This document shows, one piece after another, positions 1 through 42,709 of a DNA stretch of 42,709 bases (its first letter is position 1; each line of letters starts with the position of its first letter). Made by a program: the position numbers and the translations under genes. The notes under the pieces are model-generated. The model worked only from the letters and a program-made list of their open reading frames with translations. It had not been told where the DNA came from and searched no databases. This DNA is from a virus. The stretch spans positions 1 through 42,709 of IMG/VR virus record IMGVR_UViG_3300031772_000004. One strand, written 5' to 3'.

Positions 1-678
1 CAAGACAATTGGGTGGAAAAAACAGGCCAATTGGATATGTTTAATGGTCCCCTTGATGAATCTAAACTGAAACTTAAAGAACAAATAAAGAAAATGATAA
101 ATGAAGCGGGGGAAGAACCAGAACCAGGCTTGGAATTGCTAGGACCTGTTAATGCAAAATTTCACGCAGAAGACACTGTGACCATAGAAGATTTTACATT
201 GCAGATTAAGATGATCTATAATTCGTTCAATACACGGCCTCATGATGAAGATTTGACTACAAATCATTATAAATTTGTTGGACATACTAGAGATGGAAAA
301 GCTTTTGGAGGATTGATTCCTGTTATATTATTAGATGGTGATGGCAAAAAATTTGATAAACAATTAAATTTTCCGGGAATGCCAACAGGACACAATGAAC
401 AAATCAGAGAGAATACTGAAGCCGAACTATCATTGGGTAAAGTTGTTGCAAAATTTAGAATTGGAGACAAGCTTCACTTCGGCCATAGAGGTATAATTAT
501 AAGAATAAAAAAAATAATACAACTTAGATCAAGTTATACAGAAACCGACATAGACCATTATATGATTGATGCAAAAACACCAGATTCAAAATATTTTGAG
601 GGATTTATTCCTGTTGTAATTGCAGATGCAATAGGAAAAAAATACAGAAATGTACCATATAATTATGGTTGGAAATAA
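1..678 (+). CDS. Phage protein with tandem-duplicated domain (5' end outside window)
   Basis: I do not recognise a family. The frame is open to the left edge, so the true start may lie outside; within the window the first possible start is GTG at 13. Counting from that GTG, residues 19-32 form a Lys/Glu-rich helix (LKLKEQIKKMINEA) resembling the LKxLIxE helices at the N-termini of other proteins in this window. Residues about 48-114 and 146-212 are clearly two copies of one domain: each has an 'HY' segment, then GxIPV (GLIPVILLDGDGKKF versus GFIPVVIADAIGKKY). A linker of about 30 residues separates the copies. It ends 12 bases before a nucleotidyltransferase-like gene and is upstream of tail genes, so a virion or packaging-associated role is possible, but that is inference from position only. 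Confidence 0.75.
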   Translation, partial: QDNWVEKTGQLDMFNGPLDESKLKLKEQIKKMINEAGEEPEPGLELLGPVNAKFHAEDTVTIEDFTLQIKMIYNSFNTRPHDEDLTTNHYKFVGHTRDGKAFGGLIPVILLDGDGKKFDKQLNFPGMPTGHNEQIRENTEAELSLGKVVAKFRIGDKLHFGHRGIIIRIKKIIQLRSSYTETDIDHYMIDAKTPDSKYFEGFIPVVIADAIGKKYRNVPYNYGWK

Positions 679-690
679 CAAGATAGATTG

Positions 691-1962
691 ATGAGAACGA
701 TTGCAATATATCCTGGACGATGGCAACCTTGGCATAAAGGTCATAAGGCAAGTTATGATTATTTAGTTGCTCAATATGGTCTTGAGAACGTTTATATTAC
801 ATCCACGGATGTTACAGATTCATATAAATCTCCATTTACATTTGAAGAAAAGAAAGAGATGATGGTATTATCAGGAATTCCTGCTGATAAGATTCTTTTG
901 GTAAAGCAACAATACAATTTAAAAGCGGTTGCGCCATTAATAGCTGGATTTAATATGAATACCGATAGAGTATTATTTGCTATATCAAGAAAGGATATGT
1001 TAAGCGACCCACGATTTAATAATTTTATGTTAAAAAGCGGACAGCCTGCTTATTTGCAGCCTGCTCCAGAAGATGTTACAAAAATTGAGCCAGCCGTAAA
1101 GCATGGTTATCTGATAGTAGTACCAACTAAGATGTTTTCGGTATTAGGAAATGCGGTGAAATCTGCATCAGGTTTAAGGGATATGTATAAGAAACTTACG
1201 CCTGAGAAAAAGAAACAATTTATAATTGATTTATTTGGTAAATTTGACAAGAATGTTTTTACTATGTTGAATAATAAATTGAGTGGAAACATTAAATTAA
1301 AACCTATTGCTGAAGCCCTTTTGGAAGCACATGGAGAATATAAAGGTTGGAAATTAACCTATTATCCAATTGGTTCGCAACACTGGAAAGCAAGTCGCTT
1401 TGGTGTAAATATGTGTGCGAATTCAAAAGAATTGTTAATACAAATGATTGATAATAGAAAAGACGATTTAAAAGAAGATGAGAGCAAACCACTTGAATCT
1501 GGTTGGTATGAATACAGAATACTTGGTATTGCGCCTGAAGTACCAGAGGGACATGAATTTCGTAGCAAAATAGCTGATTTGGAAAATCATCCCTACTTAT
1601 GGGCAGATGAGTGCCCATACTCATTTCGTGACCGTGGCCAAATAAGTGTAAAAAAGAATGATGCATTAAAAGAAGATGATGGGGAAATTGCTCCGCATTC
1701 AAAAGATGCACAAAGAGCAAATGTTTTAGCTGCTACACAAATGATTAAAGCAAAGCAATTCAATACTAAAGATGCTCAAGATTCTTTAAAAACCGCAAAA
1801 GATAAATTTTTAAATACAAAATCGACAGATGAACCGGATGTAGTAGACCGAGCAAAGGAAACAATGAAGCAAAAGGAATTATCTTTAAAAGCGCAAAAAA
1901 ACAATTTAGCCGCTGCGCAAAAGAAATTAGTAGCAGTTAAACAAGGAAGTCCATTGTCATGA
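691..1962 (+). CDS. Nucleotidyltransferase-like (HxGH) phage protein
   Basis: The N-terminus carries the signature of the cytidylyltransferase/NadM-type nucleotidyltransferase superfamily: GRWQPWHKGH at residues 9-18, containing the HxGH nucleotide-binding motif (His15, His18), preceded by a hydrophobic beta strand. A later VLGNAVKSASGLRD segment sits where these enzymes have their second phosphate-binding motif. Family members transfer NMP to a phosphorylated substrate such as NMN or phosphopantetheine; the substrate here is unknown. At 423 aa it is much longer than a minimal enzyme: a middle domain (about 205-330) of unknown type is followed by an Ala/Lys/Gln-rich probable coiled coil (about 335-423). 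I chose ATG 691 over TTG 688, which lies immediately before it in frame. The end overlaps the next gene by 4 bases (ATGA). Location beside tail genes suggests it may be virion-associated. Confidence 0.7.
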   Translation: MRTIAIYPGRWQPWHKGHKASYDYLVAQYGLENVYITSTDVTDSYKSPFTFEEKKEMMVLSGIPADKILLVKQQYNLKAVAPLIAGFNMNTDRVLFAISRKDMLSDPRFNNFMLKSGQPAYLQPAPEDVTKIEPAVKHGYLIVVPTKMFSVLGNAVKSASGLRDMYKKLTPEKKKQFIIDLFGKFDKNVFTMLNNKLSGNIKLKPIAEALLEAHGEYKGWKLTYYPIGSQHWKASRFGVNMCANSKELLIQMIDNRKDDLKEDESKPLESGWYEYRILGIAPEVPEGHEFRSKIADLENHPYLWADECPYSFRDRGQISVKKNDALKEDDGEIAPHSKDAQRANVLAATQMIKAKQFNTKDAQDSLKTAKDKFLNTKSTDEPDVVDRAKETMKQKELSLKAQKNNLAAAQKKLVAVKQGSPLS

Positions 1963-2978
1963 AATTATTAGGTTTAATACCCAATACTTGCTTTAACATA
2001 TTGACCGAAGGAATGGAATCGGATTATTATGTTAAGAAAACCACTCCCGACGAGGTTGCTGATTTATTATTGCGTGGCCATTATCTTGAAGCGTGGCCGT
2101 TTGCTGGCTCCGATTTTAAAAATTACATTTATGGAATTTACATTAGAAGCTCGGCAAATAAAACTGCCTTGCTTGGACTTGATGTAGCCACTAATGATTC
2201 TTTGGTGGGCTGTGTGGTTTATGGTTATGCAGAACCTCATGCATCTTCTTATGTTTCCAAATGGGTGCGTGGCTTATTAAATCCTGATGAAACAGTTGAT
2301 TCAATCTATGATAATTTAAGAAATATTGTAAAGAAAGATTCCGAAGAAGAAGTAAAAGCAAAGCAACGCGGTTATGAATATAAGTCAAAAGCAAAGCCGG
2401 TTGTATTAAATTTGTTGAATTCGACGAATATTCAAGACGCTCAAATTCTTGAGCTTAAACGATTGTATATTCTTCCAAAATTTGACACAAAAAATATAGA
2501 ATCATTTTCTATTGCTAAGGCCAATGAATTTATTTTTCAAGACAATCCAATGGTGCAAGCTATTTTGTCATTTTCCGATTCAAGAGTGGGTCACCACGGA
2601 GGAATTTATCAGGCAACAAATGCGGTATATGCAGGAATAACAAAACACAAATTACATCGGTATGTATACCTACGGGATAGTCTGACCAATTTAATCAAGA
2701 AATACCGAACGGCTTATGATGAATTAGTGTTTAATTATCCAAAGAAAGATGACCTTAAAATTCCTATACAAAAATTGGGACCGGTCGATGATAAAACAAA
2801 AGGTGAGCGAGCATCTTTAGTAGCATTAAAGACTAAATTGGCCAGTTTAACTGACCCAGCATTAAAGACAGCGTATCAAAATGTAATAAAGCACCTTGAG
2901 CAGCCAGAACAAGGTATGTTTGATCTTAGAAAACAGAAGAAACTGGCAGAAGATAATGATGAGGAAATAAACATATGA
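1959..2978 (+). CDS. Mom-like (GNAT-fold) protein 1, long form
   Basis: Resembles the phage Mu Mom family, GNAT-like enzymes that modify adenine in DNA. Visible family landmarks are LVGCVVYG (82-89), ELKRLY (165-170), KNIES (178-182) and SFSDSRVGHHGGIYQAT (204-220), which align with the two other Mom-like proteins of this window (genes starting at 27955 and 40025). It lacks the HYSHKW motif of those two; the equivalent is 'HYLEAW' (41-46). It has a roughly 75-residue insertion (about 90-160) before the ELKRLY motif and a roughly 110-residue charged C-terminal extension absent from the others. It starts with ATG overlapping the previous stop (ATGA) and overlaps the next gene the same way, so it is translationally coupled with tail-region genes. 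Whether it modifies DNA, or is a virion-carried acetyltransferase-like protein, is not known. Confidence 0.6.
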   Translation: MKLLGLIPNTCFNILTEGMESDYYVKKTTPDEVADLLLRGHYLEAWPFAGSDFKNYIYGIYIRSSANKTALLGLDVATNDSLVGCVVYGYAEPHASSYVSKWVRGLLNPDETVDSIYDNLRNIVKKDSEEEVKAKQRGYEYKSKAKPVVLNLLNSTNIQDAQILELKRLYILPKFDTKNIESFSIAKANEFIFQDNPMVQAILSFSDSRVGHHGGIYQATNAVYAGITKHKLHRYVYLRDSLTNLIKKYRTAYDELVFNYPKKDDLKIPIQKLGPVDDKTKGERASLVALKTKLASLTDPALKTAYQNVIKHLEQPEQGMFDLRKQKKLAEDNDEEINI

Positions 2979-3214
2979 ATAAACAAGGATTAAAACGATT
3001 GATAAGAGAAGTTATAGATGAAGAAGCGATCGAGAAGGTTGAATATGCGGTTTTGTATCGCGATGCTGGCAACCGTGGAATGAATACATCGAATAATCGT
3101 GCCCGCCTTTGTACAAAATCGGAGCTTGATAATATAATAAGAGATGCCTTGCCGCAAATTTCGAAGATATATAAGCTTACAGAAATTCCTATTAAATCTT
3201 CTAATTTAAATTAA
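2975..3214 (+). CDS. Small protein with N-terminal LKRLIREVIDE motif
   Basis: Unrecognised 79-aa protein. The first 17 residues (NKQGLKRLIREVIDEEA) form an amphipathic charged helix almost identical in pattern to the start of the 119-aa protein at 15313 (TKNELKQLILEVIDEAA). After the helix both continue with a beta-type segment containing Tyr and an 'RDAGN' or 'TDAYGN' turn, so the two are probably distant paralogues. ATG overlaps the preceding stop by 4 bases. It is the last gene before the promoter of the gp26-like gene. Function unknown; the shared N-terminal helix could be a targeting or docking segment. Confidence 0.6.
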   Translation: MNKQGLKRLIREVIDEEAIEKVEYAVLYRDAGNRGMNTSNNRARLCTKSELDNIIRDALPQISKIYKLTEIPIKSSNLN

Positions 3215-3226
3215 TAATATAATAAC

Positions 3227-3255
3227 TTGAAATTTTACCAAGTTAACTATATATT
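3227..3255 (+). promoter_or_regulatory. Sigma-70-type promoter for gp26-like gene
   Basis: TTGAAA (3227-3232), 17-base spacer, TATATT (3250-3255). Only 9 bases separate the -10 box from the ATG at 3265, and no Shine-Dalgarno is present in between, so the transcript would be leaderless or nearly so. Confidence 0.55.
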
Positions 3256-3264
3256 ATTAAAGTT

Positions 3265-4149
3265 ATGGAAGACCAAAAAATAAATATCACACGCGGTAAT
3301 GTTGCGCCAACAACTACCAGTCCAAAAGTAGAAATTCCAAGTGCGGTTCGAGCCGCAATGCAAGCCTCTCAACCAGTTGAGAAACAAAAATATCCAAGCG
3401 AACCAATTGGTTTGCCATCGGAAGGTTTCTTTTATGATGAAGCTAGTCCACTTAGCAAAGGTACTGTAGATATTAAGTATATGACAGCTAAAGAGGAAGA
3501 TATACTTACTTCACAGAATCTTTTAAGAAAAGGTGTAGTGCTTGAGAGACTTCTTGAAAATCTTATTGTAACTCCTGGTGTAAAATTAAACGATATCTTA
3601 ATTGGTGATAAAAATGCGTTGTTTGTTGCAGCCCGCCGATTGGCTTATGGCGATAGTTATGGGCCGATTGAAATAACGTGCCGGGGCTGTGGCGAAGAGA
3701 ATAAGAAAACAGTAGATTTGTCTATTGTAAAGAATAAAGAATTTGATTTTTCAAGATTTACCAAAGGCCAAAATAGCTTTGAATTTGAATTGCCTATGTC
3801 AAAAAAGAGAATAATATATAAACTCTTGAACCACAAAGATGAAAGTGCAATTGATAATGAAATTACTGCTATGGCTAAAGCATCAAAAACAGGAACTTCT
3901 CCAGAAATAACCACAAGATTGAAAGCAATGATTGTGTCAATCGACGGAAATTCAGATAGAATGTATATTAACAAATATGTGGAGACAGAGTTGACTTCAC
4001 GAGATAGTTTAGCATTACGGCAGCAAGTGGCTGATAGTATGCCTAATGTTGATATGGAATTTGATTTTGTTTGTGACCATTGTAATCATAAAGAAAGGAT
4101 AGACATACCGCTCACGGTACAGTTTTTTTGGCCTAACACAAGAGTATAA
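3265..4149 (+). CDS. T4 gp26-like baseplate hub / tail assembly protein, zinc-ribbon
   Basis: Matches the T4_baseplate (gp26) type of protein found upstream of tape measures in T4-type phages. Seen: a Pro/Thr-rich N-terminus, LPSEGFFY (50-57), a KEEDILTSQNLLRKG segment (76-90), GDKNALFVAARRLAYGDSY (114-132), then two Cys pairs, C139-x2-C142 and C270-x2-C273, likely ligands of one zinc ribbon. Family proteins take part in assembling the central hub of the baseplate. The last residues, 'QFFWPNTRV', overlap a T7 run (4123-4129) where a +1 or -2 ribosomal frameshift would continue into a 71-codon open frame (see next two entries). It starts at ATG 3265 under its own promoter. Annotation as gp26-like is fairly sure; the chaperone role is inferred from position and the frameshift. 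Confidence 0.75.
   Translation: MEDQKINITRGNVAPTTTSPKVEIPSAVRAAMQASQPVEKQKYPSEPIGLPSEGFFYDEASPLSKGTVDIKYMTAKEEDILTSQNLLRKGVVLERLLENLIVTPGVKLNDILIGDKNALFVAARRLAYGDSYGPIEITCRGCGEENKKTVDLSIVKNKEFDFSRFTKGQNSFEFELPMSKKRIIYKLLNHKDESAIDNEITAMAKASKTGTSPEITTRLKAMIVSIDGNSDRMYINKYVETELTSRDSLALRQQVADSMPNVDMEFDFVCDHCNHKERIDIPLTVQFFWPNTRV
4123..4131 (+). other. Probable programmed ribosomal frameshift site (+1 or -2)
   Basis: In the zero frame the codons are CAG TTT TTT TGG CCT, with seven T in a row at 4123-4129. Slipping +1 (or -2) after the second TTT enters the frame GGC CTA ACA CAA, which stays open to the stop at 4343. The -1 frame stops almost at once (TAA at 4134), so a simple -1 slip is excluded. 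The location, just before the tape measure gene, is where frameshifted tail assembly chaperone pairs (lambda G/GT, Mu) are found. Confidence 0.6.
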
Positions 4150-4345
4150 AGTTGGCCTTCACAAACAGTTGTTTGAGTTAAGTTATTTTAGTAATGGCGC
4201 AATAAATGTGGATATTGCGTATAACCTACCGATTCATATGCGCAATTTTTATTATCGGTTTCTCACCGAAATTAAAGAAAAAGAAGCGAAAGCACAAGAA
4301 AACCCTAATACTATATCACCGAAAGCTATAGCAAAACCCTTCTAA
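4130..4345 (+). CDS. Frameshift extension of gp26-like protein (gp51-like / chaperone C-domain)
   Basis: A 71-codon open frame fills the gap between the gp26-like gene and the tape measure. Its reading is clearly protein-like: LHKQLFELSYFSNG, then YNLPIHMRNFYYRFLTEIKEKE, a pattern I associate with the short protein or domain that follows gp26-like proteins in T4-type marine phages. It has no good start of its own: the frame opens after TAG 4100; the first candidate is TTG 4169 without a Shine-Dalgarno, and ATG 4238 would remove the conserved half. A frameshift from the upstream gene at the T run therefore explains it best, giving a fusion of about 359 aa. Coordinates cover only the part unique to the shifted frame. 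A T4 gp51 role is possible by gene order (26-51), but not shown by sequence. Confidence 0.6.
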   Translation, partial: GLTQEYKVGLHKQLFELSYFSNGAINVDIAYNLPIHMRNFYYRFLTEIKEKEAKAQENPNTISPKAIAKPF

Positions 4346-4362
4346 CATAATATTTATATATT

Positions 4363-6969
4363 ATGGCTGATATAATAAAAACGGAGGACATTAAAAATAC
4401 TGAGGTTGGTCTTGACAAAGTTAGTAAAAAAGCGTCTGAGTTAAGAGATTTAATAAAAGAGCAAACTGTAGAATGGAAAAAAGTTGTTAGCCATGTTAAT
4501 GAATTAAAACGTTCAATGGGTATACATGTTGATTTAATGTCTAAGACAGAAAAAATCCAAGATAGAATACGCGGGACATTATCAGCAATTTCCAAGAGAA
4601 CTGTTGTTGAGACGATGATGCTCAGAGAAAAGAAAAAAATCTCTGATAGTATTATGTCCTTGGAGAACGCCCTTCTCATTGCAAAGAAAAGTGGAAGCCA
4701 GGAAACTATAGATGCGTTAGAATCGAGCCTAATTATAAACCGGAAGGACCAGAATCTGGCCACAGAGGGACTAGATCTAGCTCATAAAAGACTTGTGCAT
4801 GCCAAAAATGTGCTGAAGATTAAAGATGAAGAATATAAACTTGCTCTAAAAAATGAAAATTTAAAAGCTGGTGTCATTGCCGGAATGAGATCTATAGCAG
4901 GGTTGGCCGGTGAATCCGCGTCCGGAATGTCAAACTTTGTGAGTTCAATGAAGGAAGCCGGCAAGGCAGGTGGACCAATAGGATTAGCGTTACAATTTAT
5001 AGTAGAGGTTTTAAAATTTGGTTTTGCTAAATTTTTAGAAATTGATAAAGCGGCATTTGCTTTAAGAAAAGATTTTGGATTATTGCGCGATGAAAGCAAG
5101 ACTTATTTTAATATAATTAGAGATACTTCTGTTGAGATGATAGGATTTGGTGTTACCTCAGAAATTGCACAAAAATCTGTTAGTGCTATAGCCGACCAAT
5201 TTACAACCATACAGGCATTAGACAAAGATATGGTAAAACAAATGAGTTTAGTAAGTACTCAACTGGGAATTTCCGAGGAAACATCAGCTAAATTAAGCAA
5301 GACAATGGCAACAATGTCTGGCAAATCAACCAAAGAAGCATCCGCAAATATGATGTTATTTACAAGAGAAATGGCAAAGGCGGCAGGCGTGCCATTGGCT
5401 AAAGTATTAAAAGATATAGCAAATATTTCAGAAGACGTGCGTTTAACGTTTAGTGGTACAACCAAGAAGTTAGTTGAAAGTGTTGTTGAAGCTAGAAGAC
5501 TTGGTATATCAATTGATAGTATGGCAAAATCTTCTTCTAAACTTTTGCATTTTTATGATTCCGTAAATCAAGAAATGGAAGCTAGTGTGTTGTTTGGAAG
5601 AAACATAAATATGCAAGAAGCTCGACGATTGTCCTTTATTGGAGACATTGAGGGAGCAAACAAAGAAATATTGAGACAAGTTAGTATGCTTGGTGGTTTT
5701 GATAGAATGAATTATTTCCAAAAGAAGGCATTAGCAGATTTAACAGGTAAGAGTATTGAAGATTTACAAACAATGACGCAACGGGAAAAAGATATGAATA
5801 CGTTGCGTTCAACTGGAAATGCGGATGTACAAGCAGCTTTGCAGAAACAGGATGATGAAAAACGAAAACTGCAAAATTTGGATGAACATGGATTAGAATC
5901 CTTAGAAAAAACATTTTTAGCCGAAGTAAAGGCTAAAGATAATCGTGAAAAAATGGCCGCTCTGCAATCGAAATTTAATGAATTGATGATGAAATTGTCA
6001 GAGGTTTTTATACCGATTGCTGATGTATTATTATCACTTGCTATTAAAATAATGCCTGCTATTTCTATGACTGCTGTGGTGATTGGCACGTCTTTTAAGT
6101 ATATTGCAACATGGCTTAGGTTTATTGGACTTCACGGTGGCATTTTTAGTAAAATATTTACTCCGCTTAGTAGAATTGCACTTTTTGCGGCAAAATGGTT
6201 AGAACCTATTGGTTGGGTAATATTGGCACTTCAGGGTCTTGCAAGTTGGTATAAAAGAATATTTGGAGAAGGTGGAATACTTGACGATTTTAAGGGTAAA
6301 AATTTTGGTAAAGGATTTATAAAAGTGTTATCCTTACTTTTTGGTCCGGATTTAATCTATGACATTGTAGTAAAACCAATTTTAGAAGTATTTGAAGGAT
6401 TTGGCTTTGAATTTGCAAGAAAGTGGATTGATGGACTTGAAGCGGCGGGTGGAAAGATAAAGGATGCATTGGCGTATCCATTTGAATGGGCATGGAAAGA
6501 AATTAAAGATTGGTTTGGATATTCACCATCAAAACTGGGTTTATTAATTATTAAAGGTATATCTTCTGTTGGAAGAGAATTATTAAATATTTTAACAATG
6601 CCATTTAAAAATGCATGGCAATTTATTAAAGACATTTTTAGTGTGGGTGATATTGGCCAACACATTTTAGATGTATTTAGTTCAATTGGAGAAATATTAT
6701 ATGATATAATTATTGCGCCATTTAAACGGGGATTTGACTTTATTATGAGTCTTTTTCCGTCCGCATTTACAAGTGGTCCAACAATAGATTTAAATGCTCC
6801 ACCAACAGCTGTGACTTCTGCCACAACAACCGATCAACAAACTGTTTTGAATGAAAATACCGACAGAGTTGTTGACAAACTTGACGAATTGATTACACAA
6901 CTAAAAAATGGTGGAATTGCTGTATATCTTGATGGCAGACAAGTTAACAAACAGCTGGCCGCCCTTTAA
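4363..6969 (+). CDS. Tail tape measure protein
   Basis: At 868 aa this is the longest protein of the window, directly downstream of the chaperone-type frameshift pair, as expected for a tape measure. The N-terminal 170 residues are charged and heptad-rich (coiled coil). Residues about 170-225 are Gly/Ala/Met-rich and include a hydrophobic helix. A long helical central part follows, then hydrophobic segments around residues 550-630 (for example LSRIALFAAKWLEP) and several repeated amphipathic Trp/Phe segments of the type 'PFKNAWQFIKDIF' and 'PFKRGFDFIMSLF'. The C-terminus, 'VYLDGRQVNKQL', is typical of tape measures. These proteins set tail length and are ejected during infection; at the usual ~0.15 nm per residue, a tail of about 130 nm would follow (rule-of-thumb inference). 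ATG 4363 is preceded by an AT-rich stretch without a clear Shine-Dalgarno. Confidence 0.85.
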   Translation: MADIIKTEDIKNTEVGLDKVSKKASELRDLIKEQTVEWKKVVSHVNELKRSMGIHVDLMSKTEKIQDRIRGTLSAISKRTVVETMMLREKKKISDSIMSLENALLIAKKSGSQETIDALESSLIINRKDQNLATEGLDLAHKRLVHAKNVLKIKDEEYKLALKNENLKAGVIAGMRSIAGLAGESASGMSNFVSSMKEAGKAGGPIGLALQFIVEVLKFGFAKFLEIDKAAFALRKDFGLLRDESKTYFNIIRDTSVEMIGFGVTSEIAQKSVSAIADQFTTIQALDKDMVKQMSLVSTQLGISEETSAKLSKTMATMSGKSTKEASANMMLFTREMAKAAGVPLAKVLKDIANISEDVRLTFSGTTKKLVESVVEARRLGISIDSMAKSSSKLLHFYDSVNQEMEASVLFGRNINMQEARRLSFIGDIEGANKEILRQVSMLGGFDRMNYFQKKALADLTGKSIEDLQTMTQREKDMNTLRSTGNADVQAALQKQDDEKRKLQNLDEHGLESLEKTFLAEVKAKDNREKMAALQSKFNELMMKLSEVFIPIADVLLSLAIKIMPAISMTAVVIGTSFKYIATWLRFIGLHGGIFSKIFTPLSRIALFAAKWLEPIGWVILALQGLASWYKRIFGEGGILDDFKGKNFGKGFIKVLSLLFGPDLIYDIVVKPILEVFEGFGFEFARKWIDGLEAAGGKIKDALAYPFEWAWKEIKDWFGYSPSKLGLLIIKGISSVGRELLNILTMPFKNAWQFIKDIFSVGDIGQHILDVFSSIGEILYDIIIAPFKRGFDFIMSLFPSAFTSGPTIDLNAPPTAVTSATTTDQQTVLNENTDRVVDKLDELITQLKNGGIAVYLDGRQVNKQLAAL

Positions 6970-6999
6970 TAATTGAATTTGGTTGATATATATTAATGT

Positions 7000-9231
7000 A
7001 TGCCTATATCATTTACAAGTCAAATAGTCCAGACATATAATACTGCTGACCACAATAATTTATATCATAATTTCCCCAGTCCATACTCTGGCGGACAATC
7101 TTCCGCTCAATTGCTTAGTTTTGGATATAAACAGCCATATATTTACATTTATCCGGATGATGGCCATAAAGGTTTAAATCGACTAAAACGATATGAAAAT
7201 CAAGCATTGCCGCTTGGTTCTGGTCACCAAGATTTACTTAGAATTTCTCGGTTCTTTGCTTCTGGATATGGTGCTACTTTTTTATTAAATCAAACATTTT
7301 TGCAGTCCAGCCAAGCATTTAATGAAACAAGACTTTATAATCCATTATTGCCTATTCAGGCCGCTCTACGTCCTGCATCTATGTTTTTGATACCACGGCC
7401 ATCACGTTCTATTGATGTTTCTAGTCCTTTAGGCATACTTGGTACATTTACAAATGGATTGATTGGCGGGGCTGGACATAATCCAGTTTCAGGAACAACA
7501 AAAAATATTCCGAGTAATTTACCTAATAGCACCGCTGCATATTCGGGATTAATACGATTTGGCACTGCAAGAAAAGGAGCGGTCCACTTTAATAGTGTTT
7601 ATGCTTCAACGGCAAATATTAGTAATTTATTTTCAAATGCAATAAGTCAATTAGCTGGACCGGTTGCAGCTATATCTAATACAATAACAGGAATAATGTC
7701 ACCATTTAGCAATCCGATTCAGTTGACAGTTGGTGGGAAACCAGCTTTATATAGAGCCGACGAAGATGCATATACTGTATTAATTTCTGATATGAGTTCT
7801 AAAATGGCAGACCAAAGTCATGAAAAAGCGTTAAATGTTCAGAAATATACTAATACTCTTTTAGCTAGAGGTCCATGGAATTCTCCGTCTTTAATTCCTG
7901 GAACATATGAATATATAAATTCCAACAATCGCTCGGCAGTTTCTCCATTAGAGAAAAAATTATCAGAATATGATCCTGATATTCTTGACCCAAAGAATAG
8001 CAATACAGTAGTTGAAAATTATAGTCAAATATCAAGAGAGAATGAAATAATTAAACAACTGAAGAAATTATTGACCAATATAAGTCCGGATTATAGTAAA
8101 AGTGAGTATAGTTTGAATAATTTAACCATAGTAAACACAAATAGAGAAAATGGTATTGATAAAATTTATAAATATGATGCTTATAGTGCTCCTAAAAATG
8201 GATATGAAAATAATTATAAATTATTAAATGAAAGAGATGTTCTTAGCAGTCAAAATTTTAAGGGATTTCCTGGGTCAGGCCAAGTAGATAAAATTAATAT
8301 ATTAACAGTTTTGGAAAAAGATAAATTTGATACAGCTAATTCATACCAACCTTATAATGATGATCAGATAGCATTTTATTTTCACGATTTTGTAAATGAC
8401 AGATATATTCCATTTAGAGCAACAGTAAAAGGTATATCAGAAAATGCAGCAGCAGAATGGGATATGATTACATATGTAGGACGTGCGGATAAATTATACA
8501 ATTATAAAGGATTTACAAGACAATTAAATTTTGGTTTCCATGTAATTGCTAATAGCATAAAAGAATTATTACCAATGTGGACTAGAATAAATTATTTAGC
8601 TACATGTGTTAAACCATCAGGATATAAGGATATAGAATTTAATGTAGAAAGTGAGAATTTAAAATATACCTCTAAATTTGTTATACCACCATTGATGGCA
8701 GTTACAATTGGAGATTTCTATAAAGAGCAACCAATTATAATTCAAACAATAGCAATAACAATTCCTGATGATGCATTATGGGAAACATTATCAGAAAAAT
8801 ATGCGAAAAATAATAATTGGACATATCTACAAGATAGAATAATATGGAATGATTCGCACAATAGATATGCTCAATTTCCAAGAGAATGTGAAATACAAAT
8901 AACATCAAATGTTCTTGAACAATCATTTCCACAAATTGGCAAGCATAATTTTGGTGGCTTTAATTCTCCTGTTGGAAGTTTTTCAAAACAACTTATTGTT
9001 GGACAAGACTCTACTATTTCGGTATTTACGCCAACATTGAATTCTAAAGGCATAAAAAATGCTTCTCCTGGAACACCACGGGTTATTGTTCAATTACCAA
9101 CAGAAGATCCGTTGAATACAGCTTTACCTTTCTTGCCAAAGGCGCCTCCGAACATTCCATTGTTGATAAATGGCAATCCTAATCCGTTTGGTAATCTTGG
9201 TGGTGTGGGACCCCTTGGCGGAGGACAATAA
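7000..9231 (+). CDS. Large baseplate / tail-tube-associated structural protein
   Basis: The 743-aa protein follows the tape measure and precedes gp53-like and hub genes, so it belongs to the baseplate or tail-tube-tip module. The N-terminal half is rich in Asn, Ser, Gly and Pro with few charges. The recognisable part is about residues 455-620: a 'FRATVKGISENAAAEWDMITYVGRADKLYNYKGF' style region (shown here only in part: ITYVGRADKLYNYKGFTR), then a KELLPMWTRINYLATC helix and a PPLMAVTIGDFY turn. This pattern (YVGR..Y.Y.GF.R, then IGD) recurs in structural proteins at the tube-baseplate junction of contractile phages, comparable in role to T4 gp48/gp54. The last ~50 residues are a Pro/Asn/Gly-rich tail. 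Exact T4 counterpart not established. Confidence 0.65.
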   Translation: MPISFTSQIVQTYNTADHNNLYHNFPSPYSGGQSSAQLLSFGYKQPYIYIYPDDGHKGLNRLKRYENQALPLGSGHQDLLRISRFFASGYGATFLLNQTFLQSSQAFNETRLYNPLLPIQAALRPASMFLIPRPSRSIDVSSPLGILGTFTNGLIGGAGHNPVSGTTKNIPSNLPNSTAAYSGLIRFGTARKGAVHFNSVYASTANISNLFSNAISQLAGPVAAISNTITGIMSPFSNPIQLTVGGKPALYRADEDAYTVLISDMSSKMADQSHEKALNVQKYTNTLLARGPWNSPSLIPGTYEYINSNNRSAVSPLEKKLSEYDPDILDPKNSNTVVENYSQISRENEIIKQLKKLLTNISPDYSKSEYSLNNLTIVNTNRENGIDKIYKYDAYSAPKNGYENNYKLLNERDVLSSQNFKGFPGSGQVDKINILTVLEKDKFDTANSYQPYNDDQIAFYFHDFVNDRYIPFRATVKGISENAAAEWDMITYVGRADKLYNYKGFTRQLNFGFHVIANSIKELLPMWTRINYLATCVKPSGYKDIEFNVESENLKYTSKFVIPPLMAVTIGDFYKEQPIIIQTIAITIPDDALWETLSEKYAKNNNWTYLQDRIIWNDSHNRYAQFPRECEIQITSNVLEQSFPQIGKHNFGGFNSPVGSFSKQLIVGQDSTISVFTPTLNSKGIKNASPGTPRVIVQLPTEDPLNTALPFLPKAPPNIPLLINGNPNPFGNLGGVGPLGGGQ

Positions 9232-9244
9232 TTAAAGATAATAT

Positions 9245-9541
9245 ATGACACGATATCAAACAAATAGAAATATTAAACTATCTTTTGATGGTAATAGATT
9301 TTTTGGGACACGAACATATCCGATTATTGCTCCCCGAGATGATGATACTTTGTATATAACCAATGACACTGATTATTTAGATTCATTAGCATATAAGTTT
9401 TATAAAGATAGTAGTTTATGGTGGGTAATTGCTTTAGTAAACAATATAGGAACGGGAAGATTAAGCATAGAGCCGGGCACACAATTAAGAATCCCAATAA
9501 ATGTGGAAAATGTAGTGAATGCTTTTAATGGATTAAATTAA
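9245..9541 (+). CDS. gp53-like / LysM-type baseplate wedge protein
   Basis: The 98-aa protein shows the compact pattern of T4 gp53 and tail protein X (LysM-like): DTDYLDSLAYKFYKD (about 43-57), SSLWWVIALVNNIG (58-71), then EPGTQLRIP (about 78-86). In LysM-like baseplate proteins the 'WWVIA.aN' helix and 'pGtqLrIP' strand form the peptidoglycan-binding-type fold, used here structurally. It sits 13 bases after the 743-aa structural protein and 4 bases before the hub gene, consistent with co-translation in a baseplate operon. The assignment to the fold is firm; equivalence to gp53 itself is likely but not certain. Confidence 0.75.
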   Translation: MTRYQTNRNIKLSFDGNRFFGTRTYPIIAPRDDDTLYITNDTDYLDSLAYKFYKDSSLWWVIALVNNIGTGRLSIEPGTQLRIPINVENVVNAFNGLN

Positions 9542-9545
9542 TGTT

Positions 9546-12002
9546 ATGGCACAGATTTTATTACCACCTTGGGTAGCTGCACCGATACAGAAGCACATAA
9601 GAACGGAATTTGCTCGACGTTCTAACAATTATGGTATGTCATATTTAAAGACTAATGATAAGTCATATGATCCAGCATATAAAGGGCCACAAACACCATG
9701 GATACGTTGTGTATCGAATACCAAAGTAAGAAATACAACCAATAATTATCAACGAGAAGGATTTGTTTTATATGGCGGAAAAACATTTGCAGAAAAATAT
9801 GGAATAAATGGCAGAAAGCAAATTATAGGTTATGATATGAAGGGTGAGCCGCATGAGATAGATAATAAAGATGCAGCTCAACCATTCCGGCCAATACCAG
9901 CAATTAAATCTATAGATGTTAAAATAAAAATGGATGTATATAGATTTGCAATAATTCGTTGGGATGCTTTTTCTTTAGACCAAATGAATTATATGTCATA
10001 TTATTTTTTTACACCAAAAAATACAATGTTACTGGAATGGGGTTGGAACAATTTCAACAGAGAAAGTCTGATTGATATATCTCAAATAGGAAAATTTGCA
10101 ACATTTGATCCAGAAACTTCAACATATAGAACCAATGACGAATCTGAGGATGTTTTTGAAAATTTATTTTTTCTTGAAGAAGAAAATTCTTATGTAAAAA
10201 CTTCTCATGAAAGACGGGGAATTTTAGATGCTTTTTCTAATCCAGGACTTTTCGAAGAAGGAACAGATCTTTCCGGTGGAAATTATGATGGAATGGTTGG
10301 CCAAATAACAAATTTTTCATATACATTTAATGAAGCAACATTGACATATGAATGCACGACCGAAATTGCTTCTAATTCTAAATACTATATGGCATTAGCA
10401 GTTAGAAATCTAACATATATTACAGATAAAAAAGATGAAACAAAAAGTAAAGAAATAAAAGGGTTTAAAGAATATTGGAGTGATACTTTTGTAAAAGATG
10501 TAATGAATGCTTATAGTAATCCAAATTATTTAATTCAGGGGGTATCATTAGATGGCAGAGCGTTTATACCAAATAAATATTTTTCTGAAGTATTTAAACA
10601 GAAGAAAACGCAGCATTCTGATTTAACATATGTTACCATTGGATTTTTTGTTGAATTGTTGTCTAAATACATAGCAAAAACGGGGAAAATTACGCCAATA
10701 AATTTAGAAGATGTTTTTATTGGCGCACATCCAAATATGATATCAACAAGTCTTGATGTGTTGATACCAAACGCTCTCACCCCCAAATATTTACCAGAAA
10801 AATTATACAATAATCCAGATGCTTCGCCGTCAAGCACAAAAATTAAAACCCCAAAAAATGATGAGACTCCAATGGATGCGGCGAATAGATTGATGGAATC
10901 GGTGCTAAACAATGGACAACAAAGAGAAAATTTAAATGTGATGCTTAATTCTAATCGAGGGGGAGATGTATCTAATTATGCTTTTCCAATTATAAGCAAC
11001 AAGAAAAATAATAAAGATGATGATGATAAACAAAGTCTTTATAAAGGCAAGTTGTCAAATATATTTATTAGCACCCAATTAATTAAACAAATATGTAATC
11101 AGCCTGATATAAAGACAATTTTAACGGCTTTGTGTAGCAGATTAAATGATGTAGGCGTGGTATGGGGATTAGAAGCGATATGTTCAGATAATAATACCAT
11201 AAAAATAATAGATAATAGATTTACCGATGTAGCCTTGCTGAAAAAAGCAAAAGATTTATTGGGCGTCGATAGTGTAATTTATTATTTGGATACTACTTCT
11301 CAATTGTCGGTGGTTCGAGGATTTAAATTTGATGTTAAATTGTCCGATGCAATCGCCAATTCAATTGTAGCAGCAAATCAAGCTAATAAATTTCCAGATA
11401 ATAATCAAACATTGGATAATAGAGTAACCTGGCGTGTTCCAGACGACGTAGAAGTATCAGATTTAATAGTTCCAGAATTAGAAATGCAATCGAAGCGAGA
11501 AATAAAAAACGCAAAAACACTTGAAAGAAATCAAAAGATAGTTGCTGCCGGCGGTGCTGGAAAATTTAATGAGCAAGTTGCAAAGGCTTCAATAGCTGAA
11601 GATGAAAAAAAGGCCAAAGAAGTTGGTAATCCAGAGACAAAAGAGTTAGGAAATATAGATAAAGATTGCTTATATTGTGAAACAGAAAAAAATGGTATAA
11701 AAAGATTTACATTATCTGATAAATACAAATCAAAATATCAAGCAATGTTGAATGATGATACTGCACAATTTGTAAATGTTAATAGTATGCCTATCCCTGG
11801 AACGACAGCGGAATTTTCTGTAAATGGTATAGGTGGATTTAAAACTTTTCAAATATATGGCGTTAAAGCATTACCAAAGCCATATCAAGATAATATTATA
11901 TTTAAAATAAAAGAGGTAAATCACGTCATATCAGACAATGATTGGAATACAACTATTATTTCAACTATAGTACCAGCAAGGGATTTACAAAAATTAATAT
12001 GA
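9546..12002 (+). CDS. Baseplate hub-type structural protein
   Basis: The 818-aa protein, encoded right after the gp53-like gene. Residues about 115-170 carry a PIPAIKSIDVKIKMDVYRF segment followed by FFTPKNTMLLEWGW, a strand pattern I know from large hub-like proteins of phage baseplates. The C-terminus (about 765-818) reads as a small beta domain ending 'DWNTTIISTIVPARDLQKL', like the distal domain of hub proteins where 'W.T.i....' repeats occur. The middle includes an acidic run (KDDDDK, about 495-500) and one Cys-x2-Cys (about 706-709). By order and size it probably provides the gp27/VgrG-like hub function; this is inference. Its stop overlaps the next start (ATGA). Confidence 0.65.
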   Translation: MAQILLPPWVAAPIQKHIRTEFARRSNNYGMSYLKTNDKSYDPAYKGPQTPWIRCVSNTKVRNTTNNYQREGFVLYGGKTFAEKYGINGRKQIIGYDMKGEPHEIDNKDAAQPFRPIPAIKSIDVKIKMDVYRFAIIRWDAFSLDQMNYMSYYFFTPKNTMLLEWGWNNFNRESLIDISQIGKFATFDPETSTYRTNDESEDVFENLFFLEEENSYVKTSHERRGILDAFSNPGLFEEGTDLSGGNYDGMVGQITNFSYTFNEATLTYECTTEIASNSKYYMALAVRNLTYITDKKDETKSKEIKGFKEYWSDTFVKDVMNAYSNPNYLIQGVSLDGRAFIPNKYFSEVFKQKKTQHSDLTYVTIGFFVELLSKYIAKTGKITPINLEDVFIGAHPNMISTSLDVLIPNALTPKYLPEKLYNNPDASPSSTKIKTPKNDETPMDAANRLMESVLNNGQQRENLNVMLNSNRGGDVSNYAFPIISNKKNNKDDDDKQSLYKGKLSNIFISTQLIKQICNQPDIKTILTALCSRLNDVGVVWGLEAICSDNNTIKIIDNRFTDVALLKKAKDLLGVDSVIYYLDTTSQLSVVRGFKFDVKLSDAIANSIVAANQANKFPDNNQTLDNRVTWRVPDDVEVSDLIVPELEMQSKREIKNAKTLERNQKIVAAGGAGKFNEQVAKASIAEDEKKAKEVGNPETKELGNIDKDCLYCETEKNGIKRFTLSDKYKSKYQAMLNDDTAQFVNVNSMPIPGTTAEFSVNGIGGFKTFQIYGVKALPKPYQDNIIFKIKEVNHVISDNDWNTTIISTIVPARDLQKLI

Positions 12003-12382
12003 CCAATATTATTAATAAATATAGAAATTTAAATCCTAATCCAGCATTGGATGGTATTGTTTATGCAAAAGAATATTTCCCCATTCCAACAACGGATGAT
12101 TATACCAAACAAACTATAGAAAGATTTTTTGTTAAGCCTGTCAACAAAGAAAAAATAATTGAGGTTGGCCAAGAAAGATATCGAGCCTGTAGCGATTTTC
12201 TTTATATTAAAACCAGCATATATTGGAAAATTGCTGGTAGTAAAAATAGCATTATCATTAATAATAAAAAACAGGTAGTTGGTGTGGAAGAATTCAATAG
12301 CAAAGAAATAATTCGTGGGAATAAAGTCATCAATGGTTTGAATGAAAAGCTTACAAATCCTTTGGAATTTTATAAAGCTTAA
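11999..12382 (+). CDS. Small baseplate-region structural protein
   Basis: A 127-aa protein starting at ATG 11999, which overlaps the hub stop in ATGA; the same frame is open further upstream, but only inside the hub gene. Sequence is beta-rich with a 'SIYWKIAGSKNSI' segment near residues 75-90. I recognise no domain. Translational coupling to the hub gene and the end-of-operon position (a promoter follows at 12389) suggest a virion structural protein of the baseplate. Confidence 0.65.
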   Translation: MTNIINKYRNLNPNPALDGIVYAKEYFPIPTTDDYTKQTIERFFVKPVNKEKIIEVGQERYRACSDFLYIKTSIYWKIAGSKNSIIINNKKQVVGVEEFNSKEIIRGNKVINGLNEKLTNPLEFYKA

Positions 12383-12388
12383 AAAAAG

Positions 12389-12416
12389 TTGATATATTTC
12401 TGAATTGTTGTATAGT
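12389..12416 (+). promoter_or_regulatory. Sigma-70-type promoter for DNA polymerase gene
   Basis: TTGATA (12389-12394), 16-base spacer, TATAGT (12411-12416), then 7 bases to ATG 12424. AGGA at 12419-12422 is too close to the ATG to act as a normal Shine-Dalgarno. Predicted leaderless transcript. Confidence 0.55.
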
Positions 12417-12423
12417 TTAGGAA

Positions 12424-13791
12424 ATGGTTATAGTTAAGAGTGAATCTGAATACGCTGAATTTCTTTCAGATATTAATAGAAGCATATTATTTTTAGAGGC
12501 GGTTGTTTCTAAAAGTGGTATTCATAATGCTATTAACGATGTATTATGTTTATTTATCTATAATCACACCAAGTCGAAATCATATTGTTTGAATTTATCC
12601 CACCAAGATTGTAAATGCTTATTAAAAGACAAATATATAATCATAAAAGATATATTAAAAAAATCAAGTAAAACATTCGTACTTGATAAAAAGAAGTATA
12701 TTCATCTCTTTAAAGAAAATGATTTTTATGATTTATTGATAACAGAATTTCAAACCAATAATACAAAGGAAGATGTGTCATTGGAGAATTGTGGATTTTT
12801 AAGTAGGAAATTTGGCCATGGGGATAAATTCATATATTTGAATCAAGTCTTGCCACTCGTCAAACAGATGGAGATATTTGAAGAGAAATATAAACAATAT
12901 AAAGAAGAAATTTCCACATTTCATACAGATAAGGCATTTTCTAATATTAATGGAATTATAACGGAAACACTTGCTCAACTTGAAAGCAATGGATTGTGTG
13001 TAAATCCAAAAGAGTTTAACAAACATTTTGGAGATAAAGGCGTGCAACCTGTGGAAGATAAAGTATATACAGAATATAATATATTTACATCAACGGGTCG
13101 GCCGAGCAATAGATTTTTTGGAATAAATTATGCTGCGTTAAATAAAGAAGATGGGTGTAGAAAGTCATTTGTTTCAAGATTTGGTAAGGATGGAATGTTA
13201 TTGGTGATTGATTATAGTGCTTATCATCCGCATATTATTGCCAATTTGGTTAACTATAAAGATATAACTTTTGAAACGGATGTATATGATTTCCTCGGGC
13301 GGTTATATTTGAAAAAGGATAAACTGACTGAGGCCGATATTAAGAAGTCTAAGAATATAACCTTTCAGAATTTGTATGGTGGTATTCGCAAAGAATATAG
13401 AGCCATTCCATTTTTCAAAGAGATAGAGCAATATATTGAGCATCGCTGGAAATTCTTTAAAGAGAATGGTTATGTTGAAACGCCGGTGTGGAAACGAAAA
13501 ATAACTGATAAGCACATTGTAGATGCTAATCCGAATAAACTCTTTAATTATATATTACAAGCATCAGAAACAGAGTTTTCTTTGCAGAATATAAATAGAG
13601 TAAATGAATATTTGAAGAATAAAAAGACCTGTGTTATTTTATATACATATGATGCTATCTTGTTGGATGCTTGTAAGGATGATAAACGGCAAACTCTTAA
13701 AGATGTTAAGCAAATGATGATTGACAATCAATTCCCCGTTAAATGCTACTCTGGCAACAATTACCACGAAATGTCGTTAATTAGTTTGTAA
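12424..13791 (+). CDS. Divergent family A DNA polymerase
   Basis: The C-terminal two thirds has the ordered motifs of family A (Pol I/T7-type) polymerases. The TSTGRPSNRFFGIN segment corresponds to the TxTGRxSSxxPNxQN region. Motif A is VIDYSAYHPHI with catalytic Asp263. Motif B (O helix) is KNITFQNLYGG with Lys310, Phe314 and Tyr318 at canonical spacing, but the Arg normally four residues before the Lys is replaced by Ile306. Motif C is YTYDAILLD with Asp410; the usual HDE reads YDA. The N-terminal ~170 residues would be the place of a 3'-5' exonuclease, yet I see no intact DxE signature. At 455 aa it is shorter than typical Pol I or T7 gp5. Probably the replicative polymerase, or an accessory one; both metal-binding Asp residues are kept, so activity is plausible. 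Confidence 0.8.
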   Translation: MVIVKSESEYAEFLSDINRSILFLEAVVSKSGIHNAINDVLCLFIYNHTKSKSYCLNLSHQDCKCLLKDKYIIIKDILKKSSKTFVLDKKKYIHLFKENDFYDLLITEFQTNNTKEDVSLENCGFLSRKFGHGDKFIYLNQVLPLVKQMEIFEEKYKQYKEEISTFHTDKAFSNINGIITETLAQLESNGLCVNPKEFNKHFGDKGVQPVEDKVYTEYNIFTSTGRPSNRFFGINYAALNKEDGCRKSFVSRFGKDGMLLVIDYSAYHPHIIANLVNYKDITFETDVYDFLGRLYLKKDKLTEADIKKSKNITFQNLYGGIRKEYRAIPFFKEIEQYIEHRWKFFKENGYVETPVWKRKITDKHIVDANPNKLFNYILQASETEFSLQNINRVNEYLKNKKTCVILYTYDAILLDACKDDKRQTLKDVKQMMIDNQFPVKCYSGNNYHEMSLISL

Positions 13792-13827
13792 TTTCGGGCA
13801 GTATTCTTATATTTATTGCTATAAGCA

Positions 13828-15279
13828 ATGATTACCTTTGATAAGATGTTGACGGAGTATTTTTATACTCGTGACGATAATGGTGCGTTTTTTGATATTT
13901 GTAATCAAAAAGACTGCCAGGAACTAACCCAATTTATAGCGGAAAACAAGACCGGTTTACTTAATGAATTTAGTATTGTTAGTTTATTAAAAGCCGGTGT
14001 TATTTTTGTAAAAAACAAATTCAAAACTTTAACAGAAAGAATTGCAGATGTTATTGGAAGCAAAGATGTAAATACCGTTTTTGAAGTAACCATCCCCTAT
14101 GTTGATGTTCCAGAATATAGAGCATTGGATAATGTTTTTGATGTAGAACAAGAGCCAGCCGAAAAGCCAGCCGAATTAACTGAGGGTGCCATTGAATCCA
14201 TAAAAGGAAATTACAATGAAGTTTTGACTTGTAGATATGTCATTAAGAAAAACAAAACCCCCATAAAATTATATATTGTTGGATTATTAGAAGAAGCTAA
14301 ATCTAATGACGGAAACATTGTTGTTGTAGATTTAGATTCCGATGGTAAAAATAAAGCTGGAGAAATAAATGCTTTAGTAAACCGCTGGGACCAAAAATTA
14401 AAGATAGCAGCAAAAGATAAATATACAGAAATAGTAAGTGTAATTGATATGGCCAGTCACGATATGGCTGATTATATAATTAAGAACGTGGGTACATCCG
14501 GCGGAGTAATCTTAGCAATTTGGTTAGTAAATACAGAATATATGAAGGGTGCAAGTTATAAAGCTGATATAAAATTAAAAATCAAGAAAGGCGGCGGAGA
14601 ATTTTTAAAGAATTTTTCGTTGAAAATGTATAGTAATACAAGTGTAAATCTTATAAATTCTACTCTTATAAGTTCCGTAAAAAACTGGTGTGGAGAACAG
14701 GCATCGGCGGAAATGAAAAGAAAGGTAGAAAGCGATGACAAAATACAGCGTTTGATAAAATTAGAGCGACTTATTCATGGAGCTGTTAAACGCTCAAAAG
14801 CCGAAGAAAAGCCAAAAGATTATAGAGATTTTGTTAATGCAATGTATAAAGTATATGTTAAAGAGGGCTTTCAGATTTCCATTCCAAAGTCACAATTGTA
14901 TACAACAGATGGATTGAGAATAATTAGAGGTAATGTTCGAGAAAAAATTAACCCAATGTTGGCAACATATCTTTACGAATTTCTAAGACGATACATTTCC
15001 AAACCAGAGGGTAAGGATTATTTCATAAAGAATTTTTTAATGTCAATCGGATTTTCAGATAAAGACACAGATTTCATATTAGCCGTTGTTGGTTCTAAAC
15101 AGGTGAAAGATAAGAAATCAATGATAATTGATAAACATCCAGAGTTGAACTTTGATAATATGAAATTAGAACATACTCCTGGGACAGTTGGTATACGAAT
15201 TGTAAATGATGGTAAAAAGATAGCAACATTGGGGTTCAAAGAGGGTAAATTTGTGACAGGATTAGTTAAATTTGACTAA
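13828..15279 (+). CDS. Unknown phage protein, possible nuclease-like core
   Basis: A 483-aa protein without a firm family match. Features: an N-terminal 'ITFDKMLTEYF' helix; an acidic linker with a PAEKPAE repeat (about residues 108-120); then a GNYNEVLTCRYV segment (Glu131), an ADIKLKI strand (Asp247) and an FSLKMYSNTSVNL strand (Lys266). The order E...D...xLK recalls PD-(D/E)xK-like phage proteins in which NE.L..Y, DI.. and SLK are the conserved blocks, but the ExK acid is replaced, so activity is doubtful and the match is only suggestive. The C-terminus carries a small beta domain ('GIRIVNDGKKIATLGFKEGKF'; about 455-478). It lies 36 bases after the polymerase. Function not assigned. Confidence 0.65.
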   Translation: MITFDKMLTEYFYTRDDNGAFFDICNQKDCQELTQFIAENKTGLLNEFSIVSLLKAGVIFVKNKFKTLTERIADVIGSKDVNTVFEVTIPYVDVPEYRALDNVFDVEQEPAEKPAELTEGAIESIKGNYNEVLTCRYVIKKNKTPIKLYIVGLLEEAKSNDGNIVVVDLDSDGKNKAGEINALVNRWDQKLKIAAKDKYTEIVSVIDMASHDMADYIIKNVGTSGGVILAIWLVNTEYMKGASYKADIKLKIKKGGGEFLKNFSLKMYSNTSVNLINSTLISSVKNWCGEQASAEMKRKVESDDKIQRLIKLERLIHGAVKRSKAEEKPKDYRDFVNAMYKVYVKEGFQISIPKSQLYTTDGLRIIRGNVREKINPMLATYLYEFLRRYISKPEGKDYFIKNFLMSIGFSDKDTDFILAVVGSKQVKDKKSMIIDKHPELNFDNMKLEHTPGTVGIRIVNDGKKIATLGFKEGKFVTGLVKFD

Positions 15280-15300
15280 TCTGAATTATATATATATAAG
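15272..15300 (+). promoter_or_regulatory. Possible sigma-70-type promoter
   Basis: TTGACT (15272-15277, overlapping the end of the previous gene), 17-base spacer, TATAAG (15295-15300), 12 bases before ATG 15313. The AT repeats around the -10 box make this less specific than the other promoters listed. Confidence 0.35.
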
Positions 15301-15312
15301 AATGGTTTAAAT

Positions 15313-15672
15313 ATGACAAAGAATGAGCTAAAACAACTGATATTGGAAGTAATTGATGAAGCCGCAGGCAGTAGACTTTACAAGTATATATTTATAACCG
15401 ATGCATATGGCAATGTTAAAGAAAAATTTAATAATCTGACCATTGAAAAAATGGAAATGTTATTACCTTCTGCCTATATTTGTCTCACACAATATGCTAC
15501 AGATATTTCTGGTGGTTTACGCATTTGGACAATTGAAAATAGAAAAACCGGCCATGAACTTAGCAATGCTTTATTGATGTGTACTAAAGACGATGCTGTA
15601 GCAAAACAAATTGAGATGGGCGAAGTAAATCCCGCCGACCGAGATAAAAACTTTGAGATGGTTGCCATTTAA
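15313..15672 (+). CDS. Small protein with N-terminal LKQLILEVIDE motif
   Basis: Unrecognised 119-aa protein. Its first helix (TKNELKQLILEVIDEAA) matches in pattern the 79-aa protein encoded at 2975 and the starts of the proteins at 16776 and 28757. The remainder is a mixed alpha/beta domain (YKYIFITDAYGN, LRIWTIENRKTG), ending in an acidic helix. It could be a distant paralogue of the 79-aa protein. No catalytic motif seen. It is followed 16 bases later by the Ala/Pro-rich protein gene. Function unknown. Confidence 0.6.
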   Translation: MTKNELKQLILEVIDEAAGSRLYKYIFITDAYGNVKEKFNNLTIEKMEMLLPSAYICLTQYATDISGGLRIWTIENRKTGHELSNALLMCTKDDAVAKQIEMGEVNPADRDKNFEMVAI

Positions 15673-15688
15673 CTTATAGAAAAAGAAT

Positions 15689-16324
15689 ATGAGAACAATA
15701 GTTGAAAAATTTATAAATGAAATCTGTTTGGATGAAAGATTGGAAGAGGGAATGTTTTTTATTGATGACAATAACCATATGGATATTCTTCAAGAGCACC
15801 TTCAAAATCGAGGCCTTTCAGAAGAAGAAGCAATAGAAATGAGAAATAAAGTGGTTGAGGGGCGCTTTCCTGAACGGCAGGCGTATAATAAGATGGGTCT
15901 GTTAGTAACCTTTCCAACTCCAGAATACAAAAAGAGAGCCTTAGATAGAGGTACACATTTTGAGCAAGACCCGACTAAGCAAGCACCGAATGTTAAGTTT
16001 GATGCTACGGGTGCGCCAGTTACTCCACCAGCCGCTCCGGCTGCTCCAACTGCACCGGCTCCAGCTGCACCAACCGCTCCAGCTGCTCCAGCAGAAGCTC
16101 CACCAACGCCTAGTCCAGCACCTGCTCCGCCACCCGCTCCAACAGCTGCTCCAACACCTGCACCCGCTCCAGTTCCAACGCCTGCTCCTGTTGCGACAGA
16201 ACCACCAATAGCTGCTCCGTCTCCAGAACCACCAACAGTTTCACCAACTCCTGCTGAAGCGCCAAAGGAACCCGGTCAGAAAAAGGCCGAATCAGAATAT
16301 GTAGAAAAAATTCTAAAATCATAA
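15689..16324 (+). CDS. Phage protein with long Ala/Pro-rich C-terminal tail
   Basis: The 211-aa protein has two parts. Residues 1-105 form a folded, helix-rich domain with the pattern LSEEEAIEMRNKVVEGRFPER, then YNKMGLLVTFPTPEYKKRALDRGTH; I recognise no named family. Residues about 109-195 are almost entirely Ala, Pro and Thr with some Glu and Ser, an extended flexible linker. A final short charged helix (QKKAESEYVEKILKS) could dock to a partner. The tail DNA is locally GC-rich compared with the AT-rich surroundings. Such Ala/Pro linkers are common in extended or tethered structural proteins. The start at ATG 15689 is preceded by an 'AGAAAAAGAA' purine run. Role in the virion is a guess. Confidence 0.65.
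   Translation: MRTIVEKFINEICLDERLEEGMFFIDDNNHMDILQEHLQNRGLSEEEAIEMRNKVVEGRFPERQAYNKMGLLVTFPTPEYKKRALDRGTHFEQDPTKQAPNVKFDATGAPVTPPAAPAAPTAPAPAAPTAPAAPAEAPPTPSPAPAPPPAPTAAPTPAPAPVPTPAPVATEPPIAAPSPEPPTVSPTPAEAPKEPGQKKAESEYVEKILKS
16013..16273 (+). repeat. Low-complexity Ala/Pro-coding tract
   Basis: Irregular repetition of GCTCCA/GCACCA/CCAGCT-type codons within the gene at 15689, encoding about 87 residues of mostly Ala and Pro. The period is irregular and codon choice varies, so it looks like an old, diversified tract, not a fresh tandem repeat. Confidence 0.8.
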
Positions 16325-16360
16325 ACAAGATTTATGCGTTATAGATAGAATGATATTAAA

Positions 16361-16753
16361 ATGAAATCGAACCAGCTTTTGTGTACATTTACAACACCAA
16401 ATGATTATAAACTTATAATATCATCATTAAAACGATTTTATTTTATTCCTGACAAAATATTCTTTATTTTTGAAAATGCGAATGCTCCCAATGAAATAAT
16501 ATTGACTTATAATGTAAGCGTGCGAGATACAAATAACAAGTTTCCTTTTACAATTTCAATTCATAGAAAAAAAGACACAAATACACTTTATACATTGAAT
16601 GCTATGAATTGTATAATAAAGGAAGAAAATAATGGTGTTTTAGATAAAACTTTTGAGGTGGACTGGCCATTATATAAAAATTCTTTAATTATCACGACGG
16701 AAACAGGTTATAAAATTATAAATTTAAATCTTATAGACACCGAAAGATTCTAA
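16361..16753 (+). CDS. Conserved-type phage protein with HRKKDTNTLYTLNAMN motif
   Basis: The 130-aa protein carries the motif IHRKKDTNTLYTLNAMN (about residues 67-83), preceded by a strand-rich 'IILTYNVSVRD' region and followed by 'VDWPLYKNSLII'. I associate this motif block with small proteins widespread in marine and freshwater myophages, whose function is not established. ATG 16361 is the only reasonable start. No membrane segment, no Cys cluster. It sits 36 bases after the Ala/Pro-rich protein and just before the 213-aa protein. Confidence 0.65.
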   Translation: MKSNQLLCTFTTPNDYKLIISSLKRFYFIPDKIFFIFENANAPNEIILTYNVSVRDTNNKFPFTISIHRKKDTNTLYTLNAMNCIIKEENNGVLDKTFEVDWPLYKNSLIITTETGYKIINLNLIDTERF

Positions 16754-16775
16754 TATATATATGAGGAATATTATT

Positions 16776-17417
16776 ATGACAAAAATTAAATTAAAACAAT
16801 TAATTGAAGAATCCGCCATAGAACAACAAAGTGATGTTATAAATTTAAAGGAAAATTCCTTAAACGGCGATTATATACGCAAATTAATGAAACTGAATCC
16901 TAAATGGAATCCTGAAGATGCTATAAAAGATTTTGGAGATCAATTTGATAGTGATGATGAACAAGACGAAAAAGAACATAGAGAATATATGGCTAATGCA
17001 GAAGAATGGATTAAAAATTTAATTGAATTTAAACCTGGTGTTAAAATTGGCGATTGGGTTAAAGTTCATCCAAGACAAATGCAAGGTAATGTGAAATGGA
17101 CCATTGGAAGAATTGAAGCAGAATCCCAAATGCAAGGCCATGATTATGGAGAGAGTGGGTATAAAGGACCATCAATAATACCTGCTTGGGATATACGCGT
17201 CTTCATGGAAGATGTACATGATTTTTATAATGATAAAGAGCCAAATATTTATGTATTTGCGGGAGGAAAGATTTATTATAATTCAGGAATTATCTCTTAC
17301 GCCCAACACGATGAAATTCAATCAAATTCCGGCGTGGAAACATATAAAACTTATAAAAAAGAAAATACTTTCACAAGGTTATCAGCGCAGAATTTTAAGA
17401 TGCAAGATATAAAATAA
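16776..17417 (+). CDS. Protein with N-terminal LKQLIEES motif, unknown function
   Basis: I place the start at ATG 16776 (213 aa), not at the in-frame ATG 16761, because AGGA at 16764-16767 lies 8 bases before 16776 and forms a proper ribosome binding site. The protein then begins MTKIKLKQLIEESAIE, in register with the other LKxLIxE starts of this window, which supports this choice. A very acidic stretch follows (about residues 50-75), then a beta-rich domain with 'IGDWVKVHPRQMQGNVKW' and 'AWDIRVFMEDVHDFY', reminiscent of small beta-barrel folds but without a recognised family. Last gene before a promoter at 17453. Function unknown. Confidence 0.65.
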   Translation: MTKIKLKQLIEESAIEQQSDVINLKENSLNGDYIRKLMKLNPKWNPEDAIKDFGDQFDSDDEQDEKEHREYMANAEEWIKNLIEFKPGVKIGDWVKVHPRQMQGNVKWTIGRIEAESQMQGHDYGESGYKGPSIIPAWDIRVFMEDVHDFYNDKEPNIYVFAGGKIYYNSGIISYAQHDEIQSNSGVETYKTYKKENTFTRLSAQNFKMQDIK

Positions 17418-17452
17418 TTAAAATTTAGTTATAATAAATGATTTAAAATAAA

Positions 17453-17481
17453 TTGAAAAAAATGTAGGTTTTCAGTATACT
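17453..17481 (+). promoter_or_regulatory. Sigma-70-type promoter for lipoprotein gene
   Basis: TTGAAA (17453-17458), 17-base spacer, TATACT (17476-17481). The leader of about 35 bases contains a short palindrome (GGGTATACCC) and an AAGGA Shine-Dalgarno about 8 bases before ATG 17522, so this gene uses conventional initiation. Confidence 0.65.
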
Positions 17482-17521
17482 TCAATAGTTATTAAGGGTA
17501 TACCCCCAAAGGAAATAAATT

Positions 17522-18004
17522 ATGAAATCAATAATAGTAGTAGTATTGTCAGTATTAGCCGCATCTGCAATGTTATTTACAAGTGCTTGTTCGACCACAA
17601 ACACAGTTGCGCAAAATGCATGCATTGCATCAAGAATAGTAACTCCATTTGCAATTGATGCAGGATTGCAATATGCAGTGAGTGATCCAGCAAATCGTCT
17701 TGTGATTGAACACCAGATATTTGTTGTCGCAGATAGTATTGTAACATTGTCAACAAATGGAACAGTATCAGTTGATGCTGTTACTGCTGCATTCAATGTT
17801 GTAACAAATCCAACGCTTAAGTTGATATTGAATCCAATATTAGGCTTGTATGAAACTTATTATGCCCAATTGCAGGGAAACAATACAGTTAGTCAGGCTA
17901 CGCAAATTCTGGGATGTATTGCTGCTGATGCAAAGGCTGCAACAACACCAGCTGCTGTAGAAAAATCACAAGAGAAGGGACTTGCTTTGTATCGAAAGAA
18001 TTGA
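17522..18004 (+). CDS. Probable phage-encoded lipoprotein
   Basis: The 160-aa protein starts MKS followed by a hydrophobic stretch (residues 4-19) and TSAC-S with Cys23, a signal-peptidase-II-like site; the lipobox is imperfect because residue -3 is Thr, not Leu. The mature part is Ala/Thr/Val-rich with few charges and contains two further Cys. It would be exported and probably membrane-anchored in a diderm or monoderm host. Own promoter and own terminator make it a monocistronic unit, as often seen for phage proteins that alter the host envelope (superinfection exclusion, lysis) or for moron-type genes. No spanin features (no clear coiled coil) are visible. Function not determined. Confidence 0.7.
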   Translation: MKSIIVVVLSVLAASAMLFTSACSTTNTVAQNACIASRIVTPFAIDAGLQYAVSDPANRLVIEHQIFVVADSIVTLSTNGTVSVDAVTAAFNVVTNPTLKLILNPILGLYETYYAQLQGNNTVSQATQILGCIAADAKAATTPAAVEKSQEKGLALYRKN

Positions 18005-18027
18005 TACTAAATAGCATACAATTAAGA

Positions 18028-18060
18028 AACCACGAATATAAAAATTCGTGGTTTTTTATT
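18028..18060 (+). terminator. Rho-independent terminator after lipoprotein gene
   Basis: Perfect 10-bp stem AACCACGAAT / ATTCGTGGTT (18028-18037 with 18044-18053), 6-base loop, followed by a T-rich tail (TTTTATT). Confidence 0.85.
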
Positions 18061-18082
18061 GAAAAAATTTCATTATAATATG

Positions 18083-18110
18083 TTGAAAGATTTATTTTTT
18101 CGCGTATAGT
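18083..18110 (+). promoter_or_regulatory. Sigma-70-type promoter for gp32-like gene
   Basis: TTGAAA (18083-18088), 16-base spacer, TATAGT (18105-18110), leaving a leader of about 80 bases before ATG 18196. The leader contains AGAGGACAG and, close to the gene, AAGGAATTAACTAATT. A long leader before an SSB gene could allow autogenous control as in T4 gene 32, but no pseudoknot was demonstrated. Confidence 0.6.
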
Positions 18111-18195
18111 TTGATATGTATAAGAGGACAGAATAAAAAACTATAACTGTTTAAATTAGACTGTCCAATTTAACTAATTAAGGAATTAACTAATT

Positions 18196-19044
18196 ATGGC
18201 ATTAGACCTAACAAAGATACAAAGTCGCTTGAAAGACCTTTCGAGCAAAAACTCTGAACGCAGTAAGTTGATATGGAAACCAGTTCCCGGAAAGCAAACC
18301 GTCCGAATTGTTCCCTACAGCAAGAATCCGGAAAACCCATTCATTGAGTTGAAGTTTCATTATAATATGAATAATAAAACATATCTCTCACCGGATACTT
18401 TTAATCGACCAGATCCAATTGTGGAATTCTCCACCAAATTGAAGCTATCTGGCGATAAAGAAGAATGGAAGATTGGCAAGAAACTTGAGCCAAAACTCCG
18501 CACATTTGCACCTGTTATTGTTCGTGGACAAGAAGATGAAGGTGTAAAGTTTTGGGGCTTCGGAAAGCAAGTTTATGAAGCAATCTTATCTGTTATTGCT
18601 GACCCGGATTATGGTGATATTACTGACTTGGCCAGTGGCCGAGATATTGTTGTGGAATTCAAGACCGCCGAAGAAGCGGGCAAGAGTTTCCCAGAAACAA
18701 CTATCATAGTAAAGCCAAATAAGACTCCCGCTGTTGACCCAACCAAGAAAGAATTAATTGAGAAGATTAAGAATCAATCTGATATTCTCGATTTGTTCCC
18801 AGAGTTGAGTTACGACGAGTTGAAGAATGTAATGGATGCATGGTTACATCCAGAAGAATCCGACGATGATAAGACAAGCGCTACAGTAGGTACGTCTGAG
18901 ACAGATACTCCGGCAACCAGTATTAGCGTTGCAGCAGCAGCTGCAGCCGCAAAGGTAGCATCTCCAAGCAATACCATTTCAAAGGAAAATGCTGAAGATA
19001 TTACCAAAGCGTTTGACAATCTGTTCGGAACAGAAAAGAAATAA
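18196..19044 (+). CDS. gp32-like single-stranded DNA-binding protein
   Basis: The 282-aa protein matches the T4 gp32 type: an N-terminal LTKIQSRLKDLSSKN helix, then a 'WKPVPGKQTVRIVPY' strand with 'NPFIELKFHYNM', a core with 'FWGFGKQVYEAILSVI' and 'DITDLASGRDIVVEF', and an acidic/Ala-rich C-terminus (EESDDDK, about 220-226; an Ala run near 245-253; a final FDNLFG). gp32-type proteins coat ssDNA during replication and recombination and recruit partners through the acidic tail. The T4 zinc-site pattern (His and three Cys) is absent; there is no Cys in the core. It has its own promoter and is followed by two hairpins, then the RecA-like gene. gp32 is the first gene of the recombination/replication run. 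Confidence 0.8.
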   Translation: MALDLTKIQSRLKDLSSKNSERSKLIWKPVPGKQTVRIVPYSKNPENPFIELKFHYNMNNKTYLSPDTFNRPDPIVEFSTKLKLSGDKEEWKIGKKLEPKLRTFAPVIVRGQEDEGVKFWGFGKQVYEAILSVIADPDYGDITDLASGRDIVVEFKTAEEAGKSFPETTIIVKPNKTPAVDPTKKELIEKIKNQSDILDLFPELSYDELKNVMDAWLHPEESDDDKTSATVGTSETDTPATSISVAAAAAAAKVASPSNTISKENAEDITKAFDNLFGTEKK

Positions 19045-19108
19045 AATACAATTGAAAAATTGTATTATGTGAAAATGGGGCGGCGATTCCGAAACCAGTC
19101 GCCGCCCT
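19045..19108 (+). terminator. Two hairpins between gp32-like and RecA-like genes
   Basis: First hairpin: perfect 9-bp stem AATACAATT / AATTGTATT with a GAAA tetraloop (19045-19066). Second: GGGCGGCGA / TCGCCGCCC (19078-19086 with 19099-19107), a very GC-rich 9-bp stem in an AT-rich genome. Neither is followed by a clean T run, so they may be partial terminators, mRNA-stabilising ends or processing sites. The RecA-like gene starts 28 bases later with a GAGG ribosome site. Confidence 0.6.
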
Positions 19109-19136
19109 ATTGACACAAAGTTATTGAGGAAATAAT

Positions 19137-20324
19137 ATGGCTAACAATAAAAAGAAATCAACATCTAATGAAAGTATAACAGAACACATTAATATACAAC
19201 CAAAACAATCTCGCGACGATTTGCTGACAGATTTAGCTGAACAATTAAATAAGAATAATAAGGAGGGCGGTAAAATTGCTTTCTTTCTTGATGAACAAGA
19301 TGACCCTTCAAGTATAACCGATTGGATTTCAACAGGCAATTCAATTTTAGATTTAGCAATTAGCAATAGACCAAATGGCGGTTTGCCTGTCGGAAGAATG
19401 ATAGAATTTAATGGTCTTGAAGGAACGGGAAAGAGTATGGTTGCTGCACATATCTGTGCAGAGACACAGAAAAAAGGTGGAAAAGCAATTGTAATTGATA
19501 CGGAAAACTCTGCCGCACCAGCATTTTGGGAAAGCCTTGGAGTCAATCTTGCATCATTGTTGTATGTGCAAAGAGAAACTGTTGAGCAAATTTTTGAAAC
19601 TATTGAAAATGCAATAGCTTATATACGAAAGAATACAAAAGATGCGTTATTGACGATTATTGTTGATAGCGTTGCAGGAGCAACTACCCAGAAAGAATTA
19701 GAAAGTGAGCATGGTGTAGATGGTTATAACACCGGCAAAGCTATTATTATCAGTAAGGCAATGCGTAAAATAACAAATATGATAGGCCGGCAACGCGTTC
19801 TAATTGTTTATACAAATCAACTTCGTATGAATTTGGCCGCGATGGCATTTGGCGATAAGTATGTTGTTAGTGGTGGCAAAGCGCTTGCATTCCATTGCTC
19901 TGTTCGTGTGCGTCTTAGTAAAACAGGCAAACTTAAAAAGAATGATGTTATAATAGGTGATAGCCTTAAAGCGGTAGTTAATAAGAATCGTTTGGGACCA
20001 CCATGGCGGCAGGCTGAATTCGATATTTATTATGATTCTGGAATTGCAGACTATGCTAGTTGGATTGAAGTTTTGAAGAAAAATAATATTATTGAAAAAA
20101 ATGGGCCGGGCTACATTTATACAAATAATGCTGGTGAGGAATTAAAATTTTCAACGAATGACTTTGTAAAGTTAATGTCAGAGAATCCTGAGTTGAAAAC
20201 GGAAATTTATAAGAAGATTTGTGATGCTGTCATTATGGTTTATAAAACTCCAAATTCGCATATTGTTGAGGATGCTGTGATTGATAATACGCCAGATGAA
20301 GATACAGAAAAGGCAGAGGACTAA
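19137..20324 (+). CDS. RecA/UvsX-like recombinase
   Basis: The 395-aa RecA-fold protein has Walker A GLEGTGKS (93-100) after the typical IEFNG strand, the region VIDTENSA (118-125) equivalent to RecA's 'DAEHA', and Walker B LLTIIVDSVAG (171-181). An SKAMRKITNMIGR helix and a VYTNQLR segment follow, matching RecA's 'TNQIR', with VSGGKAL for loop 2. It would form filaments on ssDNA and drive strand exchange for recombination-dependent replication, with the gp32-like protein encoded just upstream. The N-terminal ~50 residues are charged and probably disordered, and the C-terminus is acidic, as in UvsX. Start at ATG 19137 has a good GAGG site. Confidence 0.9.
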   Translation: MANNKKKSTSNESITEHINIQPKQSRDDLLTDLAEQLNKNNKEGGKIAFFLDEQDDPSSITDWISTGNSILDLAISNRPNGGLPVGRMIEFNGLEGTGKSMVAAHICAETQKKGGKAIVIDTENSAAPAFWESLGVNLASLLYVQRETVEQIFETIENAIAYIRKNTKDALLTIIVDSVAGATTQKELESEHGVDGYNTGKAIIISKAMRKITNMIGRQRVLIVYTNQLRMNLAAMAFGDKYVVSGGKALAFHCSVRVRLSKTGKLKKNDVIIGDSLKAVVNKNRLGPPWRQAEFDIYYDSGIADYASWIEVLKKNNIIEKNGPGYIYTNNAGEELKFSTNDFVKLMSENPELKTEIYKKICDAVIMVYKTPNSHIVEDAVIDNTPDEDTEKAED

Positions 20325-20325
20325 A

Positions 20326-20634
20326 ATGAAAGCAAAATGTTTGCGTGATTGGAAAACTAAAGAGCGAATTGAATTGGGTGATGAAAAGTATACACGGAAT
20401 CTAATTACGGGAAAAATGCAAAGTCATTCTTCCGTAAAAAAAGCGGCCCGAATATCCGCAAAACAGCTGATGAAAGCCAAAAAGATAAAAAAGATTTTCA
20501 TTTCCAAAAAAAGTTATAATGCTGTCAAAAAATTCTGCAAAGATTCAATTGCTGGAAAACATAATACTATTATTGCCGATGATGTATTAAAGGAAATAAT
20601 TAGAAAATCCCGCCCAAAAAAAAGGATACAATGA
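20326..20634 (+). CDS. Small very basic protein
   Basis: The 102-aa protein starts at ATG 20326, one base after the RecA-like stop, with AGAGG upstream. It is Lys/Arg-rich throughout (for example KKAARISAKQLMKAKKIKKI), with no acidic patch and predicted helical. It looks like a nucleic-acid-binding accessory protein; co-transcription with recA-like and flap nuclease genes suggests replication or recombination, but no family is recognised. Its stop overlaps the next start (ATGA at 20631). Confidence 0.6.
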   Translation: MKAKCLRDWKTKERIELGDEKYTRNLITGKMQSHSSVKKAARISAKQLMKAKKIKKIFISKKSYNAVKKFCKDSIAGKHNTIIADDVLKEIIRKSRPKKRIQ

Positions 20635-21239
20635 ACACACCACATCCATATGAAAATCAGCATAAAATGTATGCGTATAAAAATATAGATGGTACATTCT
20701 CTTTGCATGGAAAAACATTCCATTCAAAAGAAAGAATTAAAGAGTTGGGTGGGAAGTGGGACGCGGAAAAGAGACATTGGAATATTTCTGAAAATGCTTT
20801 ATTGGAATTAAAGCCTTTGTTAATGATTAAAGTTAGATTGGCCGCACATTGCCATGAAGACGAAGAAATACGATTTGTGACACACAAGGAAGTAGCTTGT
20901 GGATTTGCTCGAGAAGGATGTAGCCGGTGTGATACGCCTGCCACTTGTGGCCAAGATGTAGCTATCTTGGAAGTGCTTGATAAGGATTCACAGCTATTAG
21001 CGGAAAAATATGAATGTTTGGATTCTAATAACAAATATGAAACATTACTAAATAAAACTTTGATTAATATTAAAAAATCTGAGACAGATGAAATTATAAA
21101 GGATGTGGCTATAAATGACATTCTTTCTAAGAAAACAGAAATAATATCAGCTTTTCGTGAAGCGGATGAAATGAAGAGTAAAATAAAAAACAATCCAGAG
21201 CAAATAGAATCAATATTGAAATCTTATGGATTTAAATAA
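20631..21239 (+). CDS. DUF5710-like / Cys-cluster protein
   Basis: The 202-aa protein begins with a small domain of the DUF5710 type: KTFHSKERIKELGGKWDAEKRHWNI (about 28-52; quoted in parts: ERIKELGGKWDAEKRHW). A 'H-C-H' and Cys-rich segment follows (CGFAREGCSRCDTPATC, about 99-115), likely a metal-binding site. The C-terminal 80 residues are helical and charged. The small domain occurs in primases and other DNA-processing proteins, where it may bind DNA; that role is inference. It is translationally coupled to the basic protein and precedes the nuclease gene by 2 bases. Confidence 0.6.
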   Translation: MNTPHPYENQHKMYAYKNIDGTFSLHGKTFHSKERIKELGGKWDAEKRHWNISENALLELKPLLMIKVRLAAHCHEDEEIRFVTHKEVACGFAREGCSRCDTPATCGQDVAILEVLDKDSQLLAEKYECLDSNNKYETLLNKTLINIKKSETDEIIKDVAINDILSKKTEIISAFREADEMKSKIKNNPEQIESILKSYGFK

Positions 21240-21241
21240 AC

Positions 21242-22303
21242 ATGGAATCTCTTGATAAACAAGAAAGGGGTAAGCTTTGGTCTATCTTTCAGCATATGGA
21301 TAAGACTGCTCCAGTTACTAACGCCGCTCTAAAAGACGAAGTTTTAATTGTTGATGGTCTTAATACCTTTATTCGTTCTTGGTCTGTCTCTACGACTTTA
21401 AACGACGATGGCATACATACAGGCGGCATATCTGGATTCTTAAAAAGTATTGGCTATGCAATAAAGTTGTTTAAACCAACCCGTTGTGTTATTGTATTTG
21501 ATGGGGCGGGAGGGAGTTTACGACGAAAAAAATTATATCCTGAGTATAAGAATAAGAAATCCAATAAAATGCGCATTAATCGTGCTTATGCGGGTTCGAT
21601 TACTACTGATGATGAGGCCAACTCCATAAAAAAGCAATTATTTAGAGTAATCAATTATTTAGATTATTTACCAGTAACTACTATGTCAATAGATAATATT
21701 GAAGCGGATGATGCTATTGCGTATTTAGCAATACAATATTTTAAAGATGTAAATTCTATAATAATGTCGTCTGATAAGGATTTTTTACAGCTTCTTAGTG
21801 ACCGAATTAAAGTGTGGAGTCCAACTCGAAAAAAGCTTTATGGTTGTGCGGAAATGCTGACGGAATATGGAATTAGTTGTGAGAATTTTTTGAATTACAG
21901 ACTTATTGATGGTGATATGAGCGATAATATTTCAGGCATAAAAGGTGCTGGTATTAAAACTATTAAAAAGTGCTTTCCGATATTTGCTGACAATCATTGT
22001 TATACATTACAAGAGATATACAATTATTGTGAAACGCATAGAATGAAGTATAAATTGTATACCACCATTTTAGAGAATAAAGATATTTTAGAAAGAAATT
22101 ATCAGTTAATGCAATTAAATGATACACAGATACAAAGCTTTAGTCAATTAAGAATCAATGAAATCGTTGATAAACAACTTAATAAGTTAAACCGCTTTGA
22201 ATTCTCAAAACTTATCACCGAAGATAAAATGTGGAATAATATACCAAATTACCAAATTTGGTTGGGTGAAGTGTTTAATCGACTTGATAATCTTGTTAAG
22301 TAA
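21242..22303 (+). CDS. 5'-3' exonuclease / flap endonuclease (T4 RNase H-like)
   Basis: The 353-aa FEN-family protein. Metal-binding acids are visible in order: IVDGLN (Asp38), VFDGAGG (Asp87), IEADDA (Glu154, Asp156, Asp157), SSDKDF (Asp178, Asp180), LIDGDMSDN (Asp223, Asp225, Asp228), followed by the helix-hairpin-helix GIKGAGIKT. Basic residues RRKKLYPEYKNKK after the second Asp form the usual arch. It removes RNA primers and 5' flaps during lagging-strand synthesis, like T4 rnh, and T4 RNase H cooperates with gp32. This polymerase-free version matches the separate family A polymerase at 12424, which lacks a 5' nuclease domain. It ends the + strand operon and is followed by a terminator. 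Confidence 0.85.
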   Translation: MESLDKQERGKLWSIFQHMDKTAPVTNAALKDEVLIVDGLNTFIRSWSVSTTLNDDGIHTGGISGFLKSIGYAIKLFKPTRCVIVFDGAGGSLRRKKLYPEYKNKKSNKMRINRAYAGSITTDDEANSIKKQLFRVINYLDYLPVTTMSIDNIEADDAIAYLAIQYFKDVNSIIMSSDKDFLQLLSDRIKVWSPTRKKLYGCAEMLTEYGISCENFLNYRLIDGDMSDNISGIKGAGIKTIKKCFPIFADNHCYTLQEIYNYCETHRMKYKLYTTILENKDILERNYQLMQLNDTQIQSFSQLRINEIVDKQLNKLNRFEFSKLITEDKMWNNIPNYQIWLGEVFNRLDNLVK

Positions 22304-22312
22304 TAACAAAAA

Positions 22313-22349
22313 GGGGCTTGATATAAAATCAAGCCCCAATTGTTTTTAT
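22313..22349. terminator. Bidirectional Rho-independent terminator
   Basis: 10-bp stem GGGGCTTGAT / ATCAAGCCCC (22313-22322 with 22328-22337), 5-base loop, flanked by an A run on the left and a T-rich tail on the right. It sits between convergent genes and can stop transcription from both sides. Confidence 0.85.
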
Positions 22350-22356
22350 TTACTTA

Positions 22357-23211
22357 TTATGGACACCAGCCAGATGGCGGTGTAGCATACCCAGATGGAA
22401 AGCTCTTAGGATATGAAACCTTTCCTTCTTTTTTAACAGGCACGCCCATATCAATCAACGCTTCTCTGCTTGCGTAATAAATGTCGGATTGATAAACAAT
22501 ATTACCTCTTTCGAATTGGTCTGATACAACTTTGCTTTCAACAGAATTGCCCCAGCCAGAACCCATATCAAATCCTGACCCAGCCGAAGGCGCTCCACCT
22601 TTTAACGAACTCATTGGCTGACTACTTTTCGACCGTACTATATCTCGATAGTCATCTATACTATTATTATAATTACACAATGTATTGTTAACAGATGATG
22701 CACCACCATATGATGTGGCGTTGTTGCTACCATATGGTATGTCCAAACACGGATTTGATGTAGTGGTTATAGTTGGCCATAAAGGAGGATAACAACATGG
22801 TGTCCATGTAACAACAGGTTTTATCTTTTCTTCATATAATACAATGCCGATTATTCCACAATTTCTCTTGGCTTTGTTACTAATCCCTGCAGCATATGAT
22901 TCATTCTTACATACGAATTTAAATGCTCCAACTTTATCGTTATCATACCTAAACCCTTTGATACGATAGCTATCGTTAGCATTTATTATATAACCAGCAT
23001 CATTTAGACTTGCTGGTTTGCCTGTTAAAACGCTAAGACCATCCACCGAAACAACGGCTAAAATGCGTCCATAGCCATTATTATTTATTTTAATTTCATA
23101 AGCAGAAGATGCTTTTGCTTCGATATAGATTTTGCCGTCGTAAGTGTATTGTTTACACTTGTTTCCGTTGACGAGAACGTCAACGCTATTGTTTGTTAGT
23201 ACTTGATACAT
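22357..23211 (-). CDS. Minus-strand protein of unknown function, Cys/Pro- and Ser/Gly-rich C-terminal half
   Basis: The start is best placed at the ATG at 23211 (284 aa, MYQVLTNN...), because AAGGA lies about 9 bases upstream and a promoter (23281-23309) covers the longer open frame's first ATG at 23295. Residues 1-125 are a beta-rich domain (VLVNGNKCKQYTYDGKIYIEA, quoted in part; DGLSVLTGKPAS; GYIINANDSYRIKGFR; FKFVC), a type I have seen in small phage and bacterial proteins without known function. The second half is low complexity: TPCCYPPLWP, Asn/Ser/Gly-rich linker, and a short C-terminal segment ending PPSGWCP. It is the only minus-strand gene in the replication region, with its own promoter and terminator, so it is a separately controlled, possibly acquired gene. 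Confidence 0.65.
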   Translation of the reverse strand: MYQVLTNNSVDVLVNGNKCKQYTYDGKIYIEAKASSAYEIKINNNGYGRILAVVSVDGLSVLTGKPASLNDAGYIINANDSYRIKGFRYDNDKVGAFKFVCKNESYAAGISNKAKRNCGIIGIVLYEEKIKPVVTWTPCCYPPLWPTITTTSNPCLDIPYGSNNATSYGGASSVNNTLCNYNNSIDDYRDIVRSKSSQPMSSLKGGAPSAGSGFDMGSGWGNSVESKVVSDQFERGNIVYQSDIYYASREALIDMGVPVKKEGKVSYPKSFPSGYATPPSGWCP

Positions 23212-23280
23212 ATTTTTTTTTCCTTTTTGTTTGGCCTCTCTTACAGAGGATTTTAATGATGATGTTGTATCATCGTTGTC

Positions 23281-23309
23281 AATATATAGTATCATAAAAC
23301 AACTTTCAA
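23281..23309 (-). promoter_or_regulatory. Promoter of minus-strand gene
   Basis: Read on the minus strand: TTGAAA (23309-23304), 17-base spacer, TATATT (23286-23281). Leader of about 70 bases includes a small hairpin CCTCT..AGAGG and an AAGGA ribosome site before the ATG at 23211. Confidence 0.6.
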
Positions 23310-23347
23310 CTTTTTTTATTTCAAAAATATTTTTTATTTAAAACAAG

Positions 23348-23376
23348 TTGAAAAAACGCTGTTGATGAATTATTCT
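23348..23376 (+). promoter_or_regulatory. Possible distal promoter upstream of helicase gene
   Basis: TTGAAA (23348-23353), 17-base spacer, TATTCT (23371-23376). It would transcribe a region of about 160 bases before the helicase ATG, containing an imperfect inverted repeat (AACCCCATC near 23423 with GATGGGTT near 23461). No gene is visible there. Confidence 0.4.
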
Positions 23377-23478
23377 TGCGCATAAGCAAAGTAGAAAGAT
23401 ATTTATCTAAGTCACATGATTAACCCCATCACCAATTCATTTGTAAAAATTTTTCTCGCGGATGGGTTCAATAAAAAC

Positions 23479-23507
23479 TTGAGCAAAAAATATTTTTGCG
23501 ATATACT
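23479..23507 (+). promoter_or_regulatory. Sigma-70-type promoter for helicase gene
   Basis: TTGAGC (23479-23484), 17-base spacer, TATACT (23502-23507). The leader to ATG 23541 is about 27-33 bases and has no clear Shine-Dalgarno. Confidence 0.5.
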
Positions 23508-23540
23508 TTTCAATGTGAGCAATCCATTCAATTATAAATT

Positions 23541-24926
23541 ATGATTACAAACGACAAACATATTATCGACAACCTTCACAAATTCGGAAACGAATTTCAA
23601 ATTAAGTGCATCTCTAGTTTACTTAGCGATAAAACTTTCATAGAAAGAATCTGTGATATTTTAGATACAGATTATTGGGAAACCGATTCGCATAAGTGGA
23701 TAGTAAAAACCATATCAGAATATTTTTATAAATACAAAGAAATTCCAACACTTACTACATTTAAAGTTAGTGTAGATTCAATTGAAAATGAAATATTAAA
23801 AGCGTCAGTTATTGACCAATTGAAAATGGTTTATATAAAACTGAGTAGCACCGATATAAAATTTGTTAAAGAGCAATTTTTGGAATTTTGTAAAAATCAA
23901 AAATTGAAATCGGCTATTATTGAAAGCGTTGACCATTTAAAAACCGGAAATTATGACAGAATAAAAAGTCTTGTTGATGGCGCAATGAAAGCGGGCATGG
24001 AAAGAAACATTGGCCATGAATATATAACTGATGTGGATGGAAGAATGAGCACCACGACCAGAGATTGTGTTAAAACAAATTGGTCTGTCATTGATTCAAT
24101 ATTGGATGGCGGTCTTGGAAAGGGCGAATTAGGTGTTGTAACTGCACCGGCTGGTATTGGAAAATCTTGGTTTTTAGCGCACATTGGTTCGGAATCAATG
24201 AAACAGGGAAAAAATATTGTCCATTATACACTTGAATTGAATGAAAATTATGTTGGTATTCGCTATGATGCTTGTTTTACTGGTATAGATTTTCAAAACA
24301 TAAAGAATAATATTGATGTGGTTAAAGAAAGATTGAAAACAGTACCGGGTAAATTATTTATTAAGTATTTTCCAATTAAAACCGCTTCAGCACAAACTAT
24401 TAAGATTCACACCGAAAGAATTATGTCGTTGGGAACGAAAATAGATATGATTATCGTTGATTATGCTGATATATTGCGCTCTATAGATTCTATTAGAAAT
24501 AGTAATAGTTATCAAGAAGCCGGTGGAATTTATGAAGAATTAAGAGCGTGCGCTGGAGAATTGCAGATTCCTATTTGGACGGCGAGCCAAAGCAATCGTT
24601 CTAGTTTGGAAGTAGATATTATTCAAGCGAATAACATTGCAGATAGTTATAGAAAAATAATGACAGCGGATTTTGTTATGAGCATCAGTCGTAAAATAGA
24701 AGATAAAATCAGCAATACCGCTAGAGTGCATGTAATTAAAAATAGATTTGGACCTGATGGTATGACTTATCCCACGCGAATGAATACCGGCAATGGAGAC
24801 ATTCAATTACACGATGAACGTTCTCAAGAAGGAATCGGACTTATCGGAGAAATGAGCGAAGGCGAAAATGTTGTAAAGAAATTGTTATCTAATAAATGGA
24901 AATTTCACATGAATGAGCAAGAATAA
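23541..24926 (+). CDS. DnaB-like replicative helicase (T4 gp41-type)
   Basis: The 461-aa protein has the DnaB/RecA-like motor: a linker entering 'SVIDSILDGGLGKGELGVVTAPAGIGKS' (quoted in part), Walker A APAGIGKS (202-209), a LELN segment (231-234, motif H1a region), Walker B MIIVDYAD (303-310), and the TASQSNRSS (motif H3-like) and NRFGPDG segments. The N-terminal ~150 residues are helical, as in the DnaB N-domain. It unwinds DNA 5'-3' at the fork as a hexamer. No primase gene is visible in the window. It is encoded alone between promoter and the reductase gene. Confidence 0.85.
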   Translation: MITNDKHIIDNLHKFGNEFQIKCISSLLSDKTFIERICDILDTDYWETDSHKWIVKTISEYFYKYKEIPTLTTFKVSVDSIENEILKASVIDQLKMVYIKLSSTDIKFVKEQFLEFCKNQKLKSAIIESVDHLKTGNYDRIKSLVDGAMKAGMERNIGHEYITDVDGRMSTTTRDCVKTNWSVIDSILDGGLGKGELGVVTAPAGIGKSWFLAHIGSESMKQGKNIVHYTLELNENYVGIRYDACFTGIDFQNIKNNIDVVKERLKTVPGKLFIKYFPIKTASAQTIKIHTERIMSLGTKIDMIIVDYADILRSIDSIRNSNSYQEAGGIYEELRACAGELQIPIWTASQSNRSSLEVDIIQANNIADSYRKIMTADFVMSISRKIEDKISNTARVHVIKNRFGPDGMTYPTRMNTGNGDIQLHDERSQEGIGLIGEMSEGENVVKKLLSNKWKFHMNEQE

Positions 24927-24981
24927 TTGTTGTGGTTTTATAAAACTCAAATACTTATTGTTTATATACTGAAAAAGTTTT

Positions 24982-26946
24982 ATGAATACAAAAATCACTA
25001 ATCCGATATTATCTTCCGATTTTATAAAAAAGTATAAAAACAGACAGCCAAATTGGGGTTTTAATGGATTGGGCTATATTGTTTTTAAACGCACCTATGC
25101 ACGAACTAAAGACGATGGCACAACAGAAGAATGGTGGGAAACAGTAAGGCGTTGTGTTGAAGGCGCACAACGATTAGGCGCTGATTATAGTGTAGAAGAA
25201 GCGGAACGCTTATATGATTATATTTTTAACTTAAAGGGATGTTTTAGTGGAAGAAGTTTGTGGCAGTTGGGAACAACACTCGTTGATGAATTAAAACTTG
25301 GAGATTCGCTATTAAATTGTTGGGGAACAAAAGTCTCTGAAATTGGCGATTTTAAATTTTATGTCATGGAGAGTATGTTTGGGGGTGGCGTTGGGGGAAA
25401 TTTATCAAAAGAATACACACAAGAATTACCTCGAGTAAAACGAGATGTAAGATGTAGATTAAAAAAGACAAATGATGCGGATTATATCGTTCCTGATAGT
25501 AAAGAAGGCTGGAAGGAATGTTGGGGCAAGATTTTAGAGGCATATTTAAATACAGGCACTTCTTTTACATATTCTACAGTTTGTATAAGAGCCAGCGGCG
25601 AACCACTAAAAACTTTTGGTGGTATCGCTCCTGGCGAAAAACCATTGATAGATGGCACACAAGAATTGTGTAAGATTTTGGAACGCAGAGAGGGTAAAAA
25701 ATTACGCACAGAAGATGTGTATGATATTATCTGTGTTGGTGGAGAAATGGTTAAATCTGGCGGTATAAGACGCACGGCTATTATTGTTGGTGGTGACCCC
25801 GATGATGCTGGTTATACAACTCTTAAACGATGGGATTTAGGCACAATGATACCAAATTATCGGTCTAATGCAAACAATTCTATATTGTGTCCTAAGTTTG
25901 AATATCTTTCTAACTCATATTGGGAGGCTTTCGCGGGTGGTGGCGAAGTATATGGATTAATTAATTTACCATTGATGCGAAAATATGGCAGACTGGGAGA
26001 AGAAAAGTATGGCGGACTTGATTTAAATTCTCCCGACATTATTATATGTAATCCGTGTGGAGAAGCAAATTTAGAGGATAAAGAACCATGCAATTTAGCC
26101 GAGTTGGTTTTGCCAAATATAAAATCTAAAGAAGAAATGTTGGATATAGCTATCTTATTATATAAGACACAAAAAGCTATTTGTAATATGAATTATGTTC
26201 ATGAAGAAACCAATAAGGTTGTTCATCGAAATTTTAAAATTGGACAAAGTATCACAGGAATTTGTCAGCGATTGGATGTTGTAAAAGAATGGGGAAATTA
26301 TACTTATAGAGGTCTTAGAAAATTTGACAAAGAGTGGTCAAAGAAAAAAGGTTATCCCGAATCCAATAGAATGACAGTAATACAACCATCTGGCACAAAA
26401 GGTTTAGTGTTTGGAACAACTCCCGGAGGACATCCTGGCTTTTCAAAGTATTTTATCCGCCGAATAAGATTTTCATCGAATGACCCACTTATAGAGATTC
26501 TCAAACAACACAATTATCACATTGAACCCGAAATAAGATTTGATGGTTCTAAAAACCATAACATATTAGTCATTGACTTCCCATGTGAATTTGATGATAG
26601 TACATTATTAGCAAAAGATTGTGGAGTGATTAAACAATTGGAAATAATGAAAATGCTTCAAGAAGAGTGGGCGGACCAATCTGTATCAATTACTGCATAT
26701 TATAAGAAAGAAGATTTGCCAGAAATAAAAGAGTGGTTAAAACAAAATTATAATAATAGTGTAAAAACTGTAAGTTTCTTGCTTCATAGTGAGCACGGCT
26801 TTATTCAAGCTCCATATGAAGAAATAAACAAAGAAACATATGAAGCATTAAAAGAGAATATTGTTCCATTTAAAGGATTTGAAACAATCACAGGCAGTGA
26901 GATTGATGGCGTTGAATGTACCAATGGTATTTGCCCAATTAAATAA
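24982..26946 (+). CDS. nrdJ: Adenosylcobalamin-dependent ribonucleoside-triphosphate reductase (class II)
   Basis: The 654-aa enzyme is of the monomeric class II type (Lactobacillus leichmannii RTPR-like). It reduces ribonucleotides to deoxyribonucleotides using a thiyl radical made from coenzyme B12. Visible catalytic residues: NCWGT with Cys113 and the radical site NPCGE with Cys359 and Glu361. Cys370 in EPCNL lies 11 residues on, matching the 408/419 spacing of RTPR and pairing with Cys113 as redox couple. The C-terminal shuttle cysteines are in ECTNGICPIK (Cys646, Cys651). It has no large N-terminal ATP-cone. B12 dependence means oxygen-independent dNTP supply, but the host must provide cobalamin; CobS/CobT-like genes are encoded 4 kb downstream. 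A TATACT lies 11 bases before ATG 24982 but lacks a good -35. Confidence 0.9.
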   Translation: MNTKITNPILSSDFIKKYKNRQPNWGFNGLGYIVFKRTYARTKDDGTTEEWWETVRRCVEGAQRLGADYSVEEAERLYDYIFNLKGCFSGRSLWQLGTTLVDELKLGDSLLNCWGTKVSEIGDFKFYVMESMFGGGVGGNLSKEYTQELPRVKRDVRCRLKKTNDADYIVPDSKEGWKECWGKILEAYLNTGTSFTYSTVCIRASGEPLKTFGGIAPGEKPLIDGTQELCKILERREGKKLRTEDVYDIICVGGEMVKSGGIRRTAIIVGGDPDDAGYTTLKRWDLGTMIPNYRSNANNSILCPKFEYLSNSYWEAFAGGGEVYGLINLPLMRKYGRLGEEKYGGLDLNSPDIIICNPCGEANLEDKEPCNLAELVLPNIKSKEEMLDIAILLYKTQKAICNMNYVHEETNKVVHRNFKIGQSITGICQRLDVVKEWGNYTYRGLRKFDKEWSKKKGYPESNRMTVIQPSGTKGLVFGTTPGGHPGFSKYFIRRIRFSSNDPLIEILKQHNYHIEPEIRFDGSKNHNILVIDFPCEFDDSTLLAKDCGVIKQLEIMKMLQEEWADQSVSITAYYKKEDLPEIKEWLKQNYNNSVKTVSFLLHSEHGFIQAPYEEINKETYEALKENIVPFKGFETITGSEIDGVECTNGICPIK

Positions 26947-26955
26947 AGAGGTTAT

Positions 26956-27204
26956 ATGAAAGAAGAGAGATTGCATGAAAAATGGCTAGAATATTGTGAG
27001 GGAAAAAATATAATATTTGAATTTGATAAATTAAAAGCACATTTACAAAAAGAAAAAATGAGTGCTATTGGAAAAGAGTCGGATGTATTGTCTTTTTGGA
27101 CAAAAAATATTATGAAATTTATATCAGATTATAAAATTGATTGTAATGATTCTGATAACTTAAAAAAGCTGATTATGCTTTGTTTGACGATGGGAGAGTT
27201 GTAA
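26956..27204 (+). CDS. Small protein of unknown function
   Basis: The 82-aa mostly helical, charged protein has AGAGG 5 bases before ATG 26956 and sits between nrdJ and thyX (one base before the ThyX start), so it is co-transcribed with dNTP genes. No motif beyond scattered Cys residues. Could be a small accessory to nucleotide metabolism, but nothing in the sequence shows it. Confidence 0.55.
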   Translation: MKEERLHEKWLEYCEGKNIIFEFDKLKAHLQKEKMSAIGKESDVLSFWTKNIMKFISDYKIDCNDSDNLKKLIMLCLTMGEL

Positions 27205-27205
27205 T

Positions 27206-27916
27206 ATGGATAAAGGTTATACGATTTCAGTTTTAGACCATCATGGGTTTGTGCGTTATATAGACCATATGGGTACAGACCAAAGAATTTGTGAAGCGGC
27301 TAGAATAAGCTATAAGTCTCCAAGTAAGGGAGAAGATTCCGATAAGAAATTAATCGAATATCTTTGGAAGAATAAACACACAAGCCCCTTCGAGATGATA
27401 AAATTAACTCTGAATATCAAAATGCCAATCTTTGTGATGCGGCAGTATGTTAGACACCGGATGCAGAATTTAAATGAAGTCAGTGCACGATATACGGAAT
27501 TACCGAATGAGTTTTATATACCAAAAGAATGGAGAAAACAAGATGGTAAGAATAAGCAAGGAAGTGTAAACGAAGAAAAATTCAATCCTAAATTGTGGGC
27601 AGATAGATATAAAGACGCTACGAATGCAGTTTATTTACATTGCTCAGAATCTTATGCTCTTTATGAAAATTTAATTGATGCTGGTATTGCAAGAGAAATG
27701 GCTCGGATGGTGTTGCCTCTAAACATTTATACCGAAATCTACGCATGTTGGGATATGAAAAACCTCTTACATTTTATAACATTGCGTGGTGATGAACATG
27801 CGCAATGGGAAATACAAGAATACAGCAGGGCTATTAAGTCTATTTGTAAAGAATTATTTCCTATGACAATGGAAGCTTATGAGAAATATAAGTGGAAGTT
27901 GATTGAAGAAATATAA
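27206..27916 (+). CDS. thyX: Flavin-dependent thymidylate synthase
   Basis: The 236-aa protein contains the ThyX signature RHR-x7-S at residues 83-93 (RHRMQNLNEVS), followed by ARY, and a C-terminal LRGDEHAQWEIQEYSRAI segment typical of the FAD/dUMP-binding site. It makes dTMP from dUMP using FAD, NADPH and methylene-tetrahydrofolate as carbon donor, replacing ThyA. Length is normal. With nrdJ and the dNMP kinase it forms a dNTP supply set. Its gene is followed by a promoter beginning 2 bases after the stop. Confidence 0.95.
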   Translation: MDKGYTISVLDHHGFVRYIDHMGTDQRICEAARISYKSPSKGEDSDKKLIEYLWKNKHTSPFEMIKLTLNIKMPIFVMRQYVRHRMQNLNEVSARYTELPNEFYIPKEWRKQDGKNKQGSVNEEKFNPKLWADRYKDATNAVYLHCSESYALYENLIDAGIAREMARMVLPLNIYTEIYACWDMKNLLHFITLRGDEHAQWEIQEYSRAIKSICKELFPMTMEAYEKYKWKLIEEI

Positions 27917-27917
27917 A

Positions 27918-27945
27918 TTGACTTTTTATTGTTTTTGGGTATAAT
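27918..27945 (+). promoter_or_regulatory. Strong sigma-70-type promoter for second Mom-like gene
   Basis: TTGACT (27918-27923), 16-base spacer, TATAAT (27940-27945), then exactly 9 bases to ATG 27955. There is no Shine-Dalgarno, so the mRNA would start at or beside the ATG. Confidence 0.7.
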
Positions 27946-27954
27946 TCTTGTGGT

Positions 27955-28731
27955 ATGACTGAATCGAATTTTGTAGACACATCAAAAGTTTATTTACGAC
28001 AAATTGACAAATCTGTTGCAAAAAGTATGATTATTACTTTTCATTATAGTCATAAATGGACACTTTGCCAAGTCGCTTACGGAATTTATTATAAAACAGA
28101 TATTCATCTTGGCTTTATTGAAGGCACCCAAGATGAACTGATAGGCTGTATAGTTTATGCTCAACCCGTAGGAAGAAGCGCAGCTGCTAGTATTACGCCC
28201 TTGCTGAATATTAGTGAAGTCTTTGAACTCACGCGGCTTTTTATACATGATGGCTATGGTAAAAATATAGAAAGTTATTGTATAACTCAATCGTTTAAAC
28301 TATTACACAGAGATTTTCCACACATTAAATGTGTGTTGTCTTATGCAGATGGCGAACAACACCATAAGGGAACAATATATCAAGCCGTCGGCTTTATATA
28401 TCAAGGCAACTCAAGTATTGCATTAATGCCCAATTATAGTGTTAGTTTGGAGGGACCGCCAAATTATAAGTGGATTCATAGTCGGACAGTAAGTTCGACT
28501 TGGGGCAGTCATAATGTAGAGCATTTAAAGAAAGCAATTGGAAAAACGTTTTGGAGAAAGAAAGAAAGCAATAAACACCGCTATGTTATATTCATTTGCA
28601 ATAAGATTTTAAAGAGAAAATTGATTGAGACATTAAAGCATCCTGCCATAGCATATCCTAAAAGTACGGAACACAAAGACGAAATCGAAGAGATTAATTG
28701 TCAAAATAAACCGAAGAATTCATTTTTCTGA
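27955..28731 (+). CDS. Mom-like (GNAT-fold) protein 2
   Basis: The 258-aa protein has all landmarks of the Mom family: HYSHKW (30-35), LIGCIVYAQPVGR (62-74), ELTRLFI (91-97), KNIES (103-107), LSYADGEQHHKGTIYQAVGFIYQG (in parts: SYAD 129-132, GTIYQA 139-144). Mu Mom converts adenine in DNA to a carbamoylmethyl-type derivative and protects phage DNA from restriction. The conserved Tyr, Ser and His here are in the same order as in Mom. Compared with the third copy it shares the C-terminal 'KWIHSRTV' and 'RYV' features. It has its own leaderless-type promoter and stands alone between ThyX and a large virion-type protein. DNA substrate and modification product are unknown. Confidence 0.75.
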   Translation: MTESNFVDTSKVYLRQIDKSVAKSMIITFHYSHKWTLCQVAYGIYYKTDIHLGFIEGTQDELIGCIVYAQPVGRSAAASITPLLNISEVFELTRLFIHDGYGKNIESYCITQSFKLLHRDFPHIKCVLSYADGEQHHKGTIYQAVGFIYQGNSSIALMPNYSVSLEGPPNYKWIHSRTVSSTWGSHNVEHLKKAIGKTFWRKKESNKHRYVIFICNKILKRKLIETLKHPAIAYPKSTEHKDEIEEINCQNKPKNSFF

Positions 28732-28756
28732 TAATATTTATATAATACAGACGATT

Positions 28757-30787
28757 ATGAGTAAAATTTCACTGAAAAAGATTCTAAAAAAACCGCTTAA
28801 TGAAATCGGTTATAATGATGATGATTGGAATAAACTACAGAAATTGCAAAAATATGGTGAGCCAAATTATCATAGCATTCTTTTTAGTAAGGCTACGGCA
28901 AATTCCCTTAAAGCCAATGAATTTTTACACAATTTAGAGCGTGAAATTATAGAAAAAATAGTCTCACTTTTTCACACCAAATCAGAAGTTGGTTATGTTG
29001 AAATTATGAATGTCACAAAACACTATCCATTAGATACAGTCGTGCGATTATCCAATGTTATAGCTAAAACATTGGGATTTGTACATAATTCCGGAAAGTA
29101 TGGCTACATAAAAACTCCTGAATATCTTGACCCTAATCTTGAAGAAGAAATTATGCCACCCGCTAAAGATTGGGCAGAAAAATTTGGAAAACCACTTGAC
29201 CGCGGCGAAGCGCGTGGTTTTATGGATAAGGTTTCGATAGAAATCGAAAACAAGCTGTTGCCTCTTTTTACTAATAACTCCATAGTGTTATTTCGTGATA
29301 TTGTGGTTGCTACTAAAGGATTGCCCTTAGATACTACTATGTATTCTTCACAGAGGCTAGCAAAGAAATACGGATTTAAAATTAACGCAGATAAAAGTGG
29401 CTATATAAAAGATAATAGTGCCATTGCTGAACAAGGAAATAAGAATATGACAAAAACCCAATTTATTAATTTAATAAAAGAATGTATGCAAGAAAAACAG
29501 TTGAATGAGTCTGACCCATCTTATCAGCTTAAAAAGAAGATGGAACAGATTAGCAATCAAATTAGCTATCTTGAGGACAAGGATGACTATTATCGTGCTG
29601 GCCAGTTAAAGAAAGAATACGCAAAATTAAATGCACAATTGGTAAATCTTTCCAAGGGACCAGATGACAATTTAGTAAAGACAGAGGGGCGAGATGACTT
29701 AGAATTTCTTGGTGGCGGCGACGAAACAGATGCCGAAGAAATGGGCACTAAGACTAATGTATTGAAAGAAATAGATAAGGTTGTAAAAGAATATAAAGGT
29801 GGTCTTAAACTTGATGTTAAAGAATTGAATTATGCGGCTCAAGAGGAAGAAACTGATGTCAGTAAATTGTTTTTAGCAGATGTATTGTATGAAAGATTGA
29901 GCAATGTATTTTATAATAGAAATGCATCTAAGGAATCCACTTATATTCAAGTTAATAAACCAGCGGTTAAAGATGCAATCATTCTAAAAATAGGTGATAA
30001 TCCTATGGCATCCACGCTTGTTCCAGATGCTGGTAAATTGGTACCGCCAATTTCTTCTGATAAGGGAGTTGGTGTATTAAGTGGTGGTATGAACAAATTT
30101 GTTAGTCCTTACAATGGACCACAAAAAGAGTCTATGTTGCGGGAAATTGTTGGAAAGAAATTAAAGAGTCTTATTAAGGAATCCATCGAAGAAATAAAGG
30201 TAGAAAAAGCAAAGGGCAATATTACTATCGTGGAAGATATATTCGAAGATATTGTAAAGAAAGAAAATAAAGACGCTATAATGGTTGCAAATGACGCTGG
30301 TAATTTTACCATTCATAATTGTGGCTCACACTATTTTGATATTCGGCCGATGTGGAAAGAAAACTTTGATGTGGTGTATTTCAAAGATAAAGCTGACCGC
30401 GAGAGAAAGTTTAATTTGAATCCAAAAGCATTAAAAGAATATGTTAAATCGAAATTTGATGACGAATCAAATTATGTAATAAAAGCATATAATAAAAATG
30501 CGCCAAATCAGAAAGATGATAATAAAAAGGTAGAAGGCCAACCAGTAAGTGCCAATATAACTATTAAAAAGGTTTCTGATACCAAAAACGAAAACAAGGA
30601 CTACAACGAAAAGCAAGTAAAGAAAGACGAAGATTTGCCTGATAAACCCTTAGCCGAAGTCAAAAAGTTTGATAAACTATCTGACCACAGTGTTAAAGGT
30701 GATAAAGTCAAGTTTACACCGCCAAAGCAAGATAAAAAAGAAAAAGCACATCTTATCAAGTTGAAGAATAAAAAACTAAAAACATAA
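28757..30787 (+). CDS. Large multidomain protein with duplicated helical domain and LKxLIxE motifs
   Basis: The 676-aa protein is not a known family. Residues 1-16 (SKISLKKILKKPLNE) and internal starts at about 231-246 (TKTQFINLIKECMQEK) and 460-482 (LREIVGKKLKSLIKESIEEI) repeat the LKxLIxE helix seen at the N-termini of other proteins in this window. Residues about 61-118 and 162-218 are two copies of one domain, each with PLDT and ending GYIK (GFVHNSGKYGYIK versus GFKINADKSGYIK), with winged-helix-like spacing. A coiled coil follows (about 255-300), then acidic linkers, and a very Lys-rich C-terminus (about 590-676). It looks like a scaffold or virion-associated organiser assembled from modules. 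TATAAT lies 10 bases before ATG 28757 without a good -35. Confidence 0.65.
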   Translation: MSKISLKKILKKPLNEIGYNDDDWNKLQKLQKYGEPNYHSILFSKATANSLKANEFLHNLEREIIEKIVSLFHTKSEVGYVEIMNVTKHYPLDTVVRLSNVIAKTLGFVHNSGKYGYIKTPEYLDPNLEEEIMPPAKDWAEKFGKPLDRGEARGFMDKVSIEIENKLLPLFTNNSIVLFRDIVVATKGLPLDTTMYSSQRLAKKYGFKINADKSGYIKDNSAIAEQGNKNMTKTQFINLIKECMQEKQLNESDPSYQLKKKMEQISNQISYLEDKDDYYRAGQLKKEYAKLNAQLVNLSKGPDDNLVKTEGRDDLEFLGGGDETDAEEMGTKTNVLKEIDKVVKEYKGGLKLDVKELNYAAQEEETDVSKLFLADVLYERLSNVFYNRNASKESTYIQVNKPAVKDAIILKIGDNPMASTLVPDAGKLVPPISSDKGVGVLSGGMNKFVSPYNGPQKESMLREIVGKKLKSLIKESIEEIKVEKAKGNITIVEDIFEDIVKKENKDAIMVANDAGNFTIHNCGSHYFDIRPMWKENFDVVYFKDKADRERKFNLNPKALKEYVKSKFDDESNYVIKAYNKNAPNQKDDNKKVEGQPVSANITIKKVSDTKNENKDYNEKQVKKDEDLPDKPLAEVKKFDKLSDHSVKGDKVKFTPPKQDKKEKAHLIKLKNKKLKT

Positions 30788-30806
30788 TTGTGCATTTAAA
30801 TTTTAG

Positions 30807-30834
30807 TTGACTAATATAAAAAATCTGATATACT
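30807..30834 (+). promoter_or_regulatory. Sigma-70-type promoter with extended -10, for MoxR/CobS-like gene
   Basis: TTGACT (30807-30812), 16-base spacer, TGA-TATACT (TATACT 30829-30834), 9 bases to ATG 30844, no Shine-Dalgarno. Predicted leaderless transcript. Confidence 0.65.
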
Positions 30835-30843
30835 AATATCAGA

Positions 30844-31818
30844 ATGAAAACAAAAGCTTTGGAAAATACTAAAAATGTTGATATAAATTCATTGGAAGAT
30901 TGTCAATCTTGTAAGCCGCCCACTCTTATTATTGATGATATTAAGTGGAAATATTTATATAGAAGTGTTATAAAAGGCAAAACCACCTTAATAATTGGTC
31001 CTACGGGAAGTGGCAAAACTCTTGCGGCTCATTCTATAGCAAAAGCTCTTAAACGAGAAGATAAGTTTTATTATTTTAATCTTGGGGCAATGACAGATGC
31101 TCGGTGTTCCCTTATAGGCAACACCCATTTTGATAAGGATACCGGTACAATTTTTGATGAATCTTTATTTGTCAAAGCTATAAAAACAAAGAATTCTATA
31201 ATTCTTCTTGATGAATTAAGTCGAGCGCATCATGATGCGGTAAATATTTTAATGACTGTATTGGATGAATTACAGCGCTATCTTAGAATTGACGAAAAAA
31301 AGGAATCCGATACTGTGAAAGTGGCTGATGGTGTAACCTTTATAGGGACAGCTAATATTGGAAATGAATATACCGCTACTAGAGTAATGGATAGAGCATT
31401 ATTGAATAGATTTTCTGTTAAAATCGAAATGAATCCTCTTTCAAAAGAAAAAGAGTTTGATTTGATGAAAGAACGGTTTAATCTAACCGATGAAAATCAA
31501 CTTAAAACATTGAATTCCATTGTTGAAATTGCAGAGCATACTCGAACGCAAATAAAGAGTGAAGACCCGAAGGTTAGCAATTTTCTATCAACGCGTTCAG
31601 TTGTTGAGATGACAGATTTATTAAAAGATGGATTTACGCTGAATGAAATTGCCGAAGCGGCTATTTATCCAAATTTTTCAAATGATGGTGGTGTAGATAG
31701 CGAAAGAGTGTATATGAAACAACTTGTGCAAAAATATTTAGAATCGCCAGTGGAACAATCTTCACCATTTTTCCCAGACCCAGACTCCCCAGTGCAACCA
31801 CCAGACCACCCATTTTAA
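30844..31818 (+). CDS. MoxR/CobS-type AAA+ ATPase
   Basis: The 324-aa AAA+ protein has Walker A GPTGSGKT (52-59), Walker B IILLDE (119-124), sensor-1 region TANIGNEYTATR (169-180) and MDRALLNRF (182-190) with the arginine finger. In CobS, the homologous ATPase partners with CobT and CobN to insert cobalt in cobalamin synthesis; other MoxR proteins remodel VWA-containing partners. The very next gene (3 bases later) encodes a VWA protein, so a chelatase-like or chaperone pair is expected. The C-terminal ~20 residues are Pro/Asp-rich (FFPDPDSPVQPPDHPF), unusual for the family. CobS is known in T4-type cyanophages; the family is clear, the biological role is not. Confidence 0.8.
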   Translation: MKTKALENTKNVDINSLEDCQSCKPPTLIIDDIKWKYLYRSVIKGKTTLIIGPTGSGKTLAAHSIAKALKREDKFYYFNLGAMTDARCSLIGNTHFDKDTGTIFDESLFVKAIKTKNSIILLDELSRAHHDAVNILMTVLDELQRYLRIDEKKESDTVKVADGVTFIGTANIGNEYTATRVMDRALLNRFSVKIEMNPLSKEKEFDLMKERFNLTDENQLKTLNSIVEIAEHTRTQIKSEDPKVSNFLSTRSVVEMTDLLKDGFTLNEIAEAAIYPNFSNDGGVDSERVYMKQLVQKYLESPVEQSSPFFPDPDSPVQPPDHPF

Positions 31819-31821
31819 TTT

Positions 31822-33876
31822 ATGAAAAAAGTTAAAGAGGAAATTTATTCTGATTATTGGTTAGATGAAGTCTTATATCAAGAAGAAGAATCTAATTCGG
31901 CAATTAACACCGATTTGATTAAACTAGCCGCTTCTCGAAGACTTGTATCTAATTTTGTAAATATTTTAACTGGAAAAAGTATCATTGTAAATTTTTCTGA
32001 TACAAAACTTGGTAGTGGAATGAGTTTTACGGATGGCAATAGAATATGGCTCTCTGCGGATATAGAAAAAAGGAAAGATTTTGACGTTGCTGTTGGTCTT
32101 TCCTTACATGAAGGGAGTCATATTCTATTGACCGATTTTAATTTAGCAAAAACACTATGGCAAAAAGTGCCAAGATATTTGTATGATATAGCCGAACCAA
32201 AATTGATTTTTAAAGAAACGGTAGCAGATATTCTTCAAATAATGTTTAACTATGTTGAGGATAGATATATAGATTTTTATATATACAAAACATCTCCCGG
32301 CTATCGAGGATATTATTCCGCATTATATGACAAATTTTACAATAACAAAATAATTGATGATTTGCTAAAGTCTTCAGATTTTAGAGAATCAGATATATCA
32401 TCTTATAAATATAGAATTATAAACTTAACAAATGAAAACACAGATTTGAATGCTCTTCCTGGATTAAAACAGATATGGGATGTGATTGATTTAAAAAATA
32501 TACAACGCCTGTCTACAACTCAAGATAGATTTGATATTGCGTGTAAAATTTCTGAAATCATATTAAACAATATTACTAATAATGCTATAGCATCGCCAAC
32601 AAAACAAGATGAATCTGGTGGCGACGAATTATTAAAGCCATTCGATGATATCAGTGGAAACACCCCAATTCCAAACACTTCTTCTCCGCTGCCTTCGACC
32701 ACAGATGATACAAGCAAACCTTCTGATTTAAAACCATTATCTCCAGCAAAACGGGAGAAAGCAATAAAAGCATTAGAAAAACAAAAAGATTTTTTGAGTG
32801 GAAATGTAAAAAAGAAAAAACTTATAAAGAAAGATAAAAGGCTTTTAGATTTAATTGAAAAAAATAATATAACTATATCTATTGTTGGTAAAGATTACGA
32901 TACCAGCGAAGCCTCAGATAAAGTTGGTGGAGTGGATTGCATTTTTGTAAAAAATCTTACAAAAGAATTAATTGCAGATGATACATTTCCATTATCAGAC
33001 CATAATGTATTTAAGATAAAGACAGAAGAAGATACAGAAAATACTCTTGCGGTTAAGCGTGGCATCACGCTTGGAACATTATTGGGCAGCAAATTGCAGA
33101 TACGAAACGAAGAGAATTACACTAAATTTTTACGGCGCACAACAGGAAAATTAGAAAAAAGAACTTTGTTTGAATTGGGGTGGGATTCAGATTCAATCTT
33201 TTCTTCACACTATGTTGATAAATACAAGAATATTAACATTCATTTATCGGTAGATGCTAGTTCATCCATGCGCAATAAAAAGTGGACAACTACAATGACT
33301 GCAGTTGTTGCTATTTGCAAAGCTGCATCAATGATAAATAATATTAATGTATCGGTGACTTTTAGAACAACGGCTATTGGTGGGCATTCTTCAAAAAGTC
33401 AATTACCATATGTTGTTTTAGCTTATGATTCTCAAAAAGATAAATTTACAAAAATAGTAAATTTATTTCCATGTTTAATACCATCCGGATTTACACCAGA
33501 AGGTTTAGCCTTTGAAGCAATTATAGATAACATTCAAAATCCCGACCCTGACAGTTTGTATTATTTTATTAATTTTTCTGATGGTGAACCATTTATGCAT
33601 TATAGCGTTGGTGAGTTATATTATACGTACAGAGATGAAAAGGCCGCGGCTCATACTCACCGGCAAGTAACAAAGATTAAAAATAAAGGGTATGAAATAC
33701 TTTCTTATTTTATAAAAGAGAAAAATTATGATTATGACCTATCTTCTGACAATGGTGATAAATTGGTAAGACAATTTAAAAAAATGTATGGAGAAAATGC
33801 AAGTTTTATAAATATTGAAAACGTTGTGGAAATCGCTAAATCTTTAAATATAATGTTTTTAAAAAAGGCTTTATAA
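31822..33876 (+). CDS. CobT-like VWA protein with HExxH motif
   Basis: The 684-aa protein pairs with the upstream MoxR/CobS ATPase. It has an N-terminal HEGSH (96-100), matching HExxH, and a later VEDRYIDFY segment in the place of CobT's 'LEDaRVE'. The middle is acidic and low complexity (Ser/Thr/Pro, about 275-310). The C-terminal VWA domain has a MIDAS motif DASSS (Asp478, Ser480, Ser482), which binds Mg and contacts the AAA+ partner. In cobaltochelatase, CobT bridges CobS and CobN. The HExxH could be a metal site or a remnant of a metalloprotease-like fold; no proteolytic activity is shown. No CobN is seen in the window. Confidence 0.75.
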   Translation: MKKVKEEIYSDYWLDEVLYQEEESNSAINTDLIKLAASRRLVSNFVNILTGKSIIVNFSDTKLGSGMSFTDGNRIWLSADIEKRKDFDVAVGLSLHEGSHILLTDFNLAKTLWQKVPRYLYDIAEPKLIFKETVADILQIMFNYVEDRYIDFYIYKTSPGYRGYYSALYDKFYNNKIIDDLLKSSDFRESDISSYKYRIINLTNENTDLNALPGLKQIWDVIDLKNIQRLSTTQDRFDIACKISEIILNNITNNAIASPTKQDESGGDELLKPFDDISGNTPIPNTSSPLPSTTDDTSKPSDLKPLSPAKREKAIKALEKQKDFLSGNVKKKKLIKKDKRLLDLIEKNNITISIVGKDYDTSEASDKVGGVDCIFVKNLTKELIADDTFPLSDHNVFKIKTEEDTENTLAVKRGITLGTLLGSKLQIRNEENYTKFLRRTTGKLEKRTLFELGWDSDSIFSSHYVDKYKNINIHLSVDASSSMRNKKWTTTMTAVVAICKAASMINNINVSVTFRTTAIGGHSSKSQLPYVVLAYDSQKDKFTKIVNLFPCLIPSGFTPEGLAFEAIIDNIQNPDPDSLYYFINFSDGEPFMHYSVGELYYTYRDEKAAAHTHRQVTKIKNKGYEILSYFIKEKNYDYDLSSDNGDKLVRQFKKMYGENASFINIENVVEIAKSLNIMFLKKAL

Positions 33877-33884
33877 GTATTGTG

Positions 33885-33913
33885 TTGACAAAAGTATTGT
33901 TTCATAGTATCTT
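33885..33913 (+). promoter_or_regulatory. Sigma-70-type promoter
   Basis: TTGACA (33885-33890), 17-base spacer, TATCTT (33908-33913), followed by a leader with AAGGA before ATG 33938 at longer than usual spacing (13 bases). Confidence 0.6.
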
Positions 33914-33937
33914 ATAAGAAAGGAAGATAGTATATAG

Positions 33938-34321
33938 ATGAATACAAAAAAGACAAATAGAAAAAATAAGACAAACTTGACGGTTAAGTGGCCATCAAGC
34001 CATTTTACAATTGACGCACTCAGTAAGTTAAATCCTGAGTTTGTTAATATTACACTCCGCGTGAGATTGAATAACGCCATTGAAGCAAAACAAGTGACTT
34101 CAATTGGTACATTCCACGTTGGTAAAGGCCGGCCAAAGTTGATATTTGCTAACCTGCCAGTAAGTGAAGCCATTATTAAAGATGCGCGGACTTCTGGAGT
34201 AATGCTTAACGAAGCATATAATTCGGTGGATGTTACAACGGTAACAACTCCAACAAATAATGCACCGACAAAGGTAGTAACGACAACCGTAACACCGGTT
34301 AAAACTGCCGTAAAGGTTTAA
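33938..34321 (+). CDS. Small protein with possible winged-helix DNA-binding domain
   Basis: The 127-aa protein has a basic start (KKTNRKNKTN), then WPSSHFTIDALSKLNPEFVNITLRVRL (in parts: HFTIDALSKLNP, NITLRVRLNNAIEA), then IGTFHVGKGRPKLIFANLPV. The 'FTI..L..LN' helix, 'ITLRVRL' recognition-helix-like segment and 'GRP.LIFA' wing would form a winged helix. Small phage proteins of this pattern may be DNA-binding. The C-terminal ~30 residues are Thr/Val/Pro-rich and disordered. Own promoter and own terminator (34337) mark it as a separate, probably strongly expressed unit. The function is unknown. Confidence 0.6.
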   Translation: MNTKKTNRKNKTNLTVKWPSSHFTIDALSKLNPEFVNITLRVRLNNAIEAKQVTSIGTFHVGKGRPKLIFANLPVSEAIIKDARTSGVMLNEAYNSVDVTTVTTPTNNAPTKVVTTTVTPVKTAVKV

Positions 34322-34336
34322 TACCACGGGAAATGA

Positions 34337-34369
34337 TGTGTGCTGAGCGCCCCCAGCACACAATATTTT
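34337..34369 (+). terminator. Rho-independent terminator
   Basis: 9-bp stem TGTGTGCTG / CAGCACACA (34337-34345 with 34354-34362), 8-base loop, then ATATTTTT immediately before the next ATG (34371). Confidence 0.75.
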
Positions 34370-34370
34370 T

Positions 34371-34637
34371 ATGAAAGAAATAGCTAAAAAAATAGTTTTG
34401 CATTTACAAAAAGGACAGATTCAAACTCCGTCCATATTATACACTTCCTCCGAAGATTTTTTAGATTTTAAAGAACCCGAAAAAGTCATTGGAGATAATG
34501 TTGAACGGCGAGGTAGAACAAAACTTACAAATCAAGCAAATGCGGATATTTACGAAGTGTGGCAGATTTTAAATTCCTCAAAATCGAAAAATAAATTGAT
34601 AATGGAATTCAAACTAATTTATCGCTCCACAAAATAA
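34371..34637 (+). CDS. Small protein of unknown function
   Basis: An 88-aa basic protein starting one base after the terminator's T run. It has a helical N-terminus (EIAKKIVLHLQKGQIQ) and a segment 'ERRGRTKLTNQ'. No family recognised. It is 2 bases upstream of the DruA-like gene, so it is probably part of that unit. No ribosome site is visible because the terminator stem occupies the place, so its expression is uncertain. Confidence 0.5.
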   Translation: MKEIAKKIVLHLQKGQIQTPSILYTSSEDFLDFKEPEKVIGDNVERRGRTKLTNQANADIYEVWQILNSSKSKNKLIMEFKLIYRSTK

Positions 34638-34639
34638 TC

Positions 34640-35815
34640 ATGAATATATCATCTAATCAATTCTTTGATGTGATTGATTTTGATTACGAAAAAGAGAAAA
34701 AAAAGTTTGTTGAACACATGTCCTACTTGAAAAAGATGGATGTGTTTGAACAAACTTTTTACAAAAAATGGGTAGAGGTAAGAGCTTATAAAAAATTCAT
34801 TGGAAAGTTATCTACTGTTAAAGCAAAGATATGGATGCCTTCTGATATTAATGATGAACAGCAAACTATACAAGAAATACAAAATTTAAATCCAATTATT
34901 AAATTGGTGGATGATTCCGAAGAAGAAGATTGGTTGATATTGAGACTCTTTGGACACACCATGGAATTTTCTCAAACCCCCGGCCGCTTTCTAAAGTTTC
35001 TAATTACTAGTGATGATAAATATTTAGGTGTGGTATCAATTTCCAGCGATGTTATTTGCATTCAAGATAGGGACAAATATCTTGGTTGGACATCTGTAAA
35101 TAAATTAAAAGGGAATAAAAAGATTAACAATAGTGCAATTGGAAGTTGTATTATGAGCACGCAACCATTTGGATATAATTTTCTCGGGGGCAAATTGATA
35201 GCTTGTTTAATAACCACCGATGTTATTCGAGACAAGTGGAAAGAATTATATGGCAATGTATTGGCCGGAATGACTACAACTAGCTTATATGGAAGTTATA
35301 GTATGTATAATAGTTTAAAGTGGTGGCATAAATGCGGTTCAAGCGCTGGAAAGGTTGCTTTAAAGCCAGATGATAATTATTATAAGATATGGCATGACTA
35401 TATTAAGATACACCACAAAGTAAAATACGATAAGATGATGACACAAAAAGAAGGGGTGTCAGGGCCGGTTACCGCCGCGAAGCAACGGGCGTTAGGTGTT
35501 ATTTTTTCAGAATTGGGGATGAAGCAGAAAGATTTTATTCATGGCTTTTTAAGGGGGACATATTATTCTTGTTTTTATGAGAATACCAAAGATTTTTTAT
35601 GCGATAAAATCACAGAGGATAAATTGAAGTTAAAGCCTTTATTTGCTGGTGGTAAGAACGAAATATTAAATTGGTGGAAACCAAAAGCAATTGAACGCTA
35701 TATCAATTTAAAGAAGCAAAATCAGTTAAAGTCTGATATTCTATTTTATGATAAAATGATTGACCTTAACTATGAAGATGCAAAGACAATGTATTTAGGT
35801 GATGTTGGACGGTAA
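34640..35815 (+). CDS. DruA-like (DUF4338-type) protein 1
   Basis: The 391-aa protein is related to DUF4338/DruA proteins of Druantia defence. Seen in order: FLKFLITSDDKYLGVVSISSD, DRDKYLGW (RD..xGW), LGGKLIACL, then DKWKELYG and MTTTSLYGSYSMYN, then WWHKCGSSAGK. The pattern RD..GW / GKLIA / W..YG / TSLYG / lG.s.G corresponds to the DUF4338 blocks, here in the 'TTTSLYG' variant common in phages. DruA's biochemical function is not established. Its closest relative in the window is the 247-aa protein at 40725, which overlaps a Mom-like gene. It precedes the QueC-like gene by 63 bases including a promoter. A link to DNA modification is inferred from neighbours only. Confidence 0.65.
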   Translation: MNISSNQFFDVIDFDYEKEKKKFVEHMSYLKKMDVFEQTFYKKWVEVRAYKKFIGKLSTVKAKIWMPSDINDEQQTIQEIQNLNPIIKLVDDSEEEDWLILRLFGHTMEFSQTPGRFLKFLITSDDKYLGVVSISSDVICIQDRDKYLGWTSVNKLKGNKKINNSAIGSCIMSTQPFGYNFLGGKLIACLITTDVIRDKWKELYGNVLAGMTTTSLYGSYSMYNSLKWWHKCGSSAGKVALKPDDNYYKIWHDYIKIHHKVKYDKMMTQKEGVSGPVTAAKQRALGVIFSELGMKQKDFIHGFLRGTYYSCFYENTKDFLCDKITEDKLKLKPLFAGGKNEILNWWKPKAIERYINLKKQNQLKSDILFYDKMIDLNYEDAKTMYLGDVGR

Positions 35816-35841
35816 TTAAGAAATTATTCTTATATAAATAG

Positions 35842-35870
35842 TTGACAATTTCATTCAAGTTTGTTATTTT
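35842..35870 (+). promoter_or_regulatory. Sigma-70-type promoter for QueC-like gene
   Basis: Perfect TTGACA (35842-35847), 17-base spacer, TATTTT (35865-35870), then 8 bases to ATG 35879 with no Shine-Dalgarno. Predicted leaderless transcript. Confidence 0.65.
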
Positions 35871-35878
35871 TATATGAT

Positions 35879-36619
35879 ATGAATAACAAAGTTTTACTTG
35901 TGTGGTCTGGTGGTTGTGATTCAACATTATCCTTATTACGACTGCTCAAAGAAAAAAAGCGTGTTCGAACTATATCAGTTATTCATCCACAAATTTATGC
36001 CGTCGCTGAAAATGCTGCAGCCCGTCTTGCTATTCATCGAAGATTGTTTGAAATGGGACATATTCTTGACCATGTTGGTGAAGTTGTAATTACTACGCCA
36101 ACCAGACGACACATTGATATTGATGGAGCAAATAATGGTGGATTAATACAGCCAAACATTTGGTTGGGCATAGCCGCCTCTTATTTAGAGCAGGATGAAG
36201 ATTTAGCATTCGGTTATATGCGCACCGACGATTTCTGGCATTATAAGACAGAATTTAATGTTGCGTTTAAACATTTTACAAAAATACTTGCAAAAGAATC
36301 CAGTGAATTAATATTTCCGCTTGAATGGAAAAATAAAGCAGAAATTATAAAAGAATTACTTGACAATGATTTGTTGAAGTATTGTTGGACATGCGAAACT
36401 CCAACACTATATGGATTTAGTTGTGGGAATTGTACTCCATGTAAACATATGATAGATGCGTGTAAAGAAATAAATATAGAATTTCCTTTTCATTTACAAG
36501 AAGTAAAAATTGATAAAATAATAGAAGATTCTAAGTTGGTGGAAATAATGACAATTTCCGAATCCGAAAAGGTGAAAGAGTCTGTTAATGTTCTACCATG
36601 TGTTAATGTGGCTGTGTAA
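35879..36619 (+). CDS. QueC-like PP-loop ATPase (7-cyano-7-deazaguanine synthase type)
   Basis: The protein starts at ATG 35879 (246 aa), not at the TTG 35861 in frame, which lies inside the promoter spacer. It has the PP-loop SGGCDSTL (10-17) near the N-terminus and a C-terminal zinc site of the QueC type: Cys residues in WTCETP and GFSCGNCTPC. QueC converts carboxy-deazaguanine to preQ0, used for queuosine tRNA or for deazaguanine modification of phage DNA. The middle part (TRRHIDIDG..., QPNIWLGIAASYLEQDED) differs from canonical QueC in places, so a related PP-loop ligase on another substrate is possible. QueD, QueE, FolE and DpdA are not visible in the window. It lies next to a DruA-like gene. 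Confidence 0.65.
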   Translation: MNNKVLLVWSGGCDSTLSLLRLLKEKKRVRTISVIHPQIYAVAENAAARLAIHRRLFEMGHILDHVGEVVITTPTRRHIDIDGANNGGLIQPNIWLGIAASYLEQDEDLAFGYMRTDDFWHYKTEFNVAFKHFTKILAKESSELIFPLEWKNKAEIIKELLDNDLLKYCWTCETPTLYGFSCGNCTPCKHMIDACKEINIEFPFHLQEVKIDKIIEDSKLVEIMTISESEKVKESVNVLPCVNVAV

Positions 36620-36620
36620 T

Positions 36621-37016
36621 ATGCGGAATGTAAAATTTTTAATAGCAGAAGGTGGGGGTAAGGATAATTTATATACGAAGTCTGGAACAATTGTATCTAA
36701 TGGTTATAATAGAATTGTTAAAGGGCAACGGGGAGCATATGTAGAATTTACGGATAGTCAAATACTTCTTAAATCATTTCACATTCCAAAAAATCAATTG
36801 TATAGACTTACCGATTTAAGAATCTATTATATAGAAATGAGAAGCACCGACGCTTCCAATGCAAAACTTTATTATCAGAAAAAAACAGTCGCATATGCTG
36901 ATTATAAGATTGGTATGTTTTATGTTTCCCCAAATGATTTATACTTAGAAGATAAACGATGTATTTTAGAAAAAATTACAAAAATCAACGAAAAAAACAG
37001 CGAATTCTTTGAATAG
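36621..37016 (+). CDS. Unknown protein downstream of QueC-like gene
   Basis: A 131-aa beta-rich protein. I choose ATG 36621, one base after the QueC-like stop, over the in-frame ATG at 36588 which overlaps that gene. It has 'LYRLTDLRIYYIEMRSTDASN' (in part) and ends in a charged helix. Two Cys-free halves; no domain recognised. Probably translated by coupling with queC-like. Function unknown. Confidence 0.55.
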   Translation: MRNVKFLIAEGGGKDNLYTKSGTIVSNGYNRIVKGQRGAYVEFTDSQILLKSFHIPKNQLYRLTDLRIYYIEMRSTDASNAKLYYQKKTVAYADYKIGMFYVSPNDLYLEDKRCILEKITKINEKNSEFFE

Positions 37017-37136
37017 GGTCTTTCTATATAAACCTAATAAAGACGCATAGAATCGACTCCCAGAATTAATTAAAGGGGTTTATTTAAACCTTTAAGACCG
37101 CAGGAATATATTTAATATATAATAACCAATAAGATA
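37017..37136 (+). other. Non-coding structured region with imperfect direct repeat
   Basis: No gene fits here. Visible: GTCTTT / AAAGAC inverted repeat (near 37019 and 37040), a hairpin GGTTTA-TT-TAAACC (37077-37090) flanked by TTAAA / TTTAA, and an imperfect direct repeat (AAACCTAATAAAGACGCA and AAACCTTTAAGACCGCA, near 37030 and 37086). The first AAACC can also pair with the later GGTTT. It may be an RNA structure or terminator-like element before the next promoter. Confidence 0.45.
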
Positions 37137-37165
37137 TTGACTAAAGGGTTGAAAACGCCTATAAT
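37137..37165 (+). promoter_or_regulatory. Strong sigma-70-type promoter
   Basis: TTGACT (37137-37142), 17-base spacer, perfect TATAAT (37160-37165). It drives the small genes that follow. Confidence 0.7.
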
Positions 37166-37170
37166 ACACA

Positions 37171-37200
37171 ATGGATTCAGTAAAACGCTGGAAACAATAA
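37171..37200 (+). CDS. Possible 9-codon leader ORF
   Basis: ATG GAT TCA GTA AAA CGC TGG AAA CAA TAA starts 5 bases after the -10 box and its stop overlaps the AAGGA ribosome site of the next gene. Expected transcription start is at or just inside the ATG, so whether it is translated is uncertain; it may be a chance ORF. Confidence 0.2.
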   Translation: MDSVKRWKQ

Positions 37201-37214
37201 AGGAAAAATAGTAT

Positions 37215-37427
37215 ATGGTTATTAAAACAAACAAAAACAATAGAACATACTTTGTGTATGATAAGAATGGTGGTATAGAGACATTTATTTCTACGCCATT
37301 TGCAGGAGCAAAGAAGGCTACACGCTTGACAATTCGTGATGGCTACGAAAGGCTAGAATTGAATGGTCGTCAAGTCCGTTCACTGCGAGCCGTCTTGGAT
37401 AAGGCCGAAGAGCTTTCTTGCAGCTAA
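37215..37427 (+). CDS. Small basic protein, possibly nucleic-acid binding
   Basis: The 70-aa protein has AGGA (37201-37204) 10 bases before ATG 37215. It has a beta-hairpin-like N-terminal half (KNNRTYFVYDKNGG, FISTPFAGAKKATRLTI) and a C-terminal 'LNGRQVRSLRAVLDKAEEL' helix. Rich in Arg/Lys, it could be a small DNA- or RNA-binding protein. It is followed by a strong hairpin (37441-37470). The strong promoter suggests early or high expression. No family recognised. Confidence 0.6.
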   Translation: MVIKTNKNNRTYFVYDKNGGIETFISTPFAGAKKATRLTIRDGYERLELNGRQVRSLRAVLDKAEELSCS

Positions 37428-37440
37428 AAAACTTGGAAAA

Positions 37441-37470
37441 GGGAACGGAAGCAATAAAACTTCCGTTCTC
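37441..37470 (+). terminator. Stable hairpin, possible terminator or processing site
   Basis: GGGAACGGAAG / CTTCCGTTCTC: 9 perfect pairs plus one G-T and one G-C (37441-37451 with 37460-37470), 8-base loop. Only a weak T/C tail follows (TTCCAG), so termination may be partial. Confidence 0.55.
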
Positions 37471-37499
37471 TTCCAGATTATAAAACAAGAGCAAAATTT

Positions 37500-37676
37500 A
37501 TGGGTAAAACATACAAAAGAAATTCAGACATTAATCATTTCGGCGGCCGAGCGATTAATACATTTAAAAAGTCGAAGAAATTCAAGAAATTGAATAAGGT
37601 AAAGAAAAAAAATAAAAAGCCGGTAGTAGATATACCGCCGGTTATAACAGAACTAGATAATTATTTTGACTCATAA
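37500..37676 (+). CDS. Small Lys-rich protein
   Basis: A 58-aa ORF, MGKTYKRN... to a TAA at 37674, filling the gap between the 70-aa and membrane protein genes. The first 40 residues are strongly basic (TFKKSKKFKKLNKVKKKNKK), the last 18 acidic/hydrophobic with PVVDIPPVITEL. The basic part could bind nucleic acid or membrane-associated partners; the acidic tail suggests a partner motif. A GAGCAAAA sequence precedes ATG, a weak ribosome site. Its end overlaps the TTG start of the next gene by 11 bases, which supports coupling. Function unknown. Confidence 0.5.
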   Translation: MGKTYKRNSDINHFGGRAINTFKKSKKFKKLNKVKKKNKKPVVDIPPVITELDNYFDS

Positions 37677-37977
37677 AATTAAAATTCTATTAAGTCTTTT
37701 GTTTTCAATTATAATGACAATTATAGTTGTTATATTTCCAGCTATTCTTGGCTACATAGTTGGAATAATAGTATTTTTATTTCTCTCTATGCGAATCGTG
37801 GTGAATGAAAACACCTTATACCAAAATAAAAACAATGAAGATACAGGTAAAAATATAAATACTTTAGATCATAACCATCTTGTGATACTATCTAGGCTAA
37901 ACACAGTAGAAAAACAGATAAAGAAATTACAAGGTGATGAAAGCAAAGACAAACAACGCCTCAACCACAAAGGTTAA
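37666..37977 (+). CDS. Small membrane protein with C-terminal coiled coil
   Basis: The 103-aa protein most likely starts at TTG 37666 (MTHKIKILL...), because the next in-frame ATG would cut the first membrane segment. Residues about 6-40 are strongly hydrophobic (LLSLLFSIIMTIIVVIFPAILGYIVG, quoted in part) and can span the membrane twice or once. The C-terminal 55 residues are hydrophilic with a heptad-like segment (LSRLNTVEKQIKKLQ). Such architecture is seen in phage holins and envelope anchors, but no lysin is nearby, so a holin is only a guess. It overlaps the clamp-loader-like gene by about 40 bases. Confidence 0.55.
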   Translation: MTHKIKILLSLLFSIIMTIIVVIFPAILGYIVGIIVFLFLSMRIVVNENTLYQNKNNEDTGKNINTLDHNHLVILSRLNTVEKQIKKLQGDESKDKQRLNHKG

Positions 37978-38416
37978 GGGATTATTCGACCATATTAGCC
38001 ATATCAGGCAGGGTAAATCACCTGATTACTTCGATAAACTTACCGACGATGAAAAGAAATCATTTAATCATTATATGATTTGTCGTGTATTAAGCATGGA
38101 TAAATCTATTATTGAAGAAGTTTCTTTTATTAGCAAATATTTTAGTGTTATTGATAGTAAAAACTTTTATAAATTGTGTTGTGAAGTTGTTCCGTATAGT
38201 AAGGGATTCTTTCCTTATATAAAAAGAAAGGGAGAAAAGCTTAACAAAGAACTGCTTCAATTAATCGTCAAAAAATTCAATGTCAGTCTGAATACTGCTA
38301 CGGAATATTACTACTTATTATCCGACACCAAGCATGGCATGCATGAATTAAATGAAATTTGTAAGGGGTATGGGCATACCGAAAAAGAAATTAAGAAATT
38401 GATGGAATCCAAATGA
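37937..38416 (+). CDS. gp62-like clamp-loader small subunit (probable)
   Basis: The 159-aa protein (ATG 37937) fits the pattern of short gp62-type clamp-loader subunits of T4-like phages. There is an N-terminal region with HIRQGKSPDYFDKLTDDEKKSFNHYMICRVLSMD (in parts), where 'Y(F)..ymicRvLSm' matches the conserved 'Y.PF.vNR.LSy' block. A helix follows, then a VVPYSKGFFPYIK block matching 'vPK.k....K', then KKFNVSLNTATEYYYLL matching the 'A..Y..iL' block. gp62 works with gp44 to load the sliding clamp. gp44 and the clamp are not in this window. The start overlaps the membrane protein gene; the stop overlaps the next start (ATGA). Confidence 0.6.
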   Translation: MKAKTNNASTTKVKGLFDHISHIRQGKSPDYFDKLTDDEKKSFNHYMICRVLSMDKSIIEEVSFISKYFSVIDSKNFYKLCCEVVPYSKGFFPYIKRKGEKLNKELLQLIVKKFNVSLNTATEYYYLLSDTKHGMHELNEICKGYGHTEKEIKKLMESK

Positions 38417-38793
38417 ATAAAAATGAAGAAATAACAATTTCTTGTGTAAACAATCTTATTGAAGAATCTTTGAAGTTAAAGACTCAAGATTATAAGGTTG
38501 ATTCTAAAATAATGTGGAATAGTTGGTCGCTATGGAAGAAATTGTTATATAGATCAATCCGTAGATTGTATTGTGCTGAATTACAAATGTGGAATTTATA
38601 TACACAAGAACTGGATAATGCTTTATATTGTGGCAATCACACAACAGAATATGTTGGCAACGCAAAAAATGCACACAGAAAATGGTGGTATCAAAACAAT
38701 CCTAAATCCATATTGTTGTGCGATATACTTATTAAACCAATTAAGCCATTGGAATATATTAAAATGGATTTTGTAATCAAAGGTAAAAAATGA
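38413..38793 (+). CDS. Unknown protein
   Basis: The 126-aa protein is coupled by 4-base overlaps to both neighbours. It is rich in Trp and Tyr (MWNSWSLWKKLLYRSIRRLYCAELQMW in parts), with scattered Cys and a 'HTTEYVGNAKNAHRKWWYQNNP' segment. No family recognised. The position between clamp-loader-like and dNMP kinase genes is compatible with replication or nucleotide metabolism, but nothing more can be said. Confidence 0.55.
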   Translation: MNKNEEITISCVNNLIEESLKLKTQDYKVDSKIMWNSWSLWKKLLYRSIRRLYCAELQMWNLYTQELDNALYCGNHTTEYVGNAKNAHRKWWYQNNPKSILLCDILIKPIKPLEYIKMDFVIKGKK

Positions 38794-39419
38794 ATAAAAC
38801 AATCATTGGCATATCAGGATTGGCTAGAGCTGGGAAGAATTTATTTGCGGATGTTGCGATTGATATTTTAAAGAAGAAAAATATAACCGCAAAGACTTTT
38901 GCTCTTGCGTATTATCTTAAAGAGGATTGCGCAGATTTCATTAAAACATATTTGGATTTAAGTGTTTATTCAGAAAAGAATGAAGAGAAAGAAATATTTA
39001 GACCTCTTTTAGTTTGGTATGGCGATGTTAAGAGAAAACAAACGAAAGGCAGATATTGGATTGAAGCGTTACAAAAGGATTTAGAGGCTTCTAAAGCTTC
39101 TGTGAATATAATAACTGATATTCGTTATACGACATATGAGCGGGATGAATGTTATTGGTTGCAAAAAGAATTGGGTGGGAAGCTAGTGCATATTGCTAAA
39201 TATAATATAGATTCGGGCGGTAACAAAATCTTTGATTTACCGCCGAATGAGCATGAAGAATTTAATGACCCTATATTACAGAAGTCTGGTGATATTAAAA
39301 TAGAGTGGGAAGCTATCGGTTATAAATGTAATAATAGCTATATCTGTATGTTGAATGATTCAACCATAAAAGCTGCTGTAAATGATTCTTTGCTTAAATG
39401 TGGCATTGAAGGGTTATAA
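38790..39419 (+). CDS. Deoxynucleoside monophosphate kinase (T4 gp1-like)
   Basis: The 209-aa P-loop kinase begins with IIGISGLARAGKNLFAD (4-20), the phosphate loop GLARAGK (residues 10-16), with Asn17 where Ser/Thr is usual. Central NIITDIRYTTYERDE and a late 'NEHEEFNDP' segment fit phage dNMP kinases. It phosphorylates dNMPs (dGMP, dTMP, modified dCMP in T4), completing the dNTP supply with NrdJ and ThyX. Because the P-loop Ser/Thr is replaced, Mg coordination may differ from the T4 enzyme. Overlaps the previous gene by 4 bases. Confidence 0.75.
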   Translation: MNKTIIGISGLARAGKNLFADVAIDILKKKNITAKTFALAYYLKEDCADFIKTYLDLSVYSEKNEEKEIFRPLLVWYGDVKRKQTKGRYWIEALQKDLEASKASVNIITDIRYTTYERDECYWLQKELGGKLVHIAKYNIDSGGNKIFDLPPNEHEEFNDPILQKSGDIKIEWEAIGYKCNNSYICMLNDSTIKAAVNDSLLKCGIEGL

Positions 39420-39449
39420 AATTATTATTTTAAATAAAGGAATTATAAT

Positions 39450-39725
39450 ATGAAAACAACCTATTTAGATTACTTAAATAAGCCAAATGGCAATCCAATT
39501 ACCGAAATTGGCCAGCTATGCCGTAAGTGTAATACACCTGTCATAGAACAGGTGCATAAGCCAAATTGGAAGCCTAAGCCAAACCAATCATACTACTTTA
39601 CAAAGTGGTTATATTGTAGTGGCTGCAAAACTGTTTATTATTTAGATAAATTTAGAGTATTTACTGATAGTAAACATGGTGATGCAGCGATTGAACGGCT
39701 TGAAATGATTGGCCATAAAGGTTAA
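39450..39725 (+). CDS. Small zinc-ribbon protein
   Basis: The 91-aa protein has two Cys pairs of zinc-ribbon type: CRKC (about 24-27) and CSGC (about 56-59), framing 'NTPVIEQVHKPNWKPK' and followed by KTVYYLDKFRV. Zinc ribbons of this size are common among small phage proteins that bind nucleic acid or other proteins. AAGGAATTATAATATG gives a reasonable ribosome site. Partner unknown. Confidence 0.65.
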   Translation: MKTTYLDYLNKPNGNPITEIGQLCRKCNTPVIEQVHKPNWKPKPNQSYYFTKWLYCSGCKTVYYLDKFRVFTDSKHGDAAIERLEMIGHKG

Positions 39726-39735
39726 AAGGAATAAT

Positions 39736-40032
39736 ATGAAAATACGCACAGGATTTGTAAGCAATAGTAGTAGCTGTAGTTTTGTCATTAACAAGGATTG
39801 TATTACGGGTATGCAGCGTGATAAAATTTATGATTATTACAATTTTGGTGTAGTCATTGGTCATATTATTCCAGATGATATTAGGCCTGAGTGGGAATCT
39901 TCATATCGTAATTGGAGTATTCATGAAACTCCTGGCGCTATTAAAGGATTCTCTGTCATTGATAATTTTGATATGCCATCCTATTTAGATAAGATTGGTA
40001 TTAATCGAAAAAATATTAAATTTGATGAATAA
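39736..40032 (+). CDS. Small protein with N-terminal RTGFVSNSSSCSF motif
   Basis: The 98-aa protein starts at ATG 39736 with AAGGAA upstream. Its N-terminus, MKIRTGFVSNSSSCSFVI, is a motif I have seen at the very start of many otherwise unrelated bacterial and phage proteins, whose meaning is unexplained. The rest is acidic and helical with Trp and Tyr (RPEWESSYRNWSIHETPG). It overlaps the start of the third Mom-like gene by 8 bases, so it is coupled to the Mom-like/DruA-like unit. Confidence 0.6.
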   Translation: MKIRTGFVSNSSSCSFVINKDCITGMQRDKIYDYYNFGVVIGHIIPDDIRPEWESSYRNWSIHETPGAIKGFSVIDNFDMPSYLDKIGINRKNIKFDE

Positions 40033-40732
40033 TCTTTATATACAAAAGGCATCGAATAGTGAAGCTAAAGATTTAATTGTTAAAAACCACTACACGCATA
40101 AGTGGACTATCGCTGAACTTTGCCTTGGATTATATAAAAAGGAGTTTGTTGAAGGATTCTTTGATACCGATAAGTTATTAGGAGTAATTATTTTTGGTCC
40201 CACGGCCGGCGCAAATGTCGCAAAAAGCATTTCGCCCCTGTTAAATGCTAGCAATACATGGGAATTAAAACGACTTTGGGTTGATGATTGTCTTGGCAAA
40301 AATACGGAGTCATGGTTTATAAGTCAAGCTATTGATTACATTAAAAATTTTCATTCAAACATAAAGTGCATCATAAGTTATGCTGACCCAGACGCTGGAC
40401 ACATAGGTACAATATATGCCGCTGCTAATTTCATTTATCAGAATATAGAACGGCCAAAAGGCACAAGTGGTTATGTAGTTAGTTTTGATGGTGGCAAAAA
40501 GTGGGTACATGGTCGAACATTATTTAATAAGTATGGGTCATTTGAATTTAATAAACTTGTGGCAGTATTACCGCGGCCATTCTGGATAAAAGAATTATCA
40601 GTAAAAGAAAGATATGTTTATCCTCTTGGAAATAAGATAGAACGCAAGGAATTATTAAAGAGCATGAATTATAAATCCTTGCGGTATCCAAAAAAGAAAT
40701 TAGATAAGGAAAAAATAACTGAATATGTCTAA
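40025..40732 (+). CDS. Mom-like (GNAT-fold) protein 3
   Basis: The 235-aa protein (start ATG 40025, overlapping the previous stop by 8 bases; the longer frame from 39995 lies inside that gene) has HYTHKW (22-27), LLGVIIFGPTAG (51-62), ELKRLW (80-85), KNTES (92-96), ISYADPDAGHIGTIYAAANFIYQ (in parts: SYAD 118-121, GHIGTIYAA 125-133) and a C-terminal KWVHGRT. It is the copy closest to the Mom consensus, since it keeps GHxGTIY. Mom modifies adenine in phage DNA. It overlaps the DruA-like gene by 8 bases, so the two proteins are made together. Confidence 0.75.
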   Translation: MNNLYIQKASNSEAKDLIVKNHYTHKWTIAELCLGLYKKEFVEGFFDTDKLLGVIIFGPTAGANVAKSISPLLNASNTWELKRLWVDDCLGKNTESWFISQAIDYIKNFHSNIKCIISYADPDAGHIGTIYAAANFIYQNIERPKGTSGYVVSFDGGKKWVHGRTLFNKYGSFEFNKLVAVLPRPFWIKELSVKERYVYPLGNKIERKELLKSMNYKSLRYPKKKLDKEKITEYV

Positions 40733-41468
40733 TTTCTTTGATTTTACTAATAATGATAATTCTCCCGTGGTATTAGAATCATGTAATTCTTCTATAAAAA
40801 ATAAACTTTTCAAAGATACCATAGACACTTATCATAGTTATGTAAAATTCAAATCCATACCATCCCGCCGATTAAGCTATCTTGTCTATGAATCCAAGAG
40901 TGGAAATTTGATTGGAGCAGTAGGAATTAGCAGTGCGGTTATAGCTGTAGCCTGTATAGACAAATATATCGGCTGGGATTCTAAAACAAAAATGCGAAAC
41001 TTGAATAAAGTCGCCAATAACTCTCGATTCTGTCTTATTCAGTCAAATATAACCATAAAGAATACAGGCAGTATGGCATTAAAACAATTAAGAATCATTG
41101 GAGCTAAGGATTGGAAAGCTCGTTATGGTGATGAATTGATTTTATTGGAAACATTTGTTCAGCCCGAAAGAGACTTAGCATATAACACACAAATGACTCG
41201 AAATGGTTCGGTATACCTTTCCGACAATTGGATTGAGATTGGTATGACAAGCGGCAGTTCCATACAGAAATCTCCACTTAAATTGTGGGCAAAAGAAGAT
41301 GGAGAACGTGGGCGGTTAGCGAGAGAAGATAAAGCGGAATGTTTGAAGCGTTATGCTCAATATATGGATGGGCATAATAATAGTGGTTACAAAGTCACAA
41401 AGAGTAAGAAGAAGATTGTTTTTATTAAACCATTGGTATACAATTGGAAGATTAAGTTGACAACTTAA
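40725..41468 (+). CDS. DruA-like (DUF4338-type) protein 2
   Basis: The 247-aa protein shows the DUF4338/DruA blocks: LIGAVGISSAVIAV, CIDKYIGWD (matching RD..IGW), NNSRFCLI (matching N.RFLi), SMALKQLRI and DWKARYGDELILLETFVQPERD (matching W..yG..p.llETFVd), then VYLSDNWIEIGMTSG (matching Y.a.nW..lG.T.G). The ETFV block is kept here but not in the relative at 34640. Its start overlaps the Mom-like gene by 8 bases. Its stop TAA (41466-41468) overlaps the minus-strand gene's stop in TTAA. The role is unknown; co-expression with a Mom-like enzyme suggests a joint function. Confidence 0.7.
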   Translation: MSNFFDFTNNDNSPVVLESCNSSIKNKLFKDTIDTYHSYVKFKSIPSRRLSYLVYESKSGNLIGAVGISSAVIAVACIDKYIGWDSKTKMRNLNKVANNSRFCLIQSNITIKNTGSMALKQLRIIGAKDWKARYGDELILLETFVQPERDLAYNTQMTRNGSVYLSDNWIEIGMTSGSSIQKSPLKLWAKEDGERGRLAREDKAECLKRYAQYMDGHNNSGYKVTKSKKKIVFIKPLVYNWKIKLTT

Positions 41469-41746
41469 TATGTTTTTATTAAAACGCCTTCGTTATAGAA
41501 GGAGATGGAAGACTCTTTGATTTTATTTTTTATGTGTGGCATATAATTTGGCAAATTATCGGTTACTATTCTAACATATGTATTATTTGCATTTGTTCTT
41601 GCGCTTTCTTTTACTGCTGCTCCTTTACAGCCACACAATGTTTTATAATTTTCTACTAATTCAATGAAATTTGAAAATGGAGAAATTGATTCAAGGTTGG
41701 AATTTCTTATAAGACTACTAAACTCTGTAAAATTGTTAATGTTCAT
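41465..41746 (-). CDS. Small unknown protein (minus strand)
   Basis: A 93-aa protein whose start overlaps the preceding membrane-protein gene by 11 bases. It carries KTLCGCKGAAVKES (Cys-Gly-Cys around residue 38-40) and otherwise helical segments; no family recognised. It ends in the same TTAA tetranucleotide as the convergent DruA-like gene. A short Cys pair could bind metal, but no other ligand is evident. Last gene of a minus-strand unit led by a glycosyltransferase. Confidence 0.5.
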   Translation of the reverse strand: MNINNFTEFSSLIRNSNLESISPFSNFIELVENYKTLCGCKGAAVKESARTNANNTYVRIVTDNLPNYMPHIKNKIKESSISFYNEGVLIKTY

Positions 41747-42077
41747 CTTTTAGTGTTTTCAATAAATAGTAAACAACTAAAGAGCTTATACAAACAATTG
41801 GAATATTAATAAAACAGCTAAATATTATACAAAATATTATAGATAACCACACAGATAAACAGACTGGGCACATTATTAGTCGAACAAAGAAGCAATCGTG
41901 GTATCTTTTTATAAAATGATGATAAGTCAATTCAAAGTTCTTTTTATATGCTTCATCAAATAGGTCTATTTTAAATAATTTTGATAGATGAAATAGACGG
42001 CAATATTCAACAAAAGCGTCGGTATCAAACCATATAATTAGAAGTAGGGTTATTAAAAATATTAGGGTTATAATCAT
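41736..42077 (-). CDS. Small membrane protein with CPVC motif (minus strand)
   Basis: The 113-aa protein has an N-terminal membrane helix (residues 1-17), an amphipathic middle with KRYHDCFFVRLIMCPVCLSVWLSI (in parts; Cys70 and Cys73 in CPVC) and further hydrophobic segments to about residue 105. The 'CPVCLSVWLS' block resembles a family of small phage membrane proteins with C-x2-C followed by a Trp (DUF1360-like pattern), not a confident match. It is coupled to the glycosyltransferase gene by a 4-base overlap. Likely acts at the host membrane. Confidence 0.55.
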   Translation of the reverse strand: MIITLIFLITLLLIIWFDTDAFVEYCRLFHLSKLFKIDLFDEAYKKNFELTYHHFIKRYHDCFFVRLIMCPVCLSVWLSIIFCIIFSCFINIPIVCISSLVVYYLLKTLKDEH

Positions 42078-42709
42078 AATAATTGTGAAGTAAAATAAAT
42101 GTCATCCAATGTTATTAATTTCTTTTCGTAACTTTCCAACGAACCGATATAGAATTTAAATATATCATATTCCATATCTCCGATTACAGCGGATTCTGAT
42201 AGAATATCAGGTAACATTTCAGTTATGATAAGAAATCTGTCTTGAGTTAAATTTTTCGCGTCAAAATCAATTAATACATAATTTTGTTTATCATTATCAT
42301 ATGGTCTGATTTTGTTAGATAAATCGAATTTAGTATTTGGTTGGGTTTGGTTTATGTAATTATCATAATCACAATCAACATATAAAGTTGAGAACCATGG
42401 CTCTAAATATTGTAATACATTTTCATTGCAATTTTTGACAATTACACCCACATCATATTTTTTCTTTACAATTGGATGTAAATATTCATCGTGCTTTACT
42501 CCAGACCCCCATTTTCTTATAAATTCCAATGTAGAATTATGCATTAAAATTTGCCAATCTTTTGATTTTTGTGAGTGATCTTTTGTCAAAACACCATGTT
42601 CAAACTGTCCACCTCTGCAAGTTAAGTGATAAACAAATGATTCCCAAGATTGGATTAAAGTATAACCATTTAATATCATTCGGTTAAATACATCGCTATC
42701 TTCTCTTGC
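42074..42709 (-). CDS. Glycosyltransferase-like protein, C-terminal part (5' end outside window)
   Basis: The frame is open past ATG 42679 to the window edge, so this is the C-terminal part of a longer protein. Reading in from the edge gives AREDSDVFNRMILNGY, then ESFVYHLTCRGGQ: the acidic ED (catalytic-base position of GT-A type glycosyltransferases), NRM and H-x-x-C-R-G blocks of family-2-like enzymes. After about residue 60 the rest is a beta-rich region with Asp-rich segments (YVDCDYDNY, VLIDFDAK). It could glycosylate phage DNA (modified bases) or host surface glycans; the window does not decide. It is the first visible gene of the minus-strand unit. Confidence 0.6.
   Translation of the reverse strand, partial: AREDSDVFNRMILNGYTLIQSWESFVYHLTCRGGQFEHGVLTKDHSQKSKDWQILMHNSTLEFIRKWGSGVKHDEYLHPIVKKKYDVGVIVKNCNENVLQYLEPWFSTLYVDCDYDNYINQTQPNTKFDLSNKIRPYDNDKQNYVLIDFDAKNLTQDRFLIITEMLPDILSESAVIGDMEYDIFKFYIGSLESYEKKLITLDDIYFTSQLL

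Follow-up and report, generated by a model that had tools for sequence, protein, structure and literature searches.

Profile comparisons and structure models indicate that DruA and Mom are homologous, being distant relatives on the same branch of the GNAT superfamily of acyltransferases, and they suggest that phages use the defence-gene family DruA, like Mom, to place chemical groups on nucleic acids. Both families occur in the window, the whole 42,709-base stretch analysed here, which comprises positions 1-42709 of an IMG/VR virus record of 119,492 bases, itself perhaps a fragment, from an uncultivated phage. We regard it as an evenly balanced question whether an expanded set of four Mom and two DruA proteins modifies the phage DNA against restriction, a neighbouring QueC-like gene being an unrelated insertion.

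A preliminary description of the window had reported three Mom and two DruA genes. All five score far beyond chance and exceed the Pfam curated cut-offs, which are 27.1 bits for Mom (PF25680), 27 bits for DruA (PF14236) and 22 bits for QueC (PF06508). Mom#1 (1959..2978, 339 aa) scored 70 bits and is the most diverged copy. Mom#2 (27955..28731) scored 138 bits and is the copy with conserved synteny in related phages, and Mom#3 (40025..40732) scored 135 bits. The count of three was right for the window and understated for the record, where a fourth gene, Mom#4, lies at record positions 71814-72617 and has the top Mom score of 165 bits. DruA#1 (34640..35815) is a long form scoring 70 bits and DruA#2 (40725..41468) a short form scoring 78 bits, both with the DUF4338/GNAT fold; no third DruA was found in the whole 119-kb record. 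The described overlap of Mom#3 with DruA#2 is real: stop and start share 8 bases, ATGTCTAA, at 40725..40732. Also present are a deoxynucleoside monophosphate kinase-like gene (DNMK, 38790..39419), a QueC-like PP-loop ATPase (35861..36619, PF06508 48 bits), and, conserved between Mom#2 and DruA#1, a CobS/MoxR-like AAA ATPase (30844..31818) and the companion of this ATPase (31822..33876). The companion has no Pfam match, and its position and sequence would make it a VWA/CobT-like protein. All these window genes are on the plus strand.

Homology and active site of Mom and DruA

The four Mom proteins belong with Mu Mom (PF25680; 8bv8; phrog_1384) by the same family HMM and share its N-x-E-S block with the S124 serine, its SYAD and its GxxYQA. 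Alignment with relatives showed that the invariant H, Y, E, N-x-E-S, D, G and Y are kept in all four copies, in the blocks HY, K/R-N-x-E-S, SYAD and GxxYQA, and even the most diverged copy, Mom#1, retains N-x-E-S, D and GxxYQA. The blocks KNxES, SYAD/SFSD and GTIY/GGIYQA had thus been correctly read in the preliminary description. The PDB entry 8bv8 is Mu Mom titled 'inactive mutant S124A', and its chain has N-S-E-A at the N-x-E-S block, so the conserved Mom serine is the residue whose loss inactivates Mom. The S124-equivalent serine is found in all four copies and in 44/44 family members; in Mom#3 it is Ser96.

The same column was followed through the DruA proteins. It is Ser in 61 of 62 cellular DruA proteins, within L-A-S, and in the DruA#2 type it is Ser in 26 and Thr in 4 of 30, DruA#2 itself having Ser116 in K-N-x-x-S. 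All 26 DruA#1-type proteins have Gly. In addition to the Ser/Thr, DruA#2 keeps the H, ETF and GxxYxAxNW. Both phage proteins match the family HMM of DruA (DUF4338, PF14236; Druantia type I), as do 27/27 and 21/21 of their homologues at the same cut-off, and DruA#2 shares the conserved residues.

Comparison by hhalign of 44 Mom with 62 cellular DruA sequences gave 94.1%, E 1.3e-7 and a score of 56.9 over 133 columns, to which the TCYxAANW motif contributes, since the cellular set was gathered by a scan for this motif and conserves it by construction; greater weight falls on the columns of Ser, H and E and on the structural match. Among the controls, 16 unrelated families taken from these phages scored 24.4 at most; 50 column-shuffles did not exceed 21.1 and the reversed profile reached 14.6. 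In the resulting register HY is aligned with HY, N-I-E-S with N-L-A-S, SYAD with TFVD, and GTIYQATNF with GTCYRAANW. The Pfam Mom model also matches two of 27 DruA#2-type proteins, with a best E of 3e-6, and none of the other GNAT families match. Direct profile comparison of Mom with DruA#1 was negative; DruA#1 is tied to Mom via cellular DruA (97.8%) and via structure. When the DruA alignment was mixed or shallow, its comparison with Mom gave a weak or negative result, which the separate cellular DruA alignments supersede. A genome scan using the phage DruA alignment gave no matches, and no relatives of DruA#2 were found in the cultured-phage collection.

AlphaFold2 models of both DruA proteins were built from alignments of viral homologues. 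The best match of the DruA#1 model (pLDDT 85) among 350,542 PDB chains was Mu Mom 8bv8, with an E of 2.4e-3, a probability of 1.00 and modest overall TM-scores. The DruA#2 model (pLDDT 87) matched GNAT acetyltransferases in Foldseek at a probability of 1.00, and Mu Mom was not among its 50 best PDB matches. In the literature, DUF4338 was called a GNAT in passing and proteins were guessed as targets of those domains (PMC10853773). No account of Mom-DruA homology was found in the literature searched, which covered few subscription papers. A DruA#1 homologue in S-SCSM2R is annotated 'methylcarbamoylase mom'.

Two further forms of DruA were noticed. A DruA#1-type protein at L138:9052-11001 seems to be interrupted by an intein, for which the Pfam match is weak, and the genes near it include one of the Mom#4 type and one resembling a DPPY methyltransferase. 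In L262, L268 and L270 cellular DruA domains seem fused to long C-terminal regions, some of them transposase-like by eye, and DruA may be a transposon accessory too.

Linkage of Mom and DruA genes

The block Mom#2 - g28757 - CobS-like ATPase - companion - g33938 - DruA#1 - g37934 - DNMK - DruA#2 is shared by many uncultivated phages, in some of which genes have been gained or lost. Of 25 contigs carrying a DruA#2-type gene, 20 also had a Mom gene, versus 1 of 23 with DruA#1 only, counts that are not phylogenetically independent, as the contigs are related and most share one syntenic block; the strict Mom count is 19/25, because in G054 and G055 the Mom model matched the DruA#2 gene itself, G054 having a separate true Mom and G055 none. 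Separate arrangements outside this order say more about physical linkage than these counts do. One contig (L130) has a DruA-Mom pair with an 8-base overlap, a second (L126) has a DruA-DruA-Mom-Mom-Mom array, and a third (L138) holds DruA#2, DruA#1 and a Mom#4-type gene inside 4.5 kb. Four junctions are 8-base ATGNNTAA-like overlaps, namely the one in the window, the one in L130 and two in L126, and Pfam confirms all Mom and DruA members of these arrangements. The Mom/DUF4338 neighbourhoods that the preliminary description had proposed to seek in other phages are therefore recurrent, both as co-occurrence and as physical linkage. The Mom#3-DruA#2 overlap itself, which points to translational coupling, was seen only in this phage and in one contig identical across the locus. 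The nearest relatives have DNMK-DruA#2 without Mom#3, which is an insertion between the two. At 24982-27916, the window carries a B12-dependent ribonucleotide reductase (RTPR-like) gene followed by ThyX, absent from some syntenic relatives.

The main rival to a joint modification set is that only the Mom proteins modify DNA, the DruA-type GNATs acting on another substrate, such as a protein, a tRNA or a nucleotide, with the genes linked by a shared anti-defence or nucleotide-metabolism region. GNATs do act also on proteins, RNA and small molecules, which tells against reading the whole set as base acyltransferases, and protein targets are what PMC10853773 proposed for the DUF4338 domains. The usual upstream neighbour of DruA#2, directly so in many relatives, is the nucleotide kinase and not Mom. 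DruA#1 is common among marine T4-like phages, which have no Mom: in pelagiphages too it stands beside CobS and a peptidase, and the DruA-like proteins of Synechococcus and Pelagibacter myoviruses (PMC12774648; HTVC008M; Mosig) are DruA#1 homologues at 25-35% identity, with Mom in 0/3 of the records tested in contrast to the four copies of this phage. As these phages lack Mom and the Ser is absent in 26/26 of its type, DruA#1 need not act with Mom. Against another substrate stand the 8-base overlaps of Mom with DruA#2-type genes in distinct phages, the array of two DruA and three Mom genes, and the Mom-type Ser kept in DruA#2 and cellular DruA. We consider this rival unlikely, though by no means negligible.

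The locus is not a Druantia system, because the other Druantia proteins were not found among the neighbours scanned: DruA was all that PADLOC detected in the window genes tested, and no Druantia partner (DruE helicase or other Dru) is among ten further neighbour proteins. In contrast to the DruA of Druantia, the proteins here are phage-borne and adjoin Mom, and DruA#1 has Gly for Ser.

Divergence of the Mom copies

Having four diverged copies, one of them in the structural-gene region, linked to DruA-type genes, distinguishes this phage from Mu. In the tree, Mom#2 groups with its syntenic orthologues (about 58-66% identity) and Mom#4 with another phage's Mom (support 99). Mom#3 is a weakly supported sister (SH-aLRT 80) of the L130 Mom, which like Mom#3 overlaps a DruA#2-type gene, and Mom#1 stands alone on a very long branch, the longest of all. 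The copies are scattered across the tree and so are old paralogues or separate acquisitions rather than fresh duplicates. Relatives have one to three Mom copies. Mom#1 sits among structural genes, with a baseplate hub-like gene at 3265, and has relatives in L377, L379 and L380.

Such a pattern could also arise if the diverged Mom genes were a horizontally acquired reservoir, mostly redundant or decaying, in which only the syntenic and conserved Mom#2 matters. The long branches or other clades of Mom#1, #3 and #4 and the insertion of Mom#3 would agree with this. However, the invariant H, Y, N, E, S, D, G and Y have survived in each of the four genes, as they would not if the genes were decaying, and Mom#4-type and Mom#1-type relatives are present in other large phages. 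We judge the reservoir improbable.

In three large phages related to one another (L377:16765-17334, L378 and L379) the Mom#4 orthologue adjoins a macro-domain gene, and in two of the three a small gene with an E-x-K motif, a possible nuclease by eye, lies upstream. A NUDIX gene was dropped as a partner of Mom#4 as this neighbour is not conserved. Short K-L-x-x-L-I-x-E-like N-termini were noticed at window positions 13, 2975, 15313, 16761 and 36588 and record positions 82103 and 119019. They resemble a capsid-targeting tag, and such a tag was considered for Mom#1 too, but the excess is too weak to support one: 19 tag-like N-termini among 140 genes, with 11 expected.

Other genes were noticed elsewhere in the record. 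The minus strand at 42-63 kb (L001:1-20000) carries a large sugar gene cluster with NeuB, a CMP-sugar cytidylyltransferase, a class-III aminotransferase, a polysaccharide-synthesis dehydratase, a PIG-L deacetylase and many apparent glycosyltransferases, a set suggestive of a phage-borne pathway to nonulosonic acid or a surface glycan. A 748-aa protein at record positions 87157-89403 (L003:6158-8404) has at its N-terminus the ArdC anti-restriction domain, matches a metallopeptidase weakly and ends in a glucosaminidase/virion region; it is probably an injected anti-restriction protein. At 82877-84405 (L003:1878-3406) an IMPDH/GMP reductase gene overlaps a nucleoside deoxyribosyltransferase-like gene, a pair that could possibly supply purine nucleotides for unusual bases.

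The QueC-like gene and the proposed modification set

The preliminary description had joined Mom, DruA and QueC in one set, of which the Mom and DruA part has proved reasonable, from linkage and GNAT kinship, and the QueC part has not. The QueC-like gene starts 45 bases downstream of DruA#1, and phrog_1550 is a phage QueC-like family. With an NCBIfam QueC equivalog score of 32 against a cut-off of 150 it is a real but weak QueC; in the phage collection QueC was found in SP-15 and Noxifer only, and every syntenic relative with the Mom/DruA block lacks it, as befits a phage-specific insertion. No PF01702 match (TGT/DpdA) was found in the record, although the model might miss a diverged phage DpdA and the record may be a fragment; nor did the record show a PF01242 match (QueD/PTPS) or a convincing QueE-like radical-SAM CxxxCxxC motif. 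A single hypermodification pathway in which Mom, DruA and QueC join through a 7-deazaguanine step is, on this evidence, very improbable.

Returning to the Mom/DruA set, joint acylation of nucleic acid is reasonable because the Mom proteins keep the active-site residues and are related to DruA within the GNAT fold. The N6 of adenine is where Mom attaches an acyl group (PMC7824862). Given the family, fold, residues and linkage observed, we infer a substrate, a chemistry and a protective effect as follows. Mom#2 to Mom#4, and perhaps Mom#1, would acylate adenine N6 of the phage DNA during infection, like Mu Mom, and host restriction enzymes would then be unable to cut it. The exact product of Mu Mom is the N6-carbamoylmethyl group, which adds 57 Da to adenine. 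DruA#2, if co-translated with a Mom, would be a sister enzyme whose equivalent Ser acylates the same or another base or transfers another acyl group. DruA#1, with Gly for Ser, may be an older diverged paralogue with its chemistry altered or lost. Several diverged enzymes could cover a wider range of sequence contexts or chemistries. In the Mom-REase proteins of jumbo phages (PMC7824862) the phage Mom is likewise thought to protect DNA; there Mom is fused to an REase, whereas here no such fusion is present and the partner is DruA.

A broader proposal, which we put forward only tentatively, would unite DruA and Mom in a single clan of enzymes that acylate nucleic-acid bases by means of a common catalytic Ser; mixed phage arrays would then place various acyl marks on DNA, and the DruA of Druantia would acylate DNA or RNA, marking self or attacking the nucleic acid of phages. 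Druantia is listed as of 'unknown function' (PMC7251935), and DruA has no known activity in defence systems; its homology to Mom, with the catalytic Ser kept, leads to a direct and cheap test. No DPPY DNA methyltransferase is recognisable in the record, and a Mom/DruA set would explain how restriction is evaded without a recognisable DNA methyltransferase. Natural arrays with as many as five of these enzymes occur in the lineage and could yield new DNA base modifications.
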